Shown here piece after piece: positions 1 to 64,000 of a DNA stretch of 64,000 nt. The DNA comes from Dongia mobilis. Its GTDB lineage: Bacteria > Pseudomonadota > Alphaproteobacteria > Dongiales > Dongiaceae. The notes under the pieces were generated by a model, which worked only from the letters and a program-made list of their open reading frames with translations, was not told the origin of the DNA and did not search any database. The stretch's first letter is position 1; every line of letters begins with the position of its first letter. The DNA is taken from the NCBI RefSeq assembly GCF_004363235.1, contig NZ_SNYW01000009.1:186001-250000 (forward strand). The letters are read 5' to 3'. The translations under genes and the position numbers were made by a program.

Positions 1-1262
1 ATGACGCTGGGCCCGCGGAAGAAGATGCGGCCGATCCGCCGCTCCGGCAGCAGGGCGCCGGATTCATCGCGGATCTCGAAGGCATGGCCGGGCAGGGCCT
101 TGCCGCAGGCGACAAGCGCGCGCGCCTGGCGCCCGGGCTCGACCGGGGTTGCGACCTGGTCTTCCAGGTCGCCACGATCAATGTGATCGACGTGATAGGC
201 GCGGTCGAGCGGCGCGAAGCTCATCGCCAGCGTCGTCTCCGCCATGCCGTAACTCGGCACGAATGCCTCGTGATGGAACCCGAACGGGCCGAAGGTCTCG
301 CTGAAGCGACGCAGGATCGGATCCTGGACCATGTCGCCCCCAATGCCTGCCGCGCGCCAGCAACCTAGGTCGCCAGAAAACTCCGTGCCGCCGCGCATGC
401 GCTTGGTGCAGAGTTCGTAGCCGAAGGTGGGCGAATAGGCGAGGCTGCCGCGATTTTCGGCGATCAGTTTCAGCCAGGTCAGCGGCCGGCGGGCGAAATC
501 GCGCGTGGCGATGTAATCCACGGAAACCTGTCCGGTCGCGGGCACCAGCAGGAAGCCGACCAGGCCCATGTCGTGATAGAATGGCAGCCACGAGGCGCAG
601 CGGTCGGATTCGGTAATATTGAGGCCAAAATGGGTGATGGCGTAGGCGTTGGCCATCAATACGCGCTGGTGGATCTCGATGCCTTTGGGAAAGCGCGTCG
701 AGCCGGACGAATATTGAAGGTAGCCCGGTTCGTCGGCGGCGAACGGCTTGAGGTCGGCGTCGCGGGTCGGTAACGCCATGAAATCCGCGGCGCTGGCCGC
801 CATCCGCACGTGATCCAGTCCCTTCACCGCTTCGGCGAGAAAGCCGAGCAACGATTGCGGCGCCATCGCAAGGCTGGCCTCGCAACCCGCAATCTGCTGC
901 CGAAGCTGCGCGACATAGGCATCCCGACCGCCGAGGCTGGTCGGAATTGCGACCGGCACGGGCAGCAGCCCGGCATACTGCGTGGCGAAGAAGGCCGTCA
1001 CGAAATCCATGTCTGTGTCGGCAACAAGGACAATGCGCGAGCCGCGCTGCAACCCCAGACCGAGGAACCGGCGAGCCATGTCCTGCGCCCGATCACGCAG
1101 CTCGGCGTAGGAAAACACCGCCTGGAGATCACCCTTGGCCGAGTAGAAATTGAGCCCCGTCGCGCCCTTTGCCGCATAATCCAGAGCCTGCCAGAGCGTG
1201 TCGAAATCGCTGCGACGATGCGGGAGGCTGCTATTCGTTGTGGGCGTCGGTTTGAGGGTCAT
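1..1262 (-). CDS. Fatty acyl-AMP ligase (FAAL-type adenylate-forming enzyme), C-terminus cut by window edge
   Basis: The frame read leftwards from an ATG at 1262 stays open to the window edge, giving 420 codons of an AMP-binding enzyme. The adenylation P-loop YSSGSTRFPKG is at residues 184-194. It is followed by the WLPFYHDMGLVG stretch near 222-233 and a YGMAETTLA motif near 338, both typical of fatty acyl-AMP ligases rather than acyl-CoA ligases. A FRGPSVM segment lies at the cut end. FAALs activate a fatty acid as acyl-adenylate for transfer to a carrier protein or biosynthetic enzyme. The C-terminal subdomain is missing only because the window ends. It is divergent from the 1485 gene across a 222-base gap. 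The substrate and any carrier protein are unknown; the family call is firm, FAAL over FACL is likely. Confidence 0.9.
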   Translation of the reverse strand, partial: MTLKPTPTTNSSLPHRRSDFDTLWQALDYAAKGATGLNFYSAKGDLQAVFSYAELRDRAQDMARRFLGLGLQRGSRIVLVADTDMDFVTAFFATQYAGLLPVPVAIPTSLGGRDAYVAQLRQQIAGCEASLAMAPQSLLGFLAEAVKGLDHVRMAASAADFMALPTRDADLKPFAADEPGYLQYSSGSTRFPKGIEIHQRVLMANAYAITHFGLNITESDRCASWLPFYHDMGLVGFLLVPATGQVSVDYIATRDFARRPLTWLKLIAENRGSLAYSPTFGYELCTKRMRGGTEFSGDLGCWRAAGIGGDMVQDPILRRFSETFGPFGFHHEAFVPSYGMAETTLAMSFAPLDRAYHVDHIDRGDLEDQVATPVEPGRQARALVACGKALPGHAFEIRDESGALLPERRIGRIFFRGPSV

Positions 1263-1344
1263 CTGTTCGTCGGCCTGTTCCGGGGGCGTTCGTTCCGGCG
1301 GGAATGAGACCTTCGGTCGCATTCGGATAAATTGCGCCAGGGCC

Positions 1345-1377
1345 TTGCTATCCTTAGGATTTTGCGGTCCATAGCAA
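1345..1377. promoter_or_regulatory. Inverted repeat in divergent FAAL / 1485 intergenic region
   Basis: TTGCTAT (1345-1351) is repeated inverted as ATAGCAA (1371-1377), a perfect 7-base dyad. A second short palindrome, ATCCTTAGGAT (1350-1360), lies inside it. The position between two divergent genes suits an operator. No regulator gene is adjacent, so the function is inferred from symmetry and position only. Confidence 0.35.
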
Positions 1378-1424
1378 AACTGCCGGCCAGGGACAAGGCA
1401 ATCCGGGGCCAGATCAAAGGAAGG

Positions 1425-1454
1425 TTGGGTTGAGTATGCAATTCAGCTTACACT
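1425..1454 (+). promoter_or_regulatory. Candidate sigma-70-type promoter for the 1485 gene
   Basis: TTGGGT (1425-1430) and TACACT (1449-1454) are separated by 18 bases, a passable -35/-10 pair. They would place a transcript start about 25 bases before the ATG at 1485. The match is by eye and moderate. Confidence 0.3.
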
Positions 1455-1484
1455 TTCCTTACCATTACGTCGGGACCTATCGGA

Positions 1485-3470
1485 ATGAAGACATCGGATG
1501 TTGAAGTGGCGCCGGCGGCGGAAAAAGGATCCAGCCGGAACTTCCTGCTGGAATGGTTTCTGCCGGGCAAGGAAAAACCCAAGAAATTCAAGGCCGGTAC
1601 ACATCCTTCGGCCGGCGGCGTGCCAGACGCCAAGACCAAGGTCAGCCAATCCATTGCCGATGTCCTGGGGCTGCTGCGGGCCGACAAGGCGCATCGGGTC
1701 GGTGTCCACGGCGACGAGGCCTTCTTCCGGGCCTTCGCCGCCGAGTCGGCGGAAATCGAGGCCGTCTGGCTTTCTACCGACATCTTCCAGGACCAGCCGC
1801 GTGGGGCCCAGCCGCTCACGGCCGCCTCGCTCAAAACGGTCGACGCATTGGTCGCCGGCGGCGCTGACGTCGCGACCAGGTACCGCTACTCCCTGCGATT
1901 GATGCTGGCGCACGCTCCTGAAAAGCCGGTGCATTGGGTGGCGGAAAACTGGGAGTTCTGCGCCGGCACGGCTGCCATCCCGGCCGTGATCGACGACGTC
2001 GATGCGCTGGTTTTCAATCACTTCGAGGAATTCTTCGGCATCAAGGACCCGATCCAGTTCCGCTTCGAGGTCATAGCCGAGGGCAAGACGCTGCGCACCT
2101 ATCGTGTCCTGGGCCCGAGCCAGTCGACAAACCTCAATCTGAATTCGCTGATGCCCGACCGGCAGGGCGCCGTGTGCATGAAAGTATATGTGGCCCATCC
2201 GTTCCTGACCCGCGGCCGGCACTACCGCTTCCGGGTCTGCGGCGACGTATTCTGGAAGGACAGCTTCACAATCATTCACGGCTCGCACCAGTTCTTCAAG
2301 GACCCGCGCAAGATCCAGCCCTTTCGGCTGATCGATTCGGTTGTACGTTCGGGGGAAGTCGTGATGACGGTACCGAACTACGATCTCGACATGAGCGATG
2401 ATGACGCCATTGTCATCGGCAGCGGCGCGGACAAGCGGGTGCAGAAGCGCTCCCGCAGCAGGCCGGTCGAGGAGGTCCACTTCCAGCACGCCGCCGGCGG
2501 CGGCACGGTACGCAATTACTTTGCCGCATCCTATGCCGGGTATGGCACGTCGTTCTGGTACGCGCTCGATCACGATCTGGCGCCCGGCTCGGGCAAGCAG
2601 GGGTCGATAGCAGCCAACCATCTGTGCCGCGTGGGTGTCGACAACCGCGATGACATCCTGTTCACGCCGGAAGAACGCAGAATTGTCGAAACAGCCATCG
2701 CATCCGGCTTCATGATTCATCCGTGCTGCCTGCCGGTCACATCGCCGGACGATGCCCTTGCCTTTGGTTTCAACTTTGATGCGTCGAACCCGCCATTCGA
2801 TGACTACTGGATTCGCTTCTATGACGCGGCCGGCGGCTGTGTCGGCGAGCATCGCTATCACAAGGATTTCATCGGGCCAGTCCTGATCGACGACGTCCTG
2901 GCCCAGTGGTCGCATCCGCGCAAGGCGGAGGTCGTGATGGCATTGGTCTGTCCCGACCATCTCAAGATCGGGCTTGCGCCGCAGCGTCTGGTGACCACGG
3001 CGGACATGGTGGTACGCCATCGCCGGACCGGCGATCAGGATTTCACCGAATTCCAGTCATCCTGGCGCAATATCGGCGCCAACATCCCGACCCTGCCGCA
3101 TTGGCTGCACCCGTCCATCGGTGTCATGGGCCGCACCAACGTAATCGGCCGTGTGCGCACCAAGGGTGGCGGCCGAACCGGCGTGTTTGTCGCCAATGCC
3201 AGCGGCAACCTCAATTACGACATGAACGCCCGGGTCGAGATCTCGGCCATCAATCATGCGGGCGATCGTCTCAGCTACCACCTGACCTTGCCGGCTTTCG
3301 CAATCGGCCTGGTCTGGCTGGACGACGTCATGCCGGGGCTGGCCGCTCATATTGGGGCGAGCGGAATTGCCGCGCTTCAGGTAAAATCCGCGGATGCCGA
3401 CCTGACGGCGCATGTCCTCGGCCTCTCGCCGCAGGGCGCCGTTGGCCTGCAGCATCTTTGGGGTTACTGA
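1485..3470 (+). CDS. Uncharacterised 661-residue protein in the acyl-ligase/exporter cluster
   Basis: I do not recognise this protein. It has no signal peptide and no hydrophobic segment long enough for a membrane helix, so it looks cytoplasmic. After a Lys/Pro-rich start, the sequence is rich in aromatic and beta-prone stretches. The region around residues 180-290 (ending near IHGSHQFF) and the C-terminal part (about 540-640, with GRVRTKGGGRTGVFVAN) both look like beta-sandwich modules. No catalytic motif is evident. It is divergent from the acyl-AMP ligase and only 8 bases ahead of the 3479 gene, which is followed with overlap by an ABC exporter, so the three are probably co-transcribed. 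A role in making or presenting the exported product is plausible but is inference. Confidence 0.85.
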   Translation: MKTSDVEVAPAAEKGSSRNFLLEWFLPGKEKPKKFKAGTHPSAGGVPDAKTKVSQSIADVLGLLRADKAHRVGVHGDEAFFRAFAAESAEIEAVWLSTDIFQDQPRGAQPLTAASLKTVDALVAGGADVATRYRYSLRLMLAHAPEKPVHWVAENWEFCAGTAAIPAVIDDVDALVFNHFEEFFGIKDPIQFRFEVIAEGKTLRTYRVLGPSQSTNLNLNSLMPDRQGAVCMKVYVAHPFLTRGRHYRFRVCGDVFWKDSFTIIHGSHQFFKDPRKIQPFRLIDSVVRSGEVVMTVPNYDLDMSDDDAIVIGSGADKRVQKRSRSRPVEEVHFQHAAGGGTVRNYFAASYAGYGTSFWYALDHDLAPGSGKQGSIAANHLCRVGVDNRDDILFTPEERRIVETAIASGFMIHPCCLPVTSPDDALAFGFNFDASNPPFDDYWIRFYDAAGGCVGEHRYHKDFIGPVLIDDVLAQWSHPRKAEVVMALVCPDHLKIGLAPQRLVTTADMVVRHRRTGDQDFTEFQSSWRNIGANIPTLPHWLHPSIGVMGRTNVIGRVRTKGGGRTGVFVANASGNLNYDMNARVEISAINHAGDRLSYHLTLPAFAIGLVWLDDVMPGLAAHIGASGIAALQVKSADADLTAHVLGLSPQGAVGLQHLWGY

Positions 3471-3478
3471 CAGCCTTC

Positions 3479-4141
3479 ATGGTTCTGGCATCGTTTCTGA
3501 AAATTTGGCCGTCGCCTGCCAATCCGGCCTGGGGCAGTGCTGCAGCGGCCGCGGCCGTGCTGGGACCGGCGCTTGCCGTCGCGGTGGCGCCGCGCGCCGT
3601 GCTGCGCAAATTGAACGCGGCCGCGATGGCGCCCCTCAAGAACCGCTTCCTGGTCGATGGTCTCGGCGACCTGCCGTCGAAGGCGATTTGCGAGCACTAT
3701 ACCTATCTCGACATGACCGATGTCGCCCGCCACGGCGATGACGTGGCGGCGACAAGGCTGCACCGCTGGCTGGTCGCCAGCTGCGAGGCGGGGCGGCCTG
3801 TGACAGCTCGCGGTCAGGTAATTGACAGCGTCGAACTGGCGACCGCCTATTGCCAACGGAACCTGGCACTCTTTCGGTCACTGCAGCAGAACGGCTATAG
3901 TTATACTGGTCGAGATGAGATATGCCTTGGCATCACCGCCGACGGCGCGCTCCTGCACATGCGTCGCGGCACCCATCGCATGGCGGCGGCGCATATGTTG
4001 GCAATGCCGCGCATTACGGCCCGAATAACCCATGTCGACCGCAGGTTCGCCGCGGATGCGCTTCGGGCCGGTGAGCGGGGCGGGGCAATTGCCTCGTTGG
4101 CCAAGGCCATCCAGGAAGTGACGAGACAGACGCTTGCGTGA
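3479..4141 (+). CDS. Small protein with ParB/sulfiredoxin-like C-terminal segment
   Basis: This is a 220-residue protein starting at an ATG 8 bases after the preceding stop. The frame is open further upstream, but that part is antisense-like shadow of the 1485 gene. A hydrophobic Ala-rich stretch near residues 16-40 could be one membrane segment. The C-terminal half contains ICLGITADGALLHMRRG followed by THRMAAAHML, resembling the G-x-HR core of ParB/Srx-fold proteins, which bind or cleave nucleotides. Such domains also occur in sugar and envelope clusters without a link to DNA segregation. Its end overlaps the ABC exporter start by 8 bases, indicating translational coupling. The fold assignment is tentative and the function unknown. 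Confidence 0.75.
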   Translation: MVLASFLKIWPSPANPAWGSAAAAAAVLGPALAVAVAPRAVLRKLNAAAMAPLKNRFLVDGLGDLPSKAICEHYTYLDMTDVARHGDDVAATRLHRWLVASCEAGRPVTARGQVIDSVELATAYCQRNLALFRSLQQNGYSYTGRDEICLGITADGALLHMRRGTHRMAAAHMLAMPRITARITHVDRRFAADALRAGERGGAIASLAKAIQEVTRQTLA

Positions 4142-5846
4142 CGTATTTCGCATCTTTTTCAGCACCGGCTGGCGACAGCAGGTGCTTATCCTGATTGTCC
4201 TTCTGACCTCGGGGATCGTCGAGGTAGTCGGCATCGCCACGCTGTGGCCCATCATCGGCATTATCGGCGGTGAAGGCATGCCCAATGATCACATCATTGA
4301 CGACTACATCCGGTGGGCTCTGGAAGCGGTGGGACTCCCGCTGACCATCGAGGTACTGCTGGGCGTGATCCTTGGCGCCGCCATCCTGTCTTTCGCCTTT
4401 GGTACCGCCGGATCGGTGTTCGTCGGTCGCTCGGTGGCAAATTTCGGCACCGGCATACGGCTGCAACTGATTGACGCCCTGGTGCGCGCGCGCTGGAGCT
4501 ATTTCGTGGCACAGCCGGTCGCCCGCTTCACCGCGGCCATGAACTCGGACGCTGAACGCGCCAGTGTCGCCTTCAAATCTGCCGGCATGTGCCTCGTCGC
4601 CTTGACCCAGGCCGCCGTCCTCATGGTCATGGCGATCTTCGTTTCCTGGCCGTTCTTCCTTGGCGCCGTCGCCATCGCCACCGTCCTTTGGCTGGCGGTC
4701 GGACGCTACATGCGCATGGCCAAGAAGGCCGGCCGCGGCAAGAGCAAGCACAACCTAGCCCTGCTGCATTCGGTCACCGATGCGCTTACCAACGTCAAGG
4801 CGTTGAAGGCGATGAACCGGCACACCTTCATCGGCCATACCTTCGCGGTCCATATCGATCGCCTGCGCCGCGCCACCCAGGCGGAAACCTACAGCACCAG
4901 CGCAATGCGCGCGATCCAGGAACCGCTGTTCATATCGCTGCTCCTGGGCGGCCTTTACATCGGGCACACATTCCTTGGCATGGACTTGCGCGTGATGCTG
5001 GGATCAACCCTGCTGCTGAAGCGCATTGCCGACGCCATCGGATCGGTGCGCGCGAACTATCAGCGCGTCGCACTCGACCGGATCAGCTACTGGCAGCTTC
5101 AGAATCTCCTGGCGGAAATTCGCGCCAATCGCGAAGCCCTGATCAGTGGCAACCTGCCGCCGCTGCCGGCCGACATCACCCTTGCCAATGTCAGCTTCTC
5201 CTATCCCGGCAAGCAGGTGATGCAACACGCGAATCTGACGATGGATGCCGGACGGCTGACCACGGTGATTGGTCCGTCCGGCGCCGGCAAGACCACCATC
5301 GCCGACATGGTTGCGGGCCTTCACGCCCCGACCGAAGGTACAATCACGGTCGGCTCGACCCCGATCGACCAACTTGACATGGCGGCCTGGCGTCGGCAGC
5401 TCGGCTACATCCCGCAGGACAGCATCCTCTTCAACGACACCATCCTCAACAATGTGTCGCTGGGAGATCCGCGCATCCAGGAGAGTGAGGTCCGCGAGGC
5501 GCTGGTGGCGGCAGATGCCTGGGGCTTCGTCTCGAAACTGCCGGGCGGCCTCAATTTCTCAATCGGTGTCCGTGGCAGCCTGCTGTCGGGCGGCCAGCGC
5601 CAGCGATTGGCCATTGCGCGGGCCCTCGTCGGCCAGCCGCGACTGCTGATCCTCGATGAGGCAACGAGTGCACTCGATCAGAAGACAGCGCAGGAGATTG
5701 CGAAGTCGGCCCAGGCGTTGACCGGCAGCCGGACGATCCTCGCCATCACGCATCAGGCCCTCTGGGTCGACGCCGCGGACGCTGTCTATGAGATCCGCGA
5801 CGGGAAAGTGACGATGGCGGCGCCGGCCTTGTCGGGCTCGGCCTGA
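4134..5846 (+). CDS. ABC exporter, fused permease and ATPase
   Basis: This 570-residue half-transporter starts at TTG inside the end of the previous gene. The N-terminal ~320 residues carry the six-helix type IV exporter membrane domain. The ATPase follows, with Walker A GPSGAGKT at 380-387, signature LSGGQ at 484-488, Walker B ending in Asp508-Glu509, and an H-loop in AITHQ. All catalytic motifs are intact, so it should work as a homodimer, or as a heterodimer with the related protein encoded opposite at 5786-7642. Family members export lipids, glycolipids or peptides across the inner membrane. The last 61 bases overlap the convergent paralogue. The substrate cannot be read from sequence; the acyl-ligase and glycosyltransferase neighbours favour a lipid or acylated sugar. 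Confidence 0.93.
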   Translation: MRDVFRIFFSTGWRQQVLILIVLLTSGIVEVVGIATLWPIIGIIGGEGMPNDHIIDDYIRWALEAVGLPLTIEVLLGVILGAAILSFAFGTAGSVFVGRSVANFGTGIRLQLIDALVRARWSYFVAQPVARFTAAMNSDAERASVAFKSAGMCLVALTQAAVLMVMAIFVSWPFFLGAVAIATVLWLAVGRYMRMAKKAGRGKSKHNLALLHSVTDALTNVKALKAMNRHTFIGHTFAVHIDRLRRATQAETYSTSAMRAIQEPLFISLLLGGLYIGHTFLGMDLRVMLGSTLLLKRIADAIGSVRANYQRVALDRISYWQLQNLLAEIRANREALISGNLPPLPADITLANVSFSYPGKQVMQHANLTMDAGRLTTVIGPSGAGKTTIADMVAGLHAPTEGTITVGSTPIDQLDMAAWRRQLGYIPQDSILFNDTILNNVSLGDPRIQESEVREALVAADAWGFVSKLPGGLNFSIGVRGSLLSGGQRQRLAIARALVGQPRLLILDEATSALDQKTAQEIAKSAQALTGSRTILAITHQALWVDAADAVYEIRDGKVTMAAPALSGSA

Positions 5847-7642
5847 GTACTCCGGCCATTGCCCGCGTGGTGCGGCCTGGCCCGGTCGATGGCGGCCTTT
5901 CGCTCGGCTGCATCGAGTTCACTGACCTTGCCATGCGCGACGCGGTAGACCCGGTCGGCCAGTTCGACCCAGGCCGGCTGATGCGTGATAGCAAGCACGG
6001 TCAGTCGACCGCGTTCGCGCGAGACGGTGGCGCAGATTTCGGCCTCGGTATTGGGATCAAGCGCGCTGGTAGCTTCGTCCAGGATCAGCAGGGCGGGCTT
6101 CGTGACCAGCGCCCGCGCCAGGGCAATCCGCTGGCGCTGACCGCCGGACAATAGCACGCCGCGATCGCCGACCGTGGTCGCCAGCCCCTGCGGCAGTTCG
6201 CGCACGAAGGCCATGGCACCGGCCCTTTCCAATGCCTCGATGGCCGCGGCTTCGCTGATGCCGGGATCGCCCAGGGTGACGTTCATCAGGATCGTGTCGT
6301 TGAAGAGCAGGATCTCCTGCGGCACATAGCCGACCATGGAACGCCAGCGGCCAAGGTCGATTTCCGTGAGCGGTACGCCATCCAGCGTGATTCGGCCCTG
6401 ATCCGGCTCGAACAACCCGAGTATGAGGTCTGCGGTCGTCGTCTTGCCCGAGCCCGACTCGCCCACCAGTGTGGTGATACTGCCAGCCTTCAGTTCCAGC
6501 GACACGTCCTCAAGTACCGTGGCGCGGCCATAGGAGAAGGTGACCCGTTCCAACCTGCAGGATTCCTGCAGCGTCGGCAGCTTGCGGCCGCTGAACGTCT
6601 CAGCCGCGGCCATGGTGTCATGCAGCGTCTCCATCACGCCGTAATAGCCGACTTCGGCATTGACGGACTCGCGTATCGATTTCTGCATCTTGGCGAAGCT
6701 GCGGGTGAGCCCGATGATGAGCAGGCCGGAAACCAGCATGCTGGCCAGATCGAGTTCAAGCAACCTGACGCCGATATAGGTTATGGCTGCCAGCATGACG
6801 ATGATGATCAAATCCGGCAACCGGCTGGCCAACTGCTCCAGCAGGACAAGTTCGCGCAGCGACTGGCGAAGCGACTTCGTCTCGTTGCGCAGCTCGTCGA
6901 TCAGGACCTCGTGGCGATGCATCGCCTTCATAGGCTTGAACCCGACCACCACGTCATTGAGGTCCATCACGATCGTTCGCGTGGTCAGCAGCATCCGGCG
7001 CGAGAAAATGCGCGAACGCCGGGTCAGCCAGCGCATGGCGGTCCCGACCACCAAAGCCATGCCGACGCCAACCAGCCCAACCTGCCAATCCACCACAAAG
7101 ACGATGCTGCCGAGGACCAGCACCTGGATGGCCGAGGTGATGAGGGCCAGCGAGGTGCGATAGATGGCTGCGCCCCAGTTCGCCTCGTGGCTAATGGCGG
7201 CGGCGAAGCGGCCGATCGGATTGACCGTATAGTAGGACCAGCGCGCCGCCAGCATTGCGTCCATCAGGCGCGAGCGCAGCTCGGTTGCGATCTCGGCCAC
7301 CAGATAGCCGATATACCGGCTGACATTGAGCGAGATCACCGCCTTCAGGACGGCCAGGCTGACCATGACCAGGACCAGGGCGCCCAGGGACTTGTCGATG
7401 TGGAGCATCTCGAGGGCGCCAAGGATGATCCGTTCGACCTTGTTGGGCGCCTCGGTCTGGTCGCCGGCGACGATGGTCAGGATGGGGAACAGGCTGGCGA
7501 CGCTCATGCCTTCCAGCAACGACGCCGCCATGACCCCCAAGATGACGGGAATCTGACGCCACAACCCATGCTTGCGGATGACCAGGAAGGCATTGGTCAG
7601 CGGCGAGGGGGTCTCTTTGGATTCGGTCTTGGATCTGCCCAT
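5786..7642 (-). CDS. ABC exporter, fused permease and ATPase (paralogue of the 4134 gene)
   Basis: This 618-residue half-transporter has six predicted helices in the first ~320 residues. Its ATPase has Walker A GESGSGKT near 394, signature LSGGQRQR near 499 and Walker B LLILDEATSALD near 520, all intact. It is clearly related to the exporter at 4134-5846: both keep LLSGGQRQR, LFNDTIL and AITHQ in the same places. The two genes face each other and their 3' ends overlap by 61 bases, so the last ~20 codons of each read through the other. Its start faces the glycosyltransferase gene across a 338-base gap. Pairing with the other exporter as a heterodimer is possible but unproven. Confidence 0.93.
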   Translation of the reverse strand: MGRSKTESKETPSPLTNAFLVIRKHGLWRQIPVILGVMAASLLEGMSVASLFPILTIVAGDQTEAPNKVERIILGALEMLHIDKSLGALVLVMVSLAVLKAVISLNVSRYIGYLVAEIATELRSRLMDAMLAARWSYYTVNPIGRFAAAISHEANWGAAIYRTSLALITSAIQVLVLGSIVFVVDWQVGLVGVGMALVVGTAMRWLTRRSRIFSRRMLLTTRTIVMDLNDVVVGFKPMKAMHRHEVLIDELRNETKSLRQSLRELVLLEQLASRLPDLIIIVMLAAITYIGVRLLELDLASMLVSGLLIIGLTRSFAKMQKSIRESVNAEVGYYGVMETLHDTMAAAETFSGRKLPTLQESCRLERVTFSYGRATVLEDVSLELKAGSITTLVGESGSGKTTTADLILGLFEPDQGRITLDGVPLTEIDLGRWRSMVGYVPQEILLFNDTILMNVTLGDPGISEAAAIEALERAGAMAFVRELPQGLATTVGDRGVLLSGGQRQRIALARALVTKPALLILDEATSALDPNTEAEICATVSRERGRLTVLAITHQPAWVELADRVYRVAHGKVSELDAAERKAAIDRARPHHAGNGRSTQAEPDKAGAAIVTFPSRIS

Positions 7643-7821
7643 GGTCTCGGGTCGGCCCGATCTGAAATGGTTCCGTCAAGCGCCGGGGGCGGCCCTGAAA
7701 TGTCCTAGGAGCTGCCGATACCGCCGCATGCCCCGTCCGGTGCCCGGCTGTGATAACACCCGGGTCCCGGAAGTCAATTGGCGGCTTTTACGCACATGGC
7801 GGGGGGCGAATAACCCTGCAG

Positions 7822-7836
7822 GATTTGCGGCAAATC
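7822..7836. promoter_or_regulatory. Perfect 15-base palindrome, operator candidate
   Basis: GATTTGC and GCAAATC flank a single central G, a perfect dyad just upstream of the candidate -35 box at 7859. The location between divergent genes and the symmetry suggest a transcription factor site. The regulator is unknown. Confidence 0.4.
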
Positions 7837-7858
7837 GGCGCATTTTCAGTGGGTTCGG

Positions 7859-7887
7859 TTGCTGGCGCGGGCGTTCGCCAGTATCAT
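7859..7887 (+). promoter_or_regulatory. Candidate sigma-70-type promoter for the 7981 gene
   Basis: TTGCTG (7859-7864) and TATCAT (7882-7887) are 17 bases apart. The -10 box matches the consensus at five of six positions. A start near 7894 would give a leader of about 87 bases. Identified by eye. Confidence 0.4.
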
Positions 7888-7980
7888 TTTGCCATCAAGG
7901 GCCGCGTCCGGGCCGGTAGTTTGGCCGATTCCGGGCGGTTTCCGGCCCAGTGCCGAGCCGGTACTCAGGGGGTCACAGGC

Positions 7981-8889
7981 GTGCAGTACAAGCTGTTTAT
8001 CCAGTCCAACGACGAACAATATCTGGGTGCGCTCGTCGCCGGATATGCGGCCAAGCGCAACAGCCGCCAGCCCGATGCGTTCGATGTCGTCATCATGCAT
8101 TATGACGATTACCCGTGGCTGGAGGCCCGGGTGGGGCAGCCGTTCCTGCGCGGACTCGAGCGTCGGCCCTGGGCGCATGATGACCTGCAATCCTTTACGC
8201 CGCTCCGCTTTACGCCGCCCAAGGCGATGAACTATCAGGGCCGCGCCATCGTGATAGACCCAGACTGCTTCGCCGTTGCGGATATCATGGAACTCTTTAC
8301 CCGCGACATGCAGGGCGCCGGGGTGATGTGCCGCATGCGCCCGCCGCTCAAGGAAATGCCCGCCTATCGGGCCTCCAGCGTCATGTTGCTGGACAATGCC
8401 AAACTCACCCACTGGGATGCCGAAAAGACCTTCAACGAGATGTTCGAGTTCAAGACGGATTATCTCAAATGGATCAAGCTGGAATACGAGGCGGATTCCA
8501 ATGTCGGCCTGTTCGAGCCGGAATGGAACGATTTTGACAAGCTGACGCCGGCGACCAAAATCCTGCACACGACCTACCGCCGCACCCAGCCGTGGAAGAC
8601 AGGGTTGCCAATCGACTTCACCGTCCGGGTAAAGCCGGAAAAGCCGAAGTCACTCGCCCGCAATTTCCTCAAGAGCCTGAAACGCAGCATCGCCGGAGAT
8701 CGTCCGGGGCGCACCAAGAACGGATTCTATCAGCCGCATCCCGACCCGAACCAGGAGCGCCTGTTCTTCGGCCTTGTCGCGGAGATGCTGGCCAAGGGTT
8801 TGATCGACGAGAAACTGATCGAGCGCGAGATGGCCAGCAATCACGTGCGCCACGACGCCCTCGACCTGTGCCGGAAAGTGGCAGCGTGA
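7981..8889 (+). CDS. Probable GT-A-fold glycosyltransferase
   Basis: I chose the GTG at 7981 because a purine-rich AGGGGG lies about 9 bases upstream and family-like sequence begins here; the frame is open to 7750. The 302-residue product starts with a short beta-strand (QYKLFIQSN), and GRAIVIDPDCF has Asp93-Pro-Asp95 placed as the DxD metal/nucleotide-sugar motif of GT-A transferases. There is no signal peptide or membrane helix, consistent with a cytoplasmic enzyme. The C-terminus is basic around residues 215-240, which could help membrane association. It shares its strand with the oxygenase-like gene downstream (118-base gap). Donor and acceptor are unknown, and the family assignment rests mainly on the DxD context. 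Confidence 0.7.
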   Translation: MQYKLFIQSNDEQYLGALVAGYAAKRNSRQPDAFDVVIMHYDDYPWLEARVGQPFLRGLERRPWAHDDLQSFTPLRFTPPKAMNYQGRAIVIDPDCFAVADIMELFTRDMQGAGVMCRMRPPLKEMPAYRASSVMLLDNAKLTHWDAEKTFNEMFEFKTDYLKWIKLEYEADSNVGLFEPEWNDFDKLTPATKILHTTYRRTQPWKTGLPIDFTVRVKPEKPKSLARNFLKSLKRSIAGDRPGRTKNGFYQPHPDPNQERLFFGLVAEMLAKGLIDEKLIEREMASNHVRHDALDLCRKVAA

Positions 8890-9007
8890 AGCGGCGACGG
8901 ATCGTCGCTGCGGCGGATTGTAAAATTGTGCCCTTGGCATCGCGGCGTCAGTCTGGCGCCCGGAAGCACGCCCAAAACCGGGCACGTGCAAATTGGAGAG
9001 GCAAGTA

Positions 9008-9865
9008 ATGCTGGCGGCGACTGCAACGATACAAGCTCCCCATATGCTGGAGACCGTGCGGCCCGATCAGGTCGCGACCGACCCCTATCCGCATCATGCG
9101 CGGCAGAACGCCGTGCCGGCCGAGATCTACCAGCAGCTGGAGGCCGAATTCCCGAGCCTTGACATGATCCTCAACGGCCGTACCGACGTCGGCAGCAATG
9201 TGGCGGTGCGCATGACCGTCAAGCAGGTGCTGGGCGACCGCAGGATATCGCCGCTCTGGCGCGAGTTCTTCGAATACCATACCTCGGCGGACTACTGGCG
9301 CCACGTCACGCGGCTTTTCGGCGATCATTTCCGTCGTGCGTTTCCCACCCTCGAGGAAAAGATGGGCCGCCGCTTCGAGGATTGGCGCGTGGTGCCGCGC
9401 GGCTTCGGCGGCGATGCCGAATTGCGCCTCGATTGCCAGTTCGTCATGAACACGCCGGTAACGACCGAGGTCAGCAGTGTCAAGACACCGCATGTCGACC
9501 TGTGCGACAAGATCTTCTCGGCGCTGTTTTATTTCCGCGATCCGCGCGACAGCGTGACCGGCGGTGACCTCGACATCTACGCCTGGAACCGCGAGCCGCG
9601 CTTCATCAAGCACCGTTCGATCGATCGGGATGTCAAGCTGGTGAAGACCGTGCCTTATGCGGCTAACACCTATGTCTGCTTCCTGAACTCGGAAAATGCG
9701 GTGCATGGCGTTTCGCCGCGGGGTCTTACCGAGGTGCCGCGACGCTACATCAATTTCATCGCCGAACTGCCGTTCCATGCCTTCGAACCCAAGCAGCTCA
9801 ACAAGCTGCAGCGCATGTTCTTCGCGAGCGAAGTGCGCGAGGCGGCGCAGGACGACAAGTACTGA
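9008..9865 (+). CDS. 2-oxoglutarate/Fe(II)-dependent oxygenase-like protein
   Basis: The start at 9008 is chosen because GGAGAGG (8995-9001) sits 6 bases before it; an in-frame ATG at 8993 precedes this ribosome binding site. The 285-residue product has the metal triad of cupin-fold 2OG oxygenases: His162-x-Asp164 (HVD) and His233 in AVHGVSPRG, followed by arginines at 238 and 245-246 that could bind the 2OG carboxylate. The spacing of about 70 residues is normal. Such enzymes hydroxylate proteins, lipids or small molecules. It lies downstream of the glycosyltransferase and ends 46 bases before a strong terminator. The substrate is unknown. Confidence 0.78.
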   Translation: MLAATATIQAPHMLETVRPDQVATDPYPHHARQNAVPAEIYQQLEAEFPSLDMILNGRTDVGSNVAVRMTVKQVLGDRRISPLWREFFEYHTSADYWRHVTRLFGDHFRRAFPTLEEKMGRRFEDWRVVPRGFGGDAELRLDCQFVMNTPVTTEVSSVKTPHVDLCDKIFSALFYFRDPRDSVTGGDLDIYAWNREPRFIKHRSIDRDVKLVKTVPYAANTYVCFLNSENAVHGVSPRGLTEVPRRYINFIAELPFHAFEPKQLNKLQRMFFASEVREAAQDDKY

Positions 9866-9911
9866 AACCGGCGCCGCCGCTACGGCCAGAATGGCGGGGT
9901 GGAAGGACGAG

Positions 9912-9942
9912 GCCCCCGTACCTGAAGGTACGGGGGCTTTTT
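9912..9942 (+). terminator. Rho-independent terminator
   Basis: An 11-base perfect stem (9912-9922 pairing with 9927-9937), loop TGAA and a run of five T form a textbook terminator after the oxygenase gene. The convergent phosphatidyltransferase gene ends 4 bases further on. The T-run is only on the + strand side. Confidence 0.93.
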
Positions 9943-9945
9943 CTC

Positions 9946-11238
9946 TCAGTCGACCTTGAGGGCGCCGGCGACGTCGGTCGGCTTAGCGCCCTTTTTGTGG
10001 GCCTGCTGCACGGCGAGGATCCAGAAGGTGCGGCCACCGTGATAGGCAGCGGTCAGGATCTGCCAGGCGGTAATCAGATAGAACGCCTCGAGGGCAAAGC
10101 CCAGCACATAGCCGATGATGAAGATCGGCAGGGTGATGTTGCGCCGCGCGATGAAGGTGCGCATGCGCCCATCCAGGCGCGAATGGGTGTGGAATGCGCG
10201 TTGGAAGAAGCGCGGATAGATTTTCAGGATCAGGCGGTCGATGACATAGAATGCGACAACCAGCATGGCCGCCGTGCCGAGGGGCGACCCCCAATCCAGC
10301 GACCCGCCGCCGATGCCATAGGCCCAGGCCACATACCAGAAGGGCGGATGCACCATGTCGAGGCCGTGATCCAGCCAATTGCCGATCCTGGAGTCGGTGA
10401 AGGTGAGGCGGGCAAGCTTGCCGTCGACGGAATCGAGGACGCTCATGCCATAGGCCATGGCAAAGCCGGTCCAGAAGCTCCATGGCGCCCCGATCGCCCA
10501 GATCGGGATAGCGCCAAGGGCCAGGAAGATGCTGAAGATTGTCACGGCATTCGGATGAATCCGGGCGCGCGCCAGCGGCCCGACCGATATCCAGACAAGG
10601 GGCGGATAGACATAGCGGGTGAAGAAGTCGGTCGATCCCTTGTAGTTCGACCAGAACATGAATTTCTCGACCTTGGCGGCCTTCTCGGCCGTCTCTACCC
10701 GGAACATGTAATAGGGGATGGTCCGGCGCAGCTTGCGGATAAAGCCGTCGAACTGATCCTGGGCATAGGCCCGGGTGGTGCCGTTCGCGATCAGTATTTC
10801 CGCCAGGGCGGCAAGATCGTCGGCAGCGATGGCGCGGCCGGCAAGGCGGCCGGGTGCCAGGCGGATCATGGCGGCCCGTTCTTTCGCCTCAGGGGCGAGG
10901 ACTGCAACCGAGTCGTTGAGCGGCACCAGGGCTGCATGCAGGCGCGCATCCGGCAGGGTGGCGCCATCCAGCAGCAGCAGCGGCGCTTCGCCGGCCTTGG
11001 CGAGGAAGGCGTTGAGGCGCTCGGCGAAGGTGCCGCTGGCCTGGCACCATTCGATGGTAAAGGCCTTCTCCAGGCTGGCATCGATCTCCGGCTTGCTGCC
11101 GGTACCGCCCAGATCGACAACGATGCGGGCGGGGCGGGGCAGGCTTCGCTTCAAGGCCTGCAGATGGCGTTCGACCAGAGTGAGGCCGAACACCTTCGGC
11201 ACGCGCCCGCAGGCGGCAGCATCAATCCAAACCAGCAT
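9946..11238 (-). CDS. CDP-alcohol phosphatidyltransferase with N-terminal nucleotidyltransferase-like domain
   Basis: The start is the ATG at 11238 (MLVWIDAA...), giving 430 residues; the open frame runs on to 11619, but that extension looks non-coding. The CDP-OH-P transferase signature is complete: Asp269, Asp272-Gly273, Ala276-Arg277, Gly286, Asp290, Asp294. It sits within a C-terminal multi-helix membrane domain (about 215-420). The N-terminal ~200 residues resemble a degenerate sugar-phosphate nucleotidyltransferase fold, as in two-domain inositol-phosphate cytidylyltransferase/phosphodiester synthases. The enzyme would transfer a phospho-alcohol from CDP to an acceptor alcohol in the inner membrane. 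It follows the ELM1-like gene by 110 bases. Whether the N-terminal domain is active is unclear. Confidence 0.85.
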   Translation of the reverse strand: MLVWIDAAACGRVPKVFGLTLVERHLQALKRSLPRPARIVVDLGGTGSKPEIDASLEKAFTIEWCQASGTFAERLNAFLAKAGEAPLLLLDGATLPDARLHAALVPLNDSVAVLAPEAKERAAMIRLAPGRLAGRAIAADDLAALAEILIANGTTRAYAQDQFDGFIRKLRRTIPYYMFRVETAEKAAKVEKFMFWSNYKGSTDFFTRYVYPPLVWISVGPLARARIHPNAVTIFSIFLALGAIPIWAIGAPWSFWTGFAMAYGMSVLDSVDGKLARLTFTDSRIGNWLDHGLDMVHPPFWYVAWAYGIGGGSLDWGSPLGTAAMLVVAFYVIDRLILKIYPRFFQRAFHTHSRLDGRMRTFIARRNITLPIFIIGYVLGFALEAFYLITAWQILTAAYHGGRTFWILAVQQAHKKGAKPTDVAGALKVD

Positions 11239-11348
11239 TGGCCGAAAGTCCCTAAGATCAAGCGATTGCGCAGGGTGACATGGCGGCGTCATACACGCGA
11301 TTGGCCCGCCCCTCAAGCGTTCCGCGCACATTGAATGGGTGCAAAAAC

Positions 11349-12575
11349 CTATCCCTGGCGATCTGCCCACAACTGCTGGATCCGCGCGACGACGGCAGCG
11401 ATTTCCTGCTCTGCAATGCTGGGACCGGCATCGGTCGGCTTTGGGGGCGGCGCCCCCCGCATTGGCACGGCGATCCCCGTATCTGTCAGCCGTTTCATCA
11501 ATTGGCCGATATCGCGGCGGGGGCGGGCCTTGCCGCGACGGGTCCAGGCGTCGTAGAGGCGATCGCCGAGGTCGGGTGCCAATCCCGCATCCTGTCTTCG
11601 TTTGCGGCGCAGGCGCCAATGGCGAGACAGCGCGGCCTTCAACCCCGGCTTTTTCCGTGGCGCAATTGTGGGCAGATCAAACAGATAGATGGGCTTTCGG
11701 CGGGTCGCAGCCTCGGCCACCATCGAGGCGCTGTCGATCGTGATGACGAAATCGTCGGCAAGCGCCAGCAATGCGGGGTAGGCATTGGCACGGCCGTCCG
11801 GCACAAAAGGCAGGAAAAGCTGGTGCGGTTGGTTGCGGAAGTGACCTTGCAGCACGGCAAGGATTTCGGGCGGCGTCCGCGGGGACGTGGTGAACAGCAG
11901 GCTGCCGCCCTGGCCTGCGTGCCAGGCTTCAAGTTCCTGCGCCAAATGTTCGGCCTCGGTCCCGCCAAAAGCCAGTTGCGGCGTTGGCCCACCGATCAGG
12001 ACGGCATGCCAGGGACGCGGCAGCGCTGCAAAGCGCGGATGCCAGATCCCCGCCGCCGCCGCCAGTTCATCCGAGTCGACGGCGACGATAGGCAGGCTGA
12101 TTTCCGCCACATTGGCGGCCGGCGGCAGATTGTATTGCGGGGTCGTCACCACAAGGTCGAACAGGCCGAGATCGGTCCGCGGCCTGCCGAGATGGATGTG
12201 AAGCACCTCACCACCCGCCGCTTTGGCCTGTTCCCTGATCCAGCGCGTGACCGGCACGGAGCGCCGGCCAATGGCTATGATCGCCTCGGGCCAGGGCGGC
12301 TCCAGCCGGTCGCTGAGCGCAAGGTCGGTTCCGATCAGGCTGGCGCCGCGATCCTTGAAATCCACGGTGACGCTGTCGTCATAGCGGATCTGCTTGACCG
12401 CACCCGGCCAGCCGAGGGCGCGGGCGAGGGCCAGGACCTGCGCATTGTCGCCGCGCCGTTCTCCCAGGATCAGCCAGGTCAAAGGTGGCCGGTTGCGCGG
12501 GGTGGTGTCGGAAGAGGCAGCCATGATGCGGCGGACCATAGCAATCGAATCGGGAGGCGCCAAGAAACACGGCAT
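11349..12575 (-). CDS. ELM1-family (mitochondrial fission ELM1-like, DUF1022) protein
   Basis: The product, up to 408 residues, has the family's start LTWLILGERRGDNAQ and the conserved stretches LHIHLGRPRTDL and DDFVITIDSASMVAEA. The last resembles the C-terminal nucleotide-sugar site of GT-B glycosyltransferases. Bacterial members occur near lipopolysaccharide and cell-surface genes and may be glycosyltransferase-like. Three in-frame ATGs (12575, 12539, 12524) could start it; none has a strong ribosome binding site, and homology begins shortly after the third. It is upstream of, and probably co-transcribed with, the phosphatidyltransferase. The biochemical role is unproven. Confidence 0.85.
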   Translation of the reverse strand: MPCFLAPPDSIAMVRRIMAASSDTTPRNRPPLTWLILGERRGDNAQVLALARALGWPGAVKQIRYDDSVTVDFKDRGASLIGTDLALSDRLEPPWPEAIIAIGRRSVPVTRWIREQAKAAGGEVLHIHLGRPRTDLGLFDLVVTTPQYNLPPAANVAEISLPIVAVDSDELAAAAGIWHPRFAALPRPWHAVLIGGPTPQLAFGGTEAEHLAQELEAWHAGQGGSLLFTTSPRTPPEILAVLQGHFRNQPHQLFLPFVPDGRANAYPALLALADDFVITIDSASMVAEAATRRKPIYLFDLPTIAPRKKPGLKAALSRHWRLRRKRRQDAGLAPDLGDRLYDAWTRRGKARPRRDIGQLMKRLTDTGIAVPMRGAPPPKPTDAGPSIAEQEIAAVVARIQQLWADRQG

Positions 12576-12708
12576 CTCGATCCGGCCGGCGGCCGATTAG
12601 GGCGCCGCCGCCGGTCAGGCAACAGCACTTGAACCGATGTAAGGTTCACGCCGACAGATTACCGCCCGGCTGACAAAATCCGGTCGCAATCGACTGCTAG
12701 GAAAGCTG

Positions 12709-12738
12709 TTCGCCGCCCTTGGGGGCCGGCGCTATACT
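12709..12738 (+). promoter_or_regulatory. Candidate promoter for the alpha-2-macroglobulin/pbpC operon
   Basis: A good -10 box, TATACT (12733-12738), is preceded at 18 bases by a weak -35, TTCGCC (12709-12714), in the 252-base divergent gap. The leader would be about 83 bases. Confidence 0.35.
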
Positions 12739-12827
12739 GTGATCAGCCCGCAAGCCGGTGGACGGTCCGGTCCGGGGCAGACCTAGCCAGCTCTTTTCAT
12801 GCAACAGAGAGTTCCGGGAAGACCGAC

Positions 12828-15800
12828 ATGCGGAATACCAGCCATATGTTCGACCTCGTCGCAACGCGCCTTCGAACCCTGTGGCGCATATTACTTATCC
12901 TCGCCTTCCTTGCGCCGCTGCCGGCGGCGGCTGCCGACAAGATCGACGAGATCGCGCAGGAGGCCGCGACCTATCGCAGCCAGCTCATCAAGGATGCGGT
13001 GGGGGGAGATTCCAGTCGGATCGAGGAACTGAACAGGCAGGCGGCAGACGAGACGCGTGTCGGCCGCTTCCGTGAGGCTGGCGACCTTCTGGCCCGCGCC
13101 GTCGGACTTGGTGACGAATCCTATGAGACCTGGATGGCACTCGCCAGTGCCCATGAAGGGGCGCAGCAATGGAAGCTTGCGGGACTGGCAGCCTACCGGG
13201 CCTTCATCGAGGTGACGGATTACCAGCGGCAGGGCGATGCGCTCAATCGCGTCGGTCGTAATTTCGACCGCCTCGGCGAGTTCGAGCGCGCGCTCGCGGC
13301 CTATGACGCCGCCGGTCGCTATTCGTATGACCAGGAGGCCTATGCGCGCGCCGATCAGTTGCGTGGCATGCTGGCCTTCGGGCTCGCCGGGACGCAACTG
13401 AACACCGATGGTGACAGGCCAGAGGCATGCCTCGAATTCCGCGCCGATCTCGCCGCCACCGATGTGGTCGCCTATGAAGACTATGTCCGTATCGAGCCTG
13501 CGACCAAGGTGTCATACCGCGTTTCGGGCAATCAGCTCTGCCTGGGCGATCTCGATTTCGGCGGCAACTACAAGGTGACCGTCCTGCGCGGCCTGCCGTC
13601 GCTCTATGAAGACAAACTGGACCGGAACGAGGAATGGGCCTTTTCGGTCGGTGATCGCAACCCGACCGTCGGCTTTCGCAACCAGTCCTACGTCCTGCCC
13701 AAGATCGGCAGTACCGGCATTCCGGTCATTACGGTCAATGTCGACACCGTGGCTTTGCGCCTGATGCGGATCAATGACCGAAACCTGGTGAACGAACTCT
13801 ATGAAGGCCGTTTCCTCAACAACCTCGAGGAATACGACAGGGAACGGATTGCGCAGGAATCCGGCGAGGAGATCTGGACCGGCGAGATGGATGTCGCACG
13901 CGAGCGGAACAAGCGAACCGTCACGGCCTTTCCATTCGACGAAGTGGTGCCCGCGACCGAACCCGGAATCTATATCCTGATGGCCCGCAACGCCGCGGAT
14001 CAGCAGGATCCCAACGACTACAGGTGGCGCTGGCAACCCCAGGCCACGCAGTGGGTGATCGTCTCCGATCTCGGCCTCACCACCTTTGCCGGGATTGATG
14101 GTCTGACGGTACAAGCGCGCTCGCTGGAAACCGGCCGCGCCCTGCATCGGCTGGAACTGCGCCTGCTGGCGCGCAATAACGAGGTCCTGGCATCGACCCT
14201 CACTGATACCGCCGGCATCGCGCGCTTTGATCCGGGCCTGCTGCGGGGCGAGGGTGGGCGCCGTGCGACGGCGATCATGGCCTTCCGACGCGACGGCGAT
14301 TTCAGCTTCCTCGATATCGGCGGGCCGGCATTCGATCTCTCCGATCGCGGCGTCGGCGGGCGCGCGATGCCCGGCGATCTCGACCTGTTCTTCTATACCG
14401 ACCGCGGCGTCTATCGCCCGGGCGAGACGGCACAAGTCATGGCCCTGTCACGCAACCCCACGGCGCAGGCGCTGCCGGGTCAGAAGCTGACCTTTGTCCT
14501 GCTGCGCCCGGATGGCGTCGTTTCCCGCCGCTTCACGGATATCGCGGATACGGGCGGCGCCTATCACCTGCCGATCGAGTTTTCCACGACGGCGCGGACC
14601 GGCGCCTGGACCGTCGACGCCTATCTCGATCCCGAGGGAGCACCCATCGCCAGCACTAGTTTCCTGGTGGAAGAGGTGGTCCCGGCACGTATCGAGGCGA
14701 CCCTGACGCCGGCGGATCAGGATCTGGTTCCGCCCAATCCATTGCCGGTCCAGATCGAGGCCAGGTATCTCTACGGCGCGCCGGCTGCCAACCTGCCGGT
14801 GAAGGGCGAGGTGCTGATCGCCGCGGATCCGCAGCCATTTCCCGCCTGGACCGGCTATCGCTTCGGACTCGACGACGAGAAAGTAGATCCAGTTCGCCTT
14901 ACCTATGACGCGTTCACGACCGACGAATCGGGCCGTCTCGAAATCGATATGTCCTTCGACGAGGTACCGGAAGCGCAGACGCCACTGGCGGCGACGCTGC
15001 GCGTCGAGGTCTACGAGTTTGGCGGCCGGCCCGTCATCGAATCGGTGACGAAGTCGATCCGCGACCGCGACCTCTATCTGGGGTTGAAGCCGCTTTTCGC
15101 CGACAGCCAGGCGAGCCAGGGCAGTGAGGCGGGGTTCGAGGTGATCGCCCTGGACCGGGAGGGCAGGCAGGTGGCGAAGCCTGACCTAAGCTATCGACTG
15201 GTCAAGGAAGAGTGGGATTACGTCTGGTATTACCGCGACAATCGCTGGGACTATGATTATGTCGTCAGCGATGCGGAGAGCAGCACCGGAAGCGTTGACG
15301 TACCGGCCGACAAACCGGGCCGCATCGACGTTCGGGTCGATTGGGGCCGCTATCGCCTCGAAGTCTACGATGCCGAGGGCGGCGTTGCGACGTCGCAGCG
15401 TTTCTATGCCGGCTGGTGGGCGCAGCCCGGCAGCGGCGGCACGCCGGACAAGCTGCAGGTCGTTGCCGACAAGACCGTCTATGGTGCCGACGAAACGGCG
15501 GAAATCCGCCTGACCTCGCCCTTCGCCGGCGAGGCCCAGGTTACCATCGCGACCGACCGCGTGGTTGATTCCTTTCCCGTCACGATTCCAGCGGATGGGA
15601 AAACGGTGAAGGTGAAAGTCGACCGCGCCTGGGGAGCCGGTGCCTACGTCCTGGTCAATGCCTTTCGGGCCGGCAACGAACCGAGCCAGGGGCCGGGGCG
15701 CGCCATCGGCCTAGCCTGGCTCGGCATTGACCCTGCGCCGCGCAAGCTCGACGTCAGCATGGAGGTGCCGTCGTTCATCGAACCCCGGCGCTCGGTGGAG

Positions 15801-18068
15801 ATCCCGGTGATTGTTGCAAATCTCTCCGGGCAGAGTGCCTATCTGACCCTGGCGGCGGTCGATGAAGGCGTCCTCCAATTGACCGATTTCGCCACGCCGG
15901 ACCCGATCGGCCACTATTTCGGCAAGCGCCGCCTCGGTCTCGATATTCGCGATCTCTATGGCCAGCTGATCGAAGGCCGCGAAGGTGTCAGGGGGCAGAT
16001 CCGCAGCGGCGGCGACGGCGAGGGCCTGGCGAAACGTGGTGCGCCGAAGCAGATGAAACTGGTCGCCCTCTTTTCCGGTATCGTCGAACTCGACTCGAGC
16101 GGCAAGGCCAGCATCCCCCTCGACGTACCTGACTACAACGGCCGCCTGCGCCTGATGGCGGTCGCCTGGGACGCGGATAAGGTCGGTGCAGGCGAAGCGG
16201 ACCTCGTGGTGCGTGACCCGGTCGTGGCTCTGGCGACAGGGCCGCGTTTCCTCGCCCCCGGTGACAAGGGCAGCTTGTCCGTATCGGTTCAGAATGTGGC
16301 CGGTGCGGCCGGCCTCTATGCCATCAAGCTTTCGACCAGCCAAAATCTGCGACTGACCGGTGAAACCACCTGGTCCAGGGAACTTGCCGCCGGTGCTGCC
16401 GGCGATTGGCGGGTCGATCTGGCTGCGACCGGCATTGGCGAAGGCCATGTCGACATGGCGATCACCGGACCGGAGAACTTTGCCCTGACGCGCCGCATCG
16501 AACTGCCGGTTCGCGCGGCCCAGCCCCCGGTTACCCGCACCATCACGCAGCGCCTGCAGCCGGGTGAAAGCATGCGCGTGTCGCCGACATCGCTGGCCGA
16601 TTTCCTGCCGGAAACGGCTGATCTCAAGCTGTCCTTCAGCGCGACACCAAACCTCGACGTGCAGACCGTGCTTACCTCCCTTTCGCACTATCCCTATGGC
16701 TGCGTCGAGCAGACGACTTCCGTCGCCTTTCCGATGCTGTTTGCCAACGAACTGGCGGAGCGGTGGAGCCTGAAGGCTGAACTGGTCAAGGACGACCAGC
16801 AGAGGGTCCAGGATGCCATCGGCAGGGTTCTTGAGCGACAGCGGATCGATGGCCTGTTCGGCCTTTGGTCGAGCTATTCGCCCTCCGACAACTGGCTCTC
16901 CGCCTTTGTCATGGACTTCCTGACCCGAGCCCGGGAGCAGGGCTATGCGGTCTCCGATATCGCCTATCGCAACGGCCTGGACGGGCTTGGCTATGTCGTG
17001 ACAACCTATTACGACCAGTCGGCCAGCAATCTCGCCGCCCGCGCCTATGCGCTCTATGTCCTGTCGCGGGCGGGGCAGGGGCGGCTGTCCGAGTTGCGCT
17101 ATATGGCGGACAACTTCATGGACCGGCTGCCATCGGGCCTCAGCCTGGCGCAATTGGGCGCGGCGCTTGCGATCCACGGCGACAATGCCCGGGCGGGCCT
17201 CGCCTTCGACGCCGCTATTCTCAACGCGAACCGCGCAAGACGACCGTTGATGGATTACGGCTCCGAACTGCGCGACTGGTCCGGAATCATCACCTTGATG
17301 GCAGAGGCAGGTCTGCCCGGCTATGATGCTGCCGCCTATCTCGACAAGCTGGCCGGGCTGCAGCTCTCGCGCGACTATCTCAGCACCCAGGAACAGGTCT
17401 GGCTGCTGCTGGCCGCACGCGCCACCAGTTCGGCGGCAACGCCCAATGTCAGCATAGCGCGTGACAACCAGGATGCGGTCTCGCAGGCGAAACCCTACAT
17501 GCTCGCACTTGCCAGCGGAGAGCTGACCGAGGGGACCGTCTTCGTCAACAAGGGCAGCGATGTCGTCTATGCCAAGGCGTCGGCCAGCGGTGTTCCATTC
17601 GCCGATCTGCCGGCACAAGAGAGCGGCTTCAGGATAAGCCGCAGTTTCTATCATCTTGACGGCTCTCCGGCCGACCTGTCGCAAGTGCGGCAGAACGACG
17701 TGCTGGTGGTCCTGGTCGGCGGCGAACTGACGGCGCGTCATATGCGCCGGACGCTGGTGGTCGATATGCTGCCCGCTGGCTTCGAGATCGAGAATGCCCG
17801 CCTCAGCGATGCGCGCCAGACGACCGACCTCTCCTGGCTGGCCGAGCTTACCAACCCGGTTTACGCCGAGTATCTCGATGATCGCTTCATCGCGGCGCTC
17901 GAACTTGACGGCGACAGCGAGTACCGCAGCTTCACGCTGGGCTACATGGTGCGCGCCGTGACGCCGGGCACCTTCACCCTGCCGGCTCCCGCGGTCGAGG
18001 ACATGTATGCACCGGAGGTGCAGGCCCGTGGCAGTCGTGGCAGTGTGACGATCACGCCGTTCCGCTGA
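12828..18068 (+). CDS. Bacterial alpha-2-macroglobulin (periplasmic protease trap)
   Basis: A GGGAAG element precedes the ATG. The 1746-residue product has a signal peptide (hydrophobic core ILLILAFLAPL, cleavage near residue 36) without a lipobox cysteine, so it is probably soluble in the periplasm rather than lipid-anchored like E. coli YfhM. Repeated macroglobulin-type beta-sandwich domains fill the first two thirds. The thioester motif is intact, YGCVEQ with Cys1292 and Gln1295, followed by the alpha-helical thioester domain. These proteins trap proteases covalently and protect cell-wall enzymes. The stop codon abuts the pbpC start with no gap, the usual pairing with PBP1C, suggesting repair and defence of peptidoglycan after envelope attack. 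Confidence 0.95.
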   Translation: MRNTSHMFDLVATRLRTLWRILLILAFLAPLPAAAADKIDEIAQEAATYRSQLIKDAVGGDSSRIEELNRQAADETRVGRFREAGDLLARAVGLGDESYETWMALASAHEGAQQWKLAGLAAYRAFIEVTDYQRQGDALNRVGRNFDRLGEFERALAAYDAAGRYSYDQEAYARADQLRGMLAFGLAGTQLNTDGDRPEACLEFRADLAATDVVAYEDYVRIEPATKVSYRVSGNQLCLGDLDFGGNYKVTVLRGLPSLYEDKLDRNEEWAFSVGDRNPTVGFRNQSYVLPKIGSTGIPVITVNVDTVALRLMRINDRNLVNELYEGRFLNNLEEYDRERIAQESGEEIWTGEMDVARERNKRTVTAFPFDEVVPATEPGIYILMARNAADQQDPNDYRWRWQPQATQWVIVSDLGLTTFAGIDGLTVQARSLETGRALHRLELRLLARNNEVLASTLTDTAGIARFDPGLLRGEGGRRATAIMAFRRDGDFSFLDIGGPAFDLSDRGVGGRAMPGDLDLFFYTDRGVYRPGETAQVMALSRNPTAQALPGQKLTFVLLRPDGVVSRRFTDIADTGGAYHLPIEFSTTARTGAWTVDAYLDPEGAPIASTSFLVEEVVPARIEATLTPADQDLVPPNPLPVQIEARYLYGAPAANLPVKGEVLIAADPQPFPAWTGYRFGLDDEKVDPVRLTYDAFTTDESGRLEIDMSFDEVPEAQTPLAATLRVEVYEFGGRPVIESVTKSIRDRDLYLGLKPLFADSQASQGSEAGFEVIALDREGRQVAKPDLSYRLVKEEWDYVWYYRDNRWDYDYVVSDAESSTGSVDVPADKPGRIDVRVDWGRYRLEVYDAEGGVATSQRFYAGWWAQPGSGGTPDKLQVVADKTVYGADETAEIRLTSPFAGEAQVTIATDRVVDSFPVTIPADGKTVKVKVDRAWGAGAYVLVNAFRAGNEPSQGPGRAIGLAWLGIDPAPRKLDVSMEVPSFIEPRRSVEIPVIVANLSGQSAYLTLAAVDEGVLQLTDFATPDPIGHYFGKRRLGLDIRDLYGQLIEGREGVRGQIRSGGDGEGLAKRGAPKQMKLVALFSGIVELDSSGKASIPLDVPDYNGRLRLMAVAWDADKVGAGEADLVVRDPVVALATGPRFLAPGDKGSLSVSVQNVAGAAGLYAIKLSTSQNLRLTGETTWSRELAAGAAGDWRVDLAATGIGEGHVDMAITGPENFALTRRIELPVRAAQPPVTRTITQRLQPGESMRVSPTSLADFLPETADLKLSFSATPNLDVQTVLTSLSHYPYGCVEQTTSVAFPMLFANELAERWSLKAELVKDDQQRVQDAIGRVLERQRIDGLFGLWSSYSPSDNWLSAFVMDFLTRAREQGYAVSDIAYRNGLDGLGYVVTTYYDQSASNLAARAYALYVLSRAGQGRLSELRYMADNFMDRLPSGLSLAQLGAALAIHGDNARAGLAFDAAILNANRARRPLMDYGSELRDWSGIITLMAEAGLPGYDAAAYLDKLAGLQLSRDYLSTQEQVWLLLAARATSSAATPNVSIARDNQDAVSQAKPYMLALASGELTEGTVFVNKGSDVVYAKASASGVPFADLPAQESGFRISRSFYHLDGSPADLSQVRQNDVLVVLVGGELTARHMRRTLVVDMLPAGFEIENARLSDARQTTDLSWLAELTNPVYAEYLDDRFIAALELDGDSEYRSFTLGYMVRAVTPGTFTLPAPAVEDMYAPEVQARGSRGSVTITPFR

Positions 18069-20174
18069 ATGTGGCGTTCGTTGGGATCGGGGAGAAGGCG
18101 TCGGCGGGCATTGGCCGTCGTACTTCTCCTTGCGCTGCTGTCGGGCGGCGCCTGGTGGCTGGACCGTGCCAATCCGCCGTTTCAGGGCCGGCTCGGCGAC
18201 CAATCCGCCCTGGTCCTGGCCGCCGACGGCCAGATCCTGCGGGCCTTCGCTACGGCCGACGGCGCCTGGCGCTTTCCAATCGAGGTAACGGATGTCGACC
18301 CACGGTTTCTGCGCTATCTGAAGGCCTATGAAGATCGACGCTTTGACCGGCATCCCGGCATCGACCCGCTGGCGGCCATGCGCGCAATCTGGCAGGCGGT
18401 CGTTCACGGCGAGATCATCTCCGGCGCGTCGACGCTCACCATGCAGACCGCGCGCCTCCTTGAACCGCGACCAAGGGACCTGCAGGCGAAGGTGATCGAG
18501 GCCCTGCGGGCGTTGCAGTTGACTTGGCATTGGGGCCGGGCGCGCGTTCTGGATACCTACCTGACGCTGGCACCCTATGGCGGCAATCTCGAGGGCATTC
18601 GCGCCGCAGCGCTCGCCTATTTCGGCAAGGAACCGCGGCACCTGACCGAGGCCGAGGCGGCATTGCTGGTCGCCCTGCCGCAGAGCCCGGAACGATTGCG
18701 TCCCGACCGGTTTCCGGAAGCTGCCCGCGCCGCGCGCGACAAGGTGTTGCAGCGCCTCCTCGACCAGGGGGAGATCGATTCTGCGAGCTATGAGGCGGCG
18801 CGCGCTGAGGCGGTGCCGACGCGGCGTCGTCCGGCCCTCACCGATGCGCCGCATCTCTCTGAGCGGCTGCGACGGCAGTTTCCCGGAAATCGCGAGATCA
18901 ACACCTATGTCAATCGCGCGCTGCAATTGCGCCTGCAGGATATGCTGAGCCGCGCCGCGCGAGAGCTTGAAGCCGGCGCCACGGCGGCCGCATTGGTGGT
19001 CGCCAATGACGGGCGCCGGGTGATCGCCTATGCCGGCTCGGCGGACTATTTCGACCGGCGGCAATTTGGGCCGATCGACATGGTGCGGGCGGTGCGTTCG
19101 CCGGGGTCGACGCTGAAGCCGTTCATCTACGGCATGGCCTTCGACCAGCTGGCGGTGCATCCCGAGAGTATCATGGTCGACCAGCCGATGCGCTTCGGTG
19201 ATTATGCGCCAGAGAATTTCGACCGCCTTTTCCGCGGCGAGGTGCCGGCGCGCGAGGCGCTGCAATTGTCGCTAAATCTGCCGGCGGTGGCCCTGCTCGA
19301 TGCGGTCGGCGCCCCCCCTTTTGCGCGACGCCTGGCTGATGCCGGGTACCCGCTGGCCCTGCCGAAGGATTCGGGACGGCCCGGCCTACCCATCGCGCTC
19401 GGCGGGGTCGGCGTCACCCTGGAACAGATGGTCGGCCTCTATGCGGCTCTGGCGGATCAGGGGCGCGCCCTGCCACTATCCCTTGCCGAGGGTGAAGCGC
19501 CGGGGGGCATGGTCCGGCTGCTGGATCCGCTCGGCGCCTATTATGTCACAGATATCCTCGAGGATACGCCGCCACCGCCAAGCTGGCTCGCCGCCGGCAA
19601 CCGTCGGGACGGCAGCCGCATTGCCTACAAGACCGGCACGTCCTACGGCTATCGCGATGCCTGGGCCCTCGGCTATACGCGCGACTATACGATCGGCGTC
19701 TGGGTTGGGCGCCCGGATGGCAGTTTCTCGGCCGGGCGCATGGGGCGGGACGCGGCGGCGCCGTTGCTGTTCGACATATTCGACCAATTGCCGCCCAGCG
19801 GCAGCGCGCTTGCCGAAACGCCGCCGGCTGGCGCCCTGCTGGTTGGGCAGAATGCCCTGCCGCCCAATCTGCGCCGCTTTCGTACCGCCGGCGAGATCGA
19901 CCTGGCTGGCCCCGAGCGGGACAAGGTGCGGATTGCCTTCCCGCTGGACGGGGCAACGATGATGTTCAGGTCGATTGGCGGCACCGCGGCACCTCTGGTG
20001 CTGAAGGCGGAAGGTGGCAGGCTGCCGTTGCGCTGGATGGTCAACGGCCGGGCGGTCGGCTCGCAGCCCTATCTGCGCCAGACGCAATGGAACCCCGACG
20101 GCCGGGGCGCCCATCGCGTCACGGTGATCGACGCCAACGGCAATTCGACCAGCGCCGAGGTATGGCTCAAGTAG
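18069..20174 (+). CDS. pbpC: Penicillin-binding protein 1C (bifunctional peptidoglycan synthase)
   Basis: A 701-residue class A PBP with one N-terminal membrane anchor (about 15-30). The transglycosylase domain has YEDRRF near 87-92 and GASTLTMQ near 120. The transpeptidase has Ser347-Thr-Leu-Lys350, Ser401-Leu-Asn403 and Lys521-Thr-Gly523. A C-terminal beta domain (about 605-701) matches the PBP1C-specific tail. All catalytic motifs are intact. The ATG directly follows the macroglobulin stop, so translation is coupled. It polymerises glycan strands and may cross-link them in the periplasm. Its 3' end lies 3 bases from the convergent aminotransferase stop, leaving no room for a terminator. 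Confidence 0.96.
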   Translation: MWRSLGSGRRRRRALAVVLLLALLSGGAWWLDRANPPFQGRLGDQSALVLAADGQILRAFATADGAWRFPIEVTDVDPRFLRYLKAYEDRRFDRHPGIDPLAAMRAIWQAVVHGEIISGASTLTMQTARLLEPRPRDLQAKVIEALRALQLTWHWGRARVLDTYLTLAPYGGNLEGIRAAALAYFGKEPRHLTEAEAALLVALPQSPERLRPDRFPEAARAARDKVLQRLLDQGEIDSASYEAARAEAVPTRRRPALTDAPHLSERLRRQFPGNREINTYVNRALQLRLQDMLSRAARELEAGATAAALVVANDGRRVIAYAGSADYFDRRQFGPIDMVRAVRSPGSTLKPFIYGMAFDQLAVHPESIMVDQPMRFGDYAPENFDRLFRGEVPAREALQLSLNLPAVALLDAVGAPPFARRLADAGYPLALPKDSGRPGLPIALGGVGVTLEQMVGLYAALADQGRALPLSLAEGEAPGGMVRLLDPLGAYYVTDILEDTPPPPSWLAAGNRRDGSRIAYKTGTSYGYRDAWALGYTRDYTIGVWVGRPDGSFSAGRMGRDAAAPLLFDIFDQLPPSGSALAETPPAGALLVGQNALPPNLRRFRTAGEIDLAGPERDKVRIAFPLDGATMMFRSIGGTAAPLVLKAEGGRLPLRWMVNGRAVGSQPYLRQTQWNPDGRGAHRVTVIDANGNSTSAEVWLK

Positions 20175-20177
20175 CCT

Positions 20178-21575
20178 CTACTTCCGCAATCCTTCGCGGG
20201 CGAGGTCGCCGGTCACTTCGACAATGCTCTGGCGCAGGATGCTGACGGCGTCGTCGATCTGGCCGCGATTGACGATGAGGGGCGGCGAGAGGACGACCAG
20301 ATGACCCATGGGCCGGGCCAGAAGGCCCTTTTCCTGGCATTTCTCGAAGATCCGGCGGCCGACTTCCCATTCCGCGGGCGGCACGGTCTTCTTCTCCTTG
20401 TCCGCCGTGCATTCGACGCAGACCATGAAATGGCTGCCGCGCACGTCACCCACCATGTCGAGATCGATGAGGGTGCCGAGCTGCTCGCGGAAATAGGGGC
20501 CTACCTTGCGCACGTGGCCGCAGATATCCTCGCGCTCGAAGATGTCGAGATTGGCCATGCCCGCGGCGCAGGAAACCGGATGCGCCGAATAGGTATAGCC
20601 ATTGGCGAAAATCTGCCCGCGCCCGGCCTTGTCGGTTAGCGTCGAATAAAGCCGGTCGGAGACGATCATGGCACCCAGCGGTACATAGCCGGAGGTGAGG
20701 CCCTTGGCGCTGGTGATGATGTCAGGCTCGATGTCGAACACGTTCTTCGAGGCAAAGATGTGCCCCAGGCGCCCGAAACCGGTCACCACCTCGTCCGAGA
20801 TGTAGATGACGTCATACTGGCGGCAAACCTCGCGTGTGCGCTTCTGGTAACCCTCGGGCGGCACGATGACACCGCCGGAAGCCAGCAGTGGCTCGGCGAT
20901 GAAACAGGCCACATTGTCCGGACCCAGTTCCAGGATCTTGTCCTCGAGATCCTTCACCTTCGCGTCGCAGAACGCTTCCATCGTCATCCCTTCCGGGCGA
21001 CGATAGGGATTGGGCGCGGGCAGGTGATGAATGAAACCCGTTTCGAGATCCATATTGCCGCGATCGGCCGGCTTGCCGGAGACCGATGCGGTGAGGTAGG
21101 TCGAGCCGTGATAGGCATATTCGCGGGTGATGATGTGCTTCTTTTTCGGTCGGCCGTGGAAATTGTTGAAAAAGGAGACAAAGCGCAGCGCCGAATCGAC
21201 CGCGGTCGAACCACCCGTGGTAAAAAAGACGTGCTTCAGATCGCCCGGCGTATGTTGCGTCAGGCGATGCGCAAACTCGATCGCCGGCGGGTTGCCGATC
21301 TGGCCGAAGGGCGAGAAATAGGCCATGCGCCTAGCCTGCGCTGCCATGGCATCCGCGATCTCGTCACGGCCATAGCCGGCATTGACGCACCACATGCCGC
21401 CGATTCCGTCGAGCAGCTTCTTGCCGTGCACGTTATAGACATAGGCGCCTTCGGCCTGCGCCACGATCAGCGGTTCGCGCTCCTTCACCGTACCCAGATC
21501 GACCCATGGATGAATCAGATGGTCGCGATCCTTCGTGGCGAGATCGATCGCGTCGAAGGCGAAATTGCTGGACAT
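20178..21575 (-). CDS. Class III PLP aminotransferase (omega-transaminase type)
   Basis: A 465-residue class III aminotransferase. The PLP lysine is Lys291 in SAKGLTSGYVPLGA. Upstream are GIGGMWCVNAGYG, the phosphate-binding FFTTGGSTAVDSA and the EVVTGFGRLG segment (cofactor-ring Asp just before). The layout resembles putrescine/beta-alanine/taurine-pyruvate transaminases, which move an omega-amino group to pyruvate. The amino donor cannot be fixed from sequence. It converges on pbpC and lies 27 bases downstream of the Sel1 gene on the same strand, so read-through from that gene is possible without a functional link. Confidence 0.93.
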   Translation of the reverse strand: MSSNFAFDAIDLATKDRDHLIHPWVDLGTVKEREPLIVAQAEGAYVYNVHGKKLLDGIGGMWCVNAGYGRDEIADAMAAQARRMAYFSPFGQIGNPPAIEFAHRLTQHTPGDLKHVFFTTGGSTAVDSALRFVSFFNNFHGRPKKKHIITREYAYHGSTYLTASVSGKPADRGNMDLETGFIHHLPAPNPYRRPEGMTMEAFCDAKVKDLEDKILELGPDNVACFIAEPLLASGGVIVPPEGYQKRTREVCRQYDVIYISDEVVTGFGRLGHIFASKNVFDIEPDIITSAKGLTSGYVPLGAMIVSDRLYSTLTDKAGRGQIFANGYTYSAHPVSCAAGMANLDIFEREDICGHVRKVGPYFREQLGTLIDLDMVGDVRGSHFMVCVECTADKEKKTVPPAEWEVGRRIFEKCQEKGLLARPMGHLVVLSPPLIVNRGQIDDAVSILRQSIVEVTGDLAREGLRK

Positions 21576-21602
21576 GGAAAACTCCGGATACGGACGGGAA
21601 AA

Positions 21603-23294
21603 TCAGTTCGTCGGCGATTTCAGAAGCTGCTTCGCCTTGGCGATGTCGGCCTCCGGCATCTGCCGGTCGAGATCGTTCAGCATGGATCGCGCCGGTATGG
21701 CCATGGCACCACCGCCATCGGCTACTAGGCTCAGCCATCGGTATGACTCGACCAGGTTCTGCGGCACGTTCGGGCTGCGGAAGTAGAGCAGTCCGGCCTG
21801 GTACCGCGCCTTTTCATTGCCGGCTTCGGCGGCGCGCAAATACCATTTCAGCGCCTCGGTATCGTTTTGCGGGACGCCCTGTCCGAAATCGTGAATTTGC
21901 CCGACCAGCACCTGCATCGCGGCATCGCCGCCTTCCGCCAGTTGCGTGAAAATGGCGAGTGCGGTCTGCGGTTCCCCGCGTTCGAAGGCGGCCCAGCCAT
22001 CGGCGGCGGTGGCGCCCGCGGGCACCGCCACTGGCGCCATGACGGGTGCCGCCGCCACGTCCTGCACAGCTGCCGGCTGCGCGGCCGGGGCCGGTATTTC
22101 GCCATTTGCCGGTACTTCGATGATACCGGCGGATTCCGGCGACGCATCCTGGCCAGGGGCTGCGCCGCAGCGGCGATAGGCTATGCCGACCATAGATTGC
22201 GGCATGGAGTCGGGGACGCCGGCGATGACCATCCGGCTGTCGTCCTCGCGACGATATGCGTAAACCTGGGTCGAGCCGTCGCTGGCCGTTGATGTCACGC
22301 GAATGAGGTTGCCCTCGATCTGATAGGTGGCGCGCATGCGGACCGCCACTTCGCCATCGAACCAGCTCAGGTTTTCGGTCGTCGTGAATTCGATGCCGCC
22401 ATCCCTCGGACAGCCGAGCGACGGCCCCTGCCATTGTCCGATCAGCCAATTGCCGTCGCTGCGCTGTACCGGGGCGATCATGGCCGTTTGCGCAGTGGCT
22501 GGCTGTGTGGCCTGAACCGGCTGGGGTTGAACCGGCATGGCTTGAACCGGTTGAGGCTGAGCCGCTTGAGGTTGAGCTGGCTGGGGCGCCGTCGCCGTAC
22601 CGCTCCCGCCGATGGCCACGGTATCGCCGCCGATATCGAGCAGGATCTCCTGGGACGGATTGGCGGGTGCAGCCGCCGGGCTGGTCTCGGAACCAAGGCC
22701 GCTGATGGTGAGGTCACCAGCGGCCGCGCTGTCCGAGGCCCCGGTCCCGGTCGCGCCTAGGGCCTCGGTCGGACCTTGTACCGGGACGGCCAGACTGCCG
22801 GTCGTTGTCGGCGTCGTGAAGGTCGGTGCCGCATTGGCGCTCTGCGCCGACACGGCAGATGGCCGCAACTGACGCAGCAGCGACACCGACTGGCGATCAC
22901 CCTTTGCTGCCGCGCGCTCATACCATTGGCGCGCCATTTCGACATCGAATGGCTTGCCATGGCCGGTGGCGTATTGGTTCCCCAGGTTGCGCATGGCCAG
23001 CGGCAGGCCGCCTTCGGCCGCCATTTCGTACCAGCGGGCAGCTTCGTAATTGTCTTCGGGCACCCCAAGACCATGGTCGTAGAGGGCGCCGATGCTGTTC
23101 TGCGCCACGGGATCGCCAGCCTCGGCCAAGGGCCGCCATGCCTCAAGGGCCGCCAGGAATTCCCCCCGGTAATAGGCATTGACGCCGGTCTGGTAGTCTG
23201 CGGCAGCCGGAACGGGCGTCATGGCGAGGAGCCCGATGCCGATAATTCCGTAAAACGACGCCTTGCGCGCGAAATGGCGCGTGATTCGGATCAC
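21603..23294 (-). CDS. Periplasmic Sel1-repeat protein with central Pro/Gln-rich linker
   Basis: I prefer the GTG at 23294, preceded by GGGGG at 5 bases; an in-frame TTG at 23306 is the alternative. The ~563-residue product has a signal peptide ending ...PVPAAA. Sel1-like repeats follow (about 35-140, e.g. AEAGDPVAQNSIGALYDHG). Next come a low-complexity linker with repeated Q-P-V-Q-A units, a small beta-rich domain (about 290-390, WLIGQWQGP to YRRCG) and more Sel1 repeats near the C-terminus. Sel1 proteins are scaffolds in envelope and signalling complexes. The linker DNA (about 22500-22590) is a degenerate tandem repeat. The specific partner is unknown. Confidence 0.88.
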   Translation of the reverse strand: MIRITRHFARKASFYGIIGIGLLAMTPVPAAADYQTGVNAYYRGEFLAALEAWRPLAEAGDPVAQNSIGALYDHGLGVPEDNYEAARWYEMAAEGGLPLAMRNLGNQYATGHGKPFDVEMARQWYERAAAKGDRQSVSLLRQLRPSAVSAQSANAAPTFTTPTTTGSLAVPVQGPTEALGATGTGASDSAAAGDLTISGLGSETSPAAAPANPSQEILLDIGGDTVAIGGSGTATAPQPAQPQAAQPQPVQAMPVQPQPVQATQPATAQTAMIAPVQRSDGNWLIGQWQGPSLGCPRDGGIEFTTTENLSWFDGEVAVRMRATYQIEGNLIRVTSTASDGSTQVYAYRREDDSRMVIAGVPDSMPQSMVGIAYRRCGAAPGQDASPESAGIIEVPANGEIPAPAAQPAAVQDVAAAPVMAPVAVPAGATAADGWAAFERGEPQTALAIFTQLAEGGDAAMQVLVGQIHDFGQGVPQNDTEALKWYLRAAEAGNEKARYQAGLLYFRSPNVPQNLVESYRWLSLVADGGGAMAIPARSMLNDLDRQMPEADIAKAKQLLKSPTN

Positions 23295-23414
23295 AATTGC
23301 CCCCAATTCCTCTAAAATTCACACGATAAGGGTGCCGACCTTCTTGAGATTCCAGCAGATTTGGTGTTTCAACGTCCAGTCCCATTGTGGCAGCCGAGGG
23401 AAGCCGAGGGAAGC

Positions 23415-24692
23415 ATGTTGCTGCGGGCCCATCAGAGCATTGGACGGACCGGACGGCGGATGCCGTTCCGCCGCCTTATGTCCCGCCTGCTTTCAGGTTT
23501 GTTCTGCCTGATCCTCCTTGTCGCTTCCATGGCCGTGACGCCGGCTGTCGCCCGGAACGCCTCGCTGCTGATCGATGCCACCGACGGGAGGGTGCTACAG
23601 TCCCGGGATGCCAACGCCCTGTGGTACCCCGCGTCGCTGACCAAGATGATGACGGCCTTCATGGTGTTTCAAGCGATCGAGGCCGGCAAGGTCGACTGGC
23701 AGACAAAACTCAAGGTTTCCGCCAATGCCGCCGGCCAGTCGCCCACCAAGTTCGGCCTGAAGGCCGGCCAGACCGTGACCGTCGAGCAGGCGCTCAAGGC
23801 GATGCTGGTCGTCTCCGGCAACGACGCCGCGGTGGCGCTGGCCGAGGCATTGGGCGGGTCCGAGGCGGCCTTTGCGCAGATGATGACGGCGACCGCCCGC
23901 AGTATCGGCATGGAGCGCAGCGTCTTCCGCAATGCATCCGGCCTGCCCGACGATGGCCAGGTAACGACCGCCCGCGACATGGCGGTCCTGGCGATGCGGA
24001 TCATCAGCCACTTTCCGCAGCACTACCATCTGTTCAACCTGCGCAGCGTGACCATCGCCGGACGGACGCAAGGCACGGTCAATGGCATACTCAGCAGCTA
24101 TCCCGGGGCCGATGGCATGAAGACCGGTTTCACCTGCGGGTCTGGCTACAATCTGGTGGCCTCGGCCGAGCGGGATGGCCGGCGCCTGATCGGTGTGGTC
24201 CTGGGCGGTCGCAATCGTGGCGAGCGCGCCGCCCTGATGACGCAGCTTCTCAACGCCGGCTTTGCCAACAAGGGCAGCGGCAGCCAGTCGCTCAAGGACC
24301 TTGCGATCCAGGTATCGGCGGCGGAGCAGGGCCCCCCGCCGGTTGCGCTGAATGGCGGCGACTGCAGTGTCGCCTCGCGCGAGGAAGGCGGCACCATCAC
24401 CTCGGCAGCACGGCTTTCCGGTTGGGGCGTCGTGTTCGGGGCATTCCCCAAGCGCAACCAGGCGGAGGCCCTGGTCGAAAAAATGCGCAAGGACCTGGCG
24501 GGCACAATCGGGAAATCGCGCCCGGCCATCATCGAAAAGACCTGGGAAGGCGTTTCGCGCTATTCGGCCCTCCTGGTCGGCCTTGAGCAGGCCGACGCCG
24601 GCAAGGCCTGCAAGAAAGTCTGGGCTGAAAAAGGGTATTGCCTGGCCTTGAGTCCGGCTGTCCTTACCAATCCGAACGCGGAATGGCGATGA
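23415..24692 (+). CDS. D-alanyl-D-alanine carboxypeptidase with C-terminal SPOR domain
   Basis: A penicillin-binding D,D-carboxypeptidase of about 425 residues with Ser74-x-x-Lys77 (PASLTKMM), Ser134-Gly-Asn136 and Lys236-Thr-Gly238, all intact. A signal peptide precedes Ala-Arg-Asn-Ala-Ser. The last ~80 residues (GWGVVFGAFPKRNQAEAL...) are a SPOR domain that binds denuded glycan at division sites. It trims the terminal D-Ala of the stem peptide in the periplasm. The start is uncertain: the frame is open from 23361, an ATG at 23415 follows two AGGGA elements, and another ATG is at 23460, just before the hydrophobic core. It is divergent from the Sel1 gene. Confidence 0.92.
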   Translation: MLLRAHQSIGRTGRRMPFRRLMSRLLSGLFCLILLVASMAVTPAVARNASLLIDATDGRVLQSRDANALWYPASLTKMMTAFMVFQAIEAGKVDWQTKLKVSANAAGQSPTKFGLKAGQTVTVEQALKAMLVVSGNDAAVALAEALGGSEAAFAQMMTATARSIGMERSVFRNASGLPDDGQVTTARDMAVLAMRIISHFPQHYHLFNLRSVTIAGRTQGTVNGILSSYPGADGMKTGFTCGSGYNLVASAERDGRRLIGVVLGGRNRGERAALMTQLLNAGFANKGSGSQSLKDLAIQVSAAEQGPPPVALNGGDCSVASREEGGTITSAARLSGWGVVFGAFPKRNQAEALVEKMRKDLAGTIGKSRPAIIEKTWEGVSRYSALLVGLEQADAGKACKKVWAEKGYCLALSPAVLTNPNAEWR

Positions 24693-24793
24693 CTTGGTCC
24701 GCCTGCGCGGCGGGCCTGGACGGGATGATCACATTTTTGCGTGCCGGCAATACGACTGTCACGCCCCGCGCGCCCCGATGCTAGAATAAGGTG

Positions 24794-25390
24794 ATGCGCG
24801 CTCTTGTCCCACACTCCCTTGCTCTGGCCGTCTGTCTGCTGCTGGTTGCCTGCACCACCCCGCAGCCGCCGCGGCCTGCCATGCAGCCGTTGGCGGTCGC
24901 GGGCAATTTCGGCTATAGCGACCGCCGCGTCGACGCGGATACCTTCGAGGTCACCTATCGCGGTGCCGAAGTCACGGTCAGCAGCAGCAACGCCCGCAAC
25001 GATCCCCGTCTGGATGCAGAAAAGCTGAAAGTCCACGACCTTGCCCTGCTGCACGGTGCAAGGCTCGCGCAGACGGAGGGGGCGGCGGCCATCCGCATCG
25101 TGAGTGAAAGGATCGACAGCGACACTGATGTCCGGTCGCATCCGCGTTGCCGGCCATCGCCCTTCTGGGGTCCGCCGGGCTATTGGGGCTACTACCCGCA
25201 CTATTACGGCTATGGCGGGTATGGTTGGCCCGGGTCCTATTACGATTGTTATGAATCCCGCTGGGCCAAGGCCCGCGCAACCGCCGTCCTGACCGTCGAT
25301 CTGGTCCCGGCCGGGACCGAGGGGGCCGAACCCACCGCCGCCGTGATCGAGCGCCTGGAAAAGCTGTACGCCGGTGCGACCTATCCCTGA
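24794..25390 (+). CDS. Small lipoprotein, possibly CC0125/CC1285-like
   Basis: A ~198-residue product with a short basic start, hydrophobic core and lipobox LLVAC, so it is an outer or inner membrane lipoprotein. The mature part begins with GYSDRRVDADTFEVTYRG, similar to my recollection of the CC0125/CC1285 lipoprotein family. The middle has a Tyr/Gly-rich loop (YWGYYPHYYGYGGYGW) and two cysteines that could form a disulfide. A GTG at 24791 is an alternative start. The function is unknown. The gene is flanked by small gaps and is probably transcribed alone. Confidence 0.75.
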   Translation: MRALVPHSLALAVCLLLVACTTPQPPRPAMQPLAVAGNFGYSDRRVDADTFEVTYRGAEVTVSSSNARNDPRLDAEKLKVHDLALLHGARLAQTEGAAAIRIVSERIDSDTDVRSHPRCRPSPFWGPPGYWGYYPHYYGYGGYGWPGSYYDCYESRWAKARATAVLTVDLVPAGTEGAEPTAAVIERLEKLYAGATYP

Positions 25391-25512
25391 GGCGGGCAAT
25401 CCGGCCGGATTTGCGGGGACTGATAACGGCTAATTCCTGCTATTGCGATGCAGACGCGGTTGCTGTTGGATAGCCCGCCTTGGACGGATACTGGCAAAGG
25501 GACGGAACGAAT

Positions 25513-26220
25513 ATGGGTGAACCGGAGGAGCCGCAGGCTGGCCGCCAACAGGGCAGCCAACCGCCCCGCCACGTCATCGGTTTTGGCGCAAGGCTGCGGA
25601 ACTATTTTCTCGCCGGGATCCTGATCACGGCGCCGGTCGGCCTGACGGTCTATATCGCCTGGTTGTTCATCTCGTGGGTGGACGACACGGTGCTGCCCCT
25701 GGTGCCCCCGAAATACAATCCCGAAGCCTATCTGCCATTTTCGATCCCAGGAATTGGCCTCATCATCATTCTTGTGGTCCTGACCACGATCGGTGCCGTG
25801 ACGGCCGGCATACTCGGCCGCGTGACGCGGCAATTGATGGAGAGCATCCTCAACCGCCTGCCGATCATCCGCTCGCTCTACGGCGCCATCAAGCAGATTA
25901 CCGAGACGGTGCTGGCCAACAAATCCTCGGCCTTCCGCGAATGCGTGCTGGTCGAATTCCCGCGCAAGAATGCCTGGACCATCGCCTTCGTCACAGGCGC
26001 AACTCCCGGTGACGTGGATGCTGCAGTCGCGGGAGAGTTGGTGACGCTGTATGTCCCCACGACGCCGAACCCGACCTCGGGTTACCTTATTTTCGTACCG
26101 CGCGAGGAGGTTCGCCCGCTCGACATGTCGGTCGAGGACGGCATCAAGCTGATCGTCTCGGGCGGCATCGTTACCCCGGATATGGCGAAAAAGAAGCAGA
26201 AGCTGCCCGCCTCAACCTGA
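25513..26220 (+). CDS. DUF502 family membrane protein
   Basis: The start is the ATG at 25513, with GGGACGGAA 5-8 bases upstream; the open frame extends to 25480. The 235-residue product has two membrane helices (about 35-58 and 75-100) separated by a Pro-rich loop, then the conserved LNRLPIIRSLYGAIKQ segment. A C-terminal soluble domain contains TPNPTSGYLIFVP, diagnostic of DUF502. The function is unknown; plant members (LCV family) are membrane proteins. It converges on recG, with the stops overlapping by 9 bases, a frequent alphaproteobacterial arrangement. Confidence 0.9.
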   Translation: MGEPEEPQAGRQQGSQPPRHVIGFGARLRNYFLAGILITAPVGLTVYIAWLFISWVDDTVLPLVPPKYNPEAYLPFSIPGIGLIIILVVLTTIGAVTAGILGRVTRQLMESILNRLPIIRSLYGAIKQITETVLANKSSAFRECVLVEFPRKNAWTIAFVTGATPGDVDAAVAGELVTLYVPTTPNPTSGYLIFVPREEVRPLDMSVEDGIKLIVSGGIVTPDMAKKKQKLPAST

Positions 26221-28293
26221 CCGGATGGTCTTCACCACCGCATCTTTCGCGAAGAGATAGAGGAGCACGCGCAGCGCCGTGCCGCGCTCGCTTACCAGCT
26301 CGGGGTCCTTTTCCAGGATCAGGCGTGCGTCATCGCGTGCGATCTGGATCAGGTCGGCATGGGCGGCAAGGTCAGCCAGGTGGAATTCCGGCATACCGCT
26401 CTGCCGCGTACCGAGGAGTTCGCCGGCGCCGCGTAGCTTCAGGTCTTCCTCGGCGATGCGAAAGCCGTCCTCGGTTTCGCGCATGATGGCGAGGCGCGCT
26501 TTCGCGGTTTCGCTCAGGGGCGTCTGGTAGAGCAGAATGCAGCTCGACTTGCCGGTGCCGCGGCCGACCCGGCCGCGCAGCTGGTGGAGCTGGGCAAGAC
26601 CGAAGCGCTCGGCGTGCTCGATTACCATCACGGTCGCTTCCGGGACGTTGACGCCGACCTCGATCACCGTGGTCGCCACCAGGATTTCGATCTCGCCCTT
26701 CTGGAAGCGGGCCATGGTCTGGTCGCGCTCGGCCGCCTTCTGCTGGCCATGCACCAGGCCGACCCGGTCGCCGAAAAGCTGCCGCAACATGTCATAGCGT
26801 TCGGTGGCGGCCGCCAGGTCGACCAGTTCCGATTCATCCACCAGCGGGCAGACCCAGTAGACGCGCGAGCCCTGGCCGACGGCACGGCGCAGGCCGTTGG
26901 CGACCTCGTCGAGGCGGTCGAGCGGGATGGTGCGCGTATCGATCGGCTGGCGCCCGGGGGGCTTTTCGGTCAGGCGCGAGACATCAATATCGCCATAGGC
27001 GGTGAGGGTGAGGGTGCGCGGGATCGGCGTCGCTGTCATGACCAGCAGGTCGACGCCCTTGCCCTTGTCGGCCAGGGCCACCCGTTGCTGCACGCCGAAA
27101 CGATGCTGCTCGTCGACCACGGCGAGGCGCAGATCCTGGAAGGTGATGCTCTCCTGCACCAACGCATGGGTTCCGACCACCAGCCGTATGGCGCCGTCAG
27201 CCAAGCCGTTGAGGATGTTCTCGCGCGCCTTGCCCTTGTCGCGGCCGGTGAGCAATTGCAGGCGAATGCCGGCCGCCTTCGCCAGCGGTTCCAGCGTGGC
27301 GAAATGCTGCCGCGCCAGTATGTCGGTTGGGGCCAGCAGGGCGGCCTGGCCGCCGGCCTCGACCGCGATCAGCATGGCAAACAGGGCCACCACCGTCTTG
27401 CCGCTGCCGACGTCGCCCTGCAGCAGGCGCAGCATGCGCTGCGGTGCCGCCATGTCGCCGGCGATCTCCTCGATCGCCTGGCGCTGCGTATTGGTAAGTT
27501 CATAGGGCAGCTTGGCCTTCACCTTTGCAGTGAGGGCGCCAGTGGCGACGCTCGGCCGCCCGGCGAGGCGCCGGTTGTGCTGGCGGACCAGGGCAAGCGC
27601 CACCTGCGAAGCCAGTACCTCGTCATAGGCGAGGCGCTGGCGCGAAAGGGTGGCGGGCGAAAGATCCGACGGCGCCGCCGGGCGGTGCACCTGCTCGACC
27701 GCCTGCTTCCATTTAGGCCAGGCATGGCGCTTCACCACATGGGGATCGATCCATTCCGGCATCTCCGGCGCGCGCTCGAGCGCCGCCTGTATCGCCTTCA
27801 GCACCATGCGCTGGGTAAGGCCGGCGGTGAGGCCATAGGTGGGCTCCAGTTCCCTGATCTCGCCAACCCGCTCTACCGGCAGGATGTAATCCGGATGCAC
27901 CATGTTGAGGGTGCCGGCATAACGCTCGACCTTGCCGGAAACCAGACGCCACTCCCCCGGCGGCAGCAGGTTCTTGAGATAGTCGCCACGCGGATTGAAA
28001 AAGACCAAATCGACCGCCCCGGTCTCGTTGACGCAGGAGACTCGATAGGGCTGGCGCGGCCGCTTCGGCTCCAGATGGACCGTCACCTGGACCTTGAGGG
28101 TTACCGTGGCACCATCCGCCACCGTGTCGATGGGCGGCTCGTGCTGGCGGGCCAGGAGACCCATGGGCAGGTGCCAGAGCAGGCCGGCGACATGGGGGCC
28201 GGTCAATTTCTCGAACAATTTCCCCAGCCTGGGGCCAATCCCCGGCAGGCTGGTCACCGGCGCAAAGAGCGGGTAAAGGAGTTGCGGTCGCAC
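26212..28293 (-). CDS. recG: ATP-dependent DNA helicase RecG
   Basis: A 693-residue RecG of normal length. The N-terminal wedge/OB domain begins near LPGIGPRLGKLFEKL. The SF2 motor has Walker A GDVGSGKT near 291-298, a DEQHRFG motif II near 390, TATPIPRTL, and motif VI QLRGRVGRG followed by the RecG-type C-terminal region. It reverses stalled replication forks and branch-migrates Holliday junctions. It is divergent from sdhE/mfd across about 76 bases, a grouping common in alphaproteobacteria. Confidence 0.97.
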   Translation of the reverse strand: MRPQLLYPLFAPVTSLPGIGPRLGKLFEKLTGPHVAGLLWHLPMGLLARQHEPPIDTVADGATVTLKVQVTVHLEPKRPRQPYRVSCVNETGAVDLVFFNPRGDYLKNLLPPGEWRLVSGKVERYAGTLNMVHPDYILPVERVGEIRELEPTYGLTAGLTQRMVLKAIQAALERAPEMPEWIDPHVVKRHAWPKWKQAVEQVHRPAAPSDLSPATLSRQRLAYDEVLASQVALALVRQHNRRLAGRPSVATGALTAKVKAKLPYELTNTQRQAIEEIAGDMAAPQRMLRLLQGDVGSGKTVVALFAMLIAVEAGGQAALLAPTDILARQHFATLEPLAKAAGIRLQLLTGRDKGKARENILNGLADGAIRLVVGTHALVQESITFQDLRLAVVDEQHRFGVQQRVALADKGKGVDLLVMTATPIPRTLTLTAYGDIDVSRLTEKPPGRQPIDTRTIPLDRLDEVANGLRRAVGQGSRVYWVCPLVDESELVDLAAATERYDMLRQLFGDRVGLVHGQQKAAERDQTMARFQKGEIEILVATTVIEVGVNVPEATVMVIEHAERFGLAQLHQLRGRVGRGTGKSSCILLYQTPLSETAKARLAIMRETEDGFRIAEEDLKLRGAGELLGTRQSGMPEFHLADLAAHADLIQIARDDARLILEKDPELVSERGTALRVLLYLFAKDAVVKTIRSG

Positions 28294-28369
28294 GAGAATC
28301 CGGGTCCGGCTGCTGCTGGAAACGGGGGGACTCTATGCGCCAAAGGCTTGTGAGGGAAGGGTTTCGGCG

Positions 28370-28645
28370 ATGGCCGACGCGACCTATCTGCGGAAGAAGC
28401 TGCTGTTTCAGTGCCAGCATCGCGGCACAAGGGAGCTGGACCTGGTGCTGGGTCCCTTCGCGCAAGCCAATCTCGAGACGATGGATAGAGACGAGTTGCT
28501 GGCCTTGGCTGCATTCCTGAACGAACCCGATCCCGACATCTATGACTGGCTGACCGGTCACACGACCTTGCCGGACCGCCTGCGCAGCCCGGCCATCGAC
28601 CGGCTGGTTGCCCTCGGCCGGGCACGGCTGGGCGGGCAGGGCTGA
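28370..28645 (+). CDS. sdhE: FAD assembly factor SdhE
   Basis: A 91-residue protein with the SdhE signature RGxxE at residues 18-22 (Arg18-Gly19-Thr-Arg-Glu22) and the following LDLVLGPF. SdhE promotes covalent attachment of FAD to succinate dehydrogenase flavoprotein in the cytoplasm. The length and the all-helical pattern (MDRDELLALAAFL, EPDPDIYDWLTG) fit the family. It lies 4 bases before mfd, so the two are probably co-transcribed. Confidence 0.95.
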   Translation: MADATYLRKKLLFQCQHRGTRELDLVLGPFAQANLETMDRDELLALAAFLNEPDPDIYDWLTGHTTLPDRLRSPAIDRLVALGRARLGGQG

Positions 28646-28649
28646 TCCA

Positions 28650-31600
28650 ATGAAGACGAAATTGCCGTTCGATTTGCCGCAAGCGGGCCGCCATGAAATC
28701 GGTGGCGTTCCCGATGGGTATGACGCCCAGCTCGTGGCCGGCATCGCCCGGGCGCGGTCCGTCAACGGCGTGATTCATGTCGCCCGTGACGATCTGCGCC
28801 TGGCTCGGATGGTCGACGCGCTACGTTTCCTGGCGCCGGACCTCGAGGTCCTGGCATTCCCCGCCTGGGACTGCCTGCCCTATGACCGCGCCTCGCCGCA
28901 CCGGGACATCCTGGCGGCACGGATCGAGGTGCTTTCCCAGCTGGCAGCTGCCGGTGCCAGTGGCCGGCCCCTGCCGCTCGTGGTGACTACCGTCGCCGCC
29001 ATGCTGCAGAAGGTGCCGGCTGCCGCGGCCTTCAAGGGGGCGACGCTTGATCTCGCGAAAGGCGGCGAGGTGCCGCAGGAGAAGCTGGTCGAATACCTGC
29101 TCGGCAACGGTTATCTGCGCAATGCGACGGTTTCGGAACCGGGCGAGTTCTCAGTCCGCGGTGGGATCATCGACCTCTATCCGCCGGGAACGGCGCAGCC
29201 GTTGCGCATCGATTTCTTCGGTGACGAGATCGAGGACATCCGTACCTTCGACCCACTGACCCAGCGCAGCCTGGAAAAGCTCGAGAGATTCTCGATCAAG
29301 CCGGTCAACGAGGTGACTCTGACTCCCGCCGCGATCGAGGCCTTCCGCACGGGCTATCGCGAGACCTTTGGCACCAGCGGCACCGACGACCCGCTCTACG
29401 AGGCGATCAGTGCCGGCCGGCATTACCCCGGCATGGAGCATTGGCTGCCCTTGTTCGGGACGCCCCTGGTGCCGCTCGACGCCTATCTGCCCCAGGCCAT
29501 CGTCACGCTGGATCACCAGGCGGATGACGCCCGCAATGCACGCCTCGACACCATCAAGGATTTCCACGCCGCCCGCAGTGAATTGCAGCGCGCCGAGCGG
29601 GAATCCGGATCGCCGGTCTACCGGGCCCTGCCGGTCGCCGATCTTTATCTGGGCGAGGCGGAGTGGCGCAATCTCGGCCGCAAGCACCTGGTTCTGGCCT
29701 TCCACCATTTCGGCAAGGGGGCGGCCACGGAGTTGTCCGCCGGCGGCGCGCCCGGCCTAAATTTCGCCGAGGCGCGGACCAATCCGGACGTCAATATCTA
29801 TGACGCCGCTGCCAGGGCGATCCGTACCGAACAGCAGGCGGGCAGGCGCGTGCTGCTGACGGCGGTGAGCCAGGGGGCCGTCGAACGCATCGGGCATCTG
29901 CTCGCCGAGCATGGCCTTGCCAAACAGGTCGCCGTGACGAGCCTCGCCGAGTTCCTGGCTTGGCCGCGCGATACATTGGGCCGGGCTGCCTTGGGGCTTG
30001 AGACCGGATTCAATGCCGAAGGCCTGCTGGTAGTGACCGAGCAGGATATTCTGGGCGACCGCCTCACGCGCACGGTCTCCCGGAAGCGCAAGAGCGAGAC
30101 CTTCCTGGCGGAACTTGCCAATTTCAGCGCCGGGGATTTCGTCGTCCATGTCGATCATGGCATCGGCCGCTACGAAGGGCTGGAGACACTTGATGTTGGT
30201 GGCGCACCGCATGACTGCCTGCGCCTGACCTATGCCGGCAATGACAAGCTCTATGTGCCGGTCGAGAATATCGAGGTCCTCTCCCGCTATGGCGGCGAGG
30301 AGGCCATCGTCGAACTGGACAAGCTGGGCGGTGCTGCCTGGCAGGCGCGCAAGGCCCGCGTCAAGCAGCGCATCCGCGATATCGCCGCGCATCTCATGAA
30401 AGTGGCGGCGCAGCGCGCCATTAAGGAATCGGATCCCCTGACGGCGCCGGCCGGGCTGTTCGACGAATTCTGCGCGCGATTCCCCTATGCCGAGACCGAG
30501 GATCAGCAGCGCGCGATCGACGATGTGCTGACCGACATGGCCTCAGGCAAGCCGATGGACCGCCTGGTCTGCGGCGATGTCGGCTTCGGCAAGACCGAGG
30601 TGGCGCTTCGCGCCGCGTTCGTTGCCGCCATGGGTGGCAAGCAGGTCGCCGTAGTGACGCCGACCACCTTGCTCTGCCGCCAGCATTTCAAGAATTTCAG
30701 CGAACGTTTCCGCGGCTTTCCGCTGAAGGTGCGCCAGCTGTCGCGCCTGGTCGGCGCCAAGGAAACCAGGGAGATCAAGCAGGAGCTGAAAGAGGGCAAG
30801 GTCGATATCGTCATCGGTACCCATGCCCTACTGGCGAAATCCATCGAATTCGCCGATCTCGGTCTCCTAATCGTCGACGAGGAACAGCATTTCGGAGTCA
30901 GCCAGAAGGAGCGGCTGAAGGAACTTCGCGGCGACATCCATGTACTGACCCTGACCGCGACGCCCATCCCGCGCACGCTACAACTGGCCTTGACCGGCAT
31001 CCGCGAGATGAGCCTCATCACCACTGCGCCAGTCGACCGCCTCGCGGTGCGCACCTTCGTGCTGCCCTTCGATCCGGTGGTGATCCGCGAAGCGATCCTG
31101 CGCGAGCAGTTCCGGGGCGGGCAGATCTTCTATGTCTGCCCGCGCATCGAGGATCTCGACATGGTTGCTGAACGCATCCGCAAGCTTGTGCCGGAGGTAA
31201 AGATCGTCACTGCCCATGGCCAGATGCCGGCAACCGCATTGGAGAAGGCGATGACCGCCTTCTATGACCGCAGCTATGACCTGCTGCTGGCGACCAACAT
31301 CATCGAAAGCGGCCTTGACATCCCGACCGCGAACACGATGATCATTCACCGCGCCGACATCCTCGGCCTTGCCCAGCTCTACCAGCTCCGGGGCCGCATC
31401 GGCCGCTCAAAGCTGCGCGGCTACTGCTATCTCACCACCATTCCCAACAAGGCGCTGACGCAATCGGCCGAGAAGCGGCTCGAAGTCATGCAGACTCTCG
31501 ACCAATTGGGGGCTGGCTTCACGCTGGCCAGCCACGACCTCGATATCCGCGGCGCCGGCAACCTACTTGGCGAGGAGCAATCGGGCCAGGTGCGCGAGGT

Positions 31601-32129
31601 CGGCGTCGAACTCTACCAGTCGCTGCTCGAGGAAGCCGTCATGGAGGCGCGGGGGCAGGCGCGGGAAGCGCAGAAACAGGATTGGGCGCCGCAAATCAAT
31701 CTCGGTACCTCGGTCCTCATCCCGGAAGACTACGTCACCGATCTTTCCGTCCGCCTCGGCCTCTATCGCCGCATCGCGACGCTCGAAAACGACCAGGAGG
31801 CCGAAGCATTCGCCGCCGAGATGATCGACCGCTTCGGCAAGCTGCCGGTCGAGGTCGAGAACCTGCTGAAGATCGTCGCGGTCAAGCGGCTCTGCCGTGC
31901 CGCGGGCGTCGAGCGGATCGAAGCGGGGCCCAAGGGCGCCGTACTTGCCTTCCGTCACAACAAGTTTGCCAAGCCCGATAGGCTGATCGATTTCATTGCG
32001 CGCCGCTCCGACATCATGTCGGTCCGGCCGGACCAGAGGCTGGTCTATCGCCAGGAATGGCTGGATGCCGATGCCCGCGTCGCCGGCGTGCGCAAGATCA
32101 TGGACAAACTGGCGGAACTCGCGGCGTGA
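28650..32129 (+). CDS. mfd: Transcription-repair coupling factor Mfd
   Basis: A 1159-residue Mfd. The start is the ATG at 28650, 4 bases after the sdhE stop. The UvrB-like N-terminal modules are followed by the RNA polymerase interaction domain (FSAGDFVVHVDHGIGRYEGL, near 490-510). The RecG-like translocase has Walker A GDVGFGKT at 642-649, DEEQ at 743-746, TATPIPRTL and QLRGRIGRS; the autoinhibitory D7 domain is at the end. It removes RNA polymerase stalled at lesions and recruits UvrA. It ends 3 bases before the convergent frnE stop. Confidence 0.97.
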   Translation: MKTKLPFDLPQAGRHEIGGVPDGYDAQLVAGIARARSVNGVIHVARDDLRLARMVDALRFLAPDLEVLAFPAWDCLPYDRASPHRDILAARIEVLSQLAAAGASGRPLPLVVTTVAAMLQKVPAAAAFKGATLDLAKGGEVPQEKLVEYLLGNGYLRNATVSEPGEFSVRGGIIDLYPPGTAQPLRIDFFGDEIEDIRTFDPLTQRSLEKLERFSIKPVNEVTLTPAAIEAFRTGYRETFGTSGTDDPLYEAISAGRHYPGMEHWLPLFGTPLVPLDAYLPQAIVTLDHQADDARNARLDTIKDFHAARSELQRAERESGSPVYRALPVADLYLGEAEWRNLGRKHLVLAFHHFGKGAATELSAGGAPGLNFAEARTNPDVNIYDAAARAIRTEQQAGRRVLLTAVSQGAVERIGHLLAEHGLAKQVAVTSLAEFLAWPRDTLGRAALGLETGFNAEGLLVVTEQDILGDRLTRTVSRKRKSETFLAELANFSAGDFVVHVDHGIGRYEGLETLDVGGAPHDCLRLTYAGNDKLYVPVENIEVLSRYGGEEAIVELDKLGGAAWQARKARVKQRIRDIAAHLMKVAAQRAIKESDPLTAPAGLFDEFCARFPYAETEDQQRAIDDVLTDMASGKPMDRLVCGDVGFGKTEVALRAAFVAAMGGKQVAVVTPTTLLCRQHFKNFSERFRGFPLKVRQLSRLVGAKETREIKQELKEGKVDIVIGTHALLAKSIEFADLGLLIVDEEQHFGVSQKERLKELRGDIHVLTLTATPIPRTLQLALTGIREMSLITTAPVDRLAVRTFVLPFDPVVIREAILREQFRGGQIFYVCPRIEDLDMVAERIRKLVPEVKIVTAHGQMPATALEKAMTAFYDRSYDLLLATNIIESGLDIPTANTMIIHRADILGLAQLYQLRGRIGRSKLRGYCYLTTIPNKALTQSAEKRLEVMQTLDQLGAGFTLASHDLDIRGAGNLLGEEQSGQVREVGVELYQSLLEEAVMEARGQAREAQKQDWAPQINLGTSVLIPEDYVTDLSVRLGLYRRIATLENDQEAEAFAAEMIDRFGKLPVEVENLLKIVAVKRLCRAAGVERIEAGPKGAVLAFRHNKFAKPDRLIDFIARRSDIMSVRPDQRLVYRQEWLDADARVAGVRKIMDKLAELAA

Positions 32130-32144
32130 AGGTCATGACGCCGC
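32121..32144. other. Hairpin spanning convergent mfd and frnE stop codons
   Basis: GCGGCGT (32121-32127) pairs perfectly with ACGCCGC (32138-32144) around a 10-base loop that contains the mfd stop. There is no T-run, so intrinsic termination is doubtful; it is the only structure between the two genes. Confidence 0.3.
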
Positions 32145-32780
32145 GCGCTCGCGGTCGTCCTCTTTGGCGAGGTCGAACATGTTGTAGAGCACTTCCGGCT
32201 CCTGGGCGCCGGAAAGGCCGAAGCGACCGTTGAAGATGAGATAGGGGACACCGGTGATGCCGAGGCGGCGCGACTGGAAGTCCTCGTTGAGGGCGGTGTC
32301 GATCTCCGGCAAGCCGTCGACGGCGGCATGGGCCACGTCGTCCGGCAGGCCGACATCGCCAGCAAGGCGGATGAGGGCATCGGCATCGCCGATATCCACG
32401 CCTTCCGTGAAATAAGCGGCGAACAGCCGGTCCAGCATCAGCCCGTCGCGCCCCAGCCTTGCCGCCGCCTGGACGAGACGATGTGAACGCAACGTGTTGG
32501 GCGTCCGCTTTACGAGGTCGAAGCGGAACGCAATTCCCTCCTGTTGACCGACCCGTGCCACATTGTCGAAGACCCGCTGTGCCCGATCGAGGCTGCCGAA
32601 TTTCGCTTGCATGTATTGCTGCCGGTCGATGCCGGACATCGGCATGCCGGGATTGAGCTGGAACGCCCGCCAGCGCAGGCTGAGGCCCGGCTGCGGCCGC
32701 GCGCTGAGGGCGCGCATCAGCCGACGCTTGCCGATATAGCACCAGGGGCAGACCGTGTCGGCGAAGATTTCCAGCAGCAT
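32133..32780 (-). CDS. DsbA-family thioredoxin-fold oxidoreductase (FrnE-like)
   Basis: A 215-residue DsbA-like protein without signal peptide. The active site Cys11-Pro-Trp-Cys14 follows the first beta-strand (LLEIFADTV), and the cis-Pro segment GITGVPYLIFNGRFGLSGAQ is near the C-terminus, as in FrnE and polyketoid isomerase-like proteins. It should catalyse cytoplasmic thiol-disulfide exchange. It lies downstream of the dimethylformamidase genes on the same strand with a 77-base gap, and converges on mfd. The physiological partner is unknown. Confidence 0.92.
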   Translation of the reverse strand: MLLEIFADTVCPWCYIGKRRLMRALSARPQPGLSLRWRAFQLNPGMPMSGIDRQQYMQAKFGSLDRAQRVFDNVARVGQQEGIAFRFDLVKRTPNTLRSHRLVQAAARLGRDGLMLDRLFAAYFTEGVDIGDADALIRLAGDVGLPDDVAHAAVDGLPEIDTALNEDFQSRRLGITGVPYLIFNGRFGLSGAQEPEVLYNMFDLAKEDDRERAAS

Positions 32781-32857
32781 GGCCGGATTGTTTCACGCGG
32801 GCAGGTTGGGAGGCAAGGCCCCTGCCTGACCCTCCCCCCCCCATCCGGGCGAGGGAG

Positions 32858-35083
32858 TTAGGCGAACGGTTCCGGGTCCAGAAACCGCTTCAGGACGTTC
32901 CGGGTCAGGCGCGAGACATTGTTGTCATAATGGTTGTGAGCGAGGGCGGAGGCCCAGGCGATGGAGCCGGTCGCAAAGACCGCACCGCCGGATCGCGTTT
33001 CGAAGAATACCAGTTCCGCCCGGCAGCGGTCGCTCTCGATGGCGTCCAACCCCGGAAAGCCCGCCAGCAATTCCTCAGGCGTCAGCAGGAAGGTGTTCGA
33101 GTGCTCGACTGATCTGGCGAGGATGAGGGCATGCCGGGGCGTTCCCAGTTCCGGGTCACTGGCGTCGAGTTCGAGGCCGGCCGCCCCGCCCAGGATGCCG
33201 AAATCGCCGATCCGCTCATCATCGCCGATACCGGAAAAAATGAAACGAGCCCGCGGATCGAAGGAATCGGCCAGTCGGACGTAGTAGGAACTGGCGTCGA
33301 ATCCCTCGGTCACGAAACCAACCCCCAGCATCTTCTGCGGCGCGCGGCCCTGGCTCCGCCATAGCCCGCCGAACTCGCCACCCCAGGCATGGAAGCGCTC
33401 GCCCGGCGGCAATTCATAGCAGCGCGTACCGGCCTCGCCGCGCCGGAGCTCGATGGCACCCGGCCAGTCGGCGTGGGTGGCGATGCGCCAATAAAACCCA
33501 TTTCCGCCGGTATAGATGATGCGGCCGGCCTTCTGCTGGTAGGTCTCGAAGGCATCGAGCATCGCCGTGCTATGGTATTCGGGGTGCGTTCCCGTCATCA
33601 CGCAATGATAGTTCTTGAGCAGGTCATAACCCTCTTCATGCAGCCGATCGTCGGTGATGACGTCATAAGGTTGGCCGATGCCGTGCAGCCAGTCGATGAT
33701 GTGGAGATCCGCGTTGAAGTTCCAGATGGCGCGCTTGGGTCTGGTGTTCAGGATCGGCCGGTGCCAGCTGGAATGGCAAGCACCCGAACCGTCGCGGTGC
33801 CGGTCATAGAGCGAGACGCCATAATCGCGCCGATCCTTCAGGAACTGCTCGGCCGGGCCCAGTTCCAGCAGCGACCCGTAACAAACTTCCGAGAGCGCAT
33901 CCTCATAGCCGTGATGCGAATTGGCATAGGCGAGATAGGTATAGGTCGAGGCGAGGAAGGCGAGGGAGGCCGTTGCCTTGCCCTTGGGCGGCAGGACGAA
34001 GAACGGCACCACGTCCTCGCCGCCATCCGTCGTGGTCAATTCGCAGCCATAGACTCCGCTGGGGAGGTTCGCCGGCAGGGCCCAGGAAAAATCCGTTTCC
34101 CAGCCCATATCGTAGAGATCGTCGCAGTGAAAATGGATAGCGCCATAGAGGTCGGGCCGCTCGCGCCAATTGAGGGTCTCGCCACGCCAATGCGCACCGG
34201 TGACGGCGCGGGTCGGCAGGTTGACGATCTCCGCGTCGTGGCCGTGTCCGGAGAGATCGCGTAGTTCGCGCCCGCCCATATCGCGGCTGAAATCCCAACT
34301 CAGATAGCGATTGACCTTCTTGCTGGTCGGATAGCCGATCGCCGTGAAATCCAGCTCGCCTTCAAAGATGGCCGGCGCCTCGATCTTGCCGTCGAAATGC
34401 AGTGACGACTGCCGGCGCCTGTCGGCAGCGAGCGTGACGCTGGCCGCGGCACTCACATAGGCGCCGGCAAGATCGCGGAGGTCGAATTCTACCTCGGCTT
34501 CGACAAGCCGATCGGCGATTTCGCCAAAAGCTGGCTCGAGGGCCGTCTGGCACAGCACCAGGCGGCCACCTTGCGCATCGACAAAGAGGCTCAGCCGATA
34601 CCAGCGGCCGGCCAGCAGGGGCGTTTCGCTGCTGATTGCGATGCGGCCGTCGCCATCGTTCAGTTCTGCGGCTGCGGCCCCCGACCGGTCGAGCCCGAGG
34701 ACAAGGCCGCGCTGTCGTCCGGATGCGTCGGCGACTGCCTCCTGCCAGGCCAGGACAGTCTGTTTCGCCTCCTTCGCCGGGGCGGTCGGCATGACCAGGG
34801 CAACCAGGGTAAAGCCGCCTGCGAGCGGCATTTCCGCCGGGACCTTCGTCACGACATAGGAGCCGATATCTGTTGCCTGCTTGCGGCCTGGATAGTTGCC
34901 ATTGACCCGGGCGTCGATCGGCTGTGCCTTGTAGCCTGGGCTGTCCGGCCCGTCATCTCCACAGATCAGGCGCACGATGCGCGCGTTGAAGCTTTGCGCG
35001 CCACCCTCGCAGGATACCTTGAAATCAAGGCGCTCGCCGGGGCGCGCCGATGGCCGATCCGTATAGCCGGTGATATTCAGCAT
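32858..35083 (-). CDS. N,N-dimethylformamidase, large subunit
   Basis: A 741-residue protein close in length to the characterised Paracoccus DMFase large subunit (about 760). An N-terminal jelly-roll/lectin-like part (1-280) precedes the catalytic part (about 300-741). The known enzyme holds one iron through two tyrosines and a glutamate (Tyr399, Tyr440, Glu521, from memory). Here Tyr381 or Tyr383 (TYTYLAY), Tyr421 (YGVSLYD) and Glu502 (HPEYHS) are the likely equivalents; the Tyr421-Glu502 spacing of 81 equals 440-521. The enzyme hydrolyses dimethylformamide to dimethylamine and formate. The small-subunit gene lies 7 bases upstream. The natural substrate here may be another amide. Confidence 0.88.
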   Translation of the reverse strand: MLNITGYTDRPSARPGERLDFKVSCEGGAQSFNARIVRLICGDDGPDSPGYKAQPIDARVNGNYPGRKQATDIGSYVVTKVPAEMPLAGGFTLVALVMPTAPAKEAKQTVLAWQEAVADASGRQRGLVLGLDRSGAAAAELNDGDGRIAISSETPLLAGRWYRLSLFVDAQGGRLVLCQTALEPAFGEIADRLVEAEVEFDLRDLAGAYVSAAASVTLAADRRRQSSLHFDGKIEAPAIFEGELDFTAIGYPTSKKVNRYLSWDFSRDMGGRELRDLSGHGHDAEIVNLPTRAVTGAHWRGETLNWRERPDLYGAIHFHCDDLYDMGWETDFSWALPANLPSGVYGCELTTTDGGEDVVPFFVLPPKGKATASLAFLASTYTYLAYANSHHGYEDALSEVCYGSLLELGPAEQFLKDRRDYGVSLYDRHRDGSGACHSSWHRPILNTRPKRAIWNFNADLHIIDWLHGIGQPYDVITDDRLHEEGYDLLKNYHCVMTGTHPEYHSTAMLDAFETYQQKAGRIIYTGGNGFYWRIATHADWPGAIELRRGEAGTRCYELPPGERFHAWGGEFGGLWRSQGRAPQKMLGVGFVTEGFDASSYYVRLADSFDPRARFIFSGIGDDERIGDFGILGGAAGLELDASDPELGTPRHALILARSVEHSNTFLLTPEELLAGFPGLDAIESDRCRAELVFFETRSGGAVFATGSIAWASALAHNHYDNNVSRLTRNVLKRFLDPEPFA

Positions 35084-35090
35084 GACCTGA

Positions 35091-35429
35091 TCATGGCTCC
35101 GGCGGCAGATCCCGGTCGCGGAGTTCCTGGCCGGTCAGGCGCTGCCAGCGCAGCTTGAAGACCTCCCATTCCGCCTCCAACTTGCTGGCAAAGACATGAC
35201 CGGTGGGAGTCACCGGATCCTGTGGCCGGCGCCCCAATTGCGCGAGGCGCCAGGGGCCAAAGCGCCCGTCGCGCAGCAGCACGTAATGTCCCTCAAATGG
35301 CTCGGAACGCATGCGGTTGAGGATGCGCTGCAGTTCGGCGCTATGGCGCCCAAAGGGCTTGCGCCTGAATTCGGCGACGAGGTCAAGACGGGTCGGGTCG
35401 ATTTCATACATGGCGGCGCAGCCTAGCAT
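35091..35429 (-). CDS. N,N-dimethylformamidase, small subunit
   Basis: A small (112-residue) basic protein directly upstream of the large subunit gene, 7 bases apart, as in known two-subunit DMFases. The conserved-looking core is RILNRMRSEPFEGHYVLL and RFGPWRLAQLGRRP, a mostly helical pattern fitting the reported small subunit that packs on the large one. The identification depends strongly on context. The ATG at 35411 (MYEIDPTR) is an alternative start; the 35429 ATG has AAGGTGA close upstream. The protein is a little shorter than the ~130-residue known subunits. Confidence 0.75.
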   Translation of the reverse strand: MLGCAAMYEIDPTRLDLVAEFRRKPFGRHSAELQRILNRMRSEPFEGHYVLLRDGRFGPWRLAQLGRRPQDPVTPTGHVFASKLEAEWEVFKLRWQRLTGQELRDRDLPPEP

Positions 35430-35497
35430 TCACCTTGCCAGCTGGTCCATCGCATGGAATGTATTCCGTGCAGCGAGAATCGCGGGGGAGTTAGTGC

Positions 35498-36073
35498 GTG
35501 GCGCCGGAAGGAGATGTGGCTGGCAACGGCCTGGTCTTGACTGACTTGACCTCGCCACTGGTTCGAGAACTGCACCGCTATTGGAACGAGATCAAGGGCG
35601 ACAGGCGCTGGCCGGCCAAGCGGGATTTCGACCCAGCCGCCGTCAGGCGGCTGCTGCCCTATCTGACGATCGAGGAAGTCCATCGCGATCCGCTGCGCAT
35701 CCGCTTTCGCCTCGTCGGCACGGAACAGGCTCGCTTTGCCGGCCTCGACTATACCGGGTGCTGGCTGCACGAACTGCCATGGCATCCGGCCGTGATCCAG
35801 GATCTGCTCGGCCAGTATCGACGCTTGCTGGCTGCGGGCGAACCGGTATTCGGCGCATCCCGCTACAGTTGGGCTGACGGTTTCGAAAAGTCCTTCGAAT
35901 GGGGCCTGTTTCCATTTGGCGATGGCGGGGACCGGATCGACCATGTCCTCGGCATCGAGGACTTCTCAGGCATCGATCGCGAGCGGCTGGAGCGATTGCT
36001 CGAAGGCAATAACGGGAAATTGCGCCATGCGCGACCGATGGCAGCCGGCGGCGGGCAGCCGAAGCCTCTCTGA
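35498..36073 (+). CDS. PAS_5-domain protein
   Basis: A 191-residue protein that is nearly all one PAS domain of the PF07310 type common in Rhodospirillales. The family pattern is W..I...RRWPAKRDFDPAAVRRLLPYL, then RIRFRLVGTEQARFAGLDYTG. There is no output domain, so it probably works as a stand-alone sensor or adaptor whose ligand and partner are unknown. The start is a GTG at 35498; a second GTG at 35516 follows a GGAAGGAGAT sequence and could be used. It is convergent with the aminotransferase at 36074, with the two stops directly adjacent. Confidence 0.87.
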   Translation: MAPEGDVAGNGLVLTDLTSPLVRELHRYWNEIKGDRRWPAKRDFDPAAVRRLLPYLTIEEVHRDPLRIRFRLVGTEQARFAGLDYTGCWLHELPWHPAVIQDLLGQYRRLLAAGEPVFGASRYSWADGFEKSFEWGLFPFGDGGDRIDHVLGIEDFSGIDRERLERLLEGNNGKLRHARPMAAGGGQPKPL

Positions 36074-37225
36074 TCAGTTTCTCTTTCTCATGAAGGCGCC
36101 GATCCGGTCGATCGCCGTGTCGAGTGTCGTGTTTCGCTTGGCAAAGCAGAAACGGACAACGGAGGTTACCGGTTCCCGGTCATAGAATGCGCTGACCGGA
36201 ATGGCTGCCACCCGCGCCTCGGCAACGAGCCGCCGGCAGAAGGTGGCGTCATCCTCGCCCCTCTCGCCCAGATCTATGTTGAGGAAATAGGTGGCCTTGG
36301 AGGGCAATACCTTGAGGCCGACCTCGGCGAGGCCGCGCGCGAAATGGTCTCGCGCTGCCTGGAAATCCCGGCGCGTACCGAGAAAATAGGAATCCTCCTT
36401 GTCCAGCCCATAGGCCACCGCGGCCTGCAGTGCCGGCGGCGTGGTGAAGGTAACGTATTGATGCGCCTTGGCGATGACACGCAGCAGATGCGGTGCGGCG
36501 CAAACAAAGCCCACCTTCCAGCCGGTGAGGGAAAATATCTTGCCGGCAGACCCGATCTTGACGACCCGGTCGCGCAATGCCGGCAGGGTAAGGAGCGGCG
36601 TATGCGCGACGTCGTCGAAGAGCACATGCTCCCAGACCTCGTCACAGACGGCGACGGCATCAAACCTGGCCATATAGCGGCCGAGCAATTCCAGATCTTC
36701 CCGCGCGAATACGGTCGCCGTCGGATTGAGTGGATTGTTGAGCAGCACGACGCGCGTGCGGTCGTTGAACAGCGCCTTCAACTGGTCTTCCTCGATCCGC
36801 CAATGCGGCGGCCGGAGGGTCACGAAGCGCGGAATCCCGCCGGCGCGCCGGACCAGCGGCAGATAAGCGTCGTACATCGGCTGGAACAGGATGACCTCGT
36901 CCCCCGGTTCGATCAGGGCAAGGAGGGAATCCGTCAGGGCCTCGGTCGCGCCCGAGGTAACCATCACCTCGTTCTCCCAATCCAGCGTCAACCCGTGGAA
37001 GCGCTGATAGTGCCGCGCGATCGCCTGACGCAATTCCGGGATGCCCATCATGGGCGGATACTGGTTCCAGCCCGAGACAACCGCCTCGGCAGCTTTCCGG
37101 CGAACATCCTCGGGCCCGGGATCATCCGGAAATCCCTGGCCCAGATTGACCGCATCATGCTCGCGGGCAAGGCGCGACATGGTTTCGAAGACCGAGGTGG
37201 AAACCTGCGAAAAGATCGGATTCAT
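36074..37225 (-). CDS. Class I/II PLP aminotransferase (methionine/kynurenine aminotransferase-like)
   Basis: The start is the ATG at 37225 (MNPIFSQV), where homology begins; the frame extends to 37339. The 383-residue enzyme has VNLGQGFPD (substrate loop), NNPLNPTA (Asn for PLP), CDEVWEHVLFD (Asp for the pyridine nitrogen), Lys229 in SAGKIFSLTGWK, and a C-terminal VVRFCFAKR with the substrate carboxylate arginine. The pattern fits the kynurenine/glutamine transaminase K and YbdL-type methionine aminotransferase subgroup. It makes 2-oxo acids from aromatic or sulfur amino acids; the exact substrate is open. Confidence 0.92.
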   Translation of the reverse strand: MNPIFSQVSTSVFETMSRLAREHDAVNLGQGFPDDPGPEDVRRKAAEAVVSGWNQYPPMMGIPELRQAIARHYQRFHGLTLDWENEVMVTSGATEALTDSLLALIEPGDEVILFQPMYDAYLPLVRRAGGIPRFVTLRPPHWRIEEDQLKALFNDRTRVVLLNNPLNPTATVFAREDLELLGRYMARFDAVAVCDEVWEHVLFDDVAHTPLLTLPALRDRVVKIGSAGKIFSLTGWKVGFVCAAPHLLRVIAKAHQYVTFTTPPALQAAVAYGLDKEDSYFLGTRRDFQAARDHFARGLAEVGLKVLPSKATYFLNIDLGERGEDDATFCRRLVAEARVAAIPVSAFYDREPVTSVVRFCFAKRNTTLDTAIDRIGAFMRKRN

Positions 37226-37392
37226 GGGACTGCGACGGTTGACGTGACCGGCGCATTTTTTGAGCGGCGCGCGGGTGCTTGTCAATTCCACGCGAGCAAA
37301 TCTATTTCCGCCTATGCCCATGTGAAATCCGCCTTGCATTCCGGTCCGTAACGGCCAAGTCTTTCACCACGGGACCATGGCGGGGCTGATCC

Positions 37393-38556
37393 TTGCGCAA
37401 TTGCCGACAGATATTTCTTGCAGCCGTTCTGATGGTGACGGGTTGTTCGGCGACGGCGCCGACCCAGCCGCCGGCCAGTTTTGCGGCCTATCAGGCGGAT
37501 GCCGCAGCCCTTGTCGCGCAGCGCCGCGCTTTCCAGACCCATGACCGGACGGCCGAGATATCGTTCAACGCGCCACAGGAATGGCGACCGGCGGGCAGGC
37601 CGATAAGAGGCATCCTCCTGGTCCATGGCCTTGGCGACTCGCCCTTTTCCTTCACGGATATCGGTCCGGCCCTGGCGCGGCAGGGTTTCCTGGTGCGGTC
37701 GGTTCTACTGCCGGGCCATGGTACTCGGCCCGCCGACCTCGTCGATGTCAGCGATGCCGATTGGCATCGTGTCGTGATGGAACAGACGGACCTGCTGAAG
37801 CGTGACGCCGGCAAGGTCTATCTGGGGGGCTTTTCGACCGGCGCCAATCTGGTGACTGCACGCGCCCTGGCGGATGACGAGATCGCCGGCCTGCTCCTGT
37901 TTTCCCCCGGCTTCAAGTCGGATGGCGGCCTGGAATGGGTAGCGCCCCTGATTGCGCCCTTTGTGACCTGGCTGCGTGAACCCGACCCGGCACGTCCGCA
38001 GCAGAACCTGGTGCGCTACCTCAATGTCCCGACGAACGGCTTTGGCCAATTCCACCATACCAGCGCCGACGTGCGTGCCGCGCTCTCGGCCAAGGCATAT
38101 CAAAAGCCGACGACCATCGTGATAACCAGGCACGATTCCGTGCTTGACGCCCAAGGCATCGCGGATTTGTTCGCCGAGCGCTTCACGCATCCGGACAGCC
38201 GCCTCATCTGGTACGGCGATCCCCCGGCCATCGACGATCCCCGGATTGTGGTTCGCCCCGACCATCTGCCGGACTTTCGGATCAGCCAGTTCTCGCATAT
38301 GAGCGTGCTGTTCTCGCCCGATAATCCGCTCTATGGCCGGGACGGCTCGCTGCGGCTCTGCGAGAACGGCCAGAACCCCGACTTCTATGCCCGCTGCAGG
38401 AATGGCGAGGAGGTGTGGTATTCCGATTGGGGATTCGAGATGCCCGACCGCATCCATGCGCGGCTGACCTTTAATCCCTATTTCGACTGGCAGATGCAGA
38501 TGGCCGGCGAGGTATTGGGCCGCAGCCGTCCAGATGTTCTGACCGGCCAGCCGTAA
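37393..38556 (+). CDS. Alpha/beta hydrolase lipoprotein
   Basis: A 387-residue protein starting at TTG, with a signal peptide and lipobox MVTGC. An ATG further in would remove the signal, so the TTG is preferred. The hydrolase core has the oxyanion strand GILLVHGLGDS, the nucleophile elbow GFSTG (Ser148), a later RHDSVLD segment for the acid and FSHMS for the catalytic histidine. It is an esterase or lipase-like enzyme anchored to the envelope. An unusual Cys-containing loop (LCENGQNPDFYARCRNGEE) near 320-340 could form a disulfide. The substrate is unknown. Confidence 0.88.
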   Translation: MRNCRQIFLAAVLMVTGCSATAPTQPPASFAAYQADAAALVAQRRAFQTHDRTAEISFNAPQEWRPAGRPIRGILLVHGLGDSPFSFTDIGPALARQGFLVRSVLLPGHGTRPADLVDVSDADWHRVVMEQTDLLKRDAGKVYLGGFSTGANLVTARALADDEIAGLLLFSPGFKSDGGLEWVAPLIAPFVTWLREPDPARPQQNLVRYLNVPTNGFGQFHHTSADVRAALSAKAYQKPTTIVITRHDSVLDAQGIADLFAERFTHPDSRLIWYGDPPAIDDPRIVVRPDHLPDFRISQFSHMSVLFSPDNPLYGRDGSLRLCENGQNPDFYARCRNGEEVWYSDWGFEMPDRIHARLTFNPYFDWQMQMAGEVLGRSRPDVLTGQP

Positions 38557-38611
38557 CATTATTCGCATCGCTGCCGAATTACCGAACGGTGCGACCTGAA
38601 ATGGTGTTGCC

Positions 38612-39520
38612 TTGTATCCTTGGCTTGACCGAAGCGGCCGCGTTTCCGGCCTCAAACTGAGCGTATTCCTGGCGCTGTTGCTGCCCGGCGCATGGATTGC
38701 CGTTGCCTGGGCTTTTGCAACGCCGGACCCTGCGGCCGGCGGCCTGATCGCCGGTGCGGTCACCTCTGCCACCGATGCCATGCCGGTCACCAAGGCATTG
38801 CACGAGATCGGTCTCTGGACTGTTCGGTTCCTCATTCTCACCCTGGCGATCACGCCGCTGCGGCGGTTGGCCGCCTGGCCGGCACTCGTCCAGATCCGCC
38901 GCATGGTCGGCGTCGCCGCTTTCGCCTATGCCGCCGCCCATTTCTTCCTTTATGTCGTGCAGCAGAACTACCGGTTCGGCTTCGTCGCCAGCGAGATTGT
39001 GCTGCGCTTCTATCTTGCCCTCGGCTTTGTCACCCTGCTGGGCCTGTCTGTCCTGGCACTTACGTCGACGGACAGGGCGATGCGGCGTCTCGGCGGGAAG
39101 ACCTGGCAGCGACTGCACTACCTCGTCTATCCCTTCACAGCGCTTGGCCTCTGGCACTTCTTCCTGCAATCCAAGATCGATGTCAGCGAGCCCGTGCTGA
39201 TGAGCGGGCTGTTCATCTGGCTGATGCTCTATCGCCTGGCCTATCGCTGGAATGGCGAAAAATCACTGGCGCTGTGGCATCTCCTTACCCTGGCCTGTGC
39301 CAGTGGCGCTCTTGCCATGGCGGGTGAATGGGCCTGGTACGAAGCCATGACCACGCTGGGCGGCAGCCGTGTTTTTGCCGCCAACTTCTCGCTCGCCGCC
39401 GGATTGCGGCCTGCCTGGTGGGTCCTGATCGCGGGTCTTGCCATGGCCCTGCTGAAGTTGATCGCAGATCACGGCTGGGGCCGGAATCGCGCTGCGGCCA
39501 GAACGCGCGCCGCCGCCTGA
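38612..39520 (+). CDS. msrQ: MsrQ (YedZ) heme-binding membrane subunit
   Basis: A 302-residue multi-helix protein beginning PWLDRSGR, with the ferric-reductase-like core. Heme-ligand histidines are plausible in AAAHFFLYV, RLHYLVYP and LGLWHFFL, as in MsrQ. MsrQ passes electrons from the quinone pool to the periplasmic methionine sulfoxide reductase MsrP. No msrP (molybdopterin oxidoreductase) lies next to it here. The start codon is a TTG at 38612 with no clear ribosome binding site. The C-terminal ~90 residues, with two or three extra helices, are longer than in E. coli YedZ (about 211 residues). Confidence 0.9.
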   Translation: MYPWLDRSGRVSGLKLSVFLALLLPGAWIAVAWAFATPDPAAGGLIAGAVTSATDAMPVTKALHEIGLWTVRFLILTLAITPLRRLAAWPALVQIRRMVGVAAFAYAAAHFFLYVVQQNYRFGFVASEIVLRFYLALGFVTLLGLSVLALTSTDRAMRRLGGKTWQRLHYLVYPFTALGLWHFFLQSKIDVSEPVLMSGLFIWLMLYRLAYRWNGEKSLALWHLLTLACASGALAMAGEWAWYEAMTTLGGSRVFAANFSLAAGLRPAWWVLIAGLAMALLKLIADHGWGRNRAAARTRAAA

Positions 39521-39998
39521 CGGCGGATGAGGCGAGGGCACCTACTCATCCGCCGATAGCCCGTTTCAGGCAGCGCTGATCGACACCGATCACCAGCGAA
39601 CTTCAAATCCAGTGTCGCTAAGGTCCTTGGCGATGACGAGGGCGAGGCACCGTTCGGCCGCCAGAATGCCTATCGCAAAAGTCGAAAGGGCGTTCTTGCC
39701 AAGGTTGAGTCGGTTGAGCCCAGACGTCGATGATGCCCTGCCCAATTACACGGAAGAACCTCGCGGTCGCGGGAATTACGTCACAAGTTCCACACATTCC
39801 GTGGGAATAAGGCATCGCAACATATAATATTGTGTGTTTTTGACCGTCTGGTCAGCTGTTCCGCGATGACAGAAGTAACCTTTTAATAATAATTTTAGCA
39901 AATTCCTGAGTTCGCTCCTGCTACTTTACGCTCTGTTAAGCACAGTTTCGGCTTCGCAGCGCAGACGCAGTTTGGCGCGCGCTCTTTTGGGGGATGGT
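39521..39998. other. Long AT-rich leader upstream of the adhesin secretion operon
   Basis: 478 bases with no supported gene. Two short open frames (39612-39827 and its antisense) lack a ribosome binding site and family-like sequence. From about 39820 the composition turns AT-rich, with TTTTAATAATAATTTTA around 39881-39897, in contrast to the GC-rich surroundings. It also holds the dyad at 39841-39854. This is probably the regulatory region of the tolC-adhesin operon. Confidence 0.6.
39841..39854. promoter_or_regulatory. Perfect dyad TGACC-GTCT-GGTCA, TetR-type operator candidate
   Basis: Five-base arms around a 4-base spacer form a perfect inverted repeat about 145 bases before the tolC start. 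TTGACC at 39840-39845 resembles a -35 box overlapping the left arm, although no good -10 follows. GACC/GGTC dyads of this kind are common TetR-family operators. No TetR gene is adjacent. Confidence 0.4.
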
Positions 39999-41357
39999 AT
40001 GGGCACGAGAACGGGTAACAGTCGGCGATTGCCTTACAGGCTGGGGGTGTCCTGCCTTGTCGGCATCATGCTGCTAACGGGAATGGGGAGCGCATCCGCC
40101 GAGACCCTGGAGCAGGCCCTGTCGGGCCTGTTGCAGAGCAGCGACCGCGTCACTGCCGCGCAGATGAACCTGCAGGCCAATACCGAAGGGATCGACGAGG
40201 CGCTGTCGGCCTATTACCCGAAAGCGGCCATTACCGGCGACGTCGGCTATGAATACACAGATTCCCCGTCGCTGCGCGACGACGGCATCGACCATTTCGA
40301 TACCGACCGTCAGGGCGTCGCCCTTACCCTCACGCAGAACGTCTGGGACGGCTGGCGCCGCGAGGCGGCGGTTGACGTGGCGCGACTCAACGAGCAGGTG
40401 GCCAGCCTCAGCCTCGGGGCCACGATCCAGGATGTTCTGTTCGAGGCGATCACCGCCTATCACGAGGTCCTGCGCCAGACCCGGCTGATCGAGATCGCGA
40501 AATCCGACGAAGAAAACCTGCAGACCCAATTGCAGCTCGAGGACGAGCGCGTCCAGCGTGGGTCGGGCATCACCGTGGACGTGCTGCAGGCGAAGTCACG
40601 TCTGCAGCTGGCCAAGGAGCGGCGCGTCGCTTTCGAAGGCCGGCTCAAGGATGCGATCGCCCGCTACCAGCAGGTCTACAGCACGGCGCCGAACGTTGCC
40701 GGGCTGGTCGATCCCGTCCCGCCCATGGGCATGCTGCCAGCGGATATTGACTCGGCCATTTCCCTCGCACTCGACGAAAACCCAGCCGTGGATGCCAGTG
40801 CCCGCGGCATCGACATCGCGAGCCAGGAACGGATCGCGGCACGCAGCGACTTCTTTCCGCGCTTCGACCTGGTGGGCACTGCCGGCTATGACCAGGATGT
40901 CGACGGCGTCGAGGGCTATCGCGAGAATTACTCGGTCGTGCTGCGCATGACGTGGGAATTCTTCTCCGGCTTCCAGACGCAGTCGCGCGTCAAGCGGGCT
41001 GCGGCCGTCTATAACCAGCGCATGAGCGAATTCAACGACACCGGCCGACGGGTGACCGAGGAGGTCCGCCTCGCCTGGGAAAATCTGCAGACCTCCAGGG
41101 AGCGGGTCGAGCTGCTGCAGAACGCCGTCAACATCGCCGAGGAAGTCTATGCCGCCCGCCAGAGGCTGCGCGAGGCCGGCCAGGAATCCTCGATCAACGT
41201 CCTCGATTCGTTGAGCGAATTGAAGAGCGCGCAGATCAACTTTGTCGATGCCAGCTACAACGCGCGTCTTTCGGTCTACCGGGTCTTGCGCGCGGTCGGG
41301 CATCTGCGACCGCAGGATATGGGCCTGCAGGACCCGGAAATGCGGAGCGTCGAATAG
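39999..41357 (+). CDS. TolC-family outer membrane channel of the type I secretion system
   Basis: The start is the ATG at 39999, preceded by GGGGGA at 4 bases. The 452-residue product has a signal peptide ending GSASA, then the duplicated TolC pattern: beta segments (GYEYTDSP and GYDQDVDG) and long coiled helices (SLGATIQDVLFEAITAYHEVLRQ; TEEVRLAWENLQTSRERVELLQNAV). Length and pattern fit TolC/LapE-type exit ducts. It is 49 bases ahead of the giant adhesin gene, whose strong GGGAGG site suggests high translation. It forms the outer membrane conduit for the adhesin with the ABC transporter and adaptor downstream. Confidence 0.95.
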   Translation: MGTRTGNSRRLPYRLGVSCLVGIMLLTGMGSASAETLEQALSGLLQSSDRVTAAQMNLQANTEGIDEALSAYYPKAAITGDVGYEYTDSPSLRDDGIDHFDTDRQGVALTLTQNVWDGWRREAAVDVARLNEQVASLSLGATIQDVLFEAITAYHEVLRQTRLIEIAKSDEENLQTQLQLEDERVQRGSGITVDVLQAKSRLQLAKERRVAFEGRLKDAIARYQQVYSTAPNVAGLVDPVPPMGMLPADIDSAISLALDENPAVDASARGIDIASQERIAARSDFFPRFDLVGTAGYDQDVDGVEGYRENYSVVLRMTWEFFSGFQTQSRVKRAAAVYNQRMSEFNDTGRRVTEEVRLAWENLQTSRERVELLQNAVNIAEEVYAARQRLREAGQESSINVLDSLSELKSAQINFVDASYNARLSVYRVLRAVGHLRPQDMGLQDPEMRSVE

Positions 41358-41406
41358 CGGCAGCCGGTGACCGCGGGCGCGGTCCGGCTGCTTTCGGGAG
41401 GTTAAC

Positions 41407-44400
41407 ATGGTTGCGACACCGGATCTCGATTTGAGTGGTGATGGCCGGCGCCTTGTCATAAGGGCGGACGGCGAAGCCAGGATCGATCTTGCCGATCTCG
41501 GTGGCTCTGGCGATGCCGGCAGCATTCTGAAGGCTGGCTTCCAGCAGCATGGTGCCGATCTGCTGATCGACATGGCCGGCGGCCGCGACATCGTGATCAA
41601 GGACTACTTCACGCAGGACGTCGCGGCGGACCTGGTCCTCGACGGCGCCGCGCGTCTTGACGGCAGCCTGGTGACCCGCCTCGCGCAGCCGGCTGCCAGC
41701 GGCCTGTTCGCCGAGAGCGGCCAACTCGCCAGCGATGCGCTCCAGCAGGCGCAGGCGGCGGATGCCGTGGGCTCGGTCGAAAGCATTTCCGGTACGGTCA
41801 GCGTGCAGCGCGGCGGCACCACCGTCGAGCTCGCTCAGGGCGACCCGATTTTTCTCAATGATGTGATCCTGGCGGGTAGCGACGGCAGTGTCGGCATCGT
41901 CTTCGTCGACGGCACCACCTTCTCGCTGTCCGCCGGCGCCCGCATGACGATCGACGAGATGGTCTATGACCCGTCCAGCGGTGGCGGCAGTCTGGTGACC
42001 AGCGTCCTCCAGGGCGCCTTCGTGTTCTCGACCGGTAGCATTGCGCCGAACGGCAACATGGAGGTGAACACGCCGGTCGGCACGATCGGCATCCGCGGCA
42101 CGACGGTGGCGGCCCGCATCGCCCTGGAAGGCAGCGATACGGTCATCGTCCTGCTGGCCGATCCGGACGGCCATGTCGGCCGCATCTTTTTCCAGAATGG
42201 CGGTGGCCTGGTCGAACTGACCGAGGCTAATACCGCCGTCTTCGTCACCAGCTTCTTCATCGGGCCCGGCGAGCCGACCGAGGTCACCCCGGCGCAGCTG
42301 ATCGAGTTCTTCGACCAGTTGCTGCAGTTCCACTCGACCGGCCCCGCCAACCAGGAAGGCGCCATTGATGAGGGTGATGTCGAGGATCTGGCGTCGCAGC
42401 TTGCAGACCAGCTGGGCCTCGGCGATTTTGCCCTGGCCGCCGGTGGCGACGGCGAGCAGATGCAGATGGAGACCACGGATTCCGTCGGCAAGCTGTCGGA
42501 ATGGCTGGGGTTCGTGCCGGATCCGCTGCAGCCGGTCAGCTTCACGACAGTAAACCTGTCCGGCAATGTCGGCACGAATGGCATCCAGATTCCGGGTGGA
42601 CCCAACCAGCCGGGGATCCCGAATGACTACCTCGACCCGTTCTCACCGCCAGCCGGAACGACACCGCCGCCGTCACCCTTCAACTTCTTCACCGGCGGTC
42701 CCGGCAACGACCTGCTCGACGCCAGCAATTCGAACAAGTCCGCCATCATCACCGGTTCGGGCGGCGACGATACCCTGATCGGCAGTTCCTTCGACGATCA
42801 GGTCGCCGGTGGCGGGGGTGACGACACAATCGTCGCGGGCCATGGCGGTGGCAACGATTTCTATGACGGCGGAGACGACGAGGACACGATCGTCTATGCC
42901 AGCACGGACGAGGGAGTGATCGTTGACCTCGGCGCCGGAACGGCGTCCGGTGATCCGGATATCGGTGTCGACAAGCTGGCAAATATTGAGAATGTCACGG
43001 GCGGTTCCGGCAATGACAAGCTGATCGGCAACGGCGGCGCCAATGTTCTAAGCGGGGCCGCCGGCGCGGATGAACTGCAGGGCAATGGCGGCGACGACAC
43101 GCTGATTGGCGGCGAGAGCGGCTCGCTCGGCGGCGCCTACGGCAATTCCTGGGTCGAGGACACCGATGTGGCGGTCTTCACGGGCAATGCGGCCGATTAC
43201 AAGATCGTCGTCGGCGAAGGCGGCGACATCCAGGTTTTCGACCTGCGCGAAGGCAGCCCGGACGGCGCCGACTCGCTCCAGGAGATGGAGAAGATCCGCT
43301 TTGCCGACCAGGAGATCTGGATCAGCGACCTGAATTATGGCGACAATTATGCGCCCACCGACATCCAGATCGAGGGCGGCGCGGTACCCGAGAATGCGCA
43401 GGGCGCCACGGTCGGCTATCTCTATGCGGTAGACGCGGACGAGGAAGATTGGCATCAGTTCAGTGTCGCCGACGAGCGCTTCGAAATCGTCGAAGGCGAA
43501 CTGCGCCTGCGCGATGGTGTCAGCCTGGACTACGAAGCCCTTGAGAACGGTGAGATCCAGGTCGAGGTGACCGCCACCGATTCCGCCGGCCTCAGCGTGA
43601 CCAAGACACTGACGATTGCGGTCGGCGACGAGAACGATCCGCCGAGCGGCCCGACCGATGTCGACAACGCCGCCAATCTGGTCAACGAGAACGCCGCTGC
43701 CGGAACCTATGTCGGCATCACCGCGCAGTCGACCGACCAGGATCCGGACGAGACTGTCACCTACTCCCTCGCCGAGGATGCCGGCGGCCGGTTCCAGATC
43801 GACGCCCAGACCGGCAAGGTCACGGTGGCCGAGGGCGCCGACCTCGATTTCGAGGAAGCAACGTCGTATCAGATCACCGTCCGCGCCAACAGTTCCGGCG
43901 AACTCGGCAACGAGGAGACCTTCACCATCAATATCGGCGACGTGAACGAGGCGCCGGGCGAAATCGCCGACACCGACCAGGACAACCCGTACTACAATTC
44001 CGTGTTCGAAAATGCCGGCAATGGCACGACAGTGGGCATCACCGCGCAGGCAAGCGATCCGGATGCCGGTGACGTAATTACCTACAGCCTCGAAGACGAT
44101 TTCGACGGCCTGTTCCAGATCGACGGCGCTACCGGCATCGTCACCATCAAGGACAATTCCAAGCTCGATTTCGAGACCACCAGCAGCTACGACCTGACCG
44201 TGGTCGCGACGGACAAGGGCGGCCTCAGTTCGCAGCAGACCTTCACGGTCCAGGTCGAGGACGCCGATGAGGGCGGTGATGGCGGCCAGGTCATCCGCAA
44301 TGACGGCCTGCTGATCGTCGGCAAGGACGGATTTGGGGAACTGGAGATCAGCGGCGAAGAAAGCGAGCAGTCCACCAAGGCCATTATCGGGCAGGAGGTC

Positions 44401-46413
44401 GGCGGCGACGGCATCATCCGGATCTCCGGTCCCACGGCAAGCCTGATCACGACGCCGAACGGCATCATCGTTGGCGATGCGGGCAAGGGCCATCTCATCG
44501 TCGAGCAGGGCGGGGCGGTATATTCCTTCAATGCCGAAAGCGGCCTTGGCAATCAGATCATCATCGGTCGCGAGACGGGCAGCGAGGGCCGCGTCGATGT
44601 GGACGGGGTCGAATCCATCATCGGCGAAGGCGAGCAACCGACCGATTATCACAGCACCATCCTGCTGACCGGCGACAACAACGCCATCGTGGTCGGCCTC
44701 GACGGCAAGGGCGAACTCAATGTAACCGATGGCGGCCTGGTCGGTACGCTGACGCTGGATATCGCCGCGGGCAAGGGTAATGGCCACGTCACCATCAGCG
44801 ACGAAGGCAGCAACGTCCTCGTATCGTCGCAATTCGGCCGCCGAACGGGCGAGTGGGAACAGGAAACCAGCGGACTGGTGCGCGTCGGCATCGGCAATGG
44901 CAGCGTCGGCATGCTCAGCGTGCTGGCCGGCGCCACCTTGCTTGTCACGAATGATGCCGAGGGCGAGACCAGCGCGCCGGGCATGGAAATCGGTGTCGAC
45001 GAGGGAAGCAAGGGTACGGTCACGATCGAGGGGAGCCAGTCGCAGGTCTCGATTATAGAGATGCCCAATTCAACCGAGTCCTGGGGCGCCTACCTTGCGA
45101 TCGGCGGTGCAGGTCACGGAAGCATGGTGGTCAAGGATGGCGGCGCCTTCGAGCTCTTCGGAGAGAATGCGCATGTCGTATTTGGCAGCCAGGCCGGTGG
45201 CAGCGGCTCGTTGCTGGTCACGGGAGAGTTTTCGACCTTCGACGTAAGCGGCGATGGCGCCATGGTCGAAATCGGCAGGTCCTTTGACGGGCCCAATTCG
45301 TCCGGCGCCTTGACTGTTCAGCAGGGGGCGGTCCTGTCGGTCGATTCCGGTAATTCCGAGGCCACCTATAACATCTACGTCAATGACGGGTCGCTGATGC
45401 AGATCATCGGCGGCACGGTCAATGGCAACATCCTGGTTTCCGGCGGCACGCTTTCGGCACCGGGCCTTGCCACGATCAATGGCAGCGTCGGCCTTGAAGA
45501 GAGCGACATTTTCCAATCGACCCTGTCGGTGGACGTCTGGGGTGAGCAGTCACATGGCAGTTTCGCCATTGGCGGCTCGTTCAACCTCAACCACGGCACC
45601 ATCGCCTTCAATTTCTATGGCGGCTACAACCCGCAGGGGGAGAGCAGCTTCACCTTCCTGACGGCGGAGACCGTCAATCTGGGCCTTTTCGGCAGCGAGG
45701 ATATCTCCCTCGCCGCCTATGGCGTCGACCAGTTCTTCTCCTTCGGTATCGGCCAGGAAGGGGGCAACCTCGAATTCATCGCCTACAACAGTTCGCTCGG
45801 CGGCAACAGCACCGTCTTCAAGGGTGGCAACCAGGACGACCGCTTCGGCGGCGACGAGAGCAAGGGTTATGCCCATCTCAGCGGCGGCGGCGGCGACGAC
45901 TGGCTGCTCTCGAATTACGGCGCCCAAGGGGAAGGCCGGCACATTCTCTATGGCGGTGCCGGCAATGACGTCCTGCAGGGCTTCGGCGATGCCGACGAGT
46001 TCTACATGGAAGCGACGACGGACAACTTCAGTGTTCTGTCAAATACCAGCGATCGCGATTTCGCGTTCGACCATATTCTGGAGTTCGACACCGCCGCCGA
46101 CCGGATCGTCTTTGATGAATTTTACGGTGGGGACGGCTGGGGTTTTGAACTGGACGACCCCACGGGCTTCGATCCGAACAGCTTCATCCAGCTTGACCAG
46201 GGCGTCACCTATGACGGCGTCCTCGGCTTCGAGCATCAGGCCTATGACGGCAAGAACCCGGTACTGATCCTCGAGAATCTCGGCGACGGCAATTACAACC
46301 TGATCTATGACGGCAATGGCGCCGATGAGGGCTATACCATCGTCGCCAATGTGCAGACGACCAGCGGGAGCTTCTCGGTCGAGAATGTCGGCATCAATCC
46401 GGCCTCGAATTGA
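41407..46413 (+). CDS. Mosaic type I-secreted RTX/cadherin adhesin
   Basis: A 1668-residue acidic, cysteine-poor protein with no signal peptide and a strong GGGAGG ribosome site. Domains in order: an N-terminal region (1-125); a FecR-like beta domain (about 125-240, DGTTFSLSAGARMTIDEM to NTPVGTIGIRGT); an RTX calcium-binding block (about 430-572); cadherin-type repeats ending in Asp-rich linkers (about 647-960); an array of T5SS/PEP-CTERM-type beta repeats (about 966-1363, VGxxGxGxLxV pattern); a second short RTX block (about 1473-1532); and a C-terminal tail resembling a type I secretion signal. It is probably a surface adhesin exported by the flanking channel, transporter and adaptor. The ligand is unknown. 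Confidence 0.92.
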   Translation: MVATPDLDLSGDGRRLVIRADGEARIDLADLGGSGDAGSILKAGFQQHGADLLIDMAGGRDIVIKDYFTQDVAADLVLDGAARLDGSLVTRLAQPAASGLFAESGQLASDALQQAQAADAVGSVESISGTVSVQRGGTTVELAQGDPIFLNDVILAGSDGSVGIVFVDGTTFSLSAGARMTIDEMVYDPSSGGGSLVTSVLQGAFVFSTGSIAPNGNMEVNTPVGTIGIRGTTVAARIALEGSDTVIVLLADPDGHVGRIFFQNGGGLVELTEANTAVFVTSFFIGPGEPTEVTPAQLIEFFDQLLQFHSTGPANQEGAIDEGDVEDLASQLADQLGLGDFALAAGGDGEQMQMETTDSVGKLSEWLGFVPDPLQPVSFTTVNLSGNVGTNGIQIPGGPNQPGIPNDYLDPFSPPAGTTPPPSPFNFFTGGPGNDLLDASNSNKSAIITGSGGDDTLIGSSFDDQVAGGGGDDTIVAGHGGGNDFYDGGDDEDTIVYASTDEGVIVDLGAGTASGDPDIGVDKLANIENVTGGSGNDKLIGNGGANVLSGAAGADELQGNGGDDTLIGGESGSLGGAYGNSWVEDTDVAVFTGNAADYKIVVGEGGDIQVFDLREGSPDGADSLQEMEKIRFADQEIWISDLNYGDNYAPTDIQIEGGAVPENAQGATVGYLYAVDADEEDWHQFSVADERFEIVEGELRLRDGVSLDYEALENGEIQVEVTATDSAGLSVTKTLTIAVGDENDPPSGPTDVDNAANLVNENAAAGTYVGITAQSTDQDPDETVTYSLAEDAGGRFQIDAQTGKVTVAEGADLDFEEATSYQITVRANSSGELGNEETFTINIGDVNEAPGEIADTDQDNPYYNSVFENAGNGTTVGITAQASDPDAGDVITYSLEDDFDGLFQIDGATGIVTIKDNSKLDFETTSSYDLTVVATDKGGLSSQQTFTVQVEDADEGGDGGQVIRNDGLLIVGKDGFGELEISGEESEQSTKAIIGQEVGGDGIIRISGPTASLITTPNGIIVGDAGKGHLIVEQGGAVYSFNAESGLGNQIIIGRETGSEGRVDVDGVESIIGEGEQPTDYHSTILLTGDNNAIVVGLDGKGELNVTDGGLVGTLTLDIAAGKGNGHVTISDEGSNVLVSSQFGRRTGEWEQETSGLVRVGIGNGSVGMLSVLAGATLLVTNDAEGETSAPGMEIGVDEGSKGTVTIEGSQSQVSIIEMPNSTESWGAYLAIGGAGHGSMVVKDGGAFELFGENAHVVFGSQAGGSGSLLVTGEFSTFDVSGDGAMVEIGRSFDGPNSSGALTVQQGAVLSVDSGNSEATYNIYVNDGSLMQIIGGTVNGNILVSGGTLSAPGLATINGSVGLEESDIFQSTLSVDVWGEQSHGSFAIGGSFNLNHGTIAFNFYGGYNPQGESSFTFLTAETVNLGLFGSEDISLAAYGVDQFFSFGIGQEGGNLEFIAYNSSLGGNSTVFKGGNQDDRFGGDESKGYAHLSGGGGDDWLLSNYGAQGEGRHILYGGAGNDVLQGFGDADEFYMEATTDNFSVLSNTSDRDFAFDHILEFDTAADRIVFDEFYGGDGWGFELDDPTGFDPNSFIQLDQGVTYDGVLGFEHQAYDGKNPVLILENLGDGNYNLIYDGNGADEGYTIVANVQTTSGSFSVENVGINPASN
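42694..43123 (+). repeat. RTX (hemolysin-type) nonapeptide repeats, block 1
   Basis: Gly/Asp-rich units such as GGPGNDLLD, GSGGDDTLIG, GGSGNDKLIG and GNGGDDTLIG bind calcium and fold into a parallel beta-roll after secretion. A spacer ending IENVTGG separates two sub-blocks, as in many RTX proteins. Confidence 0.9.
43345..44285 (+). repeat. Three cadherin-like repeats
   Basis: Three units of about 100 residues share the pattern VPENAxGxxVGxLxAxDxD ... DYEALxx, with the calcium-binding DENDPP / DVNEAPG linkers. Present units start near PTDIQIEGG, PTDVDNAA and IADTDQD. They form extended, calcium-stiffened stalks. Confidence 0.85.
44302..45493 (+). repeat. T5SS/PEP-CTERM-associated-type beta repeats
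   Basis: About ten degenerate units carry the core (I/V)(I/V)GxxGxGxLxVxxGG, for example IVGDAGKGHLIVEQGGAV, VVGLDGKGELNVTDGG and AIGGAGHGSMVVKDGG. This pattern is best known from autotransporters and PEP-CTERM proteins and predicts a beta-helix. Confidence 0.75.
45823..46002 (+). repeat. RTX repeats, block 2, near the C-terminus
   Basis: A short block with GGNQDDRFGGD, GGGGDDWLL and GGAGNDVLQGFGDAD precedes the presumed secretion signal, the usual position for type I substrates. Confidence 0.8.
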
Positions 46414-48125
46414 TACGCGCCATGTTGGACCGGCGCTACCGGATGCTGATGGACAAACTGGGCCCGGCTTTGCCGGGCCTTCTGGTGATGTCCCTTTTCA
46501 TCAACCTGCTGGCGCTGGCGACGCCGCTTTTCGTCATGCAGGTCTATGACCGGGTGATTTTCCACGCCGGGCTCACGACCCTGCAGGCCCTGGTTCTCGG
46601 CATCTGTGCCGTCATCCTGTTCGATTTCTTCCTGCGCCAGGCGCGCAGCCGGGTGTTGCAGCGCGTGGCCCTGGCGGTCGATGTTGATCTCGGCCGGGCG
46701 CTCTTCGCCAAGGTCGCCGGCCTGCCATTGCAGGTGCTGGAGGCAAGGCCGGGCCATACCTGGCAGTTCCTGTTCCGCGATCTCGAGACCGTGCGCAACA
46801 CGGTGGCCGGGGCGGCGATCGTCGCCATCGTCGATCTGCCTTTCATCGTCTTCTTCCTGGGGCTGGTGATCTGGCTGGCGCCGCCTCTCGCCTGGGTCTT
46901 CGCCATCGTCGCCGTCGCCTTTGCCGTACTCGGCCTCTGGAATGGGCTCACGGTCGGCCATGCGACAAGGCTCGAGCGCGAGGCCGGCATGCGCCGGGAC
47001 CGCATCCTCAACGAGATCGTCCTCGGGCGCGCGGTGATGAAATCCGCCGCCATGGCGCGCCCATTGCAGGATCTGTGGGAAGACGGCCAGGCCGCCAGCA
47101 TCGCGTCCTCGATCCGCCGCGGCCGCCTGGCCGATTCCTCGATGAATGTCGGCGCCAGCCTCGGGGTCATCGCTACGATCGCGCTCACTTCGGTTGGCGC
47201 GGTTGCGATCCTCGACCTCGAGATGACGGTCGGCACGCTGGTTGCCGCCAATCTGCTGGCGGGACGCCTGATCGCGCCGCTCTCGCAGCTCATCTCCTCC
47301 TGGCGCGCCCTCGCGCAGATGCGCGATTCGGCCGGGCGGCTGGCGGCGATCCTGGCTGAGCCTGATGACCGCCGCGCGGATGCCATCGACCTGCCGCGCC
47401 CCAGCGGCCGCCTGCAGCTCGAGGCCGTGAGCTTCGCCTATGTGCCGGAGGCGCCGCCGGTCCTTGGCAATATCAGCCTGCGCTTCGGACCGGGCGGGCT
47501 CCATGCCATCGTCGGTCCCAATGGCAGCGGCAAGACCACGCTGCTCAAAATCGCCCATGGCCTCTATCGCCCGTCGAAGGGGCGCGTGCTGCTGGACGAC
47601 GGCGACATGAGCCAGTTCAGCCGCGACCAGATCGCGCGCTGGATCGGCTATGTGCCCCAGGACGGCTTCCTCTTCTCCGGCAGCGTGCGCGAGAACATCG
47701 CCCGCTTCTCCGGCGAAGTGGCCGATGCCGAGATCCTGGCGGCGGCCCAGCTCGCCGGCGTCCATGCCTTCGTGGCTGATCTGCCGGACGGATACGATAC
47801 CCAGGTGGGCGAGGGCGGCAGCCGCTTCTCGACCGGCCAGCGCCAGCGGATCGCTATCGCCCGCGCCCTGGTCGGCCGCCCGCCGATCCTGCTGCTGGAC
47901 GAGCCGACCAGCAATCTCGACCGCGAGGCGGAGGAAGAGTTGCGCCGGCAGCTGGTGGAACTTGGCAAGTCGACCACGGTCATCGTCGTCACCCACAGCC
48001 CGGCCTTGCTCCAGTCCAGCGACAGCATTACCGTTCTCATCAAGGGCAATATCGCGCTGGCGGGCCGCAGTGACCAGGTCCTGCCGCGCCTGATGGGCAA
48101 CAATGTGCGGCAGGTGGGCACATGA
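46410..48125 (+). CDS. Type I secretion ABC transporter (fused permease/ATPase)
   Basis: A 571-residue protein starting at a TTG that overlaps the adhesin stop (ATG at 46422 is an alternative). The membrane domain opens with LFINLLALATPLFVMQVYDRV, the hallmark of HlyB/PrtD/LapB transporters. There is no N-terminal C39-like domain, as in the PrtD subgroup. In the ATPase, Walker A GPNGSGKT is at 369-376 and Walker B ends at Asp497-Glu498. The signature motif is FSTGQ (473-477) instead of LSGGQ, while the following RQRIAIARAL is normal. It should drive one-step export of the adjacent adhesin from the cytoplasm. Confidence 0.95.
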   Translation: MIRAMLDRRYRMLMDKLGPALPGLLVMSLFINLLALATPLFVMQVYDRVIFHAGLTTLQALVLGICAVILFDFFLRQARSRVLQRVALAVDVDLGRALFAKVAGLPLQVLEARPGHTWQFLFRDLETVRNTVAGAAIVAIVDLPFIVFFLGLVIWLAPPLAWVFAIVAVAFAVLGLWNGLTVGHATRLEREAGMRRDRILNEIVLGRAVMKSAAMARPLQDLWEDGQAASIASSIRRGRLADSSMNVGASLGVIATIALTSVGAVAILDLEMTVGTLVAANLLAGRLIAPLSQLISSWRALAQMRDSAGRLAAILAEPDDRRADAIDLPRPSGRLQLEAVSFAYVPEAPPVLGNISLRFGPGGLHAIVGPNGSGKTTLLKIAHGLYRPSKGRVLLDDGDMSQFSRDQIARWIGYVPQDGFLFSGSVRENIARFSGEVADAEILAAAQLAGVHAFVADLPDGYDTQVGEGGSRFSTGQRQRIAIARALVGRPPILLLDEPTSNLDREAEEELRRQLVELGKSTTVIVVTHSPALLQSSDSITVLIKGNIALAGRSDQVLPRLMGNNVRQVGT

Positions 48126-49414
48126 CGCTGGCTCTCGATTCCCTGCGACGCGATACGCGTTCATCCGGCTGGTCGGTGCTGGCGATGATCAGCATCGGCC
48201 TGATCTGTGCGTTTGTCGTCTGGGCGACAGTCGCGGAGTTCGACCAGTTCTCGATCGCCCAGGGCGAGGTGGCGCCGGCCGACAAGGTCAAGGTCATCCA
48301 GCATCTCGAGGGTGGCTCGATCGCCGCAATCTTCGTCACCGACGGACAGGTGGTGACAGCCGGCAGCGAATTGGTCGCGGTCGAGCTTGGCCTGGGCGGC
48401 GCCAATCGTGAGGAATTGCAGGCCCGCCTCGACAGCCTCGCCTTGCTGCGGGCACGCCTGCTGGCGGAATCGAGCGACCAGCCGCTCACCCTGCCGGCCG
48501 ATGTCGCGCAGAGGCGGCCGGACCTTGCCGCAGCCGAGCAATCCGCCTATAGCGCCCGCCAGACCGAACTCGCCAACCGCATCGAATCCGCCCAGCAGCG
48601 GGTGCGTCAGCAGGAACTCGCGGTCAGCGAGCTGCAGGCCACCTTCAATGCCACTGTCACCGATCTCGACCTCGCCGGGAAGAACCTCGCCATGTCGCAG
48701 GACCTGCTGCGCGACGGGCTCACCTCCAAGATGGAACACCTGGCGCGCGAACGCGAGGCGAAGCTGCTGGAGGGGAAGGTCAGCGCGCTGCGCTCCTCGC
48801 TTCCGAAGGCGCGCGCGGCGCTCGACGAGGCGCGCGCCAACCTCAACGATGAAAAGCTAAAATTCAACCGCGCCGCCTTCGAGGAACTGGGAAAGGTGGA
48901 GCAGGACATCTCCTCGACCAACGAGATGTTTGCCGAGGCCGATACCCAGGCCTCGCGCAAGATCATCCGCGCGCCGGTCGACGGCATCGTCAAGAATTTG
49001 CGATTCCATACCATCGGGGGTGTCATCGGACCGGGCGATCCGATCATGGAAATCGTGCCGGTCAACGAGAGCGTCGTGATCGAGGCGCGGCTGCGGCCGG
49101 AAGACAGCGGCGTCGTCGAGATGGGCCAGCCGGTCCGCATCAAGATCAGCGCTTATGATTTCACCCGGTTTGGGACGCTCTCCGGTACGCTGACCTATAT
49201 CAGCGCGGATTCCGTGGCCGACGACGAGGGCAATACCTTCTTCCAGGTCCTGGTGACGCCGGACAAATCCTATCTGGGCGAGACGCCGGGCGAATATCCG
49301 ATCCGCCCCGGCATGACGGCGACGGTGGATATCAGGACTGGTACGCGCACGGTCATCGAATTCCTGCTGAAACCTGTCATGCGGCTGCGCTACGACAGCC
49401 TGCGCGAGGGCTGA
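48122..49414 (+). CDS. HlyD-family periplasmic adaptor of the type I secretion system
   Basis: A 430-residue adaptor with one N-terminal membrane helix (about 18-38) and lipoyl-like halves, seen at HLEGGSIAAIFVTDGQ and KIIRAPVDGIVKNLRF. A long coiled-coil hairpin lies between them (about 100-285), and a beta-barrel/C-terminal part includes the family signature around IRPGMTATVDIRTGTRTV. It links the inner-membrane ABC transporter to the TolC channel. The start overlaps the transporter stop by 4 bases (ATGA), giving translational coupling. Confidence 0.96.
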   Translation: MTLALDSLRRDTRSSGWSVLAMISIGLICAFVVWATVAEFDQFSIAQGEVAPADKVKVIQHLEGGSIAAIFVTDGQVVTAGSELVAVELGLGGANREELQARLDSLALLRARLLAESSDQPLTLPADVAQRRPDLAAAEQSAYSARQTELANRIESAQQRVRQQELAVSELQATFNATVTDLDLAGKNLAMSQDLLRDGLTSKMEHLAREREAKLLEGKVSALRSSLPKARAALDEARANLNDEKLKFNRAAFEELGKVEQDISSTNEMFAEADTQASRKIIRAPVDGIVKNLRFHTIGGVIGPGDPIMEIVPVNESVVIEARLRPEDSGVVEMGQPVRIKISAYDFTRFGTLSGTLTYISADSVADDEGNTFFQVLVTPDKSYLGETPGEYPIRPGMTATVDIRTGTRTVIEFLLKPVMRLRYDSLREG

Positions 49415-49421
49415 GCGCGAC

Positions 49422-52076
49422 GTGCCGGAGGCTGGTTCATCCTGGCGCCGCCGGCTGGCGCGCATCTTCCTGCGCGGGCATTGGCTGGTCGCACTCCTGC
49501 TGCTCGCTCTGCTGGCGTTACGCTTCCAGGACCCGGCCGTGGTCCAGAAACTGCGTTTCATTCAATTCGACCTGTTTCAACAGATCGAGCCGCGCCCCGA
49601 CGCCCGGGCGCCGGTCGTTATTGTCGACATCGACGATGCCAGCCTGGCCGAGATCGGCCAATGGCCCTGGCCGCGTGACGTGCTGGCTAAACTGGTGGAC
49701 CGGCTGCGCGAGGCCGGCATAGGCGTCATCGGCTTCGACGTGACCTTCCCTGAAGCCGACCGCGCGACGCCCGGATGGGTGTTTGATGCCCTGGGCGAAG
49801 GTGCCAACGGCTTTGCCGCCGACATGATGGCTGGCCCCAGCAACGATACCGTCTTTGCCGACGCCATGCGCAAGGCCCGCGTCGTCCTCGGTATGGCCGG
49901 TTCGGGTCGCATCACCGCCAAGGGCGACCAGCCGATTCCAACCCCGCTGGGTGAACTGGGCGGCGATCCGCGGCCCTATCTCCCCGCCTTTCCCGGCATC
50001 GTCGCCAATCTGGCCGAGCTCGACCAGGCGGCCGCCGGCCGCGGTGCCTTTTCCCTGCGGCCCGAAACCGACACCATCATCCGGCGGGTACCGACCCTGA
50101 TCCGGGTCGAGCAGCAGATCTATCCCTCACTGGTCGCGGAAATCCTGCGCGTGGCCATGGGTGAGCCCAGCATGACGATCCGCTCCAACCAGCACGGGAT
50201 CGACAGCCTGATCATCCAGAAGGCGCGAATACCCACGGACCGCCACGGCAATGTCTGGGTGCGCTACCAGCAGCGCGATCCCTCAATTTATATTCCGGCG
50301 GCTGATATCCTCGCCGGAAAGGTACTGTCCGAACGGCTGCAGGGGCGGATTGCCCTGGTAGGAACCTCGGCGGCGGGGCTGGAGGACATCGTGGCGACGC
50401 CGCTCGGCGTCCAGGTGCCCGGCGTCGAGATCCACTGGCAATTGCTCGGTTCCATCCTCAGCAACCAGTATCTATATCGGTTGGGCTTTGCCGATGCTGC
50501 CGAGATGGCTGTGGTGCTGGTTATCGGCCTGCTCATCATCCTTCTCGCCGGCCTTCTGAAGGCGCGCTGGACGGCACTCCTGCTGCTGGCCCTGCTGGCG
50601 GCCTCGGCCGGCGGTGCCTGGTATGCCTTCAGTGCCCACGGCCTGCTGTTCGATACGGTCTATCCCGGTATCGCCGCGATCCTGCTCTATACGGCCCAGA
50701 CCTATATCAGCCATCATGCCTCGGAGCGGCAGCGGCGGCAGGTGAGCGAAGCTTTCGGCCGCTATGTGTCGCCGGTCCTGGTGCAGCGCCTGGCCAAGGA
50801 CGCGACACGGTTGGAACTGGGTGGCGAGACGCGGGACATGAGCATCCTGTTCTGCGACATCCGCGGCTTCACCCAGATATCCGAGCGCTTCAAGGGCAAT
50901 CCCCAGGGCCTGACCGCCCTCATCAACCGTTTCCTGACACCGCTCACCGAGGAGGTGATGCAGCATCAGGGCACGATCGACAAGTATATGGGCGATTGCA
51001 TCATGGCATTCTGGAACGCGCCGCTCGACGATCCCAGGCACGCGCGCAATGCCTGTACAGCGGCACTCGCCATGTTCCGCGCCCTCGACGATCTCAACGC
51101 CGAACTGTCGCTCGAGGCGCGCCAGGTCCAGCCGCCGGAGACTCTGCCGCGCGCTTATCGGCGCCTCAAGGAGTTGGGTGACGGCCGCGAGGAAGAACGG
51201 CTGCAGATCGCGGCCACCTTGCGCAGCAATGCCAGCGAGGGACATGCCTATGCACAATATACCCTTGGCAAGGCCTATCGCGACGGCCTGATCGGTCGGC
51301 GCAGTGCCGACGAGGCGGTACGCTGGTTCGCGGCCGCGGCCGAGCAGGGCTACTCGCCCGCCCAGCGCAATCTGGGCGAACGTCTCGCCCGCGGCGACGG
51401 CGTCGCGCGGGACGAAATCCAGGCACTGCACTGGCTGACACTCGCCGCGCGCGACGGCCTCGCCGCGGCAGAAGAGGTCCGCATTGAACTGATGCAGCGC
51501 ATGAGTGTCGCCGAGATCGCTGCCGCCGAACGGCGCGCCCGCGCTTGGCGGCCGAACAGCCCGCGGGTCGGTATCACGGCAATCAACATGGGTATCGGCA
51601 TCAACACTGGCGAATGCGTCGTCGGCAATATGGGCTCGCGGCTGCGCTTCGACTATTCGGTCCTGGGCGATGCCGTGAACGTGGCGGCCCGCCTCGAATC
51701 ACAATCGAGCAATTACGGCGTCGATATCGTCATCAGCGAGTCGACCTATGCCGAGGCCAGCGATTTTGCCGCCATCGAAATCGACCGTATCATCGTCAAG
51801 GGCAAGAGCGAGCCGATCCGCATCTATGCCCTGCTGGGTACGCCGGAACTCGCCGCCTCGGACGATTTCCGCGACCTCTCCTGGCGGCACGCGGCGATGC
51901 TGCAGGCCTATCGCGAGCGGCAATGGCAGGAATGTCTGCAGCATGTCGAGGCCTGCGCCCATCTCTGGCCACGCCTCGCTCCGCTCTATGATCTCTACCG
52001 CGACCGGGTCGAAAACTATCTGGTCGATCCGCCCGGCGCCGATTGGGACGGCGTCTTCGTCGCCCTCAAGAAGTAG
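49422..52076 (+). CDS. CHASE2-class III adenylate/guanylate cyclase with Sel1-repeat insertion
   Basis: An 884-residue membrane protein starting at GTG, 7 bases after the adaptor stop. One N-terminal helix, a periplasmic CHASE2 sensor (about 50-340, with VVIVDIDDASLAEIG) and about three helices (about 350-430) precede a class III cyclase domain. Metal aspartates are Asp479 (FCDIRGF) and Asp525 (KYMGD). Lys521 fits ATP preference, and DYSVLGDAVNVAARLE (about 744-759) carries the transition-state Asn/Arg. Between them, about residues 565-717, sit Sel1-like repeats (ASEGHAYAQYTLGKAYRDG; AAEQGYSPAQRNLGERLARGDG) that lengthen the usual ~60-residue gap. All catalytic residues remain, so activity is expected. 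The product (cAMP or cGMP) is not certain. Confidence 0.92.
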   Translation: MPEAGSSWRRRLARIFLRGHWLVALLLLALLALRFQDPAVVQKLRFIQFDLFQQIEPRPDARAPVVIVDIDDASLAEIGQWPWPRDVLAKLVDRLREAGIGVIGFDVTFPEADRATPGWVFDALGEGANGFAADMMAGPSNDTVFADAMRKARVVLGMAGSGRITAKGDQPIPTPLGELGGDPRPYLPAFPGIVANLAELDQAAAGRGAFSLRPETDTIIRRVPTLIRVEQQIYPSLVAEILRVAMGEPSMTIRSNQHGIDSLIIQKARIPTDRHGNVWVRYQQRDPSIYIPAADILAGKVLSERLQGRIALVGTSAAGLEDIVATPLGVQVPGVEIHWQLLGSILSNQYLYRLGFADAAEMAVVLVIGLLIILLAGLLKARWTALLLLALLAASAGGAWYAFSAHGLLFDTVYPGIAAILLYTAQTYISHHASERQRRQVSEAFGRYVSPVLVQRLAKDATRLELGGETRDMSILFCDIRGFTQISERFKGNPQGLTALINRFLTPLTEEVMQHQGTIDKYMGDCIMAFWNAPLDDPRHARNACTAALAMFRALDDLNAELSLEARQVQPPETLPRAYRRLKELGDGREEERLQIAATLRSNASEGHAYAQYTLGKAYRDGLIGRRSADEAVRWFAAAAEQGYSPAQRNLGERLARGDGVARDEIQALHWLTLAARDGLAAAEEVRIELMQRMSVAEIAAAERRARAWRPNSPRVGITAINMGIGINTGECVVGNMGSRLRFDYSVLGDAVNVAARLESQSSNYGVDIVISESTYAEASDFAAIEIDRIIVKGKSEPIRIYALLGTPELAASDDFRDLSWRHAAMLQAYRERQWQECLQHVEACAHLWPRLAPLYDLYRDRVENYLVDPPGADWDGVFVALKK

Positions 52077-52090
52077 GGCTCAGGACGCAG

Positions 52091-52117
52091 GGCAGGGGCA
52101 AGAAATAGGTCCCTGCC
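52091..52117 (+). terminator. Hairpin after the adhesin operon, weak terminator candidate
   Basis: GGCAGGG (52091-52097) pairs perfectly with CCCTGCC (52111-52117) around a 13-base loop, 14 bases after the cyclase stop. There is no T-run, so intrinsic termination is uncertain. Confidence 0.35.
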
Positions 52118-52129
52118 ACGCTGGCGCCG

Positions 52130-52264
52130 TCAGGCGAGGTGGAGCGCAGTCGACAGACCGACCAGCAGCAAGGCGAGGACGGCAATCAACCGCCAGGCAG
52201 CGGCCGCCGAATGGCGCGCGTGGCCGATTTCTCGCAAAAGGTCGTTATAGTTCTCGTTGATCAT
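52130..52264 (-). CDS. 44-residue single-helix membrane protein
   Basis: The open frame reaches back to 52366, but a very strong ribosome site, GGAGGGG, lies just before the ATG at 52264, so I place the start there. The product begins MINENYNDLLREIGHARHS and ends with one hydrophobic helix (WRLIAVLALLLVGLSTAL). That is a typical small inner-membrane protein with a short charged cytoplasmic face. It converges on the cyclase gene. The function is unknown. The 277 bases between its start and the 52542 gene hold a run of eight A and no clear gene. Confidence 0.55.
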   Translation of the reverse strand: MINENYNDLLREIGHARHSAAAAWRLIAVLALLLVGLSTALHLA

Positions 52265-52541
52265 GCGCCCCTCCAATGGAAGGATTGTATCTCCTGTCCG
52301 CCACGCGGCCGGGGGGTTACCGCCGCCGCGTATCGGCAGGACCTGCCCATGCATCTGGTCGGGCAAAAAAAAGGTTCAAGCCACCCGAACCGGAACGTGC
52401 GGAGCATCACAGTGGCTTGGATTGGCGAATTCGGTGAATGGCGCGTTGCAAATCGACATTTTCTGACAGAAACTTGACGATGGCTGGGTCAAATGGGCTG
52501 GTTTCCGCGATGGGGCCCGCAATTCCGGGGAGGTCGACGCG

Positions 52542-53372
52542 ATGCCGGTGACGGGCGGTTTTCCGGGGCGACACGAGCGGCTTGCTGCGCTTGCCGGACT
52601 TTTCATTATGTCCCTGGTATTGGCACTGGCGGCGCGGCCGGCCGACAGCCACGCTGCGGAATGCACCCGATTGCTGGTTTCCGGCAACCCGGAATATCCG
52701 CCCTATCTGTGGCGCGACCCGGCAGCACCCGACCGTCTGATCGGCGCCAATGCCGAACTGATGGCGCTGTTGTCCGAGAAGATCGGCATGCCCGTCGAAG
52801 TCCGCTATACCGGCTCTTGGGCCCGGGTACAGGAAGAAATGCGGGCCGGCCGCATCGATCTCATCGCCGGCGCCTTTCTGACCACGCCGCGGCTTGGCTA
52901 TATGGACTACTTCATCCCCCTCATCGCCCGCACCCGCTCGGTCGTCATCACCCCCGAGGGCAGCGACCTGAACTACCGCCAATGGCCGGATCTGGTGGGG
53001 CATGCCGGTGTCACCGTCATCAACAACAGTTTCGGCGAAGCCTTCGACCGCTATGCGAAAGAGAACCTCGACCTTCAGGAGGTCGGCAAGCTGGAGAACG
53101 CGCTGCAGATGGTTGCCGGCGGCCGGGCCGAATTCGTCATCTACGAAGACGCGCCGGCGCGGGCCTTTGCGGCCCGGGCCGGGATTACGGGCCTTGTCGA
53201 GGCCCCGGATGCGATCAGCAACGAGAATCTCTATCTCACATTCTCGCACCGCTCGCCCTGCAACACGGGCGAGATGCGAGGCCGCATCGCGCAGGCAATG
53301 CAGGAACTCACCGGTTCCGAGGTGATGGGAAAATTGATAGAACAGGCGATCGAAAGCTGGCGCAGCCAATAA
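52542..53372 (+). CDS. Periplasmic solute-binding protein (SBP_bac_3 family)
   Basis: A 276-residue protein with a long signal peptide (hydrophobic core ALAGLFIMSLVLALAA, cleavage near HAAE). The bilobed family-3 pattern follows: LLVSGNPEYPPYLWR, GANAELMALLSEKIGMPVEVRY, RAGRIDLIAGAFLTTPR, then FVIYEDAP. Such proteins bind amino acids or act as sensors. No ABC permease or ATPase gene adjoins it, so it may serve a distant transporter or be a stand-alone receptor. Two cysteines in the mature protein (first near the N-terminus, the other in HRSPCNTG) could form a disulfide. Confidence 0.88.
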   Translation: MPVTGGFPGRHERLAALAGLFIMSLVLALAARPADSHAAECTRLLVSGNPEYPPYLWRDPAAPDRLIGANAELMALLSEKIGMPVEVRYTGSWARVQEEMRAGRIDLIAGAFLTTPRLGYMDYFIPLIARTRSVVITPEGSDLNYRQWPDLVGHAGVTVINNSFGEAFDRYAKENLDLQEVGKLENALQMVAGGRAEFVIYEDAPARAFAARAGITGLVEAPDAISNENLYLTFSHRSPCNTGEMRGRIAQAMQELTGSEVMGKLIEQAIESWRSQ

Positions 53373-53455
53373 CCGCCGGTTTTCCGGGCCACGCAATTCG
53401 CCTACGACATTCCCCATTTCACAAACCGCATTGACCGGCCAAGAGGCGAGCCCCC

Positions 53456-54343
53456 ATGACCCGCAATCAAGGAACTGCCTTCGGCCTCGGCGCGCTGGCC
53501 GCGTGGTCCTGCTATGGCGTGCTGCTGGCCGCCAACAGCGCAACACCGCCCTTCCGTTCCATGGCGATCGTCTTCACCTGCGCCACCCTTATCCTGTTGG
53601 CACGGCGCCTGCTGCTGGGGCGGGGGATCGGCGACCTCCTGCGCATCCCGCTGCCGACCCTGGCGCTCGGCGTTCTCGGCCTCTTCGGCAGCAACTGCCT
53701 CTATGTGCTGGCGCTGTCCCTCGGCGGCGCGCCGGTCGCGGTCAATATCGCGGCACTCGCCTGGCCGGTCTTCCTGCTCATCATCGTCAGCCTCGCCGGC
53801 ATCGCCAGGGCCACCTGGCTCGACGGCGCGGCGATGGCGATCGGCTTTTCCGGCGTCATCCTGCTGTCGCTCGATCGCGGCGATTTCTCGCTCGACTGGC
53901 CGGTCCTGGTGGCGCTGGCCGGGGCGCTCTGCTGGGCGCTTTATTCCGGCCTGCGGACGCGCGTCCCGGCGGGCCCGCATGATGCCATGATCTGCTTCGT
54001 GGGCGTCAGCGCCGTGCTCTGCTGGATCATCACCCTGTCGGTCGAAGAGGGCAGTGTGCCGATGTCCGAATTCCTGCGCCTCGTCGCCGTCGGCATCATC
54101 CCCGTGGGTCTTGCCAATCTCGCCTGGGATCTCGGCGCCCGCTATGGCGACCCGGTCCTGCTGGCCGGGTTCAGCTTCCTCGAGCCCATCGCCTCCACCG
54201 CGCTCATCGCCTTGGTGCTGGCCTTGCCGATCGGGGTGAACGAGGCCGGGGCACTCACCCTCGTCCTCGGCGCCGTCAGCTTCAGCCTGCTGAGCGAACG
54301 CCACCGCCGGCGCGACCGGCGCCGGGCAGAGCAGGGCATGTAG
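53456..54343 (+). CDS. EamA/DMT-family transporter
   Basis: A 295-residue protein with ten hydrophobic helices in two EamA repeats, the second beginning near LVALAGALCWALYSGLR. Features of the drug/metabolite superfamily include NIAALAWPVFLLI in the first half and LLAGFSFLEPIASTALIA in the second. The overall pattern is near YddG-type aromatic amino acid exporters. The C-terminus is strongly basic (HRRRDRRRAEQ), fitting a cytoplasmic end. The substrate is not determinable. It stands alone between the solute-binding protein and the methyltransferase on the same strand. Confidence 0.9.
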   Translation: MTRNQGTAFGLGALAAWSCYGVLLAANSATPPFRSMAIVFTCATLILLARRLLLGRGIGDLLRIPLPTLALGVLGLFGSNCLYVLALSLGGAPVAVNIAALAWPVFLLIIVSLAGIARATWLDGAAMAIGFSGVILLSLDRGDFSLDWPVLVALAGALCWALYSGLRTRVPAGPHDAMICFVGVSAVLCWIITLSVEEGSVPMSEFLRLVAVGIIPVGLANLAWDLGARYGDPVLLAGFSFLEPIASTALIALVLALPIGVNEAGALTLVLGAVSFSLLSERHRRRDRRRAEQGM

Positions 54344-54472
54344 CGCGGTTTTGCGGTAGAGGAAGATACTGGCCTTGCCGCTTTTCGGCACCGGCCGAAT
54401 AAGGCTAATCTACCGTGAATTGAGGGATGACTGGCTCCTCAAACGGACAACATTGAGCAAAGTGGGAAGGCA

Positions 54473-55294
54473 ATGGAACTCGGCGAAATCAAGGCGCACT
54501 GGCAGAACTGGGCAAAGGCGGGAACCGGTATCGCGGCAACCACGAAGACCCCGACCGTGAAGGCGCTCGAGATCGATGCGCTGAGCCGTGCCGTGTCGCG
54601 TTTCGGCTTGCCGCCGGCATCGGATCTCCGCGGCCTCGAGGTCGCTTGCGGGAATGGCATCAATTCCGTGAGCCTGCTGAAACGACACCCGAACCTTTCC
54701 ATCGACGGCTTCGACTATGTCGAAGACATGGTTGCAAGTGCGCGAGCGGTAGCAGAGGAAGCCGGCGTCGGCGGCCGCAGCCGGTTTTTTGTCGGCGATA
54801 TGCGCCAGATCGGGGAGATGCCGGAACTTGATGGCGGCTATCATCTCATCTTCACGGACCGGGCGATCATCAACCTCAATGAATGGCCGTTGCAGCGCGA
54901 CGCATTGACCGGCATCGCGCAGCGGCTTCTGCCCGGCGGCCTGCTGCTGGTCATCGAGAACTTCAACGCCGTTTATGACCAGCAGAACGAGGCTCGCAAC
55001 TGGCTCGGCATGCCGCGACGGACCGTCGCCGAGTTCAATCTGTTCCTGGACGACGATATCTTCATGAGCCACATGCGCTCACTCGGGCTGGCGCTGCTCG
55101 GCGTGGAGGATTTCGGCAGCCTGCACGACATCGTGCTCTACCTGCTGGTTCCGGCGATCAATGGCGGCGTGGTCGATTACGCCCACCCCTTGGTCGAGAA
55201 GGCCACCGAACTCAGTCTGGCCGCCTATGCGCATGGCCATGGCGGGTTCGGCCAGCTTGGCCAGAACCGGCTCTACGCTTTCCGGAAGCCATGA
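54473..55294 (+). CDS. Class I SAM-dependent methyltransferase
   Basis: A 273-residue methyltransferase. Motif I LEVACGNGINS is at about 54-64, the acidic end of strand 2 is in IDGFDYVEDMV, FFVGDMRQI is motif II/III, and LLPGGLLLVIENFN is the post-strand-5 segment. The 50-residue N-terminal cap (HWQNWAKAGTGIAATTKTPT) is typical of small-molecule or sugar/lipid methyltransferases. The substrate is unknown. The start is the ATG at 54473; the previous gene ends 129 bases earlier. The stop is followed after 5 bases by a strong hairpin. Confidence 0.88.
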   Translation: MELGEIKAHWQNWAKAGTGIAATTKTPTVKALEIDALSRAVSRFGLPPASDLRGLEVACGNGINSVSLLKRHPNLSIDGFDYVEDMVASARAVAEEAGVGGRSRFFVGDMRQIGEMPELDGGYHLIFTDRAIINLNEWPLQRDALTGIAQRLLPGGLLLVIENFNAVYDQQNEARNWLGMPRRTVAEFNLFLDDDIFMSHMRSLGLALLGVEDFGSLHDIVLYLLVPAINGGVVDYAHPLVEKATELSLAAYAHGHGGFGQLGQNRLYAFRKP

Positions 55295-55299
55295 TCGCC

Positions 55300-55331
55300 G
55301 GTCCATCCGGCCCGGACGGGCCGGATGGACC
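55300..55331. terminator. 14-base perfect hairpin between convergent methyltransferase and tRNA-Ser
   Basis: The arms 55300-55313 and 55318-55331 are perfectly complementary with loop GGAC. It follows the methyltransferase stop by 5 bases and lies 31 bases beyond the tRNA 3' end on the other strand. There is no T-run on either side. Its symmetry suits a bidirectional stop or RNA 3'-end protector. Confidence 0.5.
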
Positions 55332-55362
55332 AGCCGTTGGATGCCACATGAAACCTGTCGCC

Positions 55363-55452
55363 TGGCGGAAGGGGTGGGATTCGAACCCACGGTGAGCTTG
55401 CACCCACGGCGGTTTTCAAGACCGCTGCCTTAAACCACTCGGCCACCCTTCC
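55363..55452 (-). tRNA. tRNA-Ser (anticodon UGA), CCA encoded
   Basis: Read on the minus strand, 90 bases fold as a class II tRNA. The acceptor stem GGAAGGG/CCCTTCC is perfect, the D-arm begins GGCCGAGTGG, and the anticodon arm GCGGTCTTGAAAACCGC shows TGA. A long variable arm has a GGTG...CACC-type pairing, and the T-arm is GTGGGTTCGAATCCCAC. Discriminator G and CCA are genomic. It decodes UCA and other UCN serine codons. It sits between the methyltransferase and rlpA genes. Confidence 0.97.
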
Positions 55453-55626
55453 CGAAGGCGAGGATGCTGCTTAACGGGCCCGGGGGCGCTTTTCAAGTGC
55501 GGCCTTGGCACCGATTTGATCGCCCAGAATCACTTTCCGTTCTTGCGAAAATCACGCTGGAACGATAGGTTGGGGCCTGATTCAAACCTACAATATCTAG
55601 CTGATTCAACGGGTCGGACGGTCCAC

Positions 55627-56577
55627 ATGCAGCGGTTTCGTCGGTTTTTCAGGTTGCCTGCGGCGTTGGCACTGGCGCTGCTGGCGGCTGCCTGCGCCGA
55701 GACCAATCTGGCGGTCGAAACCACCAAGGTCGTAACCCGCAAGGAGCCCCAGGTCACCGGGCCCTACAAGATCGGCAAGCCCTACCAGGTTGACGGGGTC
55801 TGGTACTATCCCCGGGCCGACTACGACTATGACGAGACCGGGATCGCTTCCTGGTACGGGCCGGGCTTCCACGGCAATCAGACGGCCAATGGCGAGATAT
55901 ATGACGAGAACGACCTGACCGCCGCCCACAAGACGCTGCCAATGCCCTCGTTGGTCCGGGTGACCAATCTGGAGAATGGGCGGTCGCTCGTGGTGCGCCT
56001 CAACGACCGCGGTCCCTTCGCCAACAACCGGATCATCGACCTCTCGCGCCGTTCGGCGCAGTTGCTGGGTTTCGAGCAGCAGGGTACCGCCAAGGTGCGC
56101 GTCCAGGTGCTGAAGGACGAAAGCATGATGCTGGCGGCCCAGGCCTCGGCCAAGGGTGGCGACACGATCGGCCCGGCGCCCAGTGCTGCGCCGGCCGGCG
56201 AGGTGGTGGCCGAGGCCCTGCCGGGCTCGACCGGCCAGCAGCCGCAGCCCAGTGCCCAGGCTGCACAGGCAGCCCCCCAGCCGACCACCATCGGCAGTCT
56301 GCCGGTGCCGCAGCCGACCGGCCAGGTCGCCGTCGTGCCGGTCAAGCCCTCCAACATCTACATCCAGGCCGGTGCCTTCCTGCGCCAGAACAATGCGCGC
56401 CAGTTGCAGCAGCAGCTCTCGTCGATCGGCCAGACGCGCATCACCGAGTTCGTGCTCAACCAGCAGCGCTTCTATCGCGTGCAGCTGGGGCCGATCGCCT
56501 CTGTCGAGGAAGCGGATCGCCTGCTGCAGCAGCTGATCGACAATGGCCATCCGGACGCCAAGATTGCGGTAAACTGA
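55627..56577 (+). CDS. rlpA: RlpA-family septal lytic transglycosylase lipoprotein with SPOR domain
   Basis: The ATG at 55627 is chosen because the signal peptide starts here; the frame is open from 55516. The 316-residue lipoprotein has lipobox LAAAC and a double-psi beta-barrel (GIASWYGPGFHGNQTANGE). The likely catalytic set is Glu90, Asp93, His101 and Asp127, whose spacing matches the residues I recall for Pseudomonas aeruginosa RlpA (120, 123, 131, 157). A Gln/Pro/Ala-rich linker then leads to a C-terminal SPOR domain (IYIQAGAFLRQNNARQL). It cleaves denuded glycan at division sites. It is the first gene of a run continuing with a carboxypeptidase. Confidence 0.95.
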   Translation: MQRFRRFFRLPAALALALLAAACAETNLAVETTKVVTRKEPQVTGPYKIGKPYQVDGVWYYPRADYDYDETGIASWYGPGFHGNQTANGEIYDENDLTAAHKTLPMPSLVRVTNLENGRSLVVRLNDRGPFANNRIIDLSRRSAQLLGFEQQGTAKVRVQVLKDESMMLAAQASAKGGDTIGPAPSAAPAGEVVAEALPGSTGQQPQPSAQAAQAAPQPTTIGSLPVPQPTGQVAVVPVKPSNIYIQAGAFLRQNNARQLQQQLSSIGQTRITEFVLNQQRFYRVQLGPIASVEEADRLLQQLIDNGHPDAKIAVN

Positions 56578-56628
56578 TTCTGTGACGTTTTCGCGCGCAT
56601 GCTTTTGCGCCAGGAGTTGAGGTTCCCC

Positions 56629-57795
56629 ATGCATCGTCTTCTTGCCCGATCCGTTCGCTTCCTGCGGCACATCCCGATCGCCCTGTCGCTGTTGGCCGGC
56701 TTCACGGCGATGCCGGCCCTTGCGGTCCCGGTCGAGACCACGGCGCCCTTTGCCTATGTGGTTGAGTTCGATACCGGCGCCGTGCTCTACGACAAGCGCG
56801 GCACCGAACAGTTCGGCCCGGCCTCGATGAGCAAGCTGATGACGGCCTATATGCTGTTCGATGCGCTGAAGCGCGGCGACCTCAAGATGAGCGACACCTT
56901 CCACGTCAGCGAGAAGGCCTGGTCGACGCAGGGCTCGAAGATGTTCGTCGACATCAACACCGCCGTTGCCATCGAGGACCTGATTCGCGGCATCGTCATC
57001 CAGTCCGGCAATGACGCCTGCATCGTCGTCGCCGAGGGCATGGCGGGGAGCGAGGAGGCCTTCGCCGAGCGCATGAACAAGAAGGCCCAGGAAATCGGCT
57101 TGACCGACAGCAATTTTGTCAACGCCTCCGGCTGGCCCGATCCCAACCACCGTATGACCGCCAAGGACCTGGCGACGCTGGCGCGGCGCCTGATCTCCGA
57201 CTTTCCCGAGTACTACCACTTCTATTCCGAACGCGAGTTCACCTATCACGGCATCAAGCAGGGCAACCGCAACCCGCTGCTCTACCGCACCGGCTCGGGC
57301 GTCGATGGCCTCAAGACCGGCCACACCGAAGAGGCCGGGTATGGCCTGACGGCTTCCGCCATACGTGACGGCCGCCGCGTCATCATGGTGCTGCACGGGA
57401 TGACCGGCATGCAGGAGCGCGCCGACCAGACCGGCATCGTGCTCGACTGGGCGTTCCGGGAGTTCGGCAACTACACCATCGCCGCGCCCGGGACGGTGCT
57501 GGGCGAGGCGCCGGTCTGGATGGGTGCCGAAAAGACGGTACCGCTCACGGTCGAATCCGGTTTCCTCGTCACCCTGCCGCGCGCCGAGCGCCAGAACATC
57601 GTCGCCAGGGCGGTGTTCAACGGCCCGATCGCGGCACCCATCGCCGCCGGCCAGCAGATCGGCGAACTGGTCGTCGACATTCCCGGCATGCCGCAGGCAC
57701 GGGCGCCGCTGGTGGCGGGGAAGGCGGTGGGCGAACTCGGCTTCGGCGGCCGCATCGCCGCAGCGCTTTCGCATTTCATCTTCGGCTCGAGCTGA
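56629..57795 (+). CDS. D-alanyl-D-alanine carboxypeptidase (PBP5/6 type)
   Basis: The start is the ATG at 56629, with GAGG 8 bases upstream; the frame is open from 56599. The 388-residue product has a signal peptide (cleavage near ALAVP). Ser66-Met-Ser-Lys69, Ser126-Gly-Asn128 and Lys229-Thr-Gly231 form the complete active site, with the PBP5-like beta-domain and a C-terminal amphipathic helix (GGRIAAALSHFIFG) for membrane contact. It removes terminal D-Ala in the periplasm. Unlike the 23415 enzyme it has no SPOR domain. The tmk gene follows 4 bases after the stop. Confidence 0.95.
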   Translation: MHRLLARSVRFLRHIPIALSLLAGFTAMPALAVPVETTAPFAYVVEFDTGAVLYDKRGTEQFGPASMSKLMTAYMLFDALKRGDLKMSDTFHVSEKAWSTQGSKMFVDINTAVAIEDLIRGIVIQSGNDACIVVAEGMAGSEEAFAERMNKKAQEIGLTDSNFVNASGWPDPNHRMTAKDLATLARRLISDFPEYYHFYSEREFTYHGIKQGNRNPLLYRTGSGVDGLKTGHTEEAGYGLTASAIRDGRRVIMVLHGMTGMQERADQTGIVLDWAFREFGNYTIAAPGTVLGEAPVWMGAEKTVPLTVESGFLVTLPRAERQNIVARAVFNGPIAAPIAAGQQIGELVVDIPGMPQARAPLVAGKAVGELGFGGRIAAALSHFIFGSS

Positions 57796-57799
57796 CGCC

Positions 57800-58432
57800 G
57801 TGACGGCAGCAGCGCCGCTGCGCTTCATCACCTTCGAAGGCGGGGAGGGGGCTGGCAAATCGACCCAGATCCGCCACCTTGCCAATTCCCTGCGGGCGAT
57901 TGGCGCCGAGGTGGTGACCACCCGCGAGCCGGGCGGCACACCCGGGGCCGAGCAGATCAGGGCCCTGCTGGTCGAGGGCGGTGCTGGTCGCTGGCAGGCC
58001 GAGACCGAAGGCTTGCTGCATTTCGCAGCCCGCGCCGAGCATCTCGCCGCCATCATCCGGCCGGCCCTCGCCGCCGGCAAATGGGTGCTCTGCGACCGCT
58101 TTGCCGACAGTACCATCGCCTATCAGGGCTATGGCCAAGGCGTGGCGCTGGACTGGCTCTGGACCCTGCGCCGGCATGTGGTCGGCGATACCGAACCCGG
58201 CCTCACCCTGATGCTCGACTTGCCGGTCGAGGCCGGTCTCGCCCGCGCCGAGACGGAACAGCGCTACGAGCGCATGGGTCTCGCGTTCCATCGCCGGCTC
58301 GCCGACGGCTTCCGCGAGATTGCCGCGGCGGCGCCGGAGCGCTGCTGGCTGATCGATGCCGCGCGCGATATCACCGCCATCGCCACCGATATCCGCGCCG
58401 CCGTCACCGCGCGCTACGGAATAGCACTCTGA
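57800..58432 (+). CDS. tmk: Thymidylate kinase
   Basis: The start is the GTG at 57800, since the frame before it reads through the end of the carboxypeptidase gene. The 210-residue enzyme has the P-loop FEGGEGAGKST, the TREPGGTPGAE substrate motif, LCDRFADSTIAYQGYG (DR motif) and LDLPVEAGLARAE. It phosphorylates dTMP to dTDP with ATP. Its end is 2 bases before holB, the common alphaproteobacterial tmk-holB pair. Confidence 0.97.
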   Translation: MTAAAPLRFITFEGGEGAGKSTQIRHLANSLRAIGAEVVTTREPGGTPGAEQIRALLVEGGAGRWQAETEGLLHFAARAEHLAAIIRPALAAGKWVLCDRFADSTIAYQGYGQGVALDWLWTLRRHVVGDTEPGLTLMLDLPVEAGLARAETEQRYERMGLAFHRRLADGFREIAAAAPERCWLIDAARDITAIATDIRAAVTARYGIAL

Positions 58433-58434
58433 CC

Positions 58435-59583
58435 ATGGCCAAGGCGCCGCCACCGCCGGAGAATCTGGTGCCGCCACCGGAAGCCACGACCCGGCTAGTC
58501 GGTCATGCCGCGGCGGAGGCCACCTTCCTGAAGGCGTTCGAAAGCGGTCGCATGCCCCATGCCTGGCTGCTCAGCGGTCCACGCGGCATCGGCAAGGCGA
58601 CGCTCGCCTTCCGCATGGCGCGCTTCCTGCTGGCGCACGGCATGGCCGCACCAGCCGCAGAACCCGCCGGCATGGGCCTGTTTGGCGATGCGCCCGCATC
58701 CCCGCCCGACCTCACCCCGCGCGATCTCGACATCGACCCCGGCCATCCCATCTTCAACCGTGTGCGGGAATTGTCGCACAGTGACCTGCGCGTGCTGCGC
58801 CGCACGGTCAATGACAAGACCGGCAAGCTGCGCAGCGAGATCATCGTCGACGACGTCCGCAGCGCGATCGACTTCCTGCATCTGATGCCGGCGGAATCGG
58901 CCTGGCGCGTCCTCATCGTCGATGCCGCGGACGACCTCAACCGCAATGCCGCAAACGCGCTTCTGAAGATCCTCGAGGAGCCGCGGCCGCGCTCGGTCCT
59001 CATCCTGGTCAGCCACGCGCCGGGGCGGCTGCTGCCGACCATCCGCTCGCGCTGCCGCCGGCTGTTGCTGGAACCCCTGCCGCCGGCCCTGCTGGAGGCC
59101 GAGTTGCGGCAGCATTGCCCCAACCTCGCCGGGGCGGAACGCGATCTGGCGCTGGCCCTGGCGGAGGGCTCGCTCGGCCGCGCCATCACCTTGGGTCGCG
59201 ACCAGGCGGCCAGGGACCTGTTCCAGTCCATGGCCCAGCTTCTCGGCACCTTTCCGGATTTCGATCCTGCCGCCCTGCATCGCCTGGGCGACCGGCTGGC
59301 GGGCAAGGCGGGCGAGGAGAACTTTGCCACCGCCGTCACCCTGCTGGATTGGTGGCTGGCGCGGTTCGTGCGACGGGCGGCCGCGCGGGATCGGCCCTTT
59401 TCGGAGCTTTTTCCGGGGGAAAGCAGTCTCATCGACCGCCTCGCCGGGTCTGCCAGCCTTGATCGCTGGCTGCAATCATGGGAAAAGATCGGCCGCCTGT
59501 TCGCCCGGGTCGCCAGCGCCAATCTGGATCGCAAGCAGGCCTGGGTAACCGCCTGGCTGGTCCTGGCAAGCACGCGGGACTGA
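58435..59583 (+). CDS. holB: DNA polymerase III delta-prime subunit
   Basis: The start is the ATG at 58435, 2 bases after the tmk stop. The 382-residue AAA+ clamp-loader subunit has Walker A-like GPRGIGKAT (about 48-56), a DAADDLNRNAANALLKILEEP sensor region and the Ser-Arg-Cys (SRC) arginine finger in PTIRSRCRR. The zinc-binding cysteines known from E. coli delta-prime are absent from the segment after Walker A, as often in this class. It helps load the beta clamp. A 138-base gap separates it from metG. Confidence 0.95.
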   Translation: MAKAPPPPENLVPPPEATTRLVGHAAAEATFLKAFESGRMPHAWLLSGPRGIGKATLAFRMARFLLAHGMAAPAAEPAGMGLFGDAPASPPDLTPRDLDIDPGHPIFNRVRELSHSDLRVLRRTVNDKTGKLRSEIIVDDVRSAIDFLHLMPAESAWRVLIVDAADDLNRNAANALLKILEEPRPRSVLILVSHAPGRLLPTIRSRCRRLLLEPLPPALLEAELRQHCPNLAGAERDLALALAEGSLGRAITLGRDQAARDLFQSMAQLLGTFPDFDPAALHRLGDRLAGKAGEENFATAVTLLDWWLARFVRRAAARDRPFSELFPGESSLIDRLAGSASLDRWLQSWEKIGRLFARVASANLDRKQAWVTAWLVLASTRD

Positions 59584-59721
59584 CGCCGCCGGCGGCTTGG
59601 TCACGGCCGAGGCGGAGCCCGGGCTGGTTCTGGCCATCCTTGCGTCTGCCAGCAATAGAGTGAACCCGGAAATCCGCCGGCCGAGCCAGCGGATGACGGG
59701 AAAACAGAGATCGAAAACAAC

Positions 59722-61275
59722 ATGCCGCAAGAGCGCTTCTACATCACTACCGCCATCGCCTATCCCAATGGCGCGCCGCATATCGGCCATGGCTACGAGC
59801 TGATCGCGACCGACGCGATCGCCCGGTTCATGCGCCTCGACGGGCGCGACGTCTTTTTCCTGACCGGTTCGGACGAACATGGGCAGAAGATGCAGCAGAC
59901 CGCCGAGCGCGAGGGCATCAGTGCGCGTGAACTGGCCGACCGCAACACGGCGCGTTTCCGCGAGATGGGCCCGGCGTTGAATTCCTCGAACGACGACTAT
60001 ATCCGTACCTCCGAGGCGCGCCATTACCAAACCGTCTCGGCGCTGTGGCAGCGGATGGAGGCTGCCGGGGACATCTATCTCGACAAATACGCCGGCTGGT
60101 ATTCGGTGCGCGACGAGGCCTATTACGACGAAAGCGAATTGACGCTGCAGCCCGATGGCAAGCGCCTGGCCCCCACCGGCACGCCGGTCGACTGGGTCGA
60201 GGAGGAGAGCTATTTCTTCCGACTGTCGAAATACCAGGACAAGCTGCTGGAACTCTATGATCGGCAGCCCGATTTCGTCGGGCCGGATGCGCGCCGCAAC
60301 GAGATCATCAGCTTCGTCAAGGGCGGGCTCAAGGATCTTTCGATCAGTCGCACTACCTTCGATTGGGGCATCCCGGTGCCGGGCAACCCGAAGCACATCA
60401 TGTATGTCTGGGTGGATGCGCTGACCAACTACGTCACCGCGACCGGCTGGCCCGACGCCAATCACCCGCGCGCGGCGTTCTGGCCGGCGGATGCGCATAT
60501 CATCGGCAAGGATATCGTCCGCTTCCACGCGGTCTACTGGCCGTCCTTCCTGATGTCGGCTGGCCTGCCGCTGCCGAAACGCGTCTTCTGCCACGGCTTC
60601 CTGTTCAACAAGGGCGAGAAGATGTCGAAATCGGTCGGCAACGTGATCGACCCCTTCGCCCTTGCCAAGGCTTATGGCATCGACGCCATGCGCTATTTCT
60701 TCCTGCGCGAGGTGCCGTTCGGCCAGGACGGTTCCTATTCCCCCGAAGCCATCGTGCAGCGCATGAATGCCGACCTCGCCAATGATCTCGGCAATCTGGC
60801 CCAGCGTTCGCTTTCAATGGTTGCGAAGAACCTGGACGGCCGCCTGCCCGAACCGGGCCCGCTCACGGAAGAAGATGCGGCGATGCTGGAACTGGCCGAC
60901 GCCCTTCTCGACAAGGCGCGGACGGCGATGGCCGATTTTGCGCTGCATCAGATCCTGGCGCAGACCTGGGCCGTGATTGCCGAGGCCAACCGCTATTTTG
61001 CCGGCAACGAACCCTGGGCGCTACGCAAGACAAGTCCTGAGCGCTTCGGGACGGTGCTCTGGGTGACGGCCGAGGTATTGCGTCAGGTGGCGATTATCAC
61101 CCAGCCGGTTATGCCGGATTCCTGCGCCAGGCTGCTCGATCTCCTGGGCGTTCCGGCGGATGCGCGCAGCTTTGCCGCGATCGGCGGCAAGGCCCGCATC
61201 AAGGGCGGGGCCATACTGCCGGCACCGAGTGGCATATTCCCGCGCTATGTCGAGCCCGAGGCATCTGCGGAATGA
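59722..61275 (+). CDS. metG: Methionyl-tRNA synthetase
   Basis: A 517-residue class I synthetase. HIGH is at residues 20-23 and KMSKS at 300-304, with the TGSDEHGQK catalytic segment between. It ends soon after the anticodon-binding helical domain and lacks the C-terminal tRNA-binding (EMAP/Trbp111) domain. It charges initiator and elongator tRNA-Met. The stop overlaps the tatD start by 4 bases. Confidence 0.97.
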
Positions 61276-62075
61276 GTGCCAGCGGAACGCGTGCCGGCGG
61301 TCTCGTCGATTCCCATTGCCATCTCGATTTCGACGATTTCGGCAATGACTTCCAGGCCGTGCTCGAGCGCGCGCAGGTGAATGGCGTCACGCGCATGCTG
61401 ACCATCTGCACGCGCGTCACCAAGTTCGACCAGGTGCTGAAGATCGCGCTTTCGGCAGACAACATCCTCTGCTCGGTCGGCATCCACCCACATGAGGCGG
61501 CGAACGAGCCCGATGTGGATGTAGCAAGACTGGCCGAACTGGCCCGGCATCCCAAGGTGGTCGGCATCGGCGAGGCCGGGCTGGATTATTTCTACGACAA
61601 GAGCCCGCGCGACCGGCAGCAGGCGGTCTTTGCGACCCATATCGAGGCGTCGCGCGTGACCGGCCTGCCGCTCATCGTGCACAGCCGCGACGCTGACGCC
61701 GATACCGTGCGGCTGCTGGAAGAGGGGGCGAAGAAGGGCGGACTCACCGGCGTCATCCACTGCTTCACCTCGACGCAATACCTAGCCGATGCGGCGCTCG
61801 AGATGGGCTTCTACATCTCGCTCTCCGGCATCGTCACCTTCAAGAATGCCGAGGCCCTGCGCCAGGTGGCGAAAACCGTGCCGCTCGACCGGCTGCTGGT
61901 CGAGACGGATTCACCCTATCTGGCGCCGGTACCGATGCGCGGCAAGCGCAACGAACCCGCCTTCGTGCGCCACACCGCGCAATACGTCGCCGATTTCCTC
62001 GGCCTTTCCTTCGACGATCTGGCGCGGCGCACGAGCGAGAATTTCGACCGCCTGTTCCAGAAGGCCGCCGCATGA
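61272..62075 (+). CDS. TatD-family metal-dependent hydrolase/DNase
   Basis: A 267-residue TIM-barrel enzyme with the metal motif DSHCHLD (His15, His17), Glu in [30 protein letters not shown] and [13 protein letters not shown], the full TatD signature set. Family members are 3'-5' exonucleases or related hydrolases. The start overlaps the metG stop by 4 bases and the stop overlaps the MBL gene start by 4 bases, so the three are translated in coupling, as in many alphaproteobacteria. Confidence 0.95.
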
Positions 62076-62878
62076 AGGTAACGATCCTGGGGTGCGGCGG
62101 CTCGGGCGGCGTGCCGCTGATCGGGCCGGGCTGGGGCGCCTGCAATCCCGACAACCCGAAGAACCGGCGCAGCCGCGTCTCCATCCTGGTGCAGCAGGGC
62201 GAGACCAATATCCTCTGCGACACCAGCCCCGACTTCCGCGCCCAGGCTCTCTCGGCCGGCATCAATCACCTCGATGCCGTGCTCTACACCCACGACCATG
62301 CCGACCATACCCAGGGCATCGACGATCTGCGCTTCGTCAAGAGTCGCGACAAGGCGCGGCACCACCGCATCCCGGTCTATGGATCGAAGGAAACCCTCGG
62401 CACCATCACGGGCCGGTTCGCCTATGCCTTTACCCAGAACACGCAGGGCTCCGGCCACCTCTACAAGCCGTTCCTCGATGTCGTCGAAATCGACAACAAT
62501 ACGCTGCATCACGTCGCTGGCCTGCCGGTGACGCCCTATCTGCAGGATCACGGTTTCGGCACGGTATCGACGGGCTACCGCATCGGCAATGTCGCCTATT
62601 CGACCGATTGCGTGGCGCTGCCGGGCGAGAGCCTCGCCCATCTCCACGGCCTTGAGCTATTCGTGGTCGACTGCCTGCGCTTCGAGCCGCACAATACCCA
62701 TGCCCATTTCGACCAGGCCCTGGCCTGGGTCGAGATGCTGCGGCCGAAGCACACGATCCTCACCCACATGAACCATCTGGTCGATTACGACGTCATCAAG
62801 GCGCGTTGCCCGGCCGGCGTGGAGCCCGCCTATGACGGTCTTGTCGTCGAGGTGGCGGACGTCTCGGCCGCGACCTGA
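62072..62878 (+). CDS. MBL-fold metallo-hydrolase (PhnP-like)
   Basis: A 268-residue metallo-beta-lactamase-fold enzyme. The motif His74-Asp75-His76-x-Asp78-His79 binds two metals, with further ligands in AYSTDCV and ILTHMNH. The start LGCGGSGGVPLIG and the order match PhnP-type phosphodiesterases acting on cyclic or nucleotide-like phosphates. No phosphonate genes are nearby, so the substrate is open; the tight linkage to metG-tatD is conserved in relatives. Confidence 0.93.
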   Translation: MKVTILGCGGSGGVPLIGPGWGACNPDNPKNRRSRVSILVQQGETNILCDTSPDFRAQALSAGINHLDAVLYTHDHADHTQGIDDLRFVKSRDKARHHRIPVYGSKETLGTITGRFAYAFTQNTQGSGHLYKPFLDVVEIDNNTLHHVAGLPVTPYLQDHGFGTVSTGYRIGNVAYSTDCVALPGESLAHLHGLELFVVDCLRFEPHNTHAHFDQALAWVEMLRPKHTILTHMNHLVDYDVIKARCPAGVEPAYDGLVVEVADVSAAT

Positions 62879-62895
62879 ATGACCCAAGTCGGGCC

Positions 62896-64000
62896 TCAGG
62901 CAAAGTCCTCCGGGCCAGCCATGACGACGCGGTTGCGGCCTTCGCCCTTGGCGCGATAGAGCGCGCGGTCCGCCGCCGCCATTAGCCGCTCCAGCGACGT
63001 TTCCGTCAGTTCGGCGCCGGTTGCAACCGCCACGCCGAAACTTGCCGTCACACGCAGCGACGAGCCATCCGGCAGGTGCATGTCATGCGTCGCAATGACG
63101 TGGCGGAGGCGTTCCGCCAGGTCCGGGACCTGCGCCGGGTCGCCATCCGCCAGCAGGACGCCGAACTCCTCGCCGCCCAGACGGGCCGAAATATCCACAT
63201 CGCGCAGGCTGCCGCGCACCAGCCCGGCCACCTCGCGCAGCACCGCGTCGCCGGCCGGATGCCCATGGGTGTCGTTAACCCGCTTGAAATAGTCTATGTC
63301 GATCATCAGCAGGGTCATTGCGCCACCGCGCCGCTGCATGCGGCGCAACTCGCGCTGGGCCAGTTCCACGAAGGCGCGCCGATTGCTCAGCCCGGTAAGG
63401 GAATCCGTCTCCGCCAGCGAACGCAGCTCGGCGATCAGGCGCTCGCGCTCGCGTTCGAGATCGGCACGCAGGGCGATCTCGCGCTGCAATTCGCCATTGG
63501 CAGTGGTGAGGCTTTCGGTGCGCTCGGCGACCCGCATCTCCAGCGACCGGTTGAGGGTGACCAGCGCGCGCTCGCGTTGCCGCAGCTGGTCGAGCAGGTG
63601 GTGCAGGGAATGCTGCAGGACGATGACCTCCCGGCTTCCCTTCACGTCGGGAAGTGATTCAATCAACTCCTTGGCGGGACGGGCGGCATCGGCGCCACCG
63701 GCAAGTCGGTCGGCTGCGCCGGCGATGGCAAGGATGGGGCGGGTAACGTGGCGCGCCAGGAGCCAGCCGCCGAGGGCCAGCAACAGCGTCACGAAGATGC
63801 CCCCGACAATCAGGTTCCGCTCGACCTCGTTTGCCGATGCAAACGCGATCTTGACGGGCTGCCGCACCAGGACGATCCAGCCGAGGCCTGGATAAAGGCG
63901 ATAGCCCGTACTGGCGGTATAGCCGACAAGGTATTGGGCACCATCCGGCCATCTCTCCACATCGTGGCCGGTAGCGCCGTCGCGGGCGGCGGCGATGCTG
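62896..64000 (-). CDS. Membrane diguanylate cyclase (Cache/HAMP-GGDEF), N-terminus beyond window
   Basis: The frame is open through the right edge, so the start lies outside the window; a GTG at 63960 is internal. The visible part contains the end of a periplasmic Cache-like sensor (GYRLYPGLGWIVLVRQP) and one membrane helix (LIVGGIFVTLLLALGGWLLA). HAMP, a long coiled coil and a GGDEF domain follow. The active site is GGEEF (codons at 63163-63177), and the product-inhibition site RxxD (Arg-Asp-Val-Asp) lies 5 residues before it, so feedback control by c-di-GMP is expected. It makes c-di-GMP, probably in response to a small periplasmic ligand. Confidence 0.93.
   Translation of the reverse strand, partial: SIAAARDGATGHDVERWPDGAQYLVGYTASTGYRLYPGLGWIVLVRQPVKIAFASANEVERNLIVGGIFVTLLLALGGWLLARHVTRPILAIAGAADRLAGGADAARPAKELIESLPDVKGSREVIVLQHSLHHLLDQLRQRERALVTLNRSLEMRVAERTESLTTANGELQREIALRADLERERERLIAELRSLAETDSLTGLSNRRAFVELAQRELRRMQRRGGAMTLLMIDIDYFKRVNDTHGHPAGDAVLREVAGLVRGSLRDVDISARLGGEEFGVLLADGDPAQVPDLAERLRHVIATHDMHLPDGSSLRVTASFGVAVATGAELTETSLERLMAAADRALYRAKGEGRNRVVMAGPEDFA

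Follow-up and report, generated by a model that had tools for sequence, protein, structure and literature searches.

The window, by which we mean the whole 64,000-nucleotide stretch of the Dongia mobilis contig NZ_SNYW01000009.1 that was analysed, encodes a class III cyclase with a CHASE2 domain (P0001) at the end of a same-strand run of genes that begins with a TolC-type outer membrane protein (Table 1). The catalytic domain of P0001 is split between alpha3 and beta4 by Sel1-like repeats (SLRs). In Pfam searches, CHASE2 scores 189.8 bits, while Guanylate_cyc (PF00211) is matched in two stretches at 75.5 bits (cut-off 21.9) and was found in all ten members of an alignment of ten insert carriers. 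Sel1 is also called in two stretches of the whole protein, at 49.9 bits (cut-off 30.7). Hydrophobic stretches are visible on reading the protein sequence. The C-terminal tail is not specific to insert carriers, as many insert-free homologues match to its end (model position 445).

Table 1. Features of the cyclase gene and its upstream gene cluster, in positions of the window.
Feature	Position	Strand	Details
TolC-type outer membrane protein (OEP)	39972..41357	+	Cluster start; Pfam
1668-aa FecR / cadherin / RTX protein	41407..46413	+	Likely type I secretion substrate; Pfam
ABC transporter	46410..48125	+	Type I secretion type, as its neighbours suggest; Pfam
HlyD membrane fusion protein	48122..49414	+	7 nt before cyclase; Pfam
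P0001, CHASE2 class III cyclase with SLR insert	49422..52076	+	GTG start, 884 aa
CHASE2 domain	49497..50534	+	Residues 26-371; Pfam PF05226, E 8.3e-56
Catalytic half 1	50808..51107	+	Residues 463-562, end within alpha3; Pfam and alignment
D479	50856-50858	+	Catalytic half 1
K521	50982-50984	+	Catalytic half 1
D525	50994-50996	+	Catalytic half 1
SLR insert	51117..51566	+	About residues 566-715, alpha3-beta4 loop; eight predicted helices
Insert core	51222..51557	+	Residues 601-712, Sel1 repeats and terminal helices; conservation
Catalytic half 2	51567..51839	+	Residues 716-806, GIGINTG in beta4
S746	51657-51659	+	Catalytic half 2
N753	51678-51680	+	Catalytic half 2
R757	51690-51692	+	Catalytic half 2
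C-terminal helical tail	51840..52073	+	Residues 807-884; helices in predicted model

Both catalytic blocks that flank the insert can be aligned with those of the solved cyclases CyaC, CyaB and Cya2. The initial annotation had described the catalytic residues as complete, and D479, K521, D525, N753 and R757 are indeed all present, at or near the positions claimed, with S746 aligned to a Thr of CyaB. We take D479 and D525 to be the two metal Asp residues, K521 the substrate Lys, and N753 and R757 the Asn/Arg pair; the Lys-Ser pair presumably places P0001 in class IIIb. The six residues are conserved in all 15 genes that carry the insert (position 746 is Ser in 14 and Thr in one), on which basis a dead enzyme can probably be rejected. 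A gene fusion or assembly artefact is ruled out by the occurrence of these 15 genes in 14 independent genomes. It is thus extremely improbable that the gene is catalytically dead or artefactual: its frame is intact in the window and in the single-contig genomes G044, G010 and G014, even if one carrier (G238) has its coding sequence divided between two frames on its contig and another (G082) has altered residues near beta4. The frame split in G238 (L177 2269-4956) could reflect either sequencing error or decay.

The distance from the DKYMGD motif to GIGINTG is 198 residues in P0001, compared with 53 residues in ten of the 11 non-carriers listed with both motifs and 45 residues in the other (L002), so that the enlarged spacing first attributed to Sel1-like repeats is borne out. 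Pfam calls two repeats in the insert of approximately 150 residues and eight predicted helices, the first hairpin of which looks degenerate by eye. When the insert of P0001 is excised, its Sel1 score is 56.0 bits (cut-off 30.7), and the inserts of all 15 carriers are matched by Pfam Sel1 at E ≤ 0.001. An AlphaFold2 model of the insert alone, predicted from the 15 carriers (pLDDT 88.7, pTM 0.82), forms an SLR superhelix. Foldseek returned 19 matches to this model in the PDB at E ≤ 0.001, comprising 15 entries with Sel1 or SLR in their titles, two of SEL1L, one of LpnE and one of an AlgKX complex; LpnE and c5321 were the best matches. The Sel1-like nature of the insert, which a predicted structure of another kind would have contradicted, withstood this comparison, since the proteins matched are SLR proteins.

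The split catalytic region was modelled as a monomer from ten carriers (pLDDT 81.2, pTM 0.61). In line with the split described in the initial annotation, the model shows a cyclase fold with an SLR-type solenoid between alpha3 (residues 540-568) and beta4 (residues 722-735), eight helices lying between the two. Solved cyclases align to the model across the insert, with Foldseek TM-scores on the target of 0.67-0.69 for CyaB and 0.75-0.80 among the CyaC chains listed. The cyclase fold is therefore predicted to close around the insert, and the solenoid would jut out of this fold and leave it intact. Confidence is low at the joins between insert and core, where pLDDT falls under 50 (alignment positions 129-133 and 275-278).

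To determine how widespread the insert is, we compared 153 distinct catalytic domains, which were close matches to P0001 or to the ten-carrier alignment rather than a random sample. The insert was found in 15 of them, where 136-163 residues separate the equivalents of positions 565 and 716. The other 138 have between -3 and 42 residues there (five or fewer in 134); a distant cyclase group accounts for 15 of the 138, which leaves 123. The initial annotation had asked whether the insertion is conserved across relatives: it recurs in a minority of them, and its absence from the majority rejects the notion that the segment is an ordinary cyclase feature. Two paralogues in the window's own genome also have no insert.

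The 15 carrier genes are spread over 14 genomes and six family groups, one genome (G108) having two; the G764 contig is letter-for-letter identical to L038, and its carrier was counted once. In the order to which the window belongs, seven of 17 genomes have a carrier. At least seven of 385 genomes were positive in the sample of the class, with at most four candidates scored per genome, and at least two of 398 in the sample of the phylum (E ≤ 1e-90, again with at most four candidates per genome), namely the window's own genome and G044. When the search was centred on three other carriers, 3/15, 1/18 and 1/12 genomes of their respective families had a carrier, the centre genome included.

The carriers group together in the trees. 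On a tree of all 153 rows, the insert changes state twice. A smaller tree of 56 rows, chosen by hand from the 153 with three long-branched rows omitted, has three changes, and a single clade of carriers is not rejected (p-AU 0.286). One starred clade of this tree contains all 15 carriers together with seven insert-free rows, which suggests that the insert may be dispensable. On a third tree, restricted to the 50 secretion-linked rows with a scored gene orientation, the eight carriers present form one clade (98/86). One gain followed by one or two losses would fit these trees, and repeated gains are also possible. Three homologues from metagenome-assembled genomes (L051, L058 and L064), which share a starred clade, have an unrelated stretch of approximately 40 residues in the same alpha3-beta4 loop. 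As these rows, each with 42 residues, form one clade and the stretch is unrelated, the loop was extended at least twice. The extra stretch is charged and helix-like, and its size is near that of the trypanosomatid Delta-subdomain.

The mean pairwise identity among ten carriers is 0.67 and 0.65 in the two catalytic halves, 0.51 in the insert core, 0.48 in the C-terminal tail, 0.44 in CHASE2 plus TM, and 0.23 in the linker of residues 563-600. Chance can be excluded as the reason for the insert's presence: 15 genes from 14 genomes retain it, and its core shows higher identity than CHASE2 plus TM. The same conservation of the core in ten carriers makes it very improbable that the insert is a neutral, functionless inheritance in a tolerant loop, a reading to which both the insert-free genes within the carrier clade and the unrelated stretch found in the same loop of three homologues would otherwise lend support. 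Within the core, K617, R620 and D621 are invariant in all 15 carriers. On our reading of a few alignments, these positions appear variable in other SLRs.

These invariant residues could form internal contacts. They would suit an explanation without any partner, in which the solenoid would lie against the catalytic domain of its own chain, the other protomer or the C-terminal helices and act as a stabilizer; the conservation of the core but not of the linker (563-600) would also be in keeping with it. The poorly predicted joins in the monomer model, however, suggest a loosely tethered module, and we consider this intramolecular role rather unlikely.

The SLR insert is most likely a cytosolic docking or allosteric platform. 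Its location suggests how such a platform might act. In mammalian cyclases, Gs-alpha binds in a groove of C2 that lies between the alpha1-alpha2 and alpha3-beta4 loops, and makes C1 rotate (PMC2576301). In trypanosomatid cyclases, the alpha3-beta4 loop contains 36 extra residues, which make up two helices and are regarded as an allosteric site (PMC6027212). That a partner might gate the cyclase via the insert is plausible, given that the insertion lies in the loop that forms part of the Gs-alpha groove and holds the Delta-subdomain. By this analogy, an SLR module at the alpha3-beta4 loop would be well placed to link protein binding with catalysis.

The parallels have limits. The regulator at the alpha3-beta4 loop of mammalian cyclases is a separate G protein, whereas in P0001 it would be a built-in module (PMC2576301). 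The trypanosomatid Delta-subdomain likewise consists of extra helices in this loop and is a proposed allosteric site, but it comprises 36 residues in two helices with a ligand cavity (PMC6027212), compared with approximately 150 residues in eight SLR-type helices in P0001. P0001 therefore shares the location of the Delta-subdomain, as judged from predicted secondary structure, but not its 36-residue two-helix form. The combination of a CHASE2 sensor with a class III cyclase is also found in Sinorhizobium meliloti CyaD1, CyaD2 and CyaK (PMC13001267); the short alpha3-beta4 loop is a trait of the insert-free relatives examined here. LpnE, LceB and c5321 share SLR sequence and predicted fold with the insert, but, judging from entry titles alone, they do not carry these repeats inside an enzyme domain. 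A literature search, with subscription papers mostly outside its reach, found no description of an SLR-split CHASE2/class III cyclase.

Class III cyclases are usually considered to be regulated from the N-terminal side via linkers. In P0001, a whole repeat domain lies within the catalytic fold, at a loop that is used by eukaryotic regulators. Because related cyclases occur naturally in both forms, with two insert-free paralogues in the same genome, control of catalysis through this loop is directly testable in bacteria.

Two stand-alone SLR proteins are encoded in the same genome, and the end of the insert looks, by eye, like their C-terminal cap, which suggests that the donor was the tail of an SLR protein. 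The same window encodes a stand-alone Sel1-repeat protein (21606-23306, minus strand) with a C-terminal end that is similar by eye to that of the insert.

Our best explanation, which taken as a whole we give slightly less than an even chance of being correct, is that P0001 is an intact membrane class III adenylyl cyclase, periplasmic in its CHASE2 domain and cytosolic in its catalytic domain, with a built-in SLR docking platform that sets cAMP output; the domain layout, conserved residues, predicted folds, distribution and gene linkage are shown here, and its topology and activity, the donor, the partner and the direction of the effect are what we infer. In an ancestor, the alpha3-beta4 loop would have gained the C-terminal end of an SLR protein together with its cap helices, and the descendants would have retained it. 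CHASE2 would sense on the periplasmic side, with the catalytic domain in the cytosol, where the solenoid may bind a partner, perhaps a component of the linked type I secretion machinery that is exposed to the cytosol, or the substrate of that machinery. Binding could then shift the halves of the dimer and so set cAMP output, much as Gs-alpha does from the same loop in mammals.

Candidate partners are indicated by the operon context. By tblastn, eight of the 15 carriers lie directly downstream of ABC and HlyD genes on the same strand, and carriers are usually arranged in this way. Another four have FecR or TolC matches only: those of G010 and G014 adjoin two FecR giants on the same strand, that of G238 has one adjacent FecR giant on the opposite strand, and that of G007 has a TolC match on the opposite strand. 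ABC or HlyD genes were not found by tblastn in G007, G010 and G014 despite 9-10 kb of sequence upstream. The remaining three carriers have no neighbour matches, and on their upstream side the contigs run out within about 1 kb.

SLRs commonly act as scaffolds, and the co-directional operon with ABC and HlyD could also mean that the insert serves localization only, tethering the enzyme to the secretion complex or to some other place for local cAMP production while catalysis remains ungated. For this purpose, a terminal fusion would suffice and insertion into the fold would be unnecessary; moreover, related enzymes use, or are proposed to use, this loop for regulation (PMC2576301; PMC6027212). 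We regard localization alone as unlikely. A more specific version of the docking platform would be a bacterial counterpart of G-protein gating, in which the SLRs read the type I secretion complex (the ABC transporter or the FecR/RTX substrate) and CHASE2 reads the periplasm. This is quite improbable as it stands; if true, a single cyclase would report secretion or surface-protein status as cAMP.

Linkage to secretion genes is rejected as a hallmark of the insert. At the insert-free loci L039-L117, many of which are on short contigs, tblastn gave ABC or HlyD matches in at least 43 of 79, in addition to nine with TolC or FecR only and 27 with none. Since insert-free CHASE2 cyclases are also secretion-linked, the linkage is no distinguishing mark of the insert; linkage to secretion or FecR genes is common in the CHASE2 cyclase family. 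A further ten insert-free loci, including the two own-genome paralogues, have FecR in six cases and ABC or HlyD in none (tblastn). The orientation of the matches was scored by hand. The 43 linked insert-free loci comprise 39 on the opposite strand only, three on the same strand only and one mixed, so that with the mixed locus (L063) excluded, same-strand order is found in 8/8 scored carriers versus 3/42 scored non-carriers. On the 50-row tree, same-strand order changes about twice and the insert once or twice. As each changes so few times, their association is not independent evidence.

In Alphaproteobacteria, CHASE2 cyclases that have the insert and those that lack it are thus often neighbours of FecR/RTX giants or of type I secretion genes, and no publication on CHASE2 with type I secretion was found in the literature search. 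The Burkholderia BiofilmReg operon similarly has an extracytoplasmic FecR-domain protein beside a CHASE2 sensor (PMC5192318). Its output is a histidine kinase and its FecR protein is of a FecR-LysM type, whereas the P0001 cluster has a cyclase and combines FecR with RTX.

A second, distinct cyclase gene is located near the insert-free CHASE2 cyclase at 14 loci (L062, L066, L071, L072, L075, L077, L078, L081, L085, L086, L089, L090, L105 and L108). These second cyclases form a deep group of their own in the tree and were on the opposite strand wherever tblastn saw them. Elsewhere in the window (12828-20174), Pfam matches indicate a bacterial alpha-2-macroglobulin beside a transglycosylase/transpeptidase penicillin-binding protein with a BiPBP_C domain, which is a usual gene pair.
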